From Clavulina sp. PMI_390 (Eukaryota; Basidiomycota; Agaricomycetes; Cantharellales; Hydnaceae), in assembly GCA_015039315.1 (NCBI GenBank), contig WIDE01000032.1, forward strand, positions 320,339-379,240: 58,902 nt of DNA, given 5' to 3'. A program made the translations under genes and the position numbers. The notes under the pieces are model-generated. The model had not been told where the DNA came from. It made no database searches and saw nothing but the letters and a program-made list of their open reading frames with translations. Positions 1 to 58,902 of this stretch are shown here, piece by piece (position 1 is the stretch's first letter; each line of letters opens with the position of its first letter).

Positions 1-3000
1 GTCTTGTACTTGTTGAAGTGCTTCAGGAGAAGGGTCGTAAGATAACGATCTTCACCGAGATGGAGCAGGTTCTTCATGTGGAGAGTATCAACTCGGTTCT
101 CTGAGTAGTCGTGGATGACCTGGTTGGAGATGAACAGGGGCTTGTGCGTATCGGGTGTGCGCAATCGGTACATGGTGAAACAACCGGGCAAGCAGGTGAC
201 GGATCCAAAGAGACTTTCGAATGCCTTGGCAAGGTGATGGGACAAGAAGTACTCGTACACCTGCATCATGGTGACGATTGACTTCCTCGAGTTGGAAATC
301 GAGGTTTCACCACAGACACCGAGAAGTTTCTTGTCGTGTACCATTCTGAGAGATACAGGTTGAGATATTGGTCGCAGGGAACGGAACAATGAAATACTCA
401 CGCAGAGACGAGACGGTTGAGAGACAGGGGTTCGACGGTAGTATCGGCATCCACCATGAGCAAGTACTCGTAGAACGATGGGTTGACACCAATGACGTTC
501 TTGATCTGGTGATAAATCTCCAACTCGAGGGGGTTCATGGGCGCGTTGAAGTGGACCTAAGCAAACCACCAAGAGCGTCAGATTTTGAAGCAGTACTAGG
601 CGAAATGAGGAAACGTACCTTGTTTAGGAAGTGCATCAAGAGCATCTGCGAATCACGCTTGCCACGATTGCCAGGACGCGAGCGCTCGGTAGGCTTCCCC
701 ACCTTGACAACAACGACGTACGGCACGACGTGTCCTGCGCATTCATACAGACCAGAGTATACCTTGCCCATGTTATGCTGCTTTGCGCCATCTCCGAGCG
801 AGAGGAAGCTCAATGGCTCAGGGTCGAGGTTAGGATCCGCTCCGAGGACATCAAGGACGATACGAGGAGTGGGGCGGTCGTTTCCGGAACCGACAATGTT
901 ACCATCGCAAATGATGAAAATGAGCTTGCGCTTGTCATCGTACTTGAGCTTGGCGAGCGACTCGACAGTGCGTCGAATGGAATCTTCGTCCTCAGTGTAA
1001 CAAGGGACTTGGCAGCAGACAAACTTGTCGTGGTCCTCAGGAGCGCGGGGGGAGCCGAACGAGATGGAGGCGATGAACTTGAAACCGATGACAGCCACCA
1101 TGACACACGAGAGTGCGAGCAGGATGTATTGAGAGAACAAGCACTGGGGCGAGTTACGGTTGTCCACACGACCGATAAGGAAAAGGTTACGAAGACACGT
1201 CCTCATGCGGTTCTTGAGGTCGCCGTCGATATTGAGGTTATCGAACTTCTTGGTAATATCCTGGCCGTTGTTGAGACTGAAGAGGTCCACCACGCTTGAG
1301 TCCATGAACTGCGTATCAATACCGGTTGGTGCCTGTGTTCCATCGGGAGTCTTGAGCGTCGGGGGGAACTTGATGTAGTTCGTCAGATCATACACCAACC
1401 CATTGTACACCGCGACGGCTTGACCCTTCGAAGCCATCGTACTGATCTCCGAAGGCTGATAACCAACGAAACCGTGACGATAGTTCCATCGCATAAGGAT
1501 CATCTGCTCGTAGTACCAGTCTGGGCGGTAGTCATTCGAGACATACGCGCGGAAGTCGTGGTAGACGGCATCGGTGTTCACGGTCTGGTTGGTCGAGTCG
1601 AGGATGACGTATGGGTTCACGGACCCGTCTTTGCCATCGCAGAGAGCGCTGACCTGGACAGGGAAGATGGACGTAGAATCCGTTCCACCGTACTTCATGA
1701 CTGTCTTCTGGGGGACGATGGACACAGTCGTCAAGTGGATTTGGAAGATTCCCGTAAGATCAAAGACCTCTCCGCGAATAGCAGTATACGTGTGGCCCGG
1801 ATCATTGTTGAACGAATGACTCTGCAGTTCAGACGTGCTGAACACGTACTCTGTCGGACAGATGAGTCTCCCAAGGATAGCAATGACGAAAATCGAGCAG
1901 GCGCAGAAGAACCATATGATCATGTTGATCGCAAGCTTTTCTCGCCAGGCCTGACGAATATCCAACCGCTTCATCCTACCGAAGTAGGTGAGGCATGGGT
2001 TCGGGAGCCACCATGTGAGCGCCCAAACGGCAAAGAGCCATCGACGACGCGTCGAGGTATCCTTCACCTCTTCGGAGACTTCACCCTCCATGATCTCACC
2101 AGCGAGGGGCTCCTTTTCGGTCGCTGGAACAGCCTTCTTTGCGTTATGGAACATGTTACGCGAAGGAGCGTACGATTCCGAGCCAAAGTTGCTCTCGGCA
2201 TCGCGCGCGCTAGTGTATCGGCTCTCGTCATCCGTGCGGAGCGATTGACCATCCTCGTCGTCGAGATCCCCGTACAGGTGCGCACGCGACGCGTAGGGCT
2301 GGTCGGCAGCATGGTCCACGAGTGGGAGGGCTTGATTGGATTGTCCAAAGGGATCACCATACCCACCGAGGCCTGGCGAGTGCGCTTCGTCCATGCCAGG
2401 AGAGTAAGGGGCGTACTCCTGGCGCACATCGAGACCGGCCTCGAGTTCTGCTGCACGAAGGCGGTTACGCTTTTGCTCCTCGGCATCGTTGCCACGGAGG
2501 TGATCCTCGAAGGATCGGAATGCTTCGTGGCTGAGGAAGACCTAATATGCCGAGGACCAGGGTTCAGTATCACAAGAGAAAGAGTAGAGATCGCAAAGAA
2601 ACGCACCTTGTACTGCCCAAGAACAACATCCAGCTCCTGCAGACCAAGTGCATCTCGTGCCGCCAAAACACGATCCGCATCCTCTCCATCCTGAGTAACG
2701 CCCAGCATACCCATCTGCTCACTATACCGATCACAAAACTCCATCGGCGTCATGCTCGCCTCAAACACCACCCCTTGCTTCCTCGCCATCTGCGCCAAAC
2801 CCACACTCCTCACCTGCGCCTTGACACCCCGGCCCTCCAGCTGATTCGGCAACTGCGAATCATTCGGGTTCACGCAGAAGACAAACCACGCATGCGTGTC
2901 ATCAAGCGTAGTGAACAGCGTATCAAGCGCGCTCTGGAACTCGCCCGCGACGCACTTGATGCCCTCGTTCGCCGCAGGTTCGTCCTCGGCCCCATCGGCC

Positions 3001-5037
3001 CCAGTCCCCTCGGCTCCCTCTTCTTGAATGTCCTTGTTGGCTCCCCCGGCCCCGGGGGCCCCAGCAGCCGCGGGCTTGTTCCGCTTGATCGTCTGCTTTC
3101 GGCGAGTCGAAGGCGCACGCATGGGTTTCGCAGGCTGGTGCGCAGCGACGAGCGTCTCGTCATTACGCGGGTGCGCCTCAGTTGCCAGGGCCTTGCCCGA
3201 GAACAAATTCTGGATAAACGGATTCGTGCTCCCGTTCAGGCCCTCGACATTCGCACCGCCAGACGTGGGCGTGCGCAAGAGCGAGACGAAATCGGGGTTC
3301 AGGGCGTCGGCGTTCTTGTCGAGGAACGACTCGCTCGAGTACGTAACGGCGCCGTTGTAGTGGTTGATCGTGAATGTAGGGAAACCAGCGTGGTCCATCC
3401 CGCCACCCGTCTTGAATGCAGTGTGGCTCCCCCAGCGCTTGCTCATGGCTTCAACCATGGTGTGCTCTGTCTTGCGTGGGGCACGACGGGCCTGGTCATC
3501 CATGATATGGATCAGCCCACCAGGCATGGTCGATAGCATGCGCACGCATTCAGAGTTGTCAAAGAAGGGTAGGGGAGGAGAGAGTTCGCCGAGGCCCTCA
3601 GAGGCAAGCTCTTCTGTTGGACGCTCAAATATGCGTTTTTGGATCCAGCGCTGCATGCGTTCGTTTGCATAGTTGACGGCGAACTGGTCGAGGGAGTTGG
3701 ATCGGGAGGGAGAGGAAGTGATGTTTTGGAAACCGGGGAGGTCGAATAACCCAATAAAGGTCGAATAGTCGTCTCGGGAGAGGTGCTCGTTAATGTATTC
3801 GTTGAGCCATGAGAATAGCAGGGAGTAGAGGTTTTTGGCGAGGTCATCACGGTTGTCTGATGCACCTTCAGCATCGAGGAAGATGGTCAGCAGCTCGTTC
3901 TTGACGAGCTTGGTCTTGTAGCTCAAGACCTGTTCGAGGGCCCTGGGCTGAACGCCGAGGAAATCCGAGACGATGGCAAGCACATCAGTGTTCTTGACGA
4001 CGGCTGCATCCACGTTCCGGTTCTTGTCGCGCGTGAACTCGATGTTCCCCAAATGCAGGATGGCAGCAATCAGCTGACAGGTCTGGGCCACACTGCGTTT
4101 GGAGAAGCCAACAGTCTTGAGAGCCTGCTTTAGGCGCTCGAATTTCGGCCCGTCATCTTCCTGGTACGGGTTGCCGCCACCATGGGTGAGATATCGGTAC
4201 ACGGTGCGCTCGTTGAGGTGGAGGTGCTGCCTCTCCTCTTGGCTCGCACCAACAAGGAGATAGTAGAAGATGTGGAAATTGCGCTCTCCACTAGGAGCCC
4301 CCGCGACACGGTTGCGCTCGAGGTAGTAGTCGAGTGTCTTGACACCGGCCAGGCGGCCTCGGTCTGAGAACTGGAGTTCTGTGTACTTTCCGAAGCGTGA
4401 GGCATTCGGGTTGAAGAGGGTGCGGGCGGATCCAAAGGATTCGAGGACGTATTCGGCGCTAGGGATCTGGTTTCCTAGTTTGGCGCCCTTTTTGCCAGGA
4501 TTGCTGACGGAGAGCTCGATGATGCTCTTGATGGCTAGACGACGGCTCTCTGATTTCCCTGAGCCGGTCTCTCCACTGTTGAAAGTGAAGAAGCGTAATT
4601 TACGTTGTGATGTGGAAAAAGAGAATATAGGGTATGACGCAAGAGGTGAGAAGGCATAAAAAGATTATGTATATGGGTGGATACGAAGGTAAATGAACTG
4701 ACCTGAACATAATAGATTGATCTTGGTTTGTTCGCCGCATGTGGTAATAAGCATTATTTGCGAGCTGGAAGATGTGAGGCGGGAGAGTCGTGCGCTCTTC
4801 TGCAGTATCTCGGTACTCGGCCGCATACTGGACGAGCGCAGAGTCTGCATTGGCGGGGATGAATTTGTGCGGGTTGAGCGCGACGAGAGCATTGCTGCCC
4901 AACGCGGTGTAGATATTGTCGGAGAGAAATCGTTCGCGGAGCGTGGACACGATAATGTCGTCAGAGATGTTTTTTAGCGCCGCGAGGTCGTCCTCTGCGC
5001 CATGGACATTCTGCGAGCGCGATCCCTGCGCGGCCAT
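1..5037 (-). CDS. Chitin synthase with N-terminal myosin motor domain (class V/VI type), 3' end outside window
   Basis: Membrane enzyme that polymerises UDP-GlcNAc into cell-wall chitin. Five exons fit in phase: 5037-4703, 4575-2607, 2541-619, 556-402 and 345 to the window edge (about 1,575 residues visible). The myosin-like motor comes first, with P-loop GETGSGKSE (residues 113-121), switch I-like NASRFGK and switch II-like DLPGFQ, where canonical myosins have Glu in place of Gln. A cytochrome b5-like segment ([14 protein letters not shown], about residue 1130) lies between membrane segments near 935-995 and 1238-1262. The GT2 domain shows [17 protein letters not shown] (about 1442-1448), LPGCFTMYR and [10 protein letters not shown]. 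The QRRW motif and any DEK-C end lie beyond position 1. The start is the first ATG of the phase-consistent exon 1. The gene is divergent from the PTPA gene. In known relatives the motor mainly helps membrane retention rather than transport; the Gln in switch II agrees with weak ATPase use. Confidence 0.96.
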
Positions 5038-5340
5038 GGCTGGGTTTCAAACGACGGCCACCGAAAGTTGTTAGTTTTTGTGCTGATGCGGATATTGGGG
5101 CGGCCGGAGAGGGGTGCAAAAAGGCCGAAACCAGCGAGCCGGGACGAGAAAAGAACCAAAAAGACGGTGCGCTCGACGCTGCTGGCGACAACGACGAGCG
5201 TTCTAGGCGCGTGGGCGGGTGAAGGAGGGACGAGGGGCTTTTACGTTTGATTCTATTCGCCCGCTTTCGGTTGCCTCGTCACACAAAACAGTAACGTCAA
5301 TAACCGTCAACACCGCCACTCATCGAATCCCTCTACTGCA
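5038..5340. promoter_or_regulatory. Divergent promoter region between chitin synthase and PTPA gene
   Basis: This 303-bp gap separates the start codons of two divergently transcribed genes, so it must hold both 5' UTRs and both core promoters. It has GC-rich stretches near the chitin synthase start and a pyrimidine/AC-rich run near 5270-5320 just before the PTPA start. I recognise no specific transcription factor site. Confidence 0.6.
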
Positions 5341-7125
5341 ATGGACTCGCAGTACCACACACCCACCAAAGTGATTCTTACTCCAGCGCACCTCGAATAC
5401 TTCCAGGAGTCAGAAACATACAAAAGTGTCATTGGATACATCGAGATCCTGAATGAAGCTGTCGCGGGCGCATCGCTCACCGCCGAATGCACCCAGTCTG
5501 AAGTGAGGACCACACGTTATTTTTAGGTGCACGCGCAAACCCTTAAACCTAGCACTGCTTAGGGAATCACTGCAGCCCTGAAAATCCTCGATGAGGTTGA
5601 GAATCTTGTCAAAGAAACACCACCGATCGATAACAAATCTTCCCGATTCGGGAACCCTGCTTTCAAAGACTTTTATGATAAAGTCTCTGGGGTACGTGGG
5701 CTCGCTTAACTCGCTCGTTCTCGCTTGTAATACTGATCTCTGACAAACTCATCGGATCGGTATTATTAGGCATCCACTGCACTGCATGCAACACTGCCCA
5801 ACTTACCTCACTCAGCCATCCCCGAGGTTTCCGTCTACTTTAACGAATCATGGGGAAATAGGACACGTGTAGATTATGGTAGCGGCATGGAACTCAACTT
5901 TCTATGTTGGATGTACGTCTTATTTCTCTTGGCACCCAAGCACAGCAACGTGATTTGCCATTTACCATTGCGCTTAGGTTATGTCTGGAGAAAATTGGTG
6001 TGTTCAACGAGAGCGATCACAAGGCGCTCGTTCTCCGGCTATTCTGGAGATACATCTCCGTCATGCGGGTCGTGCAGTCAACATATTGGCTCGAGCCTGC
6101 AGGGTCCCATGGCGTGTGGGGTTTGGACGACTATCACTTCCTCCCCTTCTTGTTTGGCTCTTCACAACTACGAGGTCAGAGCGCATTCAAGCATTCCTTC
6201 TTCTTTGCTCGACTCTTACTACCCAAATCGGCTTGATTTCTGATAGGCCACAAGTACCTCCGCCCAAAATCAATACACGACAAGGAGATCGTCGAAGAGT
6301 TCTCAAAACAGTACATGTATCTCGCTTGCATCCAGTTCATCAACTCGGTCCGTTCGCTACGATTCTTCTTGTGTTCATCGTCACCAACTCACCTGCGTTC
6401 GTCCTGTAGATCAAGACTGCATCATTACGATGGCACTCTCCCATGCTTGACGATATCTCCGCAGTGAGTGGCAATCCTCGCCACAACGGTACATTCATGC
6501 TGATAATTCTCAACTACTCTCCCCTCCCTTCCCCCTGCATCGATCCCGCACATCCACTATGCCTCCCCACCTCATCATTTCCAACATCCAATCCTTTTAT
6601 CCCGCGACCTAGGTCAAGACATGGGACAAAACAAACTCGGGGATGCTCAAGATGTATCGCGCCGAAGTCCTCGGCAAACTCCCCGTCATGCAACACTTCC
6701 TCTTCGGCTCATCCACCCTCCTCCCACTCACGCTCCCCGCCTCCCTCGCCAACAGCACCACCACCTCATCTGTCTCACCGGATGACCCACACTATGGGCA
6801 CGCACATACACATACACATGGACAGCACCCGGGTCTAGCAGGCGCAGGGCCGCTGTCGGGTCCAGGCGGGATGATGGATCTAGATGCATCGGGAGGTGTG
6901 GGCCAGGCTCAGAGTGGGTGGGGCGATTGTTGTGGGATCCCTGTGCCCAGTGCGTTTGGGGCCGCTGCGGCTGCAGCTGCTGATACTTCTGCGGCTGGTC
7001 TCAGGAGCCTCGATGGGCCTGGCTCTGGGCCGACAGTGGTGGCTGCAGGAGGACAGCCGCCGAAGCCTATTGTGAAGGTGCCGTTTAAGATGGGTGGGGC
7101 CGTTCGGCCGGTTCCATTTGATTGA
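5341..7125 (+). CDS. Serine/threonine protein phosphatase 2A activator (PTPA/RRD family)
   Basis: PTPA proteins are peptidyl-prolyl isomerases that activate PP2A-type phosphatases by promoting metal loading of the catalytic subunit. Seven exons join in phase: 5341-5502, 5563-5691, 5770-5912, 5978-6174, 6247-6347, 6410-6463 and 6613-7125, giving 432 aa. Family signatures are [15 protein letters not shown] near the N-terminus, [33 protein letters not shown] (184-197) and [14 protein letters not shown] near the C-terminus. The length is slightly above the usual 300-400 aa because of a Gly/Ala/His-rich C-terminal insertion (about residues 320-380), probably disordered. Whether it is the RRD1 or RRD2 paralog cannot be told from sequence alone. 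It runs towards the F-box gene at 7404, with about 280 bp between the stops. Confidence 0.95.
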
Positions 7126-7403
7126 TTATGCATCTTGTTTCTTTTGCAATACATTTGGACAGCCCTCACATCCCATCCCATCCCGTCCCACACTGTCACA
7201 TCTTCGTGCCTCAGGAAATATCAGGCTGTTCTTAATACCATTTCTGTCGAACATTGTCGTACCACCGATGGACCTCAAGCTATTTGTTGAGCGTACAGAA
7301 TTTTCCATGCACTTGAACATATAGAAAGGTATATTATGGCTCCTCTCTCGTATGGCGGGTTTCTATGATTATACAGAGGTATGCTAAGTAGGATATAGTA
7401 ACC

Positions 7404-8699
7404 TCAACTATCGAGTCCCGCGTGCAATTCACCCCCTTTGGTGAACGTGCCCCCAAGAATTAGATCGGAAAACTCTTGGTCTCCAACTTCTGAGATAGAG
7501 GAGGCAGTAAATTCTCCTGCGAGACATTGCAGGCGGAGAGGTGAACGCTGCTCCATGATCGATCTCAATTCGGGGATACTGCTTGTGGGGATGACAGGCA
7601 TCCTTCCCAAATGGGGACATAGACGCAGGGTATTTAGGGCGGGGAAGTGGTCCTGGCCTCTCGAAGTGGACAAACGACCGAGAATAACGTCGAGTGCGTC
7701 GGGTGAACACCCGCGCATTTCAAGCACCTGGAGAGAGGGATAAAACGATGGCGGCCAAGCCTGCACATCACGGAGCCATGGGTCATGAAGCACCATGTGC
7801 GTCAACGACGAGTTGGAGAGTTGATTGAGCCCCGCCACTGCTTCTTCACTACATTCGAGTCGGTACAAATTTGGCGCCTTGATAATTTTGAGGATTTCCG
7901 GCCCACAAGCATGGAAGTTCCGTAGCTTAGGAAGGACGATGGGTTCAAGGGCCTCTGTCATGCTACACTCCGGCCCCTGCACATTTAAGTCGATAAGGGA
8001 GAGAGCTGATGAAACCATTGGCAGAAGGGCGCGATAGTCTGAACACGTCCATATTTCTCTCTCCAGCTTGAGGTGTACGAATTGTCGGAACGGAAAAACA
8101 GAAAGTATTCGTGGTTCACAAAACCCTGTAACAAGGCTGCGAACTCTGGGGATATCTTGTGGGCCTAGGATGCACGTCTTCGGCTGTTCGTATGTGTCGA
8201 ACTGGATGACCATCTGTTCGCACAATGGAAAAGGCCCAGGTAGCGGAAATATGACCCGGGCACACGGTGCTACGTTCAGGAGACGGATAGCCCTGGAGCG
8301 ATAAAGTTCCTTTTCCACAGAAGACTGCCATACCGATACAAACCCCGTGGGTATTTCGCCGATATAGTGTGGAAGAGCATATAGAGTGACTTCCAGCGGA
8401 GTTTGCTTGCTGCGTCTGAGATAGGCTAACACCCGTGCAAGCACATGCTCGGCGGTTGCCCGCTTAGCCCAGAAACCCTTTGGTCCTCGATACCCAATGA
8501 CAATTTTGACCCACAATAGGGGAGTAGATATCGCGATGCTCCTCCATAGAGAGGAGACGGATGTGATGGTGAGGAGATAACGAATGAGGGCGGCGCCCAT
8601 CCTATCGTTAGCCCAGTAATCATCTCCAAAGCTTTCCAGCCCAGCAAGGAACACACACGACGTCATCTCCATGGGAAAGTAGGATGCCACGTCGCTCAT
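7404..8699 (-). CDS. F-box-like/LRR-like protein
   Basis: A single open frame of 431 aa from the ATG at 8699. The first 60 residues resemble a degenerate F-box, a helical segment ending in SVSSLWRSIAISTPLLW, which matches the 'W+ +A..tP.LW' end of F-box-like domains in agaricomycetes. The rest has leucine-rich pseudo-repeats such as LPKLRNFHACGPEILKI and LQVLEMRGCSPDALDVIL. Such proteins are usually substrate adaptors of SCF ubiquitin ligases, but the substrate is unknown. A further frame at 8722-8916 (LSQLEEILLARL) has no ATG and could be part of an upstream coding exon or 5' UTR. I kept the ATG inside the continuous frame. The family is large and variable in these fungi. Confidence 0.75.
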   Translation of the reverse strand: MSDVASYFPMEMTSCVFLAGLESFGDDYWANDRMGAALIRYLLTITSVSSLWRSIAISTPLLWVKIVIGYRGPKGFWAKRATAEHVLARVLAYLRRSKQTPLEVTLYALPHYIGEIPTGFVSVWQSSVEKELYRSRAIRLLNVAPCARVIFPLPGPFPLCEQMVIQFDTYEQPKTCILGPQDIPRVRSLVTGFCEPRILSVFPFRQFVHLKLEREIWTCSDYRALLPMVSSALSLIDLNVQGPECSMTEALEPIVLPKLRNFHACGPEILKIIKAPNLYRLECSEEAVAGLNQLSNSSLTHMVLHDPWLRDVQAWPPSFYPSLQVLEMRGCSPDALDVILGRLSTSRGQDHFPALNTLRLCPHLGRMPVIPTSSIPELRSIMEQRSPLRLQCLAGEFTASSISEVGDQEFSDLILGGTFTKGGELHAGLDS

Positions 8700-9448
8700 C
8701 TCCTCTGCCACCTTTATTGTCCTATCGAGTGAAGATAATCACAAAGCTGGTATGGAGGGGGGTGGTCGGAAATGGGAGATTAGCCTCAATTGGCTGAAAG
8801 ATGAAGGCAGAAGGTTTGAACGCTGGAGGAAGGGCAGGGAGATTTATCCCAGAAGGCCAGAGAGGGGATTTGCAGCTGGGCAAGCGAGCTAGAAGAATTT
8901 CCTCTAACTGAGACAACTGGTACGTTGTGATGAGCTACTCACTCTTGAGGCTGCGGATAAAGATAGATTATTGCGTACCGGAATAATCTGACAAATTTCT
9001 CTAAATCTTTTTGAAGCTTCAGCCAGTAGCTACTCTGTGTCTGAGTTGGGAGCTCAGGTTTCCCCGCCGCTCCCCGGTCACTAGGGAGGTGCAAAGGTTA
9101 ACAAGTCGAGCTTAAAAATCGCGAGAGATTTAGGGAGATCTTAGATAATCCGGCAAGGGTCTTTGAGGCAGCTCCTACACTCACAGTAGTTGTTCTCTAG
9201 TACGAGATGCCAGTACCGATTTCGGGGTGAATCATGTTGCGATTCGCACGCCTCGAGCCAGCAATTCATCAGAACTCAAACGGGTTGGTACCAAAACTTG
9301 TTGTTTTTCATTAGAGAGGAGGTACATAGCAGCTGCACCGTGCCGTTAATAGCAATCCTCCGATATATTAGGGGGTAGGTACATCCTCGGAGCTTTTGGG
9401 CAGAGAAGGGATGCCTCCTCATTGGGCATACTGTCTGGTGTGCCTCTA
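8700..9448. other. Intergenic region without a supported gene
   Basis: About 750 bp between the start of the F-box-like gene and the end of the first cysteine-rich gene. It holds the F-box gene promoter and possibly an upstream exon (8722-8916). Short frames in 9190-9440 show no conserved residues. Nothing else seen. Confidence 0.5.
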
Positions 9449-10445
9449 CTAATATGTGCACCCTCCAACAACATTTGAGCTTGAGCGAGGCTCACACCAC
9501 ATTCCTAAGGAGATACCAAAAATCGTACATCACGTATATATCAATAATTCAAGTCATCGACGATAGTAAAACGAACCGGTTTGGCAATCTGCCATACTGT
9601 AGCAATTTCCATATTGCGCACTTGGTGCACATAGTCCAGTGCCATTGCCTGATCCATCGTCGGTGCAAATCCCTACATGGATGGCATTAAAGGAATCAAG
9701 TCAGAATGATTGGGGACTGCTAAGGTGTGAGTCCGGACCTGAAATGCAGTAGTCTGGTCGTGCCATGTTGCATGTCATGCCCTACAAGTTCGATATGACG
9801 GATTAGCAAAAAAAAGACTTCAGCGAAATCTGATTATAACTTGCCGTCTTCGATGGATAGCACTATTCAGATCGGTTGTCAATTATCAAGTGAAAGGGAG
9901 AAGCAAGATAACACCGCTAACCTGTGTGTATTGGGCACCGCCGACCCACGGCGACATACAGACACCTGCGTATACAGAAATGTGAGTGCCGCAGTATCCT
10001 TATTTCAGCTTCAATAGAGGAACAAACCAGTCAAACAATCAGCTGCTGAATAGCATTTATCTTGGTAAGTCGTGGTGCTTTGGGCGCAGACGTCATTATC
10101 GCAATGTCCTACCAATACAAGGTATATATTGTCAAAGGTTTAGTAGAATGGGAGAACGAGATAATCGATCCATGCTTACCAGTAATGCAACTGGTGTCTG
10201 CCCGACAACTATGGCCCGTAGCGCTAGGCGAGCAGACTGTGGGACCATAGTACCACCACTGTGTCGAGGAATGAGGGATTTTCGTGGGTACTCAACTCAA
10301 AGTGACGTACCTCCGGCCAACATTTGGTTGAACCGCATTCAGAGTCAGAGGAGCAAGCCGCTCCAAGTGGGAGAGGATTGATGTTCTTGGCGCCTGCGAG
10401 TTGTGGAAGAAGCACCGCGAAGAGAACGAGTGGGAGCGAAATCAT
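9449..10445 (-). CDS. Small secreted cysteine-rich protein, copy 1
   Basis: Unknown function. Eight short exons assemble in phase: 10445-10311, 10258-10180, 10108-10028, 9965-9922, 9862-9845, 9781-9739, 9672-9577 and 9504-9449, giving 183 aa. A clean signal peptide (MISLPLVLFAVLLPQLAGA) comes first. The mature part has 20 cysteines in repeated C-x(5-7)-C-x(4-5)-C units such as ACSSDSECGSTKCWPE and GNCYSMADCQTG, loosely like the Dickkopf-N/granulin style of disulfide repeat. Exons 2-6 have exactly the same lengths (79, 81, 44, 18, 43 nt) as the paralog at 10882-11890, and all 20 cysteines are conserved. The 18-nt micro-exon encodes CYPSKT and is followed by a GC donor (ACG|GCAAGT) where the paralog has GT. 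Small size, secretion and disulfides suit an extracellular or effector-like role, but that is inference. Confidence 0.85.
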
Positions 10446-10881
10446 TTTGAGAGGAGGGCTTGCTGGACGCGTCAACAATTGAGGGACTCTGGAGAAGCCG
10501 GAAGCTCTCTTCAAGCTACTCAAATAGTCTTGCCTGCACAAGCTTTTCAATGGCGGTGATTGGCCATGAGAGTCAAGACGTAATCTCGGTCCCTGCCAAG
10601 ACATCATCTAAACAGGCTCCACACAGTCCGGAAATTCACCCAATCTAGCCGCTGTGTCCAGAAACGGGTGCCAAGAGCATGCTGGGAGGTGGTATGACCG
10701 TTAGGCAAGAAAATACATAATCGCGAGAGAATTCACAGGGCTGGTAAGTTTTATCACGCGGCAACGGTTACGGCAAGATTGACATTGGGAACGAGCTTGT
10801 AATTGCGGGAAGCTGAATTTAGATCTTCGTCTGGCTTCGTCCGTCGAGAAGTCTAAGAGCCGCAAAGTAGTTTGAAATCGC
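10446..10881. other. Spacer between tandem cysteine-rich paralogs
   Basis: 436 bp that must hold the promoter of copy 1 and the 3' UTR of copy 2. Short frames here (10701-10910 and 10460-10648) overlap exon ends or have no conserved features. No gene supported. Confidence 0.5.
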
Positions 10882-11890
10882 TCAACTAGACAACGGATAG
10901 CACAGTCCAATGGGATCTGATGTGGAGAGGGGTGAGCACCAATACTTTTCTGTGAAACAAAGAAGTTAGCGAGGGCTGTGCCATTATATGACGGTGCAAT
11001 AAACTAGATAACTCACGATCTGTTGGACAATCGGCTGCCGAATAACATCTTCCATGCAAACCGCTGTGCGCGCAAGTATTCGTTGTTGAGTCACAGACGC
11101 CTGTTGCAGTAAAAGAAGCCGTATGAAAAGGGGCATGAGTTAGTGACGCATGTTGAGGTCTAAACTCCTGGTTATATGAAGGACGGACCAGAGATGCAAT
11201 AAGCCGCGTTCTCAGCCGTGCAAGGGTCACCCTAGATACAAATATGCAGTAAGTTAAATCAGTATTCAGATTCGGCTGCAAAATAACTCGAGAGTCTTAC
11301 GGTATGCGATGGGAAACACTGCGAAAGTGAGGAAGAATGCGTCAGAACGGGTCTTGGCAAACAGCAGTATCCACCTACCTCCCAATCACCTCCACCACCC
11401 AGGTATGGAGCCATACAAACACCTATAGTAATGTGGGATGTGAGTGGATAGATGAGGAAGTCATTTGTGCGACCAGCTTACCTGTAGCGCAGTCCGAGTT
11501 CGAGTAACAGTTGCCGGCTGCCAAGTTACTTCCTTGAGCACATGTACCATCGGTGCAGCTATCTGCAAGTCAACATTTTGTGAGTAAATTTTGGGAAGTC
11601 TTTGCAGGGCAAGTCTTACCAGCCACACAGTCGCCATCGGTGGAGCAAGCGTCTCCAGCAGGGCTGCCTGAACAGATAGTCTGGCCATAGGTCCAATACT
11701 GTGTCGTTGTTGAGCATCAGCATTGTGGCGCTATCAAGTTGAATGAGGAATATTACAGTACCTCAGGCCAACACTTCCCCGAAGCACAATCAGAATCGGT
11801 CGTGCAGGCTGTCCCGATAGGAGAAGTACCCTGCGCGACGACCAGAGGCGAAGCCACGGCAAAGAGAGCGATTAAGGCAGAAGGGAGCAT
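10882..11890 (-). CDS. Small secreted cysteine-rich protein, copy 2
   Basis: Tandem paralog of the gene at 9449-10445. Exons: 11890-11762, 11698-11620, 11562-11482, 11422-11379, 11318-11301, 11231-11189, 11100-11017 and 10949-10882, all in phase, giving 181 aa. The signal peptide is MLPSALIALFAVASPLVVAQ. The mature protein carries 20 cysteines, matching copy 1 one for one: ACTTDSDCASGKCWPE, GNCYSNSDCATG, CFPSHT from the 18-nt exon, and GRCYSAADCPTD. All introns here are GT-AG, so the GC donor in copy 1 is derived or tolerated. Sequence between cysteines has diverged a lot while exon lengths and cysteines are fixed, which suggests selection on the disulfide scaffold. Function unknown. Confidence 0.86.
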
Positions 11891-12910
11891 GGGAGCAGGC
11901 CAATTGAGCTTTCAGGATCGAGGACGTCAATCGAGGAAGCTTGTTTGATTTGAAATCAGTGAAACCGGAGAGTGTTTTATACCTGGCATGAATAACTTAC
12001 ATACGTAAAATGTTGTGGTCCCACCCCCATATTACCGGGAGATCTCCAAAACGGCCTCCCCCAGATTGATACGAACAGGTGACTTCTTGAAGGTCTCCTA
12101 TGGTTGACCCGCGTGTGAGCCGCGGTGAGGATTGCCCAGATTGACGTACCAATCAAGAGAAGCCCCACATCAATTAAGGTATCATAGGCCTAGTTCTGGT
12201 CGCTGCGTTAATCTTTAGAGGAATCTCTCAAGATATTGCTTGTCAGCATGAGGTCAAAGGCTTTGAATGTTTTTGATGCAATGGTATACATCTATTCCGG
12301 GATCTTGTGTGAAGAGGACCCATTGCAGACGTTCAATGATAATTGGCCACCAGAAATGATGGAAGTCTAGACCGCACGGTGATCGCGAATCTTGAGGCGG
12401 CAGTATAAGACCGACAGGTTGATTGAAACAGATAGATAAGAGAGCATCTCTGCCGTAACCGGAATACTGGAATGTGCGGCGCACTGGTGGGAGAGGGATG
12501 AATCGTAACGCCAAGTAATGCCAAGACGCTGTAAATATTCGTGGTACTGGAGACGAACGATGTATTCGCTGCTCCGACTGAGAGCCATTGTAAAAGTACG
12601 CCTAACAGCGACGAGACTTCAAGAATAATGGATTTATCGTCCACGTCCTTCAAGGCACAACTGACAGGCTCCAAGATCAATTAGCCAACGTAACTTTCCA
12701 ACATATGTTACTTGAATAACAGGTAGCACAAGATCGCTAGAAATAAACATTTGTAAATTTCTTTTGGCATAGTTTCATGCATTTGAGGTATAGGATGCTC
12801 AAATGGAGGGCATGAACGAACACCGCCGCCAAGTGTGACTGTGACGTACAAACAATAGACGCCCCAGCAATTCGAGATACGTTCCGTGGCTGAGGCAAAC
12901 GTTCTCAAAA
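11891..12910. other. Intergenic region with possible eroded coding sequence
   Basis: About 1 kb between the divergent cysteine-rich gene and the GT90 gene. On the minus strand, fragments such as DVGLLLIGTSIWAILTAAH (11977-12168) and VSSLLGVLLQWLSVGAANT (12333-12680), with ALRFIPLPPVRRTFQYSGY in a shifted frame (12254-12514), look protein-like but do not join without a frame change and have no ATG. I read this as a decayed gene or chance frames. The last 100 bp should hold the GT90 promoter. Confidence 0.35.
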
Positions 12911-15376
12911 ATGGCGCCTAGCCTCCAAAACAAGATTGGACTTGGGCTTCTTGGAACTGTCGTCGTCCTCTGGTTCCTTCTCTCCTCCGACTATGCCCCA
13001 GAAAGTGTTGCACTGGCACCCACAATACAATGGCTCACTTCCTCAGCCGCAAAGTCCAGCTCTCCCTACGTTCGACGCGTCAAGCTCGAGCACCCTATCC
13101 CTAAACTCATGGATGATGCCGAAATCTCCTACCGTCAAAAACTGGGCAGGCAGAGCAAAACACTCAAGGCGGCGGTGGCAGAGTACCGACGCCGGTACAA
13201 ACGGTACCCTCCCAAAGGATTCGACGAGTGGTTCGCGTTTGCGCAAGCAAATGATTTCAAGATGTTCGATGAATTCGACGGAATGATGGGCGACTTGGAG
13301 CCATTCTGGTCCCTGAACGGAGAGGAAATCCGGAGGCGGACGACTCAGGTACGCAATGCGGTATCTTCATTCGAACGAATAGCCACTAATTTACTCGTCT
13401 GCATAGATTGCTGAGATCCCTGGTGTCGATCTTGTTACAGTTTTCGACGGCAATGCTACTGCTCATACTATTCAAGTGAAGAATGCTGCTGGAAGGTTGC
13501 CCAGCGAGCGAGCGAACCATTTCATTATGATGATGGAGCCTTTCCTTGCAACTGTGAGACCCACCCTTCCTTCCTGTCACTACAGATAAAACCTATCTGA
13601 CTTATTCTTTCATAGCTCCCGGATATGCAGTTCGCAATCAGCACCAAATCTGAAAGTCGTATTATCGTCCCTTGGGAATCAATTGAATATCCCAACACCA
13701 CCGTTCAAAACTCTGAGTGTAAGCAGTCTAAGTTCCCTTTTAGCTGCAACTATTCTGAAGCAACATCATCTACAGGGGGTCTGCAAGCTGTTCTTGGAGG
13801 CAAGTTCATCGAATCCTGGAATGGCGAAGGCTCGGTTTGGGATGCCTTCCGACGCTCGTGCCCACCTGGCTCCTCCGCTCGACGACTTTTCGGCTCAATA
13901 CGCGGCCAATCCCAGACCGCACAATCACTCAACCTCCTCCGACTAGAGGATGCTGAGGGTCTCCTGGACCCCTCTCGTGTGGGACTTGTTGAGAATCCAA
14001 CCGAGTCGAGCGATTTCTGCAATAAGCCCAGTGGAAGGTACCTTCAAGGACACTTCTTCAGTGATTATCGCACTATCAACGCGCTGTATCCCATCTTCTC
14101 CCCGGCGAAGGGAGAAGGTTTCAACGACATCGTCATCCCCAGCCATTACTACTATGGTGAAACCAAGAGGTATGGCCCTTTTCTTTCCCCCTCGACTGAG
14201 TCTATCTCTGACAGTGACTCCTTATCCCATCCAGGTATACATACGGACGCGATCCAGTCTATCACATTGTGAAAGAGACCGACAACTATGAGATGGACTG
14301 GGAGGGCAAGGAGAACAAGATCTTCTGGCGCGGTGCCTCAACTGGCGGCGGTAGCTCTCCTCCTGGGTTCCTGCACCAATATCAACGTCATCGGTGAGCC
14401 TGCCATCCTTCTGCTAAACTGTTTTTGTTCACTCATCTGAACATCATTGTGCCACCTCCAGTCTCGTCCGTGTCTCGTCCTCCTCTACAACCGAGAACAC
14501 CACCGTCATCTTCCCTGAATCATCCAACGCCGACAACACTAAATACATCCAGGCCACTGTCCCCGCTGCTAAGCTCAACTCGGAAATCTTCGACGTGGGC
14601 TTCACAGCGGCGATTGGGTGCGATCTATACCACTCGCCGCACGCCAACGCGGACACTCCTCCGGAACTTGCGGGAGGGTGTGATGTGATGGAGGAGGATC
14701 TGAGGTTCACGGATGCGGTTCAACTGTCTGATCATTGGAAGTACAAGTACTTGATCGACCTCGACGGGATGGGATACTCTGCGCACTTCTTAGCCTTCAT
14801 GGCGAGCGAGAGTGCCGTACTTAAGAGCACAGTGTACCGCGAGTTCTTCTCCGACTGGATCCAGCCTTGGTGAGTTCTCTTTTGCCTGACATTTCGATTC
14901 TTCATATCATTTGAGCTCTTGCTCACTCTGAACCCTCTGCCCCCATCCATTTATTCCTCGCATATGAAGGCTCCACTATATCCCCGTGTCGCAGACATAC
15001 AACGACCTCTACAACATCCATGCTTACTTCTCTGGGCCTTCGCACTCAGTATTGTCGGTTGCGCGCAACGTCTACACCAACCTGACCGCGCCTTTGCCCC
15101 CTCCTGACGGCACATCGACGTCAAGCTCGATGCTTGGTGAACACGAGGGCGACAGGAGGCTGAGACAGATCGCGCGGGCAGGGAGACACTGGAAGAAGAC
15201 GCAAACGCGTCGAGTAGACCAGGAGAGTGAGTATTTATGGTATTTCTCCATATGATCATATGCGACACGCTGCTCACGGTGACGGGCCTCTTTTCACAGT
15301 CTACGTGTATCGGTTGTGTTTGGAGTGGGCGCGATTATGGTCAGACGAGCGGGACTCGATGGTGTACCGAGGATAA
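12911..15376 (+). CDS. Glycosyltransferase family 90 (CAP10-like), type II membrane protein
   Basis: CAP10-domain (GT90) enzymes transfer xylose or other sugars to glycans in the secretory pathway; in Cryptococcus, CAP10 is needed for capsule. Eight exons join in phase: 12911-13348, 13407-13553, 13616-13718, 13776-14169, 14235-14393, 14462-14869, 14970-15226 and 15300-15376, giving 660 aa. A short N-terminal cytoplasmic end and one membrane segment (residues 8-25) precede the luminal domain. CAP10-type features are NKIFWRGASTGG, the conserved block VQLSDHWKYKYLIDLDGMGYSA (nt 14718-14783) ending in a Ser/Leu/Ala-rich helix, and SAVLKSTVYREFFSDWIQPW followed by HYIPV. The donor sugar cannot be read from sequence. 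It is convergent with the UNC-45-like gene and lies within 11 kb of two other capsule-type genes. Confidence 0.93.
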
Positions 15377-15925
15377 AGGGAGACCTCTGCATTGGGATAT
15401 TCTCACTAGTCAATTCTTCTTCCATGCTAGCCGGCCATGTGCATCTCAACTGCGAGTTCTTGTCATTGTCGGCCATCACTCCTTCCGCTAGCCTCCATCC
15501 CAATTTGCTCTGGAGACTTGTATCAGTGTTGTGTCTTATCACTACTCCTTGACTGGTTATTATTTGGGCACTTGTTATCTCCTACATTCATTTTCAGTAT
15601 CACCTTGCTATCGTGCAGTTGCTCCATCATAATCTGGCAAACACCACTTAGATATTGACGTCAAATATCATTATTTCATTGCTTCTCATTCCCGTCACGT
15701 TTCGGACAGTGAGAATACCCCATTTATTCAGCCTTGCGAATGGAAAAAAAAATAACAAAAATAATGATATGTGTACGGAAGGAAAGAAGCAAGAAAACTG
15801 GTGCAAAGCAAAGTAGTGCATACCACACGAGCATGCGCAGGACGAAAATCACGAGCCTCAAGAAAAACAAGAACAAAAACCAAAGCATACAGATGGAGAC
15901 GGCGATCAATCATTGGGCGAGCACT
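15377..15925. other. Convergent 3' UTR region
   Basis: 549 bp between two convergent stops (GT90 on plus, UNC-45-like on minus). AT-rich with an A-rich block near 15745-15765. Apparent 60-130 codon frames here have no conserved features. Expected content is two 3' UTRs and polyadenylation signals. Confidence 0.5.
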
Positions 15926-18655
15926 TCACGCTTTCACTTCGACCCCCTTCTCCTCACACCACCTTAAGCACTGCGCCGCGCTTAGCAATATCTGCCGTGG
16001 CCCAGGTCCAGGCTCACTAGCGCCACCAGCATTCATGATGGGCCTGATGAGATTCACGACCGCACGAGAGATATGCTGCTCCTTGATGGCTTCAAGGAGG
16101 GAAGCTTGCAGAGAGGGTGTGAAAAGGGAGGAACGCGAGAGGAGAGAAGTAAGGCACACGATGCCGCGGTGAGCAAGTTGAAGAACGGCACCAGGGTCTT
16201 GTGCCTGTGCGGGATCGGACGAAGACGACGCGGAGTCTGCTGGTACCCGCGATGAGTCGATGATGTCCCCTAGAATCGCTAGAGCGCCATTAGGTCCCTT
16301 CTTGATACTCAATAGAGCCTTGCACGCTAACGGGGATATAGATAGAAGCGTCGCAAGTGCACCGCTCGCTGCTAGCTGCGTCTTCATATCCTCCACATCC
16401 GACAAGCCCAAGAGCACATGCACACGCGCTATCACTGCCTGCGAAGGTGACCCCTCAACAGCAAGCATCTCCTTTAGCTGAGTCTCCTCACGATGGTTGG
16501 ACGGAGAAGCGAAAGGAGGCGGGATGCCCCCGTAACGCACAAGCATAGGCTCCGTCGTGATAACGTTGCAGAGCAATTCGACAGCAGCACGTCGGACGAG
16601 GGTATTATCATCGAGCATAAGCATCTCTACGCGCCCTGGAATCTCTTCTCCACCTCCACCTCCCGCTCCTGTGCCGTCACCTGCTACCCGCTCCGCCACG
16701 GCCGCACCAACCGAGGCCAAGTTCGTCAGTGCCATCAGCGCCTCAAATCGCTGCAACAGACTGGCTTGCGGGTGTAGCAGCAGAAAGTGGAAAGGCGTAA
16801 CAGCATCAAGGAGGTCTGCCTCGGACGGGCCGAACAGCAGCTGAGGGCGCGTGGTGATGGCCAATTTGGCAAGTGCTTGTATGGGGATGAGATCTGCCGG
16901 TGTTCTTCGTGCGAGGGAGGCGTCGCGTGCCTTTTTGCGGGCTTCTTTCTGCTGCTTGTCTTTATCGGTCTCATCAGTAGTGGAGGAAGTGGAAGGCTTT
17001 GAGGACGAGACCGGGGGCGGGCTAAATAGCGCCTCAGCTGATCCGCCGTCACCGAGAGGTCGCCCACCAGCTCTTGCTAAGAAGCCCAGCGCCTTACCGC
17101 CACCGTTCTGTAATACAGCACCTCTGTTCTCTTTTGGTTCAACAAGAGCAAGATAGGCGCGCGATATGACAATACGGGTCGCTCCACTGAGCGAATCGGG
17201 AGTATGGGCCTTAGAGAGTGCAGCGAGCGCAGGGAGGACGCCTGCTGCGATGAGCTTTTTGCCACGTGCAGCAACGTCCGCATCCGATTCTTGTTCTGGG
17301 TCGGACGAAGCGGAAGGGGTAGAATTCGAGGTGGAGGAGGCAGCCCCAGAAGGTCGTGCCATCTTGCGCAGCTTGTCAATTTGTCGTTCTTCCTCTGTCA
17401 TCCGTGGAGGGTAGACAACCAGATTGCATATGATGGTAGCCACGCCATACGTGAGTGGAGTGCTTGCCTTGCTACTCGCCGTGGGCGCATCATCGATTGG
17501 GCGGGCAACGATGTTGCCTTGTTTCTGAGGTAAAGGGATGAGAGAGAAGAGGGCACGGAGGAAAGAGGTATCAGAAGCGAGGGCCTCTTTGATGGAGGGT
17601 TCGTCTGCAGAGAGGTAGGCGAGTCCTTCTACGGCGTCTGTAAGGGCCGCCGAGGACACTTCGGATTGAGATTCGGCAGCAGGCGGGGATGTTTTGGATT
17701 TCGGTGGGGCAGTGGACGATGCAGGGGATTCTGAAATGATCAGGCCTTTCATGAACTGGGTCAGCTCTGCATCCTGAGCAGCCAGCCTTCGCTTCTCCTT
17801 CATCATCGAGTCCCTCTCTGTTGTGGCCGAAGCTTGCATGACCCCTCCGTCCATCGCGCGTTCTTCATCTACGGCGCCTCCTCTCGAGAGCTTCGTCAAC
17901 GCCACTGCAGCAGCGCTCTTCACTACTAAACTCTCGCTCGTGCGGCTCATCTGGCCCAACCACGTCGCAAAGCGCGCCTGCACCACAGCGCGACAAGTCG
18001 CATGCCCACTCGCAAGACTGAGGAGATTCACGAGCGCCCGATAGATATCTCTCCTGTTCTCGAGAGTGGAGGGGAATAGCTCGGGAATATCTGCGAGCCA
18101 CTCGACCATGCCATCGCGCAAAAAGAGATGCGCACCGACCGCAGCATCCACCTGAAACAAAACCACATTCAGCAAAAGCGCGCGGAACGTCTCGAGCCTC
18201 CCCTCATCCTCTGAGGGAGCAGCGCGCATCCCCATATCAATCTCGCCATAAAAGTTGCGCGCAATCGTCGCAGTCTGCTCGTCCTCTGACTTCGAGGAAG
18301 AGGAAGCAGATTTGATTTCGGTCTCGCGAAGGAATCCGACGAGAGAGGACAAGACGAGATATCCGAATGGCATGTGCTTGTGCGCCGAAAATGCCTCGAC
18401 GATCGTGTGCACGTCTGTGGGGTCGACGCCCGGGCATGATTTTCCTTGCATGAGGTCTCGTCTGGCTTTCTCGACCTTTTTGAGAATCTCTTTGAGGCGC
18501 TCGGGGATATCTTGGCTTCCCTCGGGCTCGATCGCCTCGGTGTCGACAGCAGGTTTGGAAGTAGACTGAGGCTTGTGGTCCTCGTCATTAGTTGTAGAAG
18601 ATTCGGGTTGGTTGGGAGGCGTCTCAGGTTCTATTATTTCCTCAATGACCGCCAT
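15926..18655 (-). CDS. UNC-45/CRO1/She4 (UCS)-type myosin chaperone
   Basis: UCS proteins bind myosin heads and help them fold or work on actin. The frame is a single uninterrupted exon of 909 aa from the ATG at 18655, odd among multi-exon neighbours. The protein is an all-helical armadillo-like repeat solenoid. N-terminal residues 1-50 are acidic and Ser/Pro-rich. Blocks such as ENRRDIYRALVNLLSLA, DNTLVRRAAVELLCNVI and SGALATLLSISPLACKALL match the central (muscle-assembly) and UCS regions. An N-terminal TPR domain as in animal UNC-45 is absent, as expected for fungi. A low-complexity Ser/Lys stretch occurs around residues 300-330. The family call rests on pattern recall; another armadillo-type cytosolic protein is possible. 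The myosin-motor chitin synthase lies 11 kb away. Confidence 0.78.
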   Translation of the reverse strand: MAVIEEIIEPETPPNQPESSTTNDEDHKPQSTSKPAVDTEAIEPEGSQDIPERLKEILKKVEKARRDLMQGKSCPGVDPTDVHTIVEAFSAHKHMPFGYLVLSSLVGFLRETEIKSASSSSKSEDEQTATIARNFYGEIDMGMRAAPSEDEGRLETFRALLLNVVLFQVDAAVGAHLFLRDGMVEWLADIPELFPSTLENRRDIYRALVNLLSLASGHATCRAVVQARFATWLGQMSRTSESLVVKSAAAVALTKLSRGGAVDEERAMDGGVMQASATTERDSMMKEKRRLAAQDAELTQFMKGLIISESPASSTAPPKSKTSPPAAESQSEVSSAALTDAVEGLAYLSADEPSIKEALASDTSFLRALFSLIPLPQKQGNIVARPIDDAPTASSKASTPLTYGVATIICNLVVYPPRMTEEERQIDKLRKMARPSGAASSTSNSTPSASSDPEQESDADVAARGKKLIAAGVLPALAALSKAHTPDSLSGATRIVISRAYLALVEPKENRGAVLQNGGGKALGFLARAGGRPLGDGGSAEALFSPPPVSSSKPSTSSTTDETDKDKQQKEARKKARDASLARRTPADLIPIQALAKLAITTRPQLLFGPSEADLLDAVTPFHFLLLHPQASLLQRFEALMALTNLASVGAAVAERVAGDGTGAGGGGGEEIPGRVEMLMLDDNTLVRRAAVELLCNVITTEPMLVRYGGIPPPFASPSNHREETQLKEMLAVEGSPSQAVIARVHVLLGLSDVEDMKTQLAASGALATLLSISPLACKALLSIKKGPNGALAILGDIIDSSRVPADSASSSSDPAQAQDPGAVLQLAHRGIVCLTSLLSRSSLFTPSLQASLLEAIKEQHISRAVVNLIRPIMNAGGASEPGPGPRQILLSAAQCLRWCEEKGVEVKA

Positions 18656-19077
18656 TAGCTAGCAATAAAAGCAGAGAATGAGTACCAGGACAACAAGATC
18701 GAGGAGAGACGCAGGGAGGGTTGCACGTGTTTGGTAAGCACCTTGAGCAATTTCCCACGCTCGAGAAAGCCCAGTCAGCATTCGAGAATCTGCGTCTTTT
18801 CATGTCCTCTGTCGTACCTAAATAGAGGGTAGACTGTACGTAAACCAGACGTCAGGGGCTGCAAACGAAGCTCTATCATATATATGCGGGGCAGAATAAG
18901 AAGTCAACAGGGACATGATGGGTACCTACTTAGTAAGGGAGATACGCTACGCTAGCTATATACACAAGCTCCAATGATATGATGATGATGGAAAGGGGGA
19001 CACCGAAAGAAAACCGAATAAAAACAGGACGAAGAGCAACGTCAACAGCAGCAGCATGAAGGTGGGAGTGGCCGGGA
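18656..19077. other. Promoter of UCS-type gene and 3' flank of the SGNH gene
   Basis: 422 bp between the UCS-type gene start (18655) and the stop of the next minus-strand gene (19078). No conserved frame. The sequence upstream of 18655 should hold the UCS-type promoter. Confidence 0.5.
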
Positions 19078-21026
19078 TCATGAAGCGAAGATACCCAGTA
19101 GCTTGAAAGGGTTGACTTGTACGCCCTCCACGCCTTGTAGCTGGCACTCGACGTAATGCGAGCCCTCCGAAACGAAATGATCGATGACCTTGATCCTGAG
19201 GGACACAAACACGAATCAGCTCGTGTGTTCGAGTAACAAGATGGATAGGCAAAACTTACTTTGGCGTCGGCCCATCGTCTCCTGATTCGGCTTCCCCACT
19301 AATCGTCACACCACCATTGATATTATTATCAACCCAGCACATAACGCTGCTCGGCACCCTCCCCTTCTCCTGCGTCAAATACCACACCGCAACATCCCCA
19401 GCATTAATTTTCACCGGTACCCTCAGCTTGCTCTTCGGGTACGTCGCATGCCAATAATACGCATCAGCAGGCGTCGCGCTGTCCAGCACCGCCCTCTTCG
19501 GGCGCGCCTGATGCCATCCAGAGCCCACGAACAGCGTTGCGGGGAGCGGATTGATCAGATCGTTCGCGGACGCGCAGTACGGCTTCACTTCGTGGAACCG
19601 GTATGGCCGCGAGCCACCGTTGATATCTGGGCGCGTGGACATGAAGAATGGCGGTACACCCGAGGCGACGTTGTCTCCTGCGGCGGCCCGGCGCTCGATC
19701 TCGGCTGCGTCGGGATTGCTCTCGCCCTTGCGCACATCGCCGAGACCCTTGAAGAGACCCTTGACGGCAGAGTTACTGCCTTCGGTGTCCAAGTCGCTCG
19801 TGAACACAGGGGAATCGAACGAATAGCCCTTGGCAGTGCTCCATGCGCTGCAGATCTGGCTCTGCAGATAGTGCACGAGAACATCTGCGATAACGCTGTG
19901 GCCAACCTCGTTCGCGAGGACCATGTCGGTAAAGTAGCGCTCAGCAGCGAGCGAGGGGTTCTCGAGGTACTCGTGGTAGATCGCACCCTTGAGCGTGATG
20001 TGGGGGAGGTCGTAGAATTGAGCAACAAGGGTGTGCAGTTGCTCAGGGCCAGCGAAACCGTGAATGCCCTGGAGCTGAGGAGCAAAGTGGCCTAGAACGA
20101 TGACAGCGGGTTGCTCAGGGCGGAGGAGAATAGAGCGCACGAGGAGCTCGAAGTGGTCCAAGGCGACTTCATCACTAAATTACGGGAGAAAGATGAAACA
20201 TGCGTCAGTGGGACCATTCAATTTGATTAGGCTTTATGCCAAGGGACTCCGGCTGGGAAAGAGACGCCGAAAGAAAATTAACAAAAAGATAGAAAACTTA
20301 CTAGGGGTCTTCCGTATCAAATTCGAGGATAACGAGGTCAGCCGTGTCGGGTAGATGTTGCGCATGGCAGTACGCAAAGTAGCTCGAATCTGTTCGCCTC
20401 CGAGCGCCATTCGTGAGCTCGCTCGCTGGATGCGGGAAGACCTCGTTCCACCACTGGAATACCTGCGTAGGATAGCACCCTGTCGCAAGCGGGTCATCAC
20501 CCGCACCATGGCACGCCGAGATGGAGCCTCCGAGAATGGAGATTGTGACAGGGAGACCGCGCATGGCCTTGTTGATAACGCGTTGGACTCGGGCATTGGA
20601 TCCAGGGTGCAGGATGGTCTTGTGGAGAGCGGCAGGGGTGTATTTGCGGGCGAGAGCGTCGCCGGGCCCATTGATTGGGCAGAAGGAGAAGGGGGCAGGG
20701 TCGTGCGCGGATGCGTTGAGATAGTCGCGCGGTACGAGTTTGTGGTGCGAGGAGAGGAAGCCATGGCGCGCACCGCCTGACGAATACGAAGTACTCGACT
20801 CGCCGGGGAAGAGCGTGAGGCGCATGAAGATGACAAGGATGAAGACGAGGAGGAGCAAGAGTGTGATGCGTGGTGTCAGCGACTCGGTGAGCGCCTTTGA
20901 CCTTGACCTCCCACTCCCCGACGACGAGCCAGCGCCCGCAGACGAAGAGCCATGGCCATTCGCGCGGGACTGGTGCAGCTCGTGCTCTTCCTCTGACGGT
21001 GCTCGAATATTTGCTCGCCGATACAT
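19078..21026 (-). CDS. SGNH-fold, CAP64-like capsule-associated type II membrane protein
   Basis: Three exons in phase (21026-20302, 20174-19260, 19195-19078) give 585 aa. The ATG at 21026 lies in a continuous frame without an upstream ATG. A Ser/Gly-rich cytoplasmic tail is followed by one membrane segment (about 54-73). The luminal domain has an SGNH block I-like motif GGSISACHG (166-174), LVILEFDTEDPYDE and VIVLGHFAP. The usual last block, D-x-x-H-P-N-x-x-G-H, appears as DMVLANEVGH (325-334), so the expected catalytic His is Leu. The C-terminal third is beta-rich. Proteins of this shape are annotated as capsular-associated (CAP64/CAS3 family) in basidiomycetes; some SGNH relatives modify glycans by O-acetylation. 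The role here is inferred. It is head-to-tail with the GT69 gene (529 bp apart). Confidence 0.8.
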
Positions 21027-21554
21027 TTTGTGTCCGTGGCTCTTCTTTTTTTCTTCGTTCCCCGCCCTGGTGTCAGCAAACAGGAACTCCGCGTTGGGTA
21101 GGTGGTACAATGGCACGTTCAGGCGTCAGAAAGGAGAGGTATGCGGAGACGTGAGGCGGGAGGTGCAAAAGACAGCACACACAGTCCAAAGTTCGTAAAC
21201 GTGAATGCTTTCGAAGCGTGGGAACTTTTCCTGTTGTGCCTTGATGTTGTTATCAAATCATCCAAAGCAAGACTTTTTCCCCTTGTGCCTTCAGTTCATG
21301 CATGGTCGCAGCGATAAGGGACTTTACTGTGGATACCAGCATGTTTTATGGAGAGTGCCTACATTTTCGCGAAGTTGATATCCTGCGTGTGGTGCAAAGG
21401 GCGTAATTCGGACTCGAGGCAGCACTGATAACGAAAATTAATGGTATAGATAATCCTACAGCACGAGAGACGAGCAAAAATATTGTCCCAAGTAGTCTAT
21501 CAGAATACATAGCCTGGTGATCCAGCCATAAAATATTGCTCTGACCACACCAAC
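21027..21554. other. Spacer between SGNH-like and GT69 genes
   Basis: 528 bp holding the promoter of the SGNH-like gene and the 3' UTR of the GT69 gene. No supported coding frame. Confidence 0.5.
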
Positions 21555-23739
21555 TTATCCATGCATACTGCGATCATGCTTGATCTCAATCGACTCTTTG
21601 CTCGACATCATCGGGTCCATCTTCTCCCAGATGGGATCTACATCTGGACCATCCAAGTCACCTGCGCCATCCCAACCCCAGCACCAGACTAATGAAAGCA
21701 GGAGAGAGAGGGCAGATCGTTAGGTAAATGAACCACCATAAGAAAAAACGCGGATATATGGAAATACGTAAAAGGGCGCCAATAGGAAATAACGGAATAC
21801 CAATGCCGCGGTATTCCGCCCGCTTTGGGCGCCCTCAGCGAATAGGGGCAGAATCGTGTTGCCAGCCCCCAAACGCCAAGAAAGAAAGGAGATTTGCAAA
21901 ACGTAACAAGTAAAAAAAACCAACACGCACCATACTCAGGCCCAGGCTCAAAGTCAATTACTTCGCTCTCTTCGGGCACGAACAATCTGTCGTGTGGGCC
22001 ATACCACGACCTGTCCTGAGGATCCGTGCGCGGGTCATCAGGAAGACCGCCAAGCCGCGAATAACCCCGAATAGCGGTCAAGTTGCGGCGAGAGGGATGG
22101 AGAGTATCGTAGACTTTCTATAAAGATAGGAAGGATTGCGGTTATAAACAAATCACAAGAAAGAACGGTGGAAGGGTGCCAATAAGGATAAAGAAAATCA
22201 ACTCCACGCATATACACCAAGATTCAGAAGAAAAACGAGCCACGTACCCGATCATAAGCGAGCTTCACTCGCGGCACAGTGATAATCCTCCCATACCCCG
22301 CATTCCAATAATCATTCGCAATCAAACTACACTCGCTCGCACTGCACTCGCCCTTCGCAATGTCCGCCATCCTGAACTTGACAGGTTTCAGGTCGTATAG
22401 CGGTGCTGGGTCGAGTACAGCTACGCCGTTCCAGCATGATTGCACTTGGATGGGGAGGTGTCGCTGGAAACGGTGTGCGGAGGAAGGGTGGTGGAAAACG
22501 GCCTCGAAAGGCGCGTTTTCAAGTGCAGTACCGTTGATGTCGCGTGCGACCCAATTGTCGTAGAATACTGGGGCAGCCTAGAATAAAATGCGAATTAAGC
22601 GGAGAGGGGTTGATCAGAGCGAGGCGAATAATGCGAAAGGAAAAGAGAAAAAACGTGTTAAATGCAAGGGTTACTCACAATCTCGTCATGGTACATGTAG
22701 TCTGCAGCGCAGGTAATGCCCGCATTCTGTCTTCGGCTTTGCCAAATGAGCTCCAGGAGATCGTCCACGCACGGAAGCACGTCGTTCATGAAGATGATGC
22801 TGTCAAACACCTCGCCTTCTGAGTCCCTGAGCTCGTATAGTGGCCGCAGTGCTGCATTCCGAACTTCGGCCAAGTACTCGATACGATGGACGAACTGCCC
22901 TCGACGACGGTGCGAAGTGCGAATAACAACACGCATACCAACAGCGCGCGTGAGCGAATCGAAGATCTTGAGCAATGCCTTCGTCTGGTCGTTCGACCCG
23001 TTCTCGTACACGCTCACAAACACATTCTCGAATCCAACAATGCTTGCGACGCGGAACATGTTGGCAAAGATGTCCGGAATGACGTCGAACGAGTTGTACA
23101 AGTTGATCGCGAAGAAGTACTTGTGCTGGGCATTGCGCTTGGTCTTGGATGCATCAAGGCGCTTGGCGAGGATAGGTGAAGCCTCATCCGCGTAGATATC
23201 ACTCGCATCTACAGTTCCGAATCCCATATCCTCGGCGCCACCACCGCGCCAGTAGTTGAACCAGCCCTTAGCCTGGCTGGGCGTTGACCGTCCGAGCAGG
23301 ACCTCATACCGCTTCCGTGCCTGCTTCTTGTATAGCGGCTGTGCGTTCTTCGTGCACATTTTGGTGTGCCTTTGGGAGAGATTCGAAAGCAAGTCCATAA
23401 TACGACGGCGTTGCGCTTGATTAGGGAGAGGAATTTGCCCAGAGCGAAGGGAAGAATGGGAGGAGAGGAAACGAGAAGAGGCTGGCACCCATGATGTCGA
23501 AGCTGCCGAGGGCTAAAGAGAGATGGATTGGTCCATAGTAATAAGAAGTAAGCAAGACACCAGATTCCTCGGACACCGGCCTCTCTCATGCCAGAAAGAC
23601 GTACCGCGCCAAACCATAACCTCGCCAGCACGAGCCCCACGAATATGCCTATCAGCACGGCAATAGGTGCCGGGGTTCGGTTTACGACATTTAAGATACG
23701 ACTTGATGAGCGTTTGTGTCGGTTTTCTCGTTCCCTCAT
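21555..23739 (-). CDS. Glycosyltransferase family 69 (CMT1/CAP59-like mannosyltransferase)
   Basis: GT69 enzymes include the Cryptococcus alpha-1,3-mannosyltransferase CMT1 and the capsule proteins CAP59/CAP60. Five exons in phase (23739-23605, 23512-22679, 22577-22248, 22117-21931, 21688-21555) give 539 aa. A basic N-terminus is followed by one membrane segment (about 24-42), so this is a type II Golgi protein. Family blocks: KYFFAINLYNSFDVIPDIF, VSVYENGSNDQTKALLK, RRGQFVHRIEYLAEVRNAAL, and the aspartate-rich IIFMNDVLPCVDDLLELI, the DxD-like metal/sugar-nucleotide site. ITCAADYMYHDEI and YDNWVARDINGTAL follow, then FRMADIAKGECSASECSL and IITVPRVKLAYD. The C-terminus is Trp/Asp-rich. It is on the same strand as the SGNH-like gene; they may act on the same glycan, but co-regulation is not shown. 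Confidence 0.94.
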
Positions 23740-24711
23740 GGTCCAAAAGGAGCGTGAATGAGATTTCAAGAATTCGAGGACGTTTGTTGATGCTTATGTA
23801 CAAAACTTCTCACGCTCTCTCATACATCCACTCCCAGCTTGCTCGCTGCAGGCACAGGATGGTTATCGCAAATAATGACTCTCTGTCTTATAGGAGCCCA
23901 ATTGGATCTCCCTAAACCGGCCGACCTGACTGTTTAGCTCTGTTCTTGCTGGAGTCTTGTCACCGAGAAACCGGCCCACCATGGGCCACCAATCTCACCA
24001 TAGAGCGTTCACCACAGTCCCTTCGCCTCCGCCATTATCCGCAAATCGAAACATATAAACTCTGATTGGCACTTCTTTTCGTCAAGTATGGTGTGCTATA
24101 GAGAATCTGGTGTTGCTGCGCAGTGAACCCATCACACGAATGAGTCATAAACTCATAATAGCACGTTATTAGTGGTCCGGAACCTAGACTCCCCTTGAAA
24201 ATTGAGCTTTACATCCGCATGTTTAGGAAATAATTTACGATGCTCTCCCCAAATTCATCTCAGTAATCTATCAACTATGATTTCTGGACTCGAGAGAGCC
24301 ATCTTCTAATGATGTTCATGACAACATTACTCATACTGTTGGGACATACCAAGACATGATTGCGTAAAAGAATACTGTAGTATTACGACCATAGGTTCAC
24401 GGGGTGTGACATGTGACCAGTTCAGGCTCAAAGACACTTAGTTCATCATTCACGGGTGTGACAAATCTGGGCAGAGATGACAGCCAATCTTGGCCGATCT
24501 CGCTATAGAGTTATCTCAGTCACTTCTCCTGTGCGGATTATACAACGGCCATGCAGAGCTACCTGCAGGCTGCGCAAAAAATGCCTAGAAGCGGGTTCCG
24601 AAAATTTTTTCGGATTTACGGATATAACTCTCTGCCTTTTTAGGCAATTACGGAGCCGAGGGAGCCGACCGGAGCCTCGGCCGGAGCCCCAAAACCCATT
24701 GTGACATGTGA
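23740..24711. other. Upstream region of GT69 gene and left flank of the LINE-like element
   Basis: About 970 bp. The first part is the GT69 promoter. From 24400 on it looks repeat-derived: a 13-bp sequence TGTGACATGTGAC occurs at 24405-24417 and again at 24700-24712, and a small inverted repeat (CCGAAAA/TTTTCGG) lies at 24598-24613. The second 13-mer directly abuts the LINE-like frame. No gene seen. Confidence 0.5.
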
Positions 24712-27369
24712 CAACGGTTCTGGGGGGTTCAGTTCACCACAGCATTGATTCGAACTCGTCCTGCTCCTATTCGGTTTGTGTGGGTAAAAGGTCATGCTGG
24801 CAATAGCCACAACGAGGCAGCGGATAAGCTTGCCCGGCAGGGCGCCAAGCTTCCAAGCGACGCCGCGTTTGAGCTTCCTCACTATGAGCCCAATCCGCTG
24901 GTCCATATGATCCCCGCTGGCGCTAGTCGGTGCCCGAAGGTCTCCACAGCCCTTCCTGAGTTGCCTAGCTCAAAGGCTATAAGCCATACAGACGCACCAG
25001 TTGCTCTCTTTGGGGCAGGATCGCACCATGCTCGTTCAGTCTTCCGTGAACGTCAGAGGTCGAATCTAAAGGCATTCATCGATGCAGCACGGTGTTCCCC
25101 CTACCACTGGTGGAAGATGCTCAAAGACTTTACCGGGGTTCGTAAGGGTCCCGTTGAGGTATCTCTCGGAGCAATCACTGCGGATTTCCGTGCACGCCTC
25201 AACCCGCCCTCGACCCCACCACCGCACTTTGATGTTCCTTATCTATCTTGGGTGCTGAGGGAGGCTGGTAGGATCCCTGCTCGTACGGTGGATACTAGTA
25301 AAGACGCCTGGTTCTCGCGCCCGTTCACCAGCGAGGAGGTTGCGGCTGCCAAAGAGCGCGCAGCGGCGCACCGTCGGGGGAGTGCAACGGGCCTAGATGG
25401 CCTCACATACGAGATGTTTGTCGATGTGCCGTCCGATCTCTTGAGAGACTTATTCAATCACTGTATCGAGCGCTTGGATGTGCCGTCGCAGTGGCTGCAG
25501 ACCTCTCTTGTTGCACTCCTGAAGCCCAAAAAGGTGGCAACTCTACCAGAGAGCTATCGTCTGGTTGCACTTGAGTCCTGCTTCCTCAAAATGCTCACTT
25601 TCCTAGTCCACCTGCGGCTCACGGAGTGGGCGGAGGCAAACAAGGTGGTACCCCCTAATCAGAATGGTTTTAGGCGGGGGAATCACACAAACAATAATGT
25701 ATTCATCCTGAGGGCAGCCATCGATCGGGCGAGAGCAGAGGGTAGGCCACTCTATGTGATCTTCCTCGATCTTAAGAATGCTTTCCCGTCCACGCACCTT
25801 CCGTCGCTGTGGCTGCACCTCTTCAAGCTGGGCGTATCTGGGCCCATCTTTGACTGGCTGCGAGTGATCTATGCGCGGATGGAATACATAGTACGCGTCA
25901 ATGGGAAGGAAGCCAAATCTTTCCTCTCGGAGATTGGGCTCCTCACAGGGGACTCCGCCTCTCCTGGGCTCTGGAATATCTTTTTCTCGGACTTCTGTCT
26001 CCCTCCCTCGGAGGATGACGTCCTGCTGGATGGAGTTCGTATTAATCATCTCCTGCAAGCCGACGACCTAATGCTCCTCAGCTTCGGGCTCCCCACCTCC
26101 CTCCACAACCTTCAGACATTCGAAAGATATACGGCACGCAAGGCCGTTGATGTTTCGATGACTAAGAATCGCGCCATGGTATTCGGTCGCGTTCAGCATC
26201 TCCCCTCGCTTTACATTCATGGGGCACGAATCCCTTGGGTTGACCGACATGAGTTGGTGGGGGTAACACTCACAAGTGTTCGCCCCAATCTGTTCGCATT
26301 CTACTACGAGAACCTGGCTGCGCAAGCCTCGCGCGCCTCTCATGGTGCTTTCTCCGCTGAAGCTTTTGTTGGGGTTCTCTCCCCAGAGCACGGTCGAGTG
26401 ATTTTTTCCTCTCAAGTTAGCCCCTACCTAACCGCAGGGGCTGACGCATTTGTGGATACCCAGATGTCCGCGCTTGCATCAATTGAGAAACCTTATCATC
26501 AGTTCATACGCCGCCTGCTCCGGCTTCCTCGGAACTCTCAGCTACACGTGCTATTTTCTGAGACTGGCTTTATCCCCCTTCGTCACTGGCGTCTCATCCT
26601 ATCGCTATGCTTCATCAAGAGTGTTGTTCAACTCTCTGATGGTCACTTTGCCCGTGCGGCATTCCTTGACTCGGTAATACTAGCCCTGTGCGGCTCCCCC
26701 GGCTTTGCCTCCGATCTTGTCTGGGCCCTTGACAACCTCCCGTATCCTGTTCACTCGGATGTTCGTAGTCTGATGACGGTGGCGGGCTTAGATACTGCAC
26801 TCAGCAATATCAAACAATCTTACAAGGACCAGCTCTTTGACGCAATGGTGTCATCCACTCGGTCGCTTCTGCTGTGGTATCGGACTCCCTCGGATGCTGC
26901 CCCAAAGATGCGGGCTCATCTACGAATAAAAATACCGCTCTATCGCTTCGCTTATGCCCGCCTCATTGCCTCGACGCATAGCTTCGCCGTAGAGCTTCTG
27001 CGGAGGAGTGATTGGCGACGGCAGGAGCGCATGGCAATCATCCGATCCTGGCGAACATGCCGCCTGTGTAAGGGCGATGTGGAGGACGAGGCGCATGCTC
27101 TACTGAGCTGCCCTGCGTCACTAAAGCTTGGCGCGCTACGGGCTCAATTTTGGGAGAAAGTTCCACATTTTCCTGCCTCCATATCTACCGACCTGCTCGC
27201 ACTTCGCCACCAACCTCCGCACGTTGTACTCCAGCGTATTCTCTATCATGGGGATCGCTCTGTTGACTTTGCAACAATAGTGGGAAAGTTGGCTTCAGGA
27301 GTGATGGATGTGTTTGAGTCGGAGCCCATCTATATTAACCCAGGGGCAGTATACAGGCCCATCTCTTGA
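24712..27369 (+). pseudogene. RNase H (partial) - reverse transcriptase polyprotein of a LINE-like element
   Basis: An open frame of about 885 codons begins after a TGA at 24709 and has no ATG at its head. The first visible domain is the C-terminal half of RNase H: VKGHAGNSHNEAADKLA carries the conserved His and Asp. The reverse transcriptase follows: PKKVATLPESYRLVAL, QNGFRRGNHTNNN, the catalytic block A VIFLDLKNAFPSTHL, and block C read as LLQADDLMLLSFG (ADD in place of the usual YADD/FADD). The C-terminus has a CRLCKGDVEDEAHALLSC zinc-binding motif common in LINE proteins. RNase H lies before RT, the reverse of the usual EN-RT-RNH order. No internal stops, so the loss is recent or this region is intact. 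As it lacks a start and the upstream domains, I call it a truncated copy. Confidence 0.85.
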
Positions 27370-27690
27370 TGGAGCCGCAATTTACATGCCTGTCAGGTCC
27401 GTCTGTCATTCTTAAGCCCCCGCCTTTTTTTCCTAACTTTGCTGTAAGGTTTTTTCTGGGGTACTTTACATGACTTGATTTTAGGCACCGAGTCTGCCGC
27501 ACTTGCCACGCGCAATTTACGTCGGGCGCCCTCGGGTTTGTCCCTGGCAATACTAGGTTTTCCCGGGTGTTGCGCTGATGTGTACATGATCGATTTTGAA
27601 ATTTATTGGTCTCTCCCTGCCCGGTTTTTTCCCTGATTATGGTTAGGTTTTCCTGGGGTCTGGGTTTGACTTAGTAGTGATAGGATATTA
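24712..27690 (+). mobile_element. 5'-truncated LINE-like (non-LTR) retrotransposon
   Basis: The element is recognised by its reverse transcriptase frame (24712-27369) and a T/G-rich 3' tail region up to about 27690 with repeated GGTTTT(C/T) runs. The 5' end is lost: the frame opens inside an RNase H domain with no ATG and no endonuclease. The exact 3' end and a target-site duplication were not found, so the right boundary is approximate. The T/G-rich tail is unlike flanking DNA and may be its 3' UTR. Confidence 0.75.
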
Positions 27691-28685
27691 TGTTCGGTGA
27701 CGTTGGGGTGAAAAACTCAGTACAGACTATAGCTTTCCCGCTGCTCAGCCTTGAGGTAGACAGACGATCCGACTTGTCGGTGACATCGCGTGTACAAAGG
27801 GTTGAATAGTGTCCGATGTGTACTACAGTGTAGCTTAGTATGAGTCGGATATGGGGCACCGGGTCCTGATGGGTCCAATTAGCTCTGAATAAAATCACCA
27901 CCACCACCACCACCAATCGCTGTGACCGTGACCTGAATCTATGGTCGTAATACTACAGTAAGATGGTGAGGATCCATTCAGTAGGTTTTCAGATCCTTTC
28001 GCGCGAATGCCGAGTAGATAACTGCGTTTCTCAGGAAACAACGCCCGAGTGCGAAACCATTTAGGAATATCCAAATGAACTGGACCCACAATGCCTGTCT
28101 CTCTTTGGTCTATGATAAGTACTATATAGGTTGTCATCATTTATTCTGGGATATACAGTAGGTTTTACTGGACTTGCAGGGCTGCTGCCAAATCATGGGT
28201 GTATTTGGTTTCCTATTTGGTTGATTAGCAAGCACACCGTGCGTCGCGCATAAGATGACTAGCTTCGTCTTCCACACGCAATGCAGGCTTATATTCTTGA
28301 CTGAGGTTTAGAAAGCGAGAGAATGTCTTGAAGCAGTTCGATGTTAGCAATCAGCATGCTAGCATACAACCTCTCTCGGTCATCAGCCTGGTCTGGATCC
28401 GCCCAAGGGCTGTTACCATCCGCGATGACCATACTCATATCCTGACTACACACTCAACAAGATCCTGCAAGGCCTCCACCGTCTATTGCCTAAACCTCCA
28501 CCTCAGCTCGCTCAGCAATCATTCGTCATGAACATACTGTACCTTCAGTCGCAAGAGGAGACTATTGCTGCAACAAGGCTTAAATAGCTTGACACACTGA
28601 GGTTCTATCGGACACCAACACCTCTCTCGACCACAGTGCCTGGTAGCTATATCCTACCACGGGCAAAACCTACCACCCCCCGACC
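27370..28685. other. LINE 3' tail and intergenic region upstream of the SDR gene
   Basis: About 1.3 kb with no supported gene. The start (27370-27690) is T/G-rich and probably the LINE 3' UTR. A short CAC/ACC trinucleotide tract lies at 27896-27915. The last 100 bp before 28686 should hold the SDR promoter. Short frames at 27671-28140 (minus) have no recognisable motif. Confidence 0.5.
27896..27915. repeat. ACC/CAC microsatellite
   Basis: About six to seven perfect trinucleotide units in non-coding DNA, just right of the LINE-like element. Confidence 0.85.
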
Positions 28686-29757
28686 ATGCCTTCCTACTTC
28701 ATCACAGGTGCCTCACGCGGCCTTGGGCTTGCATTCACTGAAAAGCTGGTAAGTATCCTATTCTCGCTCTTCATGAGGGTTTTTCCCTTGAATACTCCCC
28801 CTTCTGGATCCACGCTCTCCCCGTTACTGCTCACATACTCATCTCGCGATTCTACGCCCATAGCTCGCAGATGAAAGGAACACCGTGATAGCCTCGGCAC
28901 GAAATCCCTCCGCAGAGACGCTGAAGACGTTAGCCGGCAAAGGTCTTCCTGGAAAGCTCATTACCGTTAAGCTGGATGTTACGGACTTCGACGCTTTCCC
29001 GGTCGCCGTTAAAGAGGCGGAGGCTGCTCTGCCAGAAGGACTTGACTACCTCATCATAAACGCCGCTGCCGACCGTCAGCCGTTCGCAGCGTTCGCCACC
29101 AAGTGGGTCTGCTTCTATGTCCGATAATTAGACCGATATCTTACGTTCTGCTACAGTGCCGACCTCAAGCTTTTTGAAGAGGAGCTGAGACTCAATACTA
29201 TCTCTCCTGTTGCTACACTACGAGCTTTCCTTCCCTTGCTCGAAAACGGCAAAGCCAAGAAGGCAATGTTCCTCGGGACGGAGCTTGCCTCTCTTGATCT
29301 AGCTATTCATATCCCACTTCTCAGTAAGTTCTGCAAGCGACTGCTTGAATCACCACCAACTGACATAGAATTGTTTATGTCCGTGCATGAATAGGTGATG
29401 GCTACGCTGCCTCAAAGGCGGCCTTGAATATGGTTATTCGCAAGTATGGTGCAGCTCTCAAAGCGATGGGCTCAGAAGTCACACTGCTCAATGTATACCC
29501 TGGTAAGCGATCAATTCTTCACCTTATTTTATTTCTCGTTTTTGGGCTAACCATCAAGATGTTCAACATTTATAGGCTGGGTTCCCGAGACGGAGCTTGG
29601 TGATGTTTTCAGAGATTACTTCGCGAAGCACATACCAGAGTATCCGAGCACATCACTGGCGGACTCGATTGAAGGGATGCTCAACGTTCTTCACAATTCT
29701 ACTGCTGAAGATCACACGAAATTCCTAAACTATCTGCACCAAACTATTGCATGGTAA
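28686..29757 (+). CDS. Short-chain dehydrogenase/reductase (SDR)
   Basis: NAD(P)H-dependent oxidoreductase of the classical SDR type. Five exons in phase (28686-28748, 28864-29102, 29157-29323, 29395-29502, 29576-29757) give 252 aa, the usual size. The cofactor motif TGASRGLG sits at residues 7-14, next to the N-terminus. KLDVTDFDAF is the adenine-ring block. The usual NNAG appears as INAAAD. The catalytic pair is in YAASKAALNM (Tyr and Lys of YxxxK), with the upstream Ser likely in the FLGTELAS block, where the position reads Thr/Ser. It resembles sniffer/carbonyl-reductase-like fungal SDRs. The substrate is not predictable. It lies alone between retroelement debris and an F-box gene. Confidence 0.93.
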
Positions 29758-30237
29758 AATCATATAGCTTCACCCAGAAAATAATGTAGAAGTACTACTC
29801 AAGGGTCATATAAATGATATAATGAATGTGCATCGTCTGATTAGGTCGCTGAACCAGCGCCTACGTTGTTGTCTTTCATCTACACAACTGTGTTACTGCT
29901 CACTAGAAATTCCAATATTCTCATATCTGGGTTCTTCAGATAGATGGATCTTGCATAAATTGTTTCGACAAGACCTCATCATGGCATATACTTAAGGTCT
30001 CCGTCCGAACGTGATTTTGTTGCAATGAAATATCCAGCACCTAGCGGATAGACCGATGAGCTTGGAGCAAGATATAATGACTAGGACTGGCTAAAAACCT
30101 TTAATTGACTACAAATTCCAGCCTCAGCCAGATAGTAAGATCCCGTAACAGAAAAGTTCCTGGATTGAATACAGCAAGATGTTAAGTATCGAAGGCTGAT
30201 TTGGATCTGGCACTAAAAATAGGCACAGTAACGCTGT
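29758..30237. other. Intergenic region without a supported gene
   Basis: 480 bp between the SDR stop and the end of the F-box gene, expected to be two 3' flanks. No conserved frame. It is possible that the last exon of the F-box gene lies here rather than at 30258-30238. Confidence 0.45.
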
Positions 30238-31767
30238 CTAGAACCTGGTGGTCATTAGCTACGAAGTCGACAGAGAAGCATCATGTGAATCCGTAAAGTT
30301 CACGTTAGCAATTACTCGACAATGGGGGGCGGTTAGATGAGTGGCGTGCCATTCATACCTTGAGATCAGGGAGCTTTGTTCGAACCGCTCGCAGAGTTGG
30401 CTGGCACAATGTCTCGAAGCGAGCAATAATTGGGGAGGTGGCGAGTAGCCTACAGAACGTAGGCAGTGGCAGCTGCGTACGGCCCTCTAGGAAAGACTTG
30501 ATTGGACGATGAATATTAAAGTGGGCGCCACAAGAAGCCAATATATGGAGCTCCTCTAGCGCAGGAAATATAATCGGTTGACAATTTATGGTGCCTCGAG
30601 GGACCCACAGAGGAGCCCAACAAAGAAAATCCTCGTCGCCTAGGGAAGGCTGTTTCCAATATTCAATAGTGAGAGAGGTTGTATGGCGAAAGCTCGTAGC
30701 CTTCGGAGGGGGATAAAAAGGTAAGAATACGAAGACGGAATCCGAGACTTGGGGCGACAATTGTATGAGGCCAAGAACGGAACCGTTACACTCACAAGCT
30801 GTTCCCAAAACGACGTTGCATCCTCACTTATCATCCGAAAATTGATTAAACGAAGGACTTGCGCTCTAGGGGCATCAAAGTTTCTGAAAATATCCACCCA
30901 TGCTTGACACTCCGCGGCTGTGAGTACTGCCTTCAATGATGATCCATCAAATTCCACAGTATGAAGGCAGGGAAAGACTAGTTTATTATCAACTGTTCTC
31001 GTTCCATCATGTAGCCGGACAATGTCGGCAGCGAACAGCTTGAGATACTCGAGACCGTGATGACTGGCGGCGAGGACAGGCCATATCCTCCATGCCCTAT
31101 TGTGAGGAAGTCGCCACGTGAGTGTCTTCGCATTGAATTTGTCTTTATGATCTATGGCAGATCCGTCCGACTCAATGGAGGTGAAATCGAAGGATGACGG
31201 GATATGAACGATCGTATTGCCGTGCAGAACGAGTTCCTTCAATTTTGGACAATTTCCTTGTGATAGCCACCGCGAGAAAGCTTCACCCATATCTCCTTTC
31301 AGAGAAACATCCAGACGCCAGCAGGCAAGAGAGGCTTCTTTGAGTTCGTGCCGTACGTTTTCAACAGCTCGTACATCGCTGCTCAAGCGGCGAGAGTAAT
31401 CGTGGAATTTGCCCTTGTGTGGATTGATAAGCCATTCCACACATGAGCTGTTGAACTTCAGATGCAAAGGTCTCCCTTTTGCACGTAGTCTCCAGCTCCG
31501 CATGTGATATAGATAGGATGGCGGAAAACGGACGGCGGTTGGATGTAGCCAAAATATGTCTGTGTATAGCTCGGATGTCTCATTCACGAGCTGATGCCAC
31601 GAAGAGCAGACCCGCGCCAAAATGTCGATCCTGCGTTTGCTCAATTGGCCACTTTGCATTGCTGCATAAAAAAATATGTCGCTCAGCAGCGAGGATGTAA
31701 GCATCGCGATAGGGCAGCTGCCTGGGGTCTGCAGGTGAGTGGGAGCATTTTCCCCCTTGTTGTGCAT
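30238..31767 (-). CDS. F-box-like protein, paralog A
   Basis: Exon 1 (31767-30796) starts with an ATG and holds a degenerate F-box (LTSSLLSDIFFYAAMQ, then ARVCSSWHQLVNETSELYTDI). Exon 2 (30700-30359) encodes ATSFRHTTSL and FPALEELHILASCGAHF. The exon 1-2 join is supported by the paralog at 35230-37000, which splices at the same protein position (W-x-Q-L | ATSF). A very short last exon (30258-30238, LMTTRF) closes the frame in phase but is uncertain. Total about 444 aa. F-box proteins recruit targets to SCF ubiquitin ligases. LRR-like blocks such as LEYLKLFAADIVRL follow the F-box. The target is unknown. Confidence 0.72.
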
Positions 31768-32198
31768 GCCGTTCTGAGGTACGTCAATGGCCGAAGTCGG
31801 ACGTTATCTAAAAACCACCACAGATGTCCCTAGAAGAAAGCTTAACGCGATTGCCAGAGGACGACGTGGTGTATGCTGCCTGTGGTGATGTGTTTGCGGT
31901 GGTTCCTGAATGTCTCACAATTTGCCGCGATGGGACTCGCTCAATGTCTTACACCACTGCCTACCAGAAGCAGAAGGGAAATGATACACTTTGGGCAAAT
32001 CCATGATTCATTTATCAGTGGATTGATTAAGCCGGCATCCACAAATAGTCTAATTTGACGAAGTGGAGAGATAGGAACGCCGATCAAGACACGGCAAGGG
32101 ATAGGACTTAACCCGACCTAAATGGGGGCGAGCGTCGGCTCTCTTGCTCTTCCATTGATTTGAAAGTGAAGCAAGCCAACGAGGCGATGTTCCCCTTC
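31768..32198. other. Intergenic region
   Basis: 431 bp between two minus-strand genes: promoter of F-box paralog A and 3' UTR of the epimerase gene. A plus-strand frame at 31824-32006 has no recognisable motif. Confidence 0.5.
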
Positions 32199-33928
32199 CT
32201 ACATAGTTCTGGAGGTTCTTGCGTGTATGGAGTTAACTGTGTCCACAAGGGTCTGCGAGAACTCATGATAGACCAGACCCAGGACCTCCTTTGAACGAGC
32301 GGCGTTGTAGTGATGATATTTGGAGTGGTCAACATCGGATGGGTAACCCTCAGGAATATCGGGAACGCCTGCCGCCCTTAGAGTATCCACTATGAGAATC
32401 GAAGGTGGTATAGTGAGTTCACGGCCCATGAGCAGCTTGCAAGAGGCGGCTTCATGATGACTTACGGACGTCTTGCCAAGCAAATGTGCCTCCAGAGGCG
32501 ATGATACGAAGACCACCAGCATTCCGAGTAGAGAGCGCTCGAGAATGGGCTAAAGCAACGTCTCGCACGTCAACCCATCCACCCGAATACGGTATTAGAA
32601 CGTCTTTGCTGGGGACATCCTTGATCGTGCTGTAGAGCCGTGCATTGGACTCATTGAGGTCCTTAGTCGAAGATACGTCATGGATGATCGGCTACGGATA
32701 TAACTCAAGTCAGATGCAAGGAAGTCTGAGGCACTCAATACTGACGTACCCCCAAGATCTGGCAAGTAGGATCCCAACAAATAGGAGAAAAGCAAAGTTC
32801 AATTTCACGACGCAGTCGAAAACAGGGACTTGCGGCGCTTACGAGGGTTGGGTTGATGGTGACGAGATCGAAGCTAATCTGGTCTCGGTTGGCCTCGACA
32901 AACTCCCAGGCGGCCTTTTCTGCCAGAGTTTTCCTGCGCAGAGGAGAGGTAGATTGTATTTGAGCTTGGTTGACCAATCGCAACATCCAAATCAGTACGT
33001 ACGAAGCTCGATATTTGTCGCCAGCGGAAGCTTTCTTTCCTAGTTTCTCAACTAAGCCCGGGGAGCTAGTATTCCAGTCAGCCTATAAAACCCCAGACTA
33101 AATGTGATTAGTGATATACTATATATAGCAAAGAGCAGCGAGTGGAATGGGAGCTGACCTCGGACCAAGTGTATGGGGCTTGCTTGGGAGTCATAATTGC
33201 GGCTCCAGACGATGTGATAACAACGCGCTTCACTGTTGGGCTAGATATGTGGTTGAGTGGTGTAGATTCTTGATTTTCGTTTTTTTTTACTCACGCATGC
33301 TTCTGGATAGATTTCAGCACACCAGTAGTTCCGGATACAGCCGGGCCAATCAGGTCATTTGGGTCGTCAGCTTGGTACTGGGAGGAGGATTCCGGAAGCA
33401 ATTAAGCGTCTTGATTAGTTGGGCTGGACGCTTGGAGATGATAGGAAACTCACATGGAATGGTGAAGCCGTGTGGAGAACACCAGCAACGCCTACTACTG
33501 CCTCATCGAATGCGCCCTCCTTTTCGATATCTGGGACAATAGAGAAGGAGAATTTGCCACCATATCTTTGGAAGATGTTCTCAAGATATTTTCCCTATGG
33601 TTACCGCAAGAACGAACAAGCGAACATCGATTGAAGTTGGAAAGTCGAGTAACAGGAAAGAGTATGAATTGCAAAGGTGTCAGATCAGGAAGATGTCAAG
33701 ATAGTTTAGCGGTGGCCAGAGCGTACCTTTGCTTGGGATCGAACTTTACGCAGCAGAGAGTTCATGGGGATATAGGTAAGAGTCATCCAGACAAAAGTTG
33801 GCGAGTCTATACACACCAGTTCCTACAACTTGGTATCCGTCGGCAATCAGTTGTGCAGCGCAATGAGATCCAAGGAATCCAGATGCTCCGGTGACAAGAA
33901 TCTTAGCGGGTGCTTCGACGAATGACAT
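32199..33928 (-). CDS. NAD-dependent epimerase/dehydratase (dihydroflavonol-4-reductase-like)
   Basis: Extended-SDR oxidoreductase of 343 aa. Ten exons fit in phase: 33928-33817, 33743-33727, 33594-33454, 33377-33295, 33240-33159, 33082-33003, 32933-32843, 32758-32750, 32691-32466 and 32389-32199. Exons 2 (17 nt, VRSQAK) and 8 (9 nt, ILG) are micro-exons, placed because the frame and the family sequence need them. The Rossmann motif is TGASGFLGSH (15-24). VVGTVRSQAK, VLHTASPF, VVITSSGAAI and the catalytic YRASK (YxxxK) follow. Such enzymes reduce ketones/aldehydes or act in methylglyoxal and secondary metabolism. The substrate is unknown. It sits between two paralogous F-box genes, so the F-box pair may have arisen by a local duplication around it. 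Confidence 0.92.
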
Positions 33929-35229
33929 GGTTCTTGATGTATCTATCACGGGAGCTGAGAGGGAAGTCTATGATAAGGTAGGAGCGGGGAGTCTTTTAGG
34001 TGACAAGATACCCCCTCCCAACTTATGGCTGTTAAATACCTGACATGGTCGTTGATGTTTTCAAACGAGTTGGGCGGTGGAGGTGGCCTCCACTGGCTTC
34101 GGCCCCACCGGCATTGCACGCCACCGACAGGATGGGACTTCCGAATCTGCCTCTGCCCATTTACTCCACATGCGGCACCATGCCTTACTCAGAGCCTGAC
34201 TCAGAGTCTTACAAATCTGTGGGAGAGTTCTGTCAGACTATGTTTCCGGATCTCAGTACTTTCGGGTCTTTGTACAACCCGACCACGCTATCCTTTGACT
34301 AGGACAACCGTAGATTTCTTTCGATAAGAGTGACCACTAAGCAGAAATGAGCGTCTATTTTATCATGAGAATTATACGTATGGTTCTAAGCAAGGCTTCG
34401 GAAAGACGCTTTTATTCTGCATCTGGAGCCGCGTCTTTGGACAGCACACGATACGGCTTACGCGCCTCCCTCGGCCAAAGGGAAGAAGCCGAAATCAAAT
34501 ATTCGGAGGGTTTGGTCAGGTAATAAGCTCTAGCAAGGTCATTCTGACCTCCCTCAGCACCGATACCGCCTTCGAAGCGAACAAACAGAATAGGGGCAAT
34601 AACCGCGATATCCCGTGGCATTAGGAGTGTCTTTCGAGTGAGAAGGCCCAGTCAAGTGACTGGCTAAGTCCTACTAGATACTCGTATGTTCAGGGTTGGG
34701 AGCTTCGTTCTAAATTCTGGTAGTGCTACTGGGATATGTATCAGGAGCAGCAGCTTCGGACTCGAGAGGTTTGATCTGATTTTCCTTGGCGTCACTGGGT
34801 GCAGTTTATCGACGCGAGGGACTAAGATGAGCTGTAGTGGATCTGGACGACATCGACGGATAGACCCGAGTATCGCGTTCTGAAAAAAGACTCGATTGGA
34901 TAACATATATTAACAGTCAACTTGGCAATGGCGATGCATGGAAGAAGATGCATATGCTCCAGTGAGCAGAGCATCATAGCTAGGGAGGACATGGTGCTCT
35001 GGGGGTCCACTGCGAAGTACAAGAAGGCGGGAGGTTTTGTTGATGGTGACTTGTCGTCATATTGAATACGTTTGCTGAATTGTTGTAGCCTGGCGGGATA
35101 AGGGGCAAAGGACATAGATAAGGTCAGGAAGCGAGGAGTGTCTCGGGATCTATTGGCGGTTCCACCCACAAGGTGTTACCAAGATAACGCCCTATCCTCG
35201 CCTCCTGGTGACTCTTAGGCGGAACCTGC
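33929..35229. other. Intergenic region with unassigned short frames
   Basis: About 1.3 kb. The first part is the epimerase promoter. A minus-strand frame with an ATG (34621-34412, 69 aa, containing FEGGIGAEGGQNDLARAYYL) looks protein-like and could be the last exon of a lost gene, but I could not join it to anything. A plus-strand frame at 34045-34302 ends in SLYNPTTLSFD and is not recognised. No gene model supported. Confidence 0.4.
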
Positions 35230-37000
35230 TCAGCCTGAGAATCCGTGTACCGGATACCAGCATGAGAGGATTGACGGATTGCTGTGTTGGGTTGGCCAGG
35301 GGTAGTCGAGAGTCGATATACTCGGGATAATCTAACAACGCGAGAGTGAGAGTGGGATTCAAGCCCAGGAGTAACAACAAAGTCAAGTGGTAGCTGATAT
35401 GCGGGCCTGACCGTACCTGCAGTCCTGGGATTTTATGTCGGAGCCGTTGCAGCTTGAATAGGCTTCCGGTTCCTAACTGAGCAGCGATCGTTGGAGTAGT
35501 GATGAGCCTCAAAAATGTGGGTAGCTGCATTTCTGCACGGCGCTCCAGAAAGGACGTGATTTGGCGATAAAGATCTGATGGAGCGAGGCCAGCGAATATA
35601 CGCAACTCTTCTAGCACAGGAAACATCACAGTGTGAGAGGGATGAGTGATGCTGCTCCATGAATTCCAAACTGGGGCCCAGGAGGAGACGTCTTTACGGC
35701 GTAGCGACGGGTGGTGAGGGAATAGTAGGCCGAGCGATGTTGTTTGCCAAAAGCTTGTTGCCTAGGTAGTCGGGGAAAGGAACAAAAATTTAGGTCGGAC
35801 CATCCTCAGCAGATCAGCTCTATCCCCGTCTGTCTACGTACAAGTTGTCCCCAGAGCAATGTTCCATCTTCTGTGTGTTCCAGTCGGAAGTTGACAACGT
35901 TCAAAGTGCGTACATTTGGCGCCTCAAGACACCCTAGAAACCTTACCCACCCATGGCAGCACGCAGTCGCAAGTGGAGATTTATTCGAGCCAATTTGCAA
36001 TATCTGGAGGAGTGGGAAATTGAGGGTAGACTGGTCTGAGGCGCTGGTGAACAATTCGATGCTATCGGTCATCAAGTCGAGATGCTCAAGCTAGCTGGAA
36101 CATGCGGCAAGTAATGGTCTGGTGAAAACTTTAGTGTGCCACACAAGTGATTTTGCGCTCAGCTCGCAAATCGCATTCAATACCGAGCGTTTCGCCTCGC
36201 AAACGGATAGCGAGCAGTTGATGAGAGGGAGGAAGGAAGATCACCTCTTTATGGTCACTAGTCGGCGCGAGCACATCAAGGACTCTCAGGACCACGAGGT
36301 ATCCTTCTGCCAGCCAAAGCGAGAGCGCATGAGCACCGCCAGGTCGCGGGGGAATATCTAGACGCGCGCAGGTGCGAGAGGCGAGTTGGACTTCATTTCG
36401 TACAAATTCGATCACCTGAAGATCGTACCCTAGGCCAAAAGACGTTTCTGGGGCTTCGGTATAGTAAGGTTCTAGGAAAAATGCTGCAATTTTGTTGTCG
36501 AGGTGCAAGTGTAAGGGTCGTCCTTTGGCGCGCTCCCTCCAGGACTTCATGTATTTCAGGTAAGACCGAGAGCGACGTGGTGGATAAAAGAAGGAGGAGG
36601 ACCATCGTAGGCAGGTGAATAGCTCCGACGTATTGTTGATGACCTCATGCCACAACGAGCAAACGCGCGCCATGCGGGTAAGTCTACAGCCGTTCAGGGC
36701 AATCTCATCGTCTTCCATGTCACTTGGTCCGGTGGCCAACATGTCTGGTGGGCCTGCCACCTCAAAGAAGATATCGCTCAAGAGCGAGGGCGGGAGCTTC
36801 CCGATGTAGCACTGTTTTCGACAATCACCGGCACCGAGCTCGCTGGGGGTGGGGTCTGGCAGCTGAGTGATAACACTTCCTTCATCGACTTGTTGAGGCC
36901 TTAACATGTCAGAGAGTGACGAGTAATGTGCAACGCGTTGGATACTTGGCGATGAAGGAGGGGGGTTCATGGGAGAAGCTTCAAGCTTTGAGGCTGTCAT
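35230..37000 (-). CDS. F-box-like protein, paralog B (possibly degraded)
   Basis: Paralog of the gene at 30238-31767. A phase-consistent model is 37000-36245, 36090-35842, 35761-35417 and 35331-35230, giving 483 aa. Exon 1 has the F-box-like block LPPSLLSDIFFEVAG with ARVCSLWHEVINNTSELF. Later exons encode LEHLDLMTDSIELF, LLWGQL and ATSFWQTTSL, then FPVLEELRIFAG. The proposed intron 36244-36091 has a weak donor (GTGATC). It contains sequence still homologous to coding sequence of paralog A (SAKSLVWHT...FTRPLLAACSS), now out of frame and ending in TAG at 36093. So either this gene is a pseudogene with a frameshift and a stop, or a damaged exon is skipped as an intron. A 5' extension before the F-box (residues 1-65) is Pro/Ser-rich. 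Confidence 0.6.
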
Positions 37001-39851
37001 GCTGTGTTGGTGTATTTGCCGCGAACCAGGATAGACAGATCATGTATTTCAAACTGCGATGCAAGAAAAAAAATAACTTGGATTTTACCATAAGCTAAGC
37101 TAATATGCTGGAAGATTAAACTGAAATCTGATGAAGACGAGCAGACATTTTGATGCGTGATGAGGTGGTGTGTGTGCCTGTCATGAAGATGACGAGATTA
37201 ACGTGAGATGGGAGGGAGAGATAAGGGGGGAAACCAGGGAGTGAAATCATGAAGGGGGTATTTCGACCGAGTAGACCCAGCAGGCTATGATGGCGCGGAT
37301 GCTGCCACAGCGGACTCAGGCTCGCCCCTAGGTGACACTCGCCCATTGTTTTCGCCATGCCAGACGGTATCAGGCCCAGAGACGAACGAGTCTACAGAGC
37401 TCGCCCTCGACCTGCCACTAGACGACCAGGGCGTATGCGCCGAAGCAATGCTGAGTGACCTCGTAGCCTCCAATCCACTCCCGAGCTCGTTTGAATACAC
37501 TCCTTACCCACTGTTGGCATCGGCAACATCCTGCCAGACTCATTCGGTGTCGATGTCGTAGGAATACTAGATCCACCATGATAATCCATCGATTCCGTTG
37601 ATCGCATTGATGGATGCGTAGGCAGAGGAAGTGGGATGCCTCGTCGGTGAGATGGGCGTAGGTGCTTCAGGAATAGCCAATATCTTATTAGCCGTCGTCG
37701 ATTGGATGAGATTTGTGGTGTTGATAGGGGGTGTGGCGGATATAGGAGGATTAGGTTGAGCTCGACCCTCAACCTCGCCATCGCCTTTGGCATCCACAAT
37801 GTCTGCTTATGCGTGTGCACGAGCACCAGGTGGTGGTTCCTGCGTAGTGACTGTTATCTCGTCCTCAGCCACAAACGGCCTCACCGAGTTCCGTACCCAA
37901 CTGAATGGACGTACCTTCATCTTTATCACGTCATTATCATCCCATTGCTGCTGTGGAGCACCGCTACCCCTAGTGTTCGCCTCCGCTGGAAGAGGCCGCC
38001 TGGAACGGCGGCGGTCGCTCAGGGAGATAACTCCTCTCAACCGCTTCCCTAACCGGCATGCTAAATCTCCCTAACATCTCCCTCGAAATCGGAACTTGAG
38101 CTGATCAGATGTAGGCCAGCTTTAGGGAAGCGGGGATCTGTCTAAGCAATAATGTGGGTCTCAATCCACGGACGATTGTCTTCACCCTCGACGTTCTATA
38201 TCTCGAATTTTAAGAGGTTCATCGTGGTGTATCCCCTTTTCCGTTGTGCCTGTGCCGGTCGACGTAGAATGCTGAGGCAGAGAAGTCAGATGGTATTCGT
38301 GTAAGCTGACCGTGGAGCAAGGTGTGAATGGTTGATAAGGCGATTGCGGAGGGGCAGCTTTGATGGGATACACAGTATCAGACTCTATACGGGGTTGAGG
38401 GGGAACGGATGCGCCGCCGTTAGACAACACGAGCTAATCCGAGGGCCTTTACAGGCTGCAGTAAGTCCCTCTGTGATAGGCTCTCCCGTCCATGAAGGGC
38501 ACAGACGGAACGAATGATGTCAAGCGAAGAGGGCCGTTGTGGCAACCATCGCTGACACCGAAGGAGCTTATGCCTTGGGCCCGTCGGGTCCGGCCCATGG
38601 TTGACGCATGTATGTACGAGGCTCCCCATCCTATCCACCATGTCCCCACGTCCCTAGGGCCTGTCCGGCCCAGTGTGCAGACCCAGAGACGAAGCTCAGG
38701 ACATCGAAAGGGAGAGAGGCTTGATTGTGACCGTCACGGTACCGAGCCAACCATCCTCATGCTGCCACCTTGACGCAACGACACAATTTCCATCCCACAG
38801 TCCGAGAGATTCAGCTACTTCGAATAATGAGGCTGTAACTATGGCTGGTGGCCGGGTACGACAGTAACTGTTTGCTTTTCGATGGAACATACGGTCGGAA
38901 CCTCCACTGCGCCGTCGCTCATCGCTGGAATTTCTCCCGTCTCTACCGCCTTCTGAGCGTTCTCTCACATCCCCACGAACTCACCACAGATCTCGTATCA
39001 CTCTCTCGCCTCTCTGAACCCCCCTTCATCAGGCAACTTATCGTGCTGGTCGCAATTGGCATTACTACACTTACCCATCCATCCCCAGGATCCCCGCCAC
39101 TTAGGGACGCGATGCGATAGAGCGGGAACATTTTATGCCAATCCCTATCGCTTGACGCGGCACGGGTAGCTCGAGCCCTTGGTTGAACTAACGTTTCGTG
39201 CTTGGTATTCATGAGGCTCTCATCGCGCAACGATTTTGACGAGCAGATCGAGCGCGTTCCTTTGTGGAAGGCTACTACGAGCAACGGCACAGATGGCATT
39301 AAATACGATGTGGGCTGAGTTTTTTGCGGAAGGTCCAATGTTTAGGGACTCTGCTGATACCGGGGGTAATTGTGGAAGGTGAGAGCGAGGATGTGAGCAC
39401 CCACTCGTTAGCAGCTGCAGATCGAGAGCCTGCAGGCTCGATCGTCGTTGGTTCCTTCGGACAAGTACTATCCTCCTTTGTCTTCTTCACAGAAACACAC
39501 CACACACATACTAGCGTAGAAGGGATGTGTCCGTAGATTGTCCAGGCCGTAATAAAAAGTAGCTTTGATTCAACTCCCTTGCTTCGGCAGATTGCAGAAT
39601 AACCTGATCTGAGGGCAGCAAGCAAAGGCGCCACTGACTGACATCAATCTCCACTGAGTGAACAATCTTCTCTGCGCGTCTATGAGGTTTGTGAGGGCCT
39701 AAAACCAGCAAAATGCAAAAAAAAAAAAAGTCCATTGAGTTGAGCCTCGTGCACATTGGCTGTGTTGTGTTGTGCTTCCGTTGCTTCAGCATTGACAGCA
39801 CTTTTCTCGCGCATCAGAGCAGCCAATATTTTCAAATAGCAATCGTCAAGA
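37001..39851. other. Long region of eroded or non-coding sequence
   Basis: 2.85 kb between the F-box gene and the NLR gene. It includes the candidate pseudogene at 37285-38430 and further broken minus-strand frames to 39340 with no start or known motif. An A-run lies at 39717-39729. The last 150 bp before 39852 should be the NLR promoter. I see no intact gene. Confidence 0.45.
37285..38430 (-). pseudogene. Eroded Pro/Ser-rich protein fragments
   Basis: Minus-strand frames 38430-38182, 38040-37807, 37797-37567 and 37500-37285 share a Pro/Ser/Thr-rich, low-complexity style such as RPFSWVRNSVRPFVAEDE, ATPPINTTNLIQ and RSRASSVDSFVSGPD. Two of them are in the same frame across a TAA (PPPGARAHA, stop, ADIVDAKGDGEVEG). 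This looks like a disordered cytoplasmic tail from a gene that has lost its frame. Alternatively it is a real multi-exon gene whose introns I could not place. Identity unknown. Confidence 0.3.
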
Positions 39852-42800
39852 ATGTCTCAACAGCGTTTCTTTGAAATCGATCGTGAGTCTCGCCGGATTG
39901 TCACTGCGTTTTCCGGGCAACGTCTCACCACCCAACAATTGAACAATGTAGAAGCCATCTATCATGGCCCCCAACTCAAGCCAGGTGCCTCATATCGCCT
40001 TGCAATTGGATGGAATGGTCCCGATCTTTCGAACGAATCAATGGTCAAGTCCAAGCAAGTGAAGCCAAGTGATAACGATGGCGACAGCTTTCAGTGCATT
40101 TGGAGCCTTCCGTCAACAGGCAAACGGTTCGTCTACTCATACCCAGTCAATTGGTGATCTCTGATCGTCTTTTCTTAAATAGATTCTTTAATCGACTTCC
40201 CGATCAGGTCTCAATCACGATCCAATACCACCGAGTTCACATCAAATGGACGGATGTGGTTATGTTCACGCTGGACTGTGCGAAGGACTATAAGATGGAA
40301 GGTGTGCTAGCGTGTTCCAGCCAATAGCTGCTCATCTTGTGATTTTGCGCATTGTCTTTCTTCCAGATGTGATCCTCAATCGTCCTGGGGACAGCCAACT
40401 GGTGCTTAGAGCTGCAATTGTCGGCAATCCCGCAGCCTTGGCGCCTCCTGTTCCCAATATCACTGCCGTGACATCTGAGGCTGCGGCACACGGTAAGGGT
40501 TCAGCCCAAGGATTTGTTCATCTCCTTTTCCGTGTGTACTAACCTCTGGGCGCTATCATGTACAGATGCACTGGCCACTTCTTCAAGCACTGCTACTACC
40601 AACTCTCTGTCTACCGCGCGCTCAAGCGCTCCTTTGGATGCGCAACTTGTAGCAGATCAGACTGAGAATGTCTTTGCGTCGCTGCCTGTCCCAAAGCCCA
40701 GTCCTGTCGTCACCATGGTTGATCAGGTTAGCGGCCCTGTGACACGAGCCTCTGAGGCTGCCTCCACACTCAATGCTGGGTTTCCAATGCTTCTTGATGT
40801 GCTGGAGAGATTTATGAAAATTGGAGATGTTCTTGCTCAGGTACAGTCACATTGACTAGCCCTCAGTTCATGACTGAAACACATTGCATATGGACTGACA
40901 TCTCTATAGGCCCATCCCATTGCAGCTGCAGCATGGAGTGTTGTCAATGTAGCATGGCAGATCATTAAGGCTAATAGTGCACTTGATGGTAGTGTGCAGG
41001 GGCTTGTCACAAACATGCATGATACCTGCCAGCTGGTAGCTTGTTATGAGTCTGGCCATCCCAACCTCCAGGAAGCAGTTCAAGCTGTGCTTCATCAGGT
41101 AGTTAAAGGGGGGTATATCTTGAAAAAATATGGCAAGGTTTATAATCAAAGTAAGTACAACCTCTGTTTGAAGGCTGAATATTGTTTCATCATACAACAT
41201 TCCCCAGGATTCTCTTCCTTCAAAACCTACTTCTCCAACCTTCAACAGGATGTTGATGCATGCTCTAGTGAGCTGGAATCACTCCATAAAAAGTTGTCAG
41301 AGCATACCAGTGCTGTGACTCTGAGTGAGCTGGGAAGAATTTCTCAAGGTGTAGAGCAGCTGGGTAGGTTGTTGCTGAAAAAATATCAGATTCTTGTGCT
41401 CAGTTTTGGGTTACAGTTGCTAAAGAGTACTTCCAAGAGCTGCAGTATGCTGAAGCAGCTGATAGTGCATACCGTGCTCATGCTCCTGACTCTGGGTGCC
41501 TTCCTGGTACATGCACTGAAATCCTCAATGCTATTGTGAGCTGGATCTCTGGTGGAAGCCAGCTTCCCAATCTCCCCCCATACCTCAACTTGCTTGTGCC
41601 AGACCAGCATGTGCTATGGCTCTGTGGTGTTGCAGGCTCTGGGAAGTCATCTATTGCTCTATCTGTGGCCAACAGCTTGGGGGATCTTTCTTCCTCAATT
41701 GTATGGGGATTCTACAGATTTTCTACTGCCAATCAGGCAGCACTTGATCCCAAAAAGTTATTCAGTACACTGGCATCGCAGCTTGCTGCACAAAATCAGT
41801 ACCTGTATGGAAAACTACTGGAGATCATCAAGGGTGTGGATTCACGCATCCGTACATCCCTCAGTCCCAAGGAGCAACTAAACACATTCCTGCTTCCATT
41901 ACTGAGGTCCCTAGAGACTTGCCAATCTGCCCATCATGCTGTTATTATCATTGATGCCATTGATGAGGCTGGAAATATGAGAGCTAGGGCTGAGATACTT
42001 TCTCTGCTTGCTGGGCTAGGTCCAAACTTGCCCCTTAATGTGCAGGTGCTCATCACCTCCCGCTTTGAAGATGATGTCCATAAGGCACTTCAATTGGGGC
42101 CAGAGGACAGGTGCATGCTCCATATGAGCCAGATTTCTAGACCTTCTACAGAGCATGACATTTTGCTCTATGTCAACCATATGCTCAAGAATGCATTTGA
42201 GCTCCCAGCTGCAGATTATGCAATAGAGCTCACACAGCTTGCTGTAAAGTCTGAAGAGTCATTCCAGTGGGCATCCACTGCTTGTCTCTATATTATCAAT
42301 TCAGATGATGGCAATGCTGGAGAGAGTGCTGAGGAGAGGCTTACAACAGTCCTTAACTCCAATAGGCATGGACTTTATGAGCTGTACAGAACTGTTCTCA
42401 CATCCAAATTTGGAAGCTCTCCTAAACCAATGCTACAGGCTATATTGGCAATATTGGTAGTTGCCCAGGAGCCACTGTCTACAACTTCATACAGCTTGCT
42501 GGGCCAGCCTGAGTGGGATCCAAAAATCAAAAATGCACAGGCAGAGGTGTACCGGCTTGTGCGCTGTCTTGCATCCTTGATTTCTGGGACTGAGAATATC
42601 AATCATCCTCTGGTGCCACTACACACATCTTTCACAGATTTCTTGCAGGATGATTCCAGTGGGGAGTACATTGTGAAAGTCCCAGCATCTCATATGTTGA
42701 TGGCCTTGGGATGTATGCATGTTATGCAAGATCCAAAATATGGTCTGCATTTTAATATCTGTCAACTGGAAACCTCATTCAAACACAACTCTGAGGTGGA

Positions 42801-43863
42801 AAATCTTCCAGTACTTATAGAGCAGCATATTTGTGGAGCCCTGCTATATGCATGTCACTTTTGGGCTACACATTTAGCAGCACTGACAACTCCAAATACA
42901 AGCCTGTTGAAGAAGACAGAGACTTTGCTGTGTACAGCTCAACTTCTTCACTGGATTGAGGTGATGAGCCTTACCAATGTATCCCCAGCAACACCATTGT
43001 CACTATTGAAAGCCAAAGGCTACAAGGTGTGGATTGTGATGCATCCTGCAAAGAGGGAATAGCATTGACATCTTATATTATAGCTTGATCTAGGAATGTC
43101 TGATATGGTACAAGAGGCACTACATTTTGTGTCCTATTTTGCCATTCCAATAGCAGTCTCAGCACCACACATCTACTTGAGTGCTATGCCATTTATTCCA
43201 TCCATGTCACCACTTAGAACCCTTGAGGAAGATTTTCAAAATACCATGTCTGTTACTGTAGGGGCACTGGACACATGGCCTGCACTAAGGCAGACATTGC
43301 AGCATGGAGAGAGAGTTGCTGCACTTGCACTATCTAAAAATGGATGGCTACTTGCTGCAGGTCTGGGTAATGGCACAATATGCCTATGGGATTTAAGGAG
43401 TGGAGAGCTTGTTCCACATCACCATGAGCAGCCCATGAGCCAGGGCCATCCACTCTACAGTATGGCACTCTCCCCTGATGGTAAACTGCTTGCCTCTAGT
43501 GGCTCTGCCAATACTATATGCCTCTGGAATGTTCAGTCCCAGAGTATGAAAGGAGAGCCTCTTAGAGGGCATGATTCTTCAGTATACTCTGTGGCATTCT
43601 CCCCTGATGGCAAACTGCTTGCCTCTGGCTCTAAGGACAATACCATCTGCCTGTGGGATGTCCAGTCCCAGACCAGAAAGGGAGAACCTCTCAGAGGTCA
43701 TGACCATTATGTAGACTCTGTGGTATTCTCCCCTGATGGCACACTGCTTGCCTCTGGTTCTATGGACAATACCCTCTGCTTCTGGGATATTCAGTCTGGG
43801 ACTGCAAAGGGGGAACCATTCAAAGTCCATAATCCTTCAGTATACTTGTGGAAGAGCAAGTAG
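39852..43863 (+). CDS. NLR-like protein: N-terminal domain, NACHT NTPase, truncated WD40 array
   Basis: Fungal NLRs of the HET-E/NWD2 type sense signals through C-terminal repeats and oligomerise through NACHT. Exons in phase: 39852-40126, 40183-40301, 40367-40492, 40566-40840, 40910-41150, 41208-41348, 41390-43026 and 43084-43863, giving 1197 aa. The first 160 residues look like a beta-sandwich and are unfamiliar. A helical linker follows. NACHT has the P-loop GVAGSGKS (472-479), VIIIDAIDEA (577-586) and LITSRFEDDV. A winged-helix/linker region leads to SAPHIYLSAMPF, typical before WD40 repeats. WD40 units start near residue 1017 and stop abruptly in the fourth high-identity unit with LWKSK. 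The break coincides with a candidate LTR at 43847, so the native C-terminus is probably lost. The sixth intron (41 nt) is short but restores frame. Confidence 0.85.
43444..43846 (+). repeat. Near-identical WD40 units in the NLR gene
   Basis: Units at 43444-43566 (123 bp), 43567-43695 (129 bp) and 43696-43824 (129 bp), then a 22-bp start of a fourth (43825-43846). The protein core is GHDSSVYSVAFSPDGKLLAS followed by GSKDNTICLWDVQSQ. The units are very similar at DNA level, as seen in recombining HET-D/E-type arrays. Confidence 0.85.
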
Positions 43864-44622
43864 GCTTTACCAATGCTGCTACCAGAATCAGACTGCAGTT
43901 TTCCATTCCCTGCTTCTCATCCCTTGCTCTTTGTTCCTAGCTTCCAGTTCCCTGCTCCAAGCATCATGCCAATCCGGCCACTCGCCTTCTTACCTTCTCT
44001 TCTTTTTGATCTTCAAATACTGTGGTTCGTTTCTTGATATATGTCGCACCCTGCTTCTTGTCCCCAAATCCCCTTTTCCATTTCACGTTGCTACCTATAT
44101 ATACCTGGCTGTCCTTGATAGTACAGCGGAGGAGAGAACGAATCAGGTTATACTTTCCCCCCATCATTTCCACACAGCCACCTCCACTTTCCCCTCATTT
44201 CCCTCACTTCCCCACATCCCATATCACATTCCCTTCCCATTTCATATCCACTTCCCCTCTTACCCCATCCTACTTACTCATCCACAATACATATACTTCT
44301 TGGTCCATATTGACCTTTGGTCATCATCTCTGAGTCATCAAGCAGACTAACAACTCGGTTCTCCCTCGTTGTAACAAGTTGGAGCCAGGCGCTAGTAGGA
44401 GTCCCAGGGTGGATTGTCCTCAAGAGTGTCCCAGCCCATTGTTAGCCAGGTCCAGCCCAGCATATAGCGTCTTCTACCACCTCAGTTAGGAAGCCCCACT
44501 GTCCATTCAACCCAACAGTATCCATTGTGCATAGCCAAAGTACTCAACTGCGCACCACGAACCGCTCCTGATTCTCAACTGCACTTAGCCCACGCACGCT
44601 AAGATCCTGCGGCTCGCCCACA
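43847..44622 (+). repeat. Candidate 5' LTR
   Basis: Starts TGTGGAAGAGC exactly where the fourth WD40 unit stops matching its sister units (after CTTCAGTATACT) and ends CGCCCACA three bases before a TGG-starting primer site, fitting the TG...CA rule. Length about 776 bp. It has long C/T-rich stretches (44160-44280). Not proven, as the partner LTR is not in the window. Confidence 0.5.
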
Positions 44623-44625
44623 AAT

Positions 44626-44643
44626 TGGTGATCCACGCCGGGA
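44626..44643 (+). other. Candidate tRNA primer-binding site
   Basis: TGGTGATCCACGCCGGGA begins with TGG (complement of tRNA CCA-3') and lies just inside the candidate LTR end. It is the expected place and form for minus-strand priming. I could not assign the tRNA. Confidence 0.55.
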
Positions 44644-44799
44644 ACTTTTTCACTCACAAGGTCATTACACGTGTTGAAAAAGGGTGCTCCCAGTTGAAGT
44701 CACTTCACACCACCTGGAAGATTTGCCAAAATTTTTCATTCACAAGCCTCATTCCGCTCAGAGGACATCCCAAGTCTTTTTAGCTCAACCAACTCCGCC

Positions 44800-47700
44800 A
44801 TGTCCATCAGCAACCAAGGCCAACAGGAAACAGACCCCATGTCTCCTTTCACCCAGCCTACCCCACCTAACCTGCCAAACATGCCACCCCCTCTATTTCA
44901 AAATACTACCTTTGCACCACCTCTGCCACAAGTGCAACCCGTGTTTGAAGCTAATGCACACACAGCTTTTACCTTTGAACCACACCACCACCCCAACACA
45001 TTTCATGCTCCTCCACCCATCCGCTCATTTGTCTCAAATATGCCAGCACCCTTCTCAGGAAGAGCTCCCAAATTCAAAGGGAAGGATGTCCGCATGTTCC
45101 TGAAACAATTCAATGGACATGCTGATGCCGCAGGACTGAACAACCGAGAAAGATGCGAGAAGGTAGGCGCATATTGTACCCCAGATATCCAAGACATTGT
45201 ACAAGCACTCCCGCAAATTGGATACCATGATTGGGAGGCTGTCCAGACACAATTATACCAAATATATGACCCTGAAGGCCGACGAGACCGATACTCACGC
45301 ATGGATCTAGTAAAACTCAGCGAGAAAAAACGAAAGATCAGAAACGCCACTGATTACGCTCAGTACCGGCGAGACTTCTCAACCATCTCAACTAACATCA
45401 AAGCCACACAATTTGTATCCCAGAATGATATCAACACGTACTTTTGGAAAGGAATACCCCGCAAACTGCGCTGGGAATTCCTGATCCTTCTCAAAGAATC
45501 AAACCCGTCGCTAAGCAAGGACGAGGCGCCCAGCATGACAACGGTCCACGACATTGCGCTACGACTTTTTGACGACGACTCCGTAGTATCAACAAAAGTA
45601 GTACCGCCGAGAAAAAGAAGCTCAGACCGAAAGCATACAAGGCAATGCTCCCACCACAACAGCTCTGCATCCAGCTCAGAATCGAGCTCAGAATCAAGAT
45701 CAGAGTCGGAATCAGACTGTAAACACAAACATTCTCAACAACATCATCAACGGGAGGCAGATTCAAGCAACGAGGACGGAAGCGATGATGACAATGATGA
45801 CACATCTCACCGCCGGAAGGACAAGCACCGTCGATCGCGACGTGATTCGGGCTCAAAACTGAAGGGGAGCTCGCTCATCATGAACGAAGTATTGATAGAG
45901 TTAAGAAAGCAGAACGAGTGGCGTAATGAAACTAGAACGGCAAACGTCAGCGTCGGAGTCGCCCCAGCACAAGCCCAGTCATACACACCTAATTCAAACA
46001 ATCAAGCCCAAGCGCCCCCTCCTCAGAATGCCCCTGCACCTAATCCTCCCGTCCCATACCAGAACCACTACCAAGCCAACCCACAAATTCCATACCCCGT
46101 CCTTCAACCGAATCCATTTGCCGCCATGACCCCTAACCCAGCACTCCTTGCCGCATATGCAAATGCTATGGCACAAGGGAATCAGCAATCATTCACAAGA
46201 CCGGTTGCACGAACGCAAGGATGCTACGTATGCGGAGGAATCAACACTCACGAAAGAGGGAATAACAACTGCCCCGAAGCACAGAAGCTATTAACCGAGG
46301 GACTCTGCATACTGAGGAATGGACGGATCATGATGGCCGACAACACGGATCCCCCGTATCCCAATAGAACCACTGGCGAAAGCAGAGCTGCAGTCATTCG
46401 GCGAATGGGCAATATGCGTCGCGCACCAAGCGCAAATGTTAGCAACGCCGAATCCAGATGGATTCCAGACTTTGCAGCCTCAGGAGCACGCGTTGTCCAT
46501 CATTCTAGGTTGGGAGAGTCAGGAGCTGACTCAGGAAGCGAAGACGACTACGGCCTACCTCCGGACTGCACCTACTACCAAATGGTCTCGGCACTCCCAG
46601 CAGCAACGGAGACCGCAGGCCGCAAAAACTTTTTTGCTCCTAACCCTACCACAGGACGGCCTGAACGAGCAAAGTCTCGCGAGGTTTTTGACGGAGTAGA
46701 GCTCCCACCAGCACCTCGTCCGGCAAAGAAAACTGTCAGCACCGACACGACACCCACTTTCATAGTCGATAACTCACCAGGTGAACCCGCGCCATTCGGA
46801 ATCTCCGACGCTAACCGAACGCCAATCAATACAACGAAGCCTAGATACGTGGCCCCTCGACCACCAACACCGGGATCTTCCAAAAGCGCATCACGACCTA
46901 ACACGCCAAGTAACGAGAGGTCAGTGGACGCAAATGGAAAAGGAAAGGAGACACCAGCAAAATTTTCGAACGTACCAGGTGAACCACGCATCCCGCGAAC
47001 TGAGCCCGAACCTCGCATCAAGGCCCCACCAACGAAGGCCGCAGAAGAGGAGGAATCTATCAAAAACAGGATTCAGCAACTCGCTCATGAACATGCGGCA
47101 GCAATGATGCATACCATATACTCGGCGCCCGTTGCGGATCTCATCAAAATCAGCCCACACTTCCGCCGCGCAATCATTGAACAATGTAAAAAGCCTACGG
47201 TGGAATCGGTCTCAGTGGCTGTAGAAGAAGCAGAGGAAGTAGACATGCCTATGGAGGTACCAATCCCTTCACACGCAGAAGTGCGGCCGTTCCATATCAC
47301 TGCTGCAAAGTTTGCCCCAGGACTCGAGGCACAAGCACAAACGTCGAGGATGGTTACAATGGCATCCGGCGTCTTCTCGATCATGGTAGGAGGAATTCGC
47401 CTCAAAGCTATGATCGACACCGGCGCCGAAATCTGCTTGATCACTCCTACGGGTGTCCGAATGATTGAAAGAGTCTTCCCGCTTGAAACACGCATGCCTA
47501 CAATATCGGTAACAGGCGTCAGTGGCACGTCGGAATTCACTCGAGGACAAATCACGAACTTACCAATGGAGATACTAGGCCATGAGTTCCGCCAGACGGT
47601 GTTTGCGAATCATTACGACGGGAGTACTTACCAGCTCATCCTGGGCCAGCCATTCTTGATGAACGCAGCTGCCAGCCTCCGATATAAGCGCGAAGGCACA

Positions 47701-50700
47701 GTTCACATATTCCTTCAACCTCGAAGCCTTGACAGTGACAAATCAATTCGAGTGGCATTGAAAGCGGGAAGAGGACTACCGCACCTTGGTCGACGAGCAA
47801 GAGCATGCGCCGCCGAGATCGAGAAAGTAATCGACATCAGCGACGATGACCCACCGGGGCAGAATAACTCACAGAACGAGATCGAGCAGAATGACGACGC
47901 TCCTCCCAACCAGCAATCGCCTGAAATGACCGATCATGGCAGTGAGCCTGGGGAAGGGAAGATAATCGAGGAAGACAGCAACTCACCAGCACAGTCAGCC
48001 GACACAAGCGGATATCGTATCGACGACGACCGCAGCGACTCGCAGAAAGAGAACGAGGGCGGTATTGAAGAATCCCCAGCGCTAGCTGAAAGACACAGGC
48101 AACCCTCAGGCAGCACTTTCGGCCGATCGTTCAAATTCACACTCCCCGTCGACCCTCCCAATCTTCGACCGAGACCCGTCCAGCCCTCAGTTTTCCTGCA
48201 AAGCAACCCCCGCCATCCAGGAAAAACAGCTTTGAGTAAATTCAAACCGGCTAGGCCAATGATTACACCAGCGAGCGTACCTATGATGAGGCAGGAGGCA
48301 ACGGCGGCTCCAAAAGCCACGTCCACCCCAGTCTACCGTCCCGTCTATCACCCATCGGACATCCCATCTGACAGTCGCAAAGCAGAGGAGGGACCTTTCG
48401 ACGCTAACAACGACTTTTTCGAAGCACTCCAGCATGCCCGAAGAAGCCAAAATGACAACACCACATACCTAGACAAGAGACAGTTAGGCCTGCTATATGA
48501 CGCAACACGATTTCGAAGGACGTACGACATACCGATTGGAAACAAAAATCTGGTTCTCGACGAAGGAGAAATGGTGGTCCACATCAACGGAATACGAACG
48601 AAGACAATAGTAGAGCCGGAAGTCAGCATGAACCTTATTTCACGGGCACGAATGGAGATCCTGGGCTTACCGGTCACGACAACGCAAATCGGCGACGGCC
48701 GACACATACAATACTGCCAAGTACCCATCCGACTCGAAGCATGGCCCGTATTTCAAGGAATCTTCCTGGTAACGACGCAGCGCATCCCAGGAAATTTTGA
48801 CGTACTATTAGGGAAGCCTTGGTTAATGGGAATCGAACGACGCTACGAAGGACACAGAATCGACGGATCTTTAGCAACGCGAAGATCGGGCTTTCAAGTG
48901 AGGAGTGACGCCGATACCTTACCATTTCCCCTTGCTACCGATATCGATTGGCCACGACCGGTGAAACCCATGCCGGTCGAATCAACACCTCTGAAGCGAA
49001 CGGTTGGACACTGGACAGCGCCGTCGCACGAAGGGATATCTACATACTTTGCACACTCCGCCAAAGTGGTAGTATCGGCCGAATCCTATGCAAGTGATGG
49101 AACAGATTGGGACAGTGATGATGATGAAGAATCAGTAGTGATTTGGGAAAGCTCGAACGACGATACTGACGATGACAACTGCGTTCTAACGCTCGAGGAC
49201 GATGAAGACAATTATGTCGACGACGACGACCCCTACACCTCCGAGTACGACGATCTGGATAGCGACGGTGAAGAAAGAATGGTGCAAAAATCAGAAGTCA
49301 GCATTCAGGCCGATAACAAGGAAACTTCACGCTCACTTATCGAAGGCGACGCCGAGGAACCACAAAAGGGGTCCGGGCCAGACGAGACCGAGGAGAGTGA
49401 AATCGAGAAACCTCGACCAACCTGGCAAGCTCCAAAAATTGGGTCAAAAAGCGCAGGCATCATGTGGCGAGCCCGTCACGAGCCCGAAACCATCACGAAA
49501 AGCGAAGCTGCAACATTTGTTGGGAAAGTTATGGTCAATGACAAAGGATGGGTGGCAACGAAAGAAGGAACATACCCGAGAGCAGAAACCATCCGAAACA
49601 CGCCCTCCCGCGCAGCAGTGGAACATTTATGCAAACTCGCCAGAAACGGCGACGACGACAAAGAGTTGACCACAGAAATCGAAAATCGGCTGAAAGAATG
49701 GACCGAACCACAGCCGCGAGTCGAAGTCAACGGCGCACAGTATAAACCTAAAGAACTAAGGATGAGACCAGTGCCCGTCAGCGCCCCAAGCATGCCACGA
49801 GAGCCTTACAAACCCATTCCAGAACCAGACGTACCTGACATGCCGCATCACCCGCCAAATTGGCGCAACTATCCCTACTCAGAACGACTCACGCGCGAGC
49901 GCGTGGCCGTTATCATGGATGGAATCGAACCGGACTTCCTGAGCGACGACGAGACGTCCCTACTGATGTGGGTCGTGAGCCAAAACGAGTCAGCGATAGC
50001 CTTCGAAGACAGCGAGCGAGGAACTTTCAAACCTGAGTACTTCCCCGACTATACGATGGAGGTGGTGCCACACACGCCTTGGCAGGAGCGCACCATTCCC
50101 ATTCCACTCGCAATCAGGGGCGAAGTCGAAGAACTATTGAAGAAACAGATAGAAAGTGGAAATCTAGAGCCGACATACTCATCTTATCGCTCGAGTCTGT
50201 TCGTGGTGAAAAAGCCGAAGGGTGGCCTTCGCGTCGTCCACAACCTCCAGCTCCTGAACTCGGTCTCGGTACAAGACGCCATGCTACCACCAAACGTATC
50301 TGATTTTGCAGACGGATTCATGGGGAAGGCGATATACGGGACAATGGATTTATACTCGGGTTTTCACCAGAGGAGACTACACCCGGATTCGAGGCCTCTG
50401 ACGGCGTGCCAAACACCAAACAAGATACTCGTACAAATAACAACACTGCCGATGGGCTACACCAATTCACCTCAGGAATTTCAGCGATCCACTGACCACC
50501 TGGTAGCGACGATGACGTCTGAAGCAGCCGACGCGTATATTGACGATATAGGAATAAAAGGCCCTGAGTCAATTTACAACAATGAGACTATCCCTGAAAA
50601 TAAGAACATCCGGAAATTCGTCGCGGAATATGCTCGAACGCTCTACAAATGCCTGGCAACTCTCGTAAAAGCTGGAGTAACGGCATCTGGAACTAAGCTG

Positions 50701-53343
50701 GTACTAGCCACTCGGGAAGTTGAAATCGTCGGGCACACATGCTCTCTCCAAGGCATTCGCCCTCGACACGGAGCAATAACAAAAATTTTGAACTGGCCGA
50801 TCCCCCAATCCATCACGCAGGTTCGCGGCTTCCTAGGGGTCGCAGGGGTGTGCCGAAACTGGATTGCCGGATACTCCTTTGTGGCGAGACCCTTGATTGA
50901 CTATACATTGAAAACCGTAACGGAATTTGTCTGGACAGCAGTCGCTGAGGAAGCATTCAATAACGTGAAAAAATGCGTCTCCCGCATGTCGGACTTGAAG
51001 AAATTGGATGTACAGGCTGCACTAAATGCCTCGAAATCACAGGGAGCGCTGCTACAACACGGTCGACTCGTCCTTGCCGTCGATACCTCGCATATTGCTA
51101 TTGGTTTCGCACTTTTTCAGCTATTCGACGGTAAGGATAAAGATCTACAGCCCCCGGAAGATGGAGAACCGAGGCGGAAAAATCAACCTCGACTGCTCAG
51201 GTACCCTATCCGCTTTGGGTCTATCAGCCTCAACCCAACAGAGAGCAGATACTCGCAGCCAAAGCTCGAGCTGTATGGACTATTTCGAGCGCTCCGAAGC
51301 CTTGAACCTCTCGTATGGGGGTTTCGAATTGTGGTGGAAATCGATGCAACATCCATACCTCACATGGTGAAAAATACAAGCTTGCCCAATGCGGCAATGT
51401 CTCGATGGGTACACCACATCAGACATTTTCGCATCAAATACATACACATACCGGGAGAGAAACATGTCGCCCCCGATGGCCTATCTCGACGGCCCCACGC
51501 TCCAGCGGACACGGAAGAAACCGATGTTGACCAAGTATCCGACCAGGGCGGTCGTTTTATCAAAGCAAAGTGGGACGGACGGGTACCCGAGCCAATGAAA
51601 TTAGAACTCTCCGACAGCGAAGAATCCCTGGTCGACGAGGCATCACTAGCCGAAGGCGGGAGCTACGAAAAATCTATTCTCAATAAAAATAAAGGCACAA
51701 TGGATTTGCCATCCCCGCAGATCAATCTGGCGTCAACGCGACACACGCGCCGCGATGATAATGAGTCGATCAAGGAGCCAGCGACGGCTAGTCAATCGGA
51801 CGAGAATGATTTACCCACTCCCCAATCAGATATTCCGAAGAAGAGCCAATCGGCACAGCCGAGCCCCACAAATATCCCCGCACGAAAGAAGCCCGCAGAA
51901 AAGCAGCCAAGTTCAAAAAGCGACGGAGAATCGTCCGCATCGAGCTCCAGCGATGTCGCACCCGCAGAGCTCATGCTCATCAGGGTCCGTCATTACCTCC
52001 TGAATAAAACAATACCAACAACCGTGCTGCCATCAAAGCACAAAGCCTTTCTAAGACGTGCGCGAGAATTTTTCCTACAGGAGGGATTTATGTGGAAACA
52101 CGCCCGAGATGCACCAAAAAGAGTGATATTCTCAGGCAATAGTCGTCATGACCTTATCACAAAGGCGCACAATGAGTCAGGGCACCGAGGCCGAGACCCA
52201 ACCCTGAAGAAGCTCTCGGATTTCTATTATTGGCCGTCAATGTGGAGAGAAGTCGGCACCCACTGCCGAGCCTGTGTGGAGTGCCAGATGAGATCCACCC
52301 ACCGACCCATCGTGCCGGTAAACCCCACATGGGTCCCCACAGTATTCAGAAAATTTAATTTGGATCTAGTTGACATGGGGATCACCTCAGGAGGCTACAA
52401 ATTTATTGTCGACACCCGGGACGATCTGTCAGGATGGCTCGAAGCTAGAATGCTGACCCACAAAAACGCCGATGACGTCGCGAACTTTATCTGGCAAGAT
52501 GTGATTTGCAGATTTGGCTGCATCCCGCAAATCACCACGGATAACGGCTCGGAGTTCCAGGGAGCCGTCGACATCCTTGCCGACCGATATAACATTAAGA
52601 TTGTGCACTCATCACCCTACCACCCCGAAGGAAATGGGATGATCGAGCGAGGGCATCGTACTTGGATCGAATCAGTATGGAAAATGTGTCAACGGCACAA
52701 AAATAAGTGGAGCGATTGGTTCTACTCCGCAATGTGGGCCGATCGAGTCACCGCTCGTCGATCCACGGGTTTCTCTCCATATCACCTCATCTATGGCAAA
52801 CCCCACGTTTTCCCTTTTACACTGGACGAGGAGACTTGGTATTCAATCGATTGGCACAATATAGAGACCACTGAAGATTTACTCGAAGTCCGAGCGCGGC
52901 AACTCATGCGGCTCCGCCAAGATCGCTCAGCAGCGGCTAGAAGGAATATTGAAGTCCGCAGAAAAGCAGCAGACCAGTTTGCTCAAAAGAATGCCAGCCG
53001 ATTGGTCTCAGGACTCTATCGCGTAGGAGAGTATGTACTGGTCGCTCTCAAAGGCACCAAGCTGAAGAAAGGGTACGGACGAATCAAATCGGCAGACCGA
53101 TGGGCCGGGCCTTATCGAATTCACGGACGATATGCTTCGGGATCTTATGCACTCGAAGAACTAGATGGGTCGATTCGCCGAGGAGCGGTCGCAGCAAGTC
53201 ACCTCAAGCCGTTCTACACAACTTCGGACCAAGTTATCGGGCAAGATTTAATTTTACAATCCGACAGCGATTTCTCTGGAGAGTTCATGTGGACTGCTAG
53301 CGAAGAAAGCGATGACGCTAGGGACTCGCCGTATATCGAGTAA
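44800..53343 (+). CDS. Gag-Pol polyprotein, Ty3/gypsy type, with duplicated protease domain
   Basis: One unbroken frame of 2847 aa, so Gag and Pol are fused without a frameshift. Order: Gag capsid-like region (about 83-260, FSGRAPKFKGKDVRMFLKQF); a Ser/Glu/Asp-rich spacer; a zinc knuckle variant C-x2-C-x5-H-x6-C (475-491) instead of x4/x4; retropepsin 1 with AMIDTGAEICLIT (Asp873) and LILGQPFL (about 946-953). An acidic spacer leads to a second retropepsin-like domain with TIVEPEVSMNLIS (1269-1281) and VLLGKPWL, lacking D-T/S-G. The RT has the YIDD catalytic box (1913-1916); RNase H starts LAVDTS (Asp2095). The integrase has the HHCC zinc site (His2457, His2462, Cys2492, Cys2495) and catalytic Asp2522 or Asp2525, Asp2581 and Glu2616 (35 residues apart), with a basic C-terminus. 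All key sites but the second protease look intact, so the copy may be active. Confidence 0.96.
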   Translation: MSISNQGQQETDPMSPFTQPTPPNLPNMPPPLFQNTTFAPPLPQVQPVFEANAHTAFTFEPHHHPNTFHAPPPIRSFVSNMPAPFSGRAPKFKGKDVRMFLKQFNGHADAAGLNNRERCEKVGAYCTPDIQDIVQALPQIGYHDWEAVQTQLYQIYDPEGRRDRYSRMDLVKLSEKKRKIRNATDYAQYRRDFSTISTNIKATQFVSQNDINTYFWKGIPRKLRWEFLILLKESNPSLSKDEAPSMTTVHDIALRLFDDDSVVSTKVVPPRKRSSDRKHTRQCSHHNSSASSSESSSESRSESESDCKHKHSQQHHQREADSSNEDGSDDDNDDTSHRRKDKHRRSRRDSGSKLKGSSLIMNEVLIELRKQNEWRNETRTANVSVGVAPAQAQSYTPNSNNQAQAPPPQNAPAPNPPVPYQNHYQANPQIPYPVLQPNPFAAMTPNPALLAAYANAMAQGNQQSFTRPVARTQGCYVCGGINTHERGNNNCPEAQKLLTEGLCILRNGRIMMADNTDPPYPNRTTGESRAAVIRRMGNMRRAPSANVSNAESRWIPDFAASGARVVHHSRLGESGADSGSEDDYGLPPDCTYYQMVSALPAATETAGRKNFFAPNPTTGRPERAKSREVFDGVELPPAPRPAKKTVSTDTTPTFIVDNSPGEPAPFGISDANRTPINTTKPRYVAPRPPTPGSSKSASRPNTPSNERSVDANGKGKETPAKFSNVPGEPRIPRTEPEPRIKAPPTKAAEEEESIKNRIQQLAHEHAAAMMHTIYSAPVADLIKISPHFRRAIIEQCKKPTVESVSVAVEEAEEVDMPMEVPIPSHAEVRPFHITAAKFAPGLEAQAQTSRMVTMASGVFSIMVGGIRLKAMIDTGAEICLITPTGVRMIERVFPLETRMPTISVTGVSGTSEFTRGQITNLPMEILGHEFRQTVFANHYDGSTYQLILGQPFLMNAAASLRYKREGTVHIFLQPRSLDSDKSIRVALKAGRGLPHLGRRARACAAEIEKVIDISDDDPPGQNNSQNEIEQNDDAPPNQQSPEMTDHGSEPGEGKIIEEDSNSPAQSADTSGYRIDDDRSDSQKENEGGIEESPALAERHRQPSGSTFGRSFKFTLPVDPPNLRPRPVQPSVFLQSNPRHPGKTALSKFKPARPMITPASVPMMRQEATAAPKATSTPVYRPVYHPSDIPSDSRKAEEGPFDANNDFFEALQHARRSQNDNTTYLDKRQLGLLYDATRFRRTYDIPIGNKNLVLDEGEMVVHINGIRTKTIVEPEVSMNLISRARMEILGLPVTTTQIGDGRHIQYCQVPIRLEAWPVFQGIFLVTTQRIPGNFDVLLGKPWLMGIERRYEGHRIDGSLATRRSGFQVRSDADTLPFPLATDIDWPRPVKPMPVESTPLKRTVGHWTAPSHEGISTYFAHSAKVVVSAESYASDGTDWDSDDDEESVVIWESSNDDTDDDNCVLTLEDDEDNYVDDDDPYTSEYDDLDSDGEERMVQKSEVSIQADNKETSRSLIEGDAEEPQKGSGPDETEESEIEKPRPTWQAPKIGSKSAGIMWRARHEPETITKSEAATFVGKVMVNDKGWVATKEGTYPRAETIRNTPSRAAVEHLCKLARNGDDDKELTTEIENRLKEWTEPQPRVEVNGAQYKPKELRMRPVPVSAPSMPREPYKPIPEPDVPDMPHHPPNWRNYPYSERLTRERVAVIMDGIEPDFLSDDETSLLMWVVSQNESAIAFEDSERGTFKPEYFPDYTMEVVPHTPWQERTIPIPLAIRGEVEELLKKQIESGNLEPTYSSYRSSLFVVKKPKGGLRVVHNLQLLNSVSVQDAMLPPNVSDFADGFMGKAIYGTMDLYSGFHQRRLHPDSRPLTACQTPNKILVQITTLPMGYTNSPQEFQRSTDHLVATMTSEAADAYIDDIGIKGPESIYNNETIPENKNIRKFVAEYARTLYKCLATLVKAGVTASGTKLVLATREVEIVGHTCSLQGIRPRHGAITKILNWPIPQSITQVRGFLGVAGVCRNWIAGYSFVARPLIDYTLKTVTEFVWTAVAEEAFNNVKKCVSRMSDLKKLDVQAALNASKSQGALLQHGRLVLAVDTSHIAIGFALFQLFDGKDKDLQPPEDGEPRRKNQPRLLRYPIRFGSISLNPTESRYSQPKLELYGLFRALRSLEPLVWGFRIVVEIDATSIPHMVKNTSLPNAAMSRWVHHIRHFRIKYIHIPGEKHVAPDGLSRRPHAPADTEETDVDQVSDQGGRFIKAKWDGRVPEPMKLELSDSEESLVDEASLAEGGSYEKSILNKNKGTMDLPSPQINLASTRHTRRDDNESIKEPATASQSDENDLPTPQSDIPKKSQSAQPSPTNIPARKKPAEKQPSSKSDGESSASSSSDVAPAELMLIRVRHYLLNKTIPTTVLPSKHKAFLRRAREFFLQEGFMWKHARDAPKRVIFSGNSRHDLITKAHNESGHRGRDPTLKKLSDFYYWPSMWREVGTHCRACVECQMRSTHRPIVPVNPTWVPTVFRKFNLDLVDMGITSGGYKFIVDTRDDLSGWLEARMLTHKNADDVANFIWQDVICRFGCIPQITTDNGSEFQGAVDILADRYNIKIVHSSPYHPEGNGMIERGHRTWIESVWKMCQRHKNKWSDWFYSAMWADRVTARRSTGFSPYHLIYGKPHVFPFTLDEETWYSIDWHNIETTEDLLEVRARQLMRLRQDRSAAARRNIEVRRKAADQFAQKNASRLVSGLYRVGEYVLVALKGTKLKKGYGRIKSADRWAGPYRIHGRYASGSYALEELDGSIRRGAVAASHLKPFYTTSDQVIGQDLILQSDSDFSGEFMWTASEESDDARDSPYIE
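49365..49382 (+). repeat. 18-bp exact repeat, copy 1 (in pol)
   Basis: AAAGGGGTCCGGGCCAGA inside the acidic linker before RT. An identical copy lies at 53423-53440, 80 bp after the pol stop. Confidence 0.85.
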
Positions 53344-54138
53344 AAAGACCATGTGTGGGCAGATCGCAGAACACCAACAAACCAAAACAACAGCGACCTC
53401 TCCACAACGTGCTGCGACAATCAAAGGGGTCCGGGCCAGATCCGAACGGACCCATACCAACACCATTTCCTCTGCTTCCTTCTGATTTCTTTTTCTACTT
53501 CTTCCCCTCTCTTCCAATCCGCCAAAAAGGCAACCTCGTTCAAATATCCTCGACGATCAACCGAAAGCACTCAGTCCTCCCTGCTCACCCACCAAACTAC
53601 TCAAAATGGCTACGAAAGAGTCGCCCTGATCCTCTGTCTCTATGAGGATAGATCCTGCGGATCCTGAGCTTCTCGATTACAGCTCGAAAGACTGGCTGGT
53701 ACGAAACACAACCCAAAATACAAAGCAAACGAAAGAAAACTCTGACAAAAACGAAAAATAAACTCGTATCCAGCTAGCCCAACATGAAGCGAAGCCCATA
53801 AATACCACCGTATGAAGACCCGAGGAAAAACAAGGCAAGAACCCCTCTCCAGTCCAAAGTATCTCCCCCGCGTCGTACACATCACACCCCAAAGCACCTT
53901 CCTTCGCTCTCAAAAATTTTCTTTCATTTTCCTCGATTCCGTTTCTTTGCTCGTTTCTTTGCCCTTGCCTTCGCCTCCTTCATCTACCTGCGGAGTGTCT
54001 GCTTCGTCACAAGCCACGTCGACGACTCGTGCGCACGCGCCTCCCAATCGCAGCACACCTATTGTTTTATCGTCAAATTCCATCCCAAATCTTACCTTTT
54101 CTCTCCCTTTTCTTCATCAGATAACCCGACAATCGAAG
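53344..54138 (+). other. Post-pol leader of the downstream ORF
   Basis: 795 bp from the pol stop to the likely start of the next ORF. It contains the second 18-bp repeat (53423-53440) and a strongly C/T-rich run (53880-54130). The frame of the next ORF is open back to an ATG at 53812, but those 109 codons read as translated pyrimidine-rich DNA (LVSLPLPSPPSS), so I treat them as 5' UTR. No LTR end recognised here. Confidence 0.5.
53423..53440 (+). repeat. 18-bp exact repeat, copy 2 (after pol)
   Basis: Same AAAGGGGTCCGGGCCAGA as at 49365-49382, same orientation. Purine-rich start. Confidence 0.85.
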
Positions 54139-57100
54139 ATGTCTAACTCTGTCGTCACATCGTCCGGTTTTATCAAACCCGTTTCCGCTCGCACTCGGAA
54201 TGTGCTCACGCGCCCGATCGCTCAGTACCGCGCCCCTCGTCGTCAGAACAAGCGCGGAAAGAAGAAGGCCACAGCCGTTCCGAGCGTTTTCTTTTCCCCT
54301 TCCGTTCCTCCTTCGGCTCTCATGCCACCTCCTCCCCCTCCAAGCCACGTTCTCCTCCCTGCACCGATCATCAGGACAGTCCCTGCCAAAGGTCCGATCC
54401 CCACCGGCCCTCGTCTTGAGGCGCTCTATGCCGGCAAGACTGCCTGGCACCCTCCCACGCCTCCGAGAAAGAGTGCTCAACATGGTACGGCTCCAACCCA
54501 AACTAACAACGACCCTTACCGCGCTGACATCGACACATTCCTAGAAAAAGTCCTCAGCAAGCTCAAGACGAATCAGGCCGTTCGACCTCGCAGCACCGGC
54601 GGACCCGGCAGGATCGAGAAGTCGCAGTCGCGAGCCTCGCCTGCGCACGCGAACGATTTCCAGAACGAGTCCCCCTCTCCCTTCCGCAAACGCGCTCCTG
54701 CCCTCTTCATCCCATCCTCCTCTCCCTCCTCTTCCTCTGATGACGTGCCCCTCCTTGATGCACCGCCTGGCTTGACTCTAGCACCCCGTAGGAGCCCCAT
54801 CGAGCTCCCCTCAATCGACGTCGAGATGCTCGGCGACGAGCTCTCTGACGATATGCCCGACCTCATGCCAGTCCACACCAAGAAGACCCGCAAAAGCAAC
54901 CACAGCACCAGCACGGGCGAGGCCAACGTCTCCACCGACTCGCTCCCCTCCTACCAGTCAGGCACAAGCGACCGTCTGCTCGAGACGCTCATCGAACTTA
55001 CGCGCGAGAGCATGGCTGAGAACGCACGACACCACGAGGAGGAGTCGCGAGCACGCCGCGATGCCGTCTCGGCGGCAGATAATGGGCTCAAGGACCTCAT
55101 GAGCAACGCGCGAGGAATGCTGGCGACGCTTGAAATCTCCGAGCCCCAGCTCTCGAGGATCATGGACTCCTTCCTTAGGAACTCCGAGCAGAACACGAAG
55201 ACTGCGCAGATCCTCGCCAAGACCGCGAAGGACATTGGAGACGATACGAGGATATACCAGACCCTCTCCGAGCGTCAGGACATGCATGTAGCACGCAATG
55301 GGTTCATAACGCTGTGCATGCAAATGGAGTCGGAGGTCGATCGACTTTTCAAACCCCTGTTCTCCGGACTGGTCCCCGCCACCTGCGAAACCATGGGCGA
55401 GCTCACAGTATTGGGAATCGAGCCCGCTAGTCTGCGAGGCACGGCGCTCCAGCTCGTCGCCGACTTCTCATCCACTTGGGCCACGATCACACAGACCCCG
55501 AGTCATGTGTACAAGTCCATCACCGCCTTTACCCTTGCAAGACTTGGCATCCCCCACCTCCACTCCGTCCTTCACACTGCGGCTGTCGTTGTTGACTTTG
55601 TCGCCTCAGTTGTCGAAGCCGGGCGAAAGTTCTTCCCTGAGGATACACTCCACGCTAGGATCCTTGGAGCAGCCTGGAAGGGAGGCATGCGAGTTCTGGA
55701 GTACCACTACTCAGCTCTTGTACTGCATAAAGGCGACCTTGTACACGGTGAGGGAGAGCTCCTTGTGAGCTGCCAGCGGCTTCGATCCGCAATCATGATC
55801 ATCACGATGAGGATGAGGCTACCAGAGTACTCGGTGCAAGACGGGCGTCCCATGACCATCCCCGAGATCACGCCAAACTCTGCCTCCCCCTTCCCACTCA
55901 TCACCACGCAGCACCGACGATGGAGCCTGGGTGCCGATCTACCCCTCCCCGCTTGCATCCATGCACCAACCATACACCATGGGTACATACAAACGTCGTA
56001 TGAGTGGGAGCTGGTCGTCAAGGCCTGCCATGTTGCTGGAATACGCACGGCGCCCGACATTCGAGGCATCACGGCAGGGGTTTTGGACAAGCGCGATGAG
56101 CCACTCAAAGGGCACTTCCACAGCAACATCAACGCGCCGGGGCCTCTGACGGGAGCACGTTCGCTGCTCTTCCTCCTCACCTGGCTGCGCCGTATCTGCG
56201 TCGAGATCTACGAGCGGGTGAGCAACCACTTCACAACCAGCAACCTTGCCTGGGCTTCCGCGTCAATCAAAGCTTTTGGACGATTAGTGGCTACAGTATC
56301 ATGCAGCCTAGCATATATCGTGCGCCTCATCCCCGAGCCCTTCATCATGGCTGTTCGGCTAGACCTCAACAACGTGGTCATCCATATCTCCGAGCGGCTA
56401 TCGGCAGCAAACGCTCTCCTCCCCATTGCATACCAACATGGCATCCGAGGAGGAGCGACAGCGCTCTTTCCGGAGGAGATTTATTTCCAGCTCCCCCGTG
56501 TCATTTCTAACGATCACGAGCATACCCCGGTCGTATCAAGCGCCACTGAATCGGACTCTGGCGCATCATCAGCTCCTGTCCAAGTTGTGCCGACACCGGT
56601 GCAGGGGAGGGCAAAGAAGACTGGACGGGCCCCTGTGGTCAAGAAGCGGGTGACACTGAACAAACCTAACCCCGAGAAGTTACCTGTTGTAACTTTCTCG
56701 AAAGCCCCACCAGCTACGACCAGCCTGACAATACAGACCAGTGTTACCCCGGCCACGGCAATCTCAACTGGCGGAACCGTTCAACTTCCGCCAATCTCTA
56801 CAATACCGGTTACGACGGCACCTCCATCATCAATGGGGCCCCCTCCCGTACCTCTCCCTCCGGTTGCGCCCAATCCCTTTGCCGCAAGCGTACACAATAG
56901 CGTCCGCCGGAGCGTGGTTTACACCAGGCCTCACCTCCCTCCTGCTGCGTCCGACACCCCCATCCAGCGACAGGACACGGGATCATCGGTATCCACAAAT
57001 GGTGGACCTCGCTGGCCGTACCATCGCACGCTGCCTCTGACCCAGAGTCACACGGGATCGTCGGTATCGTCGGACAGCTCCGTACCCGCACTCGTGTCAA

Positions 57101-57261
57101 TGCGTACTAACCTACCTTTTGCTTCGAGCAGCAGCGACAGCCTGGCTAGCCTGCCACGACCAGCCTCAACACAGGTGGCCATTGTCATCGACGATGACAT
57201 GCAGCATGGGGTGGAGGGCGAGCCATTCATCACAGCGATTAATGATCGCATGGAGGATTAA
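54139..57261 (+). CDS. Large uncharacterised ORF downstream of gypsy pol
   Basis: Unrecognised protein of 1040 aa in a single exon; a longer reading of 1149 aa from 53812 is possible. I chose the ATG at 54139 (context AAGATGTCT) because coding character begins there. Residues 1-300 are basic then Pro/Ser-rich and look disordered (RRQNKRGKKKA; PSALMPPPPPPS). About 300-800 is a long, mostly helical domain: DRLLETLIELTRESMAENAR and a coiled-coil-like Glu/Arg stretch, then hydrophobic helices such as LHSVLHTAAVVVDFVASVVE and SLLFLLTWLRRICVEIYERV. The last 230 residues are again Pro/Ser/Thr-rich and end acidic (IVIDDDMQHGVEGE). No protease, polymerase or zinc motif seen. High GC and no introns match pol, not the NLR gene. 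Roles to consider: a structural or accessory protein of the element, or a host gene. Function unknown. Confidence 0.75.
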   Translation: MSNSVVTSSGFIKPVSARTRNVLTRPIAQYRAPRRQNKRGKKKATAVPSVFFSPSVPPSALMPPPPPPSHVLLPAPIIRTVPAKGPIPTGPRLEALYAGKTAWHPPTPPRKSAQHGTAPTQTNNDPYRADIDTFLEKVLSKLKTNQAVRPRSTGGPGRIEKSQSRASPAHANDFQNESPSPFRKRAPALFIPSSSPSSSSDDVPLLDAPPGLTLAPRRSPIELPSIDVEMLGDELSDDMPDLMPVHTKKTRKSNHSTSTGEANVSTDSLPSYQSGTSDRLLETLIELTRESMAENARHHEEESRARRDAVSAADNGLKDLMSNARGMLATLEISEPQLSRIMDSFLRNSEQNTKTAQILAKTAKDIGDDTRIYQTLSERQDMHVARNGFITLCMQMESEVDRLFKPLFSGLVPATCETMGELTVLGIEPASLRGTALQLVADFSSTWATITQTPSHVYKSITAFTLARLGIPHLHSVLHTAAVVVDFVASVVEAGRKFFPEDTLHARILGAAWKGGMRVLEYHYSALVLHKGDLVHGEGELLVSCQRLRSAIMIITMRMRLPEYSVQDGRPMTIPEITPNSASPFPLITTQHRRWSLGADLPLPACIHAPTIHHGYIQTSYEWELVVKACHVAGIRTAPDIRGITAGVLDKRDEPLKGHFHSNINAPGPLTGARSLLFLLTWLRRICVEIYERVSNHFTTSNLAWASASIKAFGRLVATVSCSLAYIVRLIPEPFIMAVRLDLNNVVIHISERLSAANALLPIAYQHGIRGGATALFPEEIYFQLPRVISNDHEHTPVVSSATESDSGASSAPVQVVPTPVQGRAKKTGRAPVVKKRVTLNKPNPEKLPVVTFSKAPPATTSLTIQTSVTPATAISTGGTVQLPPISTIPVTTAPPSSMGPPPVPLPPVAPNPFAASVHNSVRRSVVYTRPHLPPAASDTPIQRQDTGSSVSTNGGPRWPYHRTLPLTQSHTGSSVSSDSSVPALVSMRTNLPFASSSSDSLASLPRPASTQVAIVIDDDMQHGVEGEPFITAINDRMED

Positions 57262-57891
57262 CTGGTCTCAGGGCTTTTTGTCTCGTTGGGAGAGGGGAAG
57301 GACAGGACTTCACACACACACTCCTCCACCACTTTACCACTGACCAGCACAAACTAATCAAACCCTCCCGTACCACCTCATTGGCGATCCGCTCCCTTTT
57401 CCTTCACGACTCCTTTGCATCATCGGAGACTGCTACTTTGTGTCTGCGCGACCAATGTTTTATTCTCTTGTACTCTTCTCCACCGACAACGCCATTTTAT
57501 CTACACTTGGATGGCAGCATTCCAACTATGAAAACGGGCGAATCGGGGCTTGACACGTCATCACCCCCACTCATCCGGAAGTAAAAGTTGGATCTCCCTC
57601 CGAGTGGCTGTTTATTCTCTCCTGTGCCATTTCACATCGGTCTTCTCACGCGATGTACTTCCTCTCGCCTTGCCACTTCAGATCTCTTGCAGCCCTTTTA
57701 TTCCCGCTCAACTCCATACTTCTTGCTCCCCATCAATCACCTCTTCCCCTTCCATAACTACCAGATGTGGTCCCATACAAAAACTGTCACGTACCTATGA
57801 CTCCAACACATTCAATTTATCATGCTCTTTGTCCATCCCATTCAGTTTGCGATGTTCAACTCTAAGAAGGAACCCTCAATAAAGAGACGGA
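57262..57891 (+). other. Spacer with purine-rich tract
   Basis: 630 bp between ORFs. A purine-rich tract GGGAGAGGGGAAGGACAGGA lies at about 57287-57306 and could act as a polypurine tract, but no LTR start follows. The rest is C/T-rich. Short frames without features. Confidence 0.4.
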
Positions 57892-58248
57892 ATGGCACCG
57901 CATGGGAAGACATCACAGAAGTCAAAAAGGAACCTTGCTACAATGGGAACATGGGAGAAGGTTCAATACAAAAAGAGGCGCTATAAAATGGAGAAGGACT
58001 TGGCGAAAATTTTTGGAGACATTCCAGAATGCCCCTCCGGTCTCAGCCCCATCAATAGAAAGACACAAAGCCGGTACCAGCACCTGCTAAAGAGCCAGCC
58101 TAAACACCAAAGAAAGATAGAGCGGGAGCCCAGTAAAGTTAGCTCCGCCTCCAACTTGGGAAATTCTGACCAATTGGCGGATGTTGGAGGATTTGATACG
58201 GCATTTGCAAAGAGGACAGAGGACAAACAGAAGCAAATTTATATTTAA
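57892..58248 (+). CDS. Small basic ORF in the element's 3' region
   Basis: 118 aa from the ATG at 57892, rich in Lys/Arg/Gln/Ser (TWEKVQYKKRRYKMEKDLAK, KSQPKHQRKIEREPSK). No family recognised. Its end overlaps the 5' extension of the next ORF (58181-58248) in another frame. Could be a nucleic-acid-binding accessory protein or a chance frame. Confidence 0.4.
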   Translation: MAPHGKTSQKSKRNLATMGTWEKVQYKKRRYKMEKDLAKIFGDIPECPSGLSPINRKTQSRYQHLLKSQPKHQRKIEREPSKVSSASNLGNSDQLADVGGFDTAFAKRTEDKQKQIYI

Positions 58249-58333
58249 ATATCCACATTCCCGGGGCCTCGACTCCAGCCCAACATCCCACACACTCTTC
58301 AGCTTCCCAGACTTCTCAACTGCTACCGCCCTT

Positions 58334-58765
58334 ATGACACGCTATCTTGCCTTGATGATTGCGGCGGTTTTTATCACACTTGCAGGGGCAACAATGCTCC
58401 CTCTGGCTCTACTATGGGACCCCCGCTCCAACCTCTGCCTTAGGGCTGACGCAGCTGAAGCCCAGCGGTGTACAGAATGGTGGGAGGCCAGCATCATGAT
58501 GGTGGTACTAGCAATGGCATGTGGGGCAGCAGCCTTTGCATTACGCATGGCACTTCCACCAGCCGCACGCAACACACAAGCGCGGAACGATCTGGAGGGG
58601 ATGTCACGTAACGCATGGAAGGGTTCAGCACCACCAGCCCTGCTGTTTGTTGCTTCACCAAGGCCACCAGCGCCTTTGGGTATGCATATGGAAGCAAGCC
58701 ATATGACCCAACGCGCAACCAGAAACGCAGGGGAGCAAGGCAGCCCTGCCTCACCCACTGAGTGA
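58334..58765 (+). CDS. Small two-membrane-segment protein in the element's 3' region
   Basis: 143 aa from the ATG at 58334; an in-frame ATG at 58181 would give 194 aa. Two clear hydrophobic segments: residues 3-27 (YLALMIAAVFITLAGATM and on) and about 48-73 (SIMMVVLAMACGAAAFAL). A short loop with two cysteines (LCLRADAAEAQRCTEWW) separates them. The C-terminal half is Ala/Pro/Arg-rich. No family recognised. Lying last in a multi-ORF retroelement it is reminiscent in position of an envelope gene, but it is too short and has no signal/fusion features I can name. The window ends 137 bp after the stop. Confidence 0.5.
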   Translation: MTRYLALMIAAVFITLAGATMLPLALLWDPRSNLCLRADAAEAQRCTEWWEASIMMVVLAMACGAAAFALRMALPPAARNTQARNDLEGMSRNAWKGSAPPALLFVASPRPPAPLGMHMEASHMTQRATRNAGEQGSPASPTE

Positions 58766-58902
58766 GTCCTCATGAAATCTAGGCGCTTGCATGCAAATTT
58801 TTTTTCTGGATCAAAAACATTCTACACACGAAGCCGTGGGCTGACATACAATTTCATATTCCTTCTTCTCCGCATCACGGTACTCTGCCTGAACGACCCT
58901 GC

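Follow-up and report, generated by a model that had tools for sequence, protein, structure and literature searches.

A long Ty3/gypsy retrotransposon lineage in Clavulina with probable resident genes downstream of pol

The window analysed here is a 58,902-nt stretch of Clavulina sp. PMI_390, taken from contig WIDE01000032.1 (C219 in the contig numbering used below). Its right-hand part, 43847-58902, is a Ty3/gypsy LTR retrotransposon with a 5' LTR, a 2847-aa gag-pol, a long frame after pol (ORF3) and an ORF with two hydrophobic segments. The features of the element and of the host gene in which it lies are as follows.

41536-43062, + strand: host NACHT/NPHP3_N frame (Pfam NPHP3_N, E=2.4e-20)
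43096-43846, + strand: WD40 repeats of the host gene, into which the element is inserted (Pfam WD40, E=9.2e-40 over 43096-43860; repeats of ~129 nt ending at 43846)
43847-44622, + strand: 5' LTR, TG...CA, 776 bp (fragments at C7 and C239)
44626-44645, + strand: candidate primer-binding site (sequence, pattern scan)
44800-53343, + strand: gag-pol, single 2847-aa frame (ORF, Pfam domains, genome relatives)
47380-47658, + strand: retropepsin domain with DTG (Pfam Asp_protease_2, residues 861-952)
48493-48972, + strand: second retropepsin-like domain, EPE in place of DTG (hhalign of three-row alignments, E=7.4e-7)
50206-50739, + strand: reverse transcriptase (Pfam RVT_1, E=3.8e-10)
51067-51429, + strand: RNase H (Pfam RT_RNaseH, E=3.4e-11)
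52141-52299, + strand: integrase zinc-binding domain, followed by the integrase core (Pfam Integrase_H2C2, E=7.9e-15; integrase tree)
53426-53438, + strand: weak form (2 mismatches) of a post-pol motif, GAAGTCCRGGCCA, which is exact past pol in C52, C123, C260 and C132
53797-53806, + strand: TATA-like word CATAAATACC, a putative internal promoter of ORF3 (YATAAATAYC pattern)
54139-57261, + strand: ORF3, 1040 aa, Pro/Ser-rich ends around a core with conserved segments (ORF; HMM from C52 and C123, E=6.7e-16)
57892-58248, + strand: 118-aa basic ORF, unsupported as a conserved gene (unmatched on the same strand of C123 and C52)
58181-58765, + strand: small ORF, 194 aa, two hydrophobic segments with C-x10-C between them, inner Met at 58334 (ORF, hydropathy)
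58766-58902, + strand: end of the contig (379240 bases), which stops with the window before a 3' block or 3' LTR is reached

The Pfam matches confirm the host gene that holds the element as NACHT plus WD40. The left boundary of the element, 43847, holds as well: an LTR fragment at C7 (80%, LTR 1-260) begins with that very base behind a different flank, and one at C239 (98%, LTR 546-776) stops where the window LTR stops, at 44622, likewise next to a different flank. At C293 and C295 a 15-mer from the LTR end is present exactly, yet the surroundings turned out to be non-LTR and both were rejected as LTR copies. The word TGGTGAYCC, a candidate primer site, stands at the expected position in the window, C52, C123 and C260, and a related TGGTGACCCGTACAGGGG is found at the equivalent position in the latter three. 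A scan for this site with up to 3 mismatches gave 23 matches versus 14 in the control, and only the four with 0-1 mismatches (C52, C76, C123 and C260) were used.

The pol domains follow the Metaviridae order of protease, reverse transcriptase, RNase H and integrase (Pfam starts at residues 861, 1803, 2090 and 2448), and the LTR has the TG...CA ends of that family, its edges being set by the C7 and C239 fragments. None of the nine Pfam families matched at E<=1 is a chromodomain, which separates the element from chromoviruses. In an integrase tree the window, C52, C123, C260, C132 and C4 form one clade (support 0.997), and integrase identity among the first five is 59-86%. Copy counts are lower bounds, since 15 of the 21 candidates in the pol genome search were scored and its output lacked the C52 and C123 copies. 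The closest named pol relatives are Ty3/gypsy elements of Basidiomycota (Trametes, Ganoderma, Leucocoprinus, Lyophyllum and Puccinia), with 30-42% identity over the covered part and a place in the integrase tree; ORF3 lies inside none of the 34 pol-hit proteins, a count that covers proteins only and not the contig sequence downstream. The RT-integrase part of pol, searched against viral contigs, gave no match, an Rfam gathering scan of 43847-58902 returned nothing and neither did PADLOC.

The ORF3 frame in full spans 53812-57261 (1149 aa), the start at 54139 (1040 aa) being likelier. Its stop-free run is 1157 codons long, whereas simulating 53344-58902 with a first-order Markov model 300 times gave a mean of 204 and a maximum of 446; hence the 1040-aa frame first reported past pol is real and not a product of chance. 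A long sense ORF (737-1040 aa) follows pol in all five readable copies (window, C52, C123, C260 and C132), which makes it resident in the sense of being present past pol in most copies of the lineage, with good homology in four and weak homology in C132. The frame is broken by one stop in C123. It is intronless in the window, as claimed for that copy, but not in C132 and C260, where intron-like breaks are seen by eye at the ORF3 start. Identity among the ORF3 copies is about 22-28%, and because unrelated proteins, when forced into alignment, can come close to 22%, the case for homology is made by the HMM results. An HMM built from pieces of C52 and C123 retrieved ORF3 of the window (6.7e-16) and of C260 (2.9e-5), compared with 0.43 for the best of 1,206 shuffled or reversed decoys, and C52 and C123 match each other at E=3.4e-88 in the genome search. 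The HMMs missed ORF3 of C132, whose only links to the others are an hhalign match (E=0.0047, probability 7.5) and a four-letter motif. Single-sequence phmmer of window against C52 ORF3 was weak (0.082, with a decoy at 0.084; 0.00044 in the reverse direction), and in two further ORF3 searches decoys scored as low as 0.004-0.009. With integrase at 59-86% and ORF3 at about 22-28%, the pattern is that of a resident, fast-changing gene and not of a recent capture; ORF3 diverged along with pol, and 'resident gene' is therefore apter than the 'cargo' of the first-pass annotation.

Genome searches with ORF3 of the window, C123, C52, C260 and C132 gave matches only beside pols of the same clade. This agrees with the proposal that the extra ORFs always travel with pol, within the reach of searches that failed to join C260 or C132 to the others and that an equally distant host relative would therefore escape. 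Among the copies of the pol clade that could be judged, none was found to have an LTR immediately downstream of pol. C4 and C76 stand outside this count: the C4 contig stops about 1.5 kb past pol, and at C76 gag was seen but no ORF3 in the first 4,500 of 8,924 bases. Gypsy elements from the same genome with a more remote pol (23-28%) gave no ORF3 match, a weak control in that their loci reach at most 1.5 kb past the match.

Near the right end, the reported ORF with two membrane segments is confirmed as a frame with two hydrophobic segments. ORFs of this kind occur in four of the five terminal regions, compared with 0, 0, 2, 1 and 1 of 300 simulations and none of five on the antisense strand. 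The terminal region of C260 has no such ORF, and in C52 its position differs from that in the other copies. By eye, the cysteine spacing in C123 is identical to the C-x10-C of the window; the two proteins share no detectable sequence (E=0.15). With two segments in the window, C123 and C132, they differ from FAST/sORF2-like proteins, which have a single membrane segment in roughly 60-200 residues. The 118-aa ORF has no same-strand counterpart in C123 or C52, which reduces the 'at least three' extra sense ORFs originally claimed for a giant gypsy element to two; the great length and the extra sense ORFs themselves stand.

The non-coding signals are of mixed value. The window version of the post-pol motif is at chance level, the same letters occurring inside pol at 49368 and 2-mismatch matches on the opposite strand. 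YATAAATAYC, a pattern derived from these same sequences, is found once each in the window, C52 and C123 elements, always between pol and ORF3. A conserved 3' block lies at or past the last ORF in C52, C123, C260 and C132. It is also present at C239, where it is preceded by a relative (64-69%) of the final part of the C132 membrane ORF and followed by an LTR-like stretch with the word TATATAAG. A genome pattern scan for the block with two mismatches (60+72 versus 63+80 in the control) showed no excess, and we therefore draw no copy count from it. No second LTR copy lies within 30000-58902, as noted at first; however, window and contig share their last base, and the lack of a 3' LTR thus reflects where the assembly stops and carries no meaning. 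Two matching LTRs or a target-site duplication were seen in no copy, the 3' LTRs falling in N runs or past contig ends. Counting a second LTR, the window element is at least 15.8 kb long, and C52 alone measures ~15.4 kb from primer site to 3' block, in line with the early estimate of more than 15 kb and with the long ORF past pol in every readable copy. Assembled piece by piece across copies, the layout of the lineage is LTR, gag-pol, ORF3, small membrane ORF (in most copies), 3' block and LTR, and we hold this layout, together with the residency of ORF3, with high confidence.

Both ORF3 and the small membrane-protein gene seem to belong to the element and not to the fungus, and the best explanation is probably a long Ty3/gypsy lineage with resident accessory genes after pol. 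The gag-pol would form particles, reverse-transcribe and integrate in the ordinary way, while ORF3 and the membrane ORF would be expressed from separate messages, internally started and in some copies spliced. ORF3 may be a non-membrane, largely helical accessory protein that works for the element, be it in assembling particles, in transport or against silencing; the small membrane protein might aid particles at membranes. These functional steps are the weakest part of the proposal and are put forward tentatively.

That the small ORF is fusogen-like or pore-like, for cell-to-cell transfer, with ORF3 as its partner or a matrix-like protein, is in our view unlikely. It would fit the C-x10-C between two segments in the window and C123 and the excess of two-segment ORFs over simulations, and there are parallels in other elements. 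According to the available part of PMC11952523, insect MDG1-group elements carry sORF2, a small membrane protein gene outside gag-pol, without a canonical Env, that serves cell-to-cell transfer, and in the available part of PMC5408684 the ORF3 of rotifer Vesta4 has two membrane segments with cysteines between them. However, sORF2-like proteins have one segment in 63-107 aa, whereas the protein here is longer and has two segments, shows no sequence link and is missing from C260. Amphipathic and polybasic motifs and an N-myristoylation site are described for such fusogens (PMC11952523). A bolder variant, in which ORF3 and a disulfide-tipped membrane hairpin under an internal promoter would form a non-Env apparatus passing particles between fused or touching hyphae, making the element retrovirus-like by its own route, we regard as improbable.

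In contrast to the resident accessory genes that we favour, ORF3 could be a captured host gene that is now a mere passenger. The intron-like breaks in C132 and C260 would suit such an origin, but searches of limited reach found no host relative in the genome, and frames of 737-1040 aa were retained in four copies despite the fall in identity, making this very unlikely.

An envelope-like virus-entry protein, with the element a fungal retrovirus-like agent, would explain the location of ORF3 past pol and its fast divergence, and env-like ORFs occupy the same place in plant and rotifer elements in the available parts of PMC7264820 and PMC5408684. However, hydropathy alone gives one marginal segment in the window frame (1.74, residues 583-601 of 1,149), which lies within the core, while the start has none. 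No env family was found in Pfam for ORF3 of the window, C52, C123, C260 or C132, and hydropathy and Pfam show no sign of the secreted, membrane-anchored fusion glycoprotein that defines errantiviruses and other env-bearing elements. We consider this reading very improbable, and the 'envelope-like' half of 'accessory or envelope-like' finds no support for the 1040-aa protein; only the small two-segment protein has a layout that could suggest an envelope. The profile search once proposed as a check found no relative in Pfam, PDB or the protein database. Three ORF3 members gave nothing above the Pfam cut-off (Perilipin at E=0.0088 in one of the three), those of C260 and C132 nothing notable, PDB sequences nothing at E<=1 and phages nothing. 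Single-sequence and three-sequence profile searches of 5.77 billion proteins returned only the window's own protein, scoring only the 7,992 and 7,991 candidates that shared most words, of which the low-complexity ends may have consumed many. AlphaFold, run on 511 ORF3 residues without an alignment, predicted all helix at a mean pLDDT of 36.9.

Least probable of all is that the extra ORFs are host genes past a gag-pol element lacking its 3' LTR, or a scaffold artefact, as the window contig's stop without a 3' LTR and the TATA-like word before ORF3 might suggest, given that five divergent copies, each on a contig of its own, agree in their order, that ORF3 was not found apart from pol and that the 3' block lies at or past the last ORF in four copies and at C239.

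Extra genes past pol are already known from plant, insect and rotifer elements. As described in the available part of PMC7264820, plant elements share with this lineage a sense ORF, env-like in their case, between pol and the 3' LTR, its message being spliced in Bagy2; compared by description, the present case has a fungal host, two ORFs and an ORF3 that is not membrane-like. The Retand lineage likewise has a long region between pol and the 3' LTR with a conserved extra protein, but its ORFs are antisense (PMC11963269, available part), whereas here they are sense. Bdelloid rotifer LTR elements also have an ORF3 past pol, which is family-specific and encodes a fusion glycoprotein of ~600 aa, membrane proteins of 210-230 aa or enzymes (PMC5408684, available part), in contrast to the lineage here, whose ORF3 of 737-1040 aa has no known domain and is accompanied by a small membrane ORF as a frame of its own. 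A literature search at title and abstract level, with subscription journals mostly outside it, found no fungal element lineage in which pol is accompanied by both a large, retained sense gene and a small membrane-protein gene. Boty-like elements of the ascomycete Botrytis reportedly carry an additional gene too, brtn, which is antisense in contrast to the sense genes here. An ORF3 kept beside pol over deep divergence makes it possible to test what such genes do: because fungal hyphae fuse, one could look directly for movement of the element from one individual to another. Repeat annotation in fungi that goes no further than the integrase can overlook roughly a third of an element of this kind.

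The element at the right end of contig C219 (the window) belongs to a lineage that is real, unusual and coherent, and in all five readable copies (the window and contigs C52, C123, C260 and C132) a long sense ORF, here called ORF3, follows pol. The genome assembly comprises 39.4 Mb in 301 contigs and ends here at base 58902, with no further C219 sequence rightward. The features of the window copy, in sense orientation on the forward strand, are:

43847-44622, LTR of 776 bp with TG...CA ends
44626 (start), primer-site candidate downstream of the LTR
44800-53343, gag-pol, one 2847-aa frame
54139-57261, ORF3, 1040 aa
58181-58765, small membrane ORF, 194 aa

Both LTR edges are confirmed by fragments elsewhere. 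A C7 fragment (80%, LTR 1-260) begins at the identical base with a different flank, bearing out the left end at 43847 supposed in the first-pass annotation, and a C239 fragment (98%, LTR 546-776) stops at the identical right-hand base, again with a different flank. WD40 repeats downstream of a NACHT (NPHP3_N) frame are broken by the LTR. The gag-pol frame carries protease, RT, RNase H and integrase in Ty3/gypsy order.

Genome searches with gag-pol, in which 15 of 21 candidates were scored, and with ORF3 recovered relatives on C52, C123, C260, C132 and C4, plus a gag fragment on C76. ORF3 spans 877 aa in C52 and 567 + 310 aa on either side of one stop in C123; as stop-to-stop frames it measures 811 aa in C260 and 737 aa in C132. 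C4 is left out of the ORF3 count, its contig ending approximately 1.5 kb past pol, and ORF3 is absent from C76:1-4500 (4501-8924 unread). Among the matches of the ORF3 searches (3 to 7 first-look candidates per search) ORF3 occurs only beside such a pol; the C260 and C132 ORF3 queries found only themselves, which limits the reach of these searches. Element counts are lower bounds given long N runs in C123, C52 and C239; these lie at expected 3′ LTRs or further copies (C123 inside 5001-15000, C52 from 15594 onward, and C239 in locus L004) and are either gaps in the assembly or withheld sequence.

ORF3 of the window lies within a 1157-codon stop-free stretch, compared with a longest stop-free run of 446 codons in 300 first-order Markov simulations of 53344-58902. 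The likelier start is ATG 54139 because it lies approximately 340 bases beyond the TATA-like CATAAATACC at 53797, between pol and ORF3, whereas the upstream ATG 53812 lies only 15 bases past it. The protein is proline- and serine-rich at both ends, shows no hydrophobic start by hydropathy and matches no known family in Pfam or PDB sequences; in a low-confidence model its core looks helical.

An HMM built on the C52 ORF3 and both pieces of C123 detects ORF3 of the window (E=6.7e-16) and C260 (2.9e-5), with the best of 1206 decoys at 0.43, and a genome search pairs C52 with C123 at E=3.4e-88. Comparing single sequences gives a much weaker signal: the window and C52 score 0.082 in one direction (decoy 0.084) and 0.00044 in the other, and decoys reach 0.0041 and 0.0089 in two other such searches. 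ORF3 of C132 escapes the ORF3 HMMs; its only links to the others are an hhalign match (E=0.0047, probability 7.5) and an MPDL motif common to the C132, window and C260 ORF3 regions. MPDL is rare, occurring 5 times in 452,732 six-frame residues of the fetched loci (repeated loci counted); in C260 and C132 it lies in another frame, upstream of the long one, and joining the two would need an intron. The integrases of the window, C52, C123, C260, C132 and C4 form one clade (support 0.997), with 59-86% identity among the five copies with ORF3 and 52-56% to C4, whereas ORF3 identity, measured on forced alignments, is approximately 22-28%, and at most 37% in the C-terminal piece of C123. ORF3 therefore appears, on sequence comparison, to be long present in the lineage and fast-changing.

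At or past the end of the last ORF, C52, C123, C260 and C132 share a slightly variable 3′ block, GAGGKCGTTG followed by AAGTCNGGCCAYTTRTAGAAG. This block marks the edge of the internal region, because on C239 it lies between a piece matching the last part of the C132 membrane ORF at 64-69% identity and an LTR-like stretch holding the word TATATAAG. In C52, approximately 15.4 kb separate the primer site (103-120) from the block (15470), LTRs not counted, which supports the proposed size of more than 15 kb independently of the missing end of the window. A similar motif, GAAGTCCRGGCCA, closely follows the pol stop without mismatch in these four copies; at that place the window carries just a 2-mismatch version, which also occurs within pol, and 2-mismatch matches occur on the other strand. 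A GAAGTCCGGGCCA-type short motif is found twice in C52 (10428 and 15484) and twice in C132 (182 and 6275, in the reverse complement of locus L044), first after pol and then within the 3′ block; it may represent a duplicated cis signal or the trace of an ancestral 3′ end predating the gain of ORF3.

The two-membrane-segment ORF noted near the contig end recurs in kind. The window frame has two hydrophobic segments with C-x10-C in between, and sense ORFs that have two such segments and reach 100 aa or more lie between ORF3 and the 3′ end in the window, C52, C123 and C132, with none in C260. Such ORFs arose in 0 (window), 0 (C52), 2 (C123), 1 (C260) and 1 (C132) of 300 simulations and in none of the five terminal regions read antisense. 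No sequence similarity is detectable between the window and C123 membrane ORFs, and the C52 ORF differs in layout and may be unrelated to the others. The 118-aa basic frame, also proposed as an extra gene, is discounted for want of a same-strand match in both copies compared (C123 and C52).

YATAAATAYC occurs once per copy in the window, C52 and C123, always between pol and ORF3; as an ORF3 promoter signal it is suggestive only, the pattern being derived from these same sequences. By eye, the TATA-like words in this interval are weaker in C260 and C132, and both copies show fungal-type intron signals where ORF3 starts. By inference, ORF3 would be made from separate messages, partly spliced, its product most likely being the element's own accessory protein, cytosolic or nuclear, and the small two-segment protein a putative membrane helper.

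From earlier work, sense ORFs after pol are known in plants (PMC7264820) and rotifers (PMC5408684), antisense ones in Retand (PMC11963269), and small membrane ORFs in insect MDG1 elements capable of passage from cell to cell (PMC11952523). Compared with these accounts, the Clavulina lineage differs in host, in ORF3 size, in an ORF3 without relatives in the databases searched and in combining ORF3 with a small two-segment membrane protein. A literature search, with slight coverage of subscription journals, found no such fungal lineage.

Within gag-pol, 48493-48972 encodes a second retropepsin-like domain with EPE instead of the catalytic DTG; C123 (loci L010 and L011) has two copies, with DPD and DPE, and the two retropepsin groups align by hhalign (E=7.4e-7). 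All three sites found for the window LTR family (window, C239 and C7) lie less than approximately 3 kb from DNA resembling the window WD40 repeats (43096-43846), possibly through insertion preference or common repeat-rich surroundings. At C239:32808-33506 a window-family LTR fragment adjoins a C132-like element at its 3′ end, beside an N run, and is likely a nested insertion.
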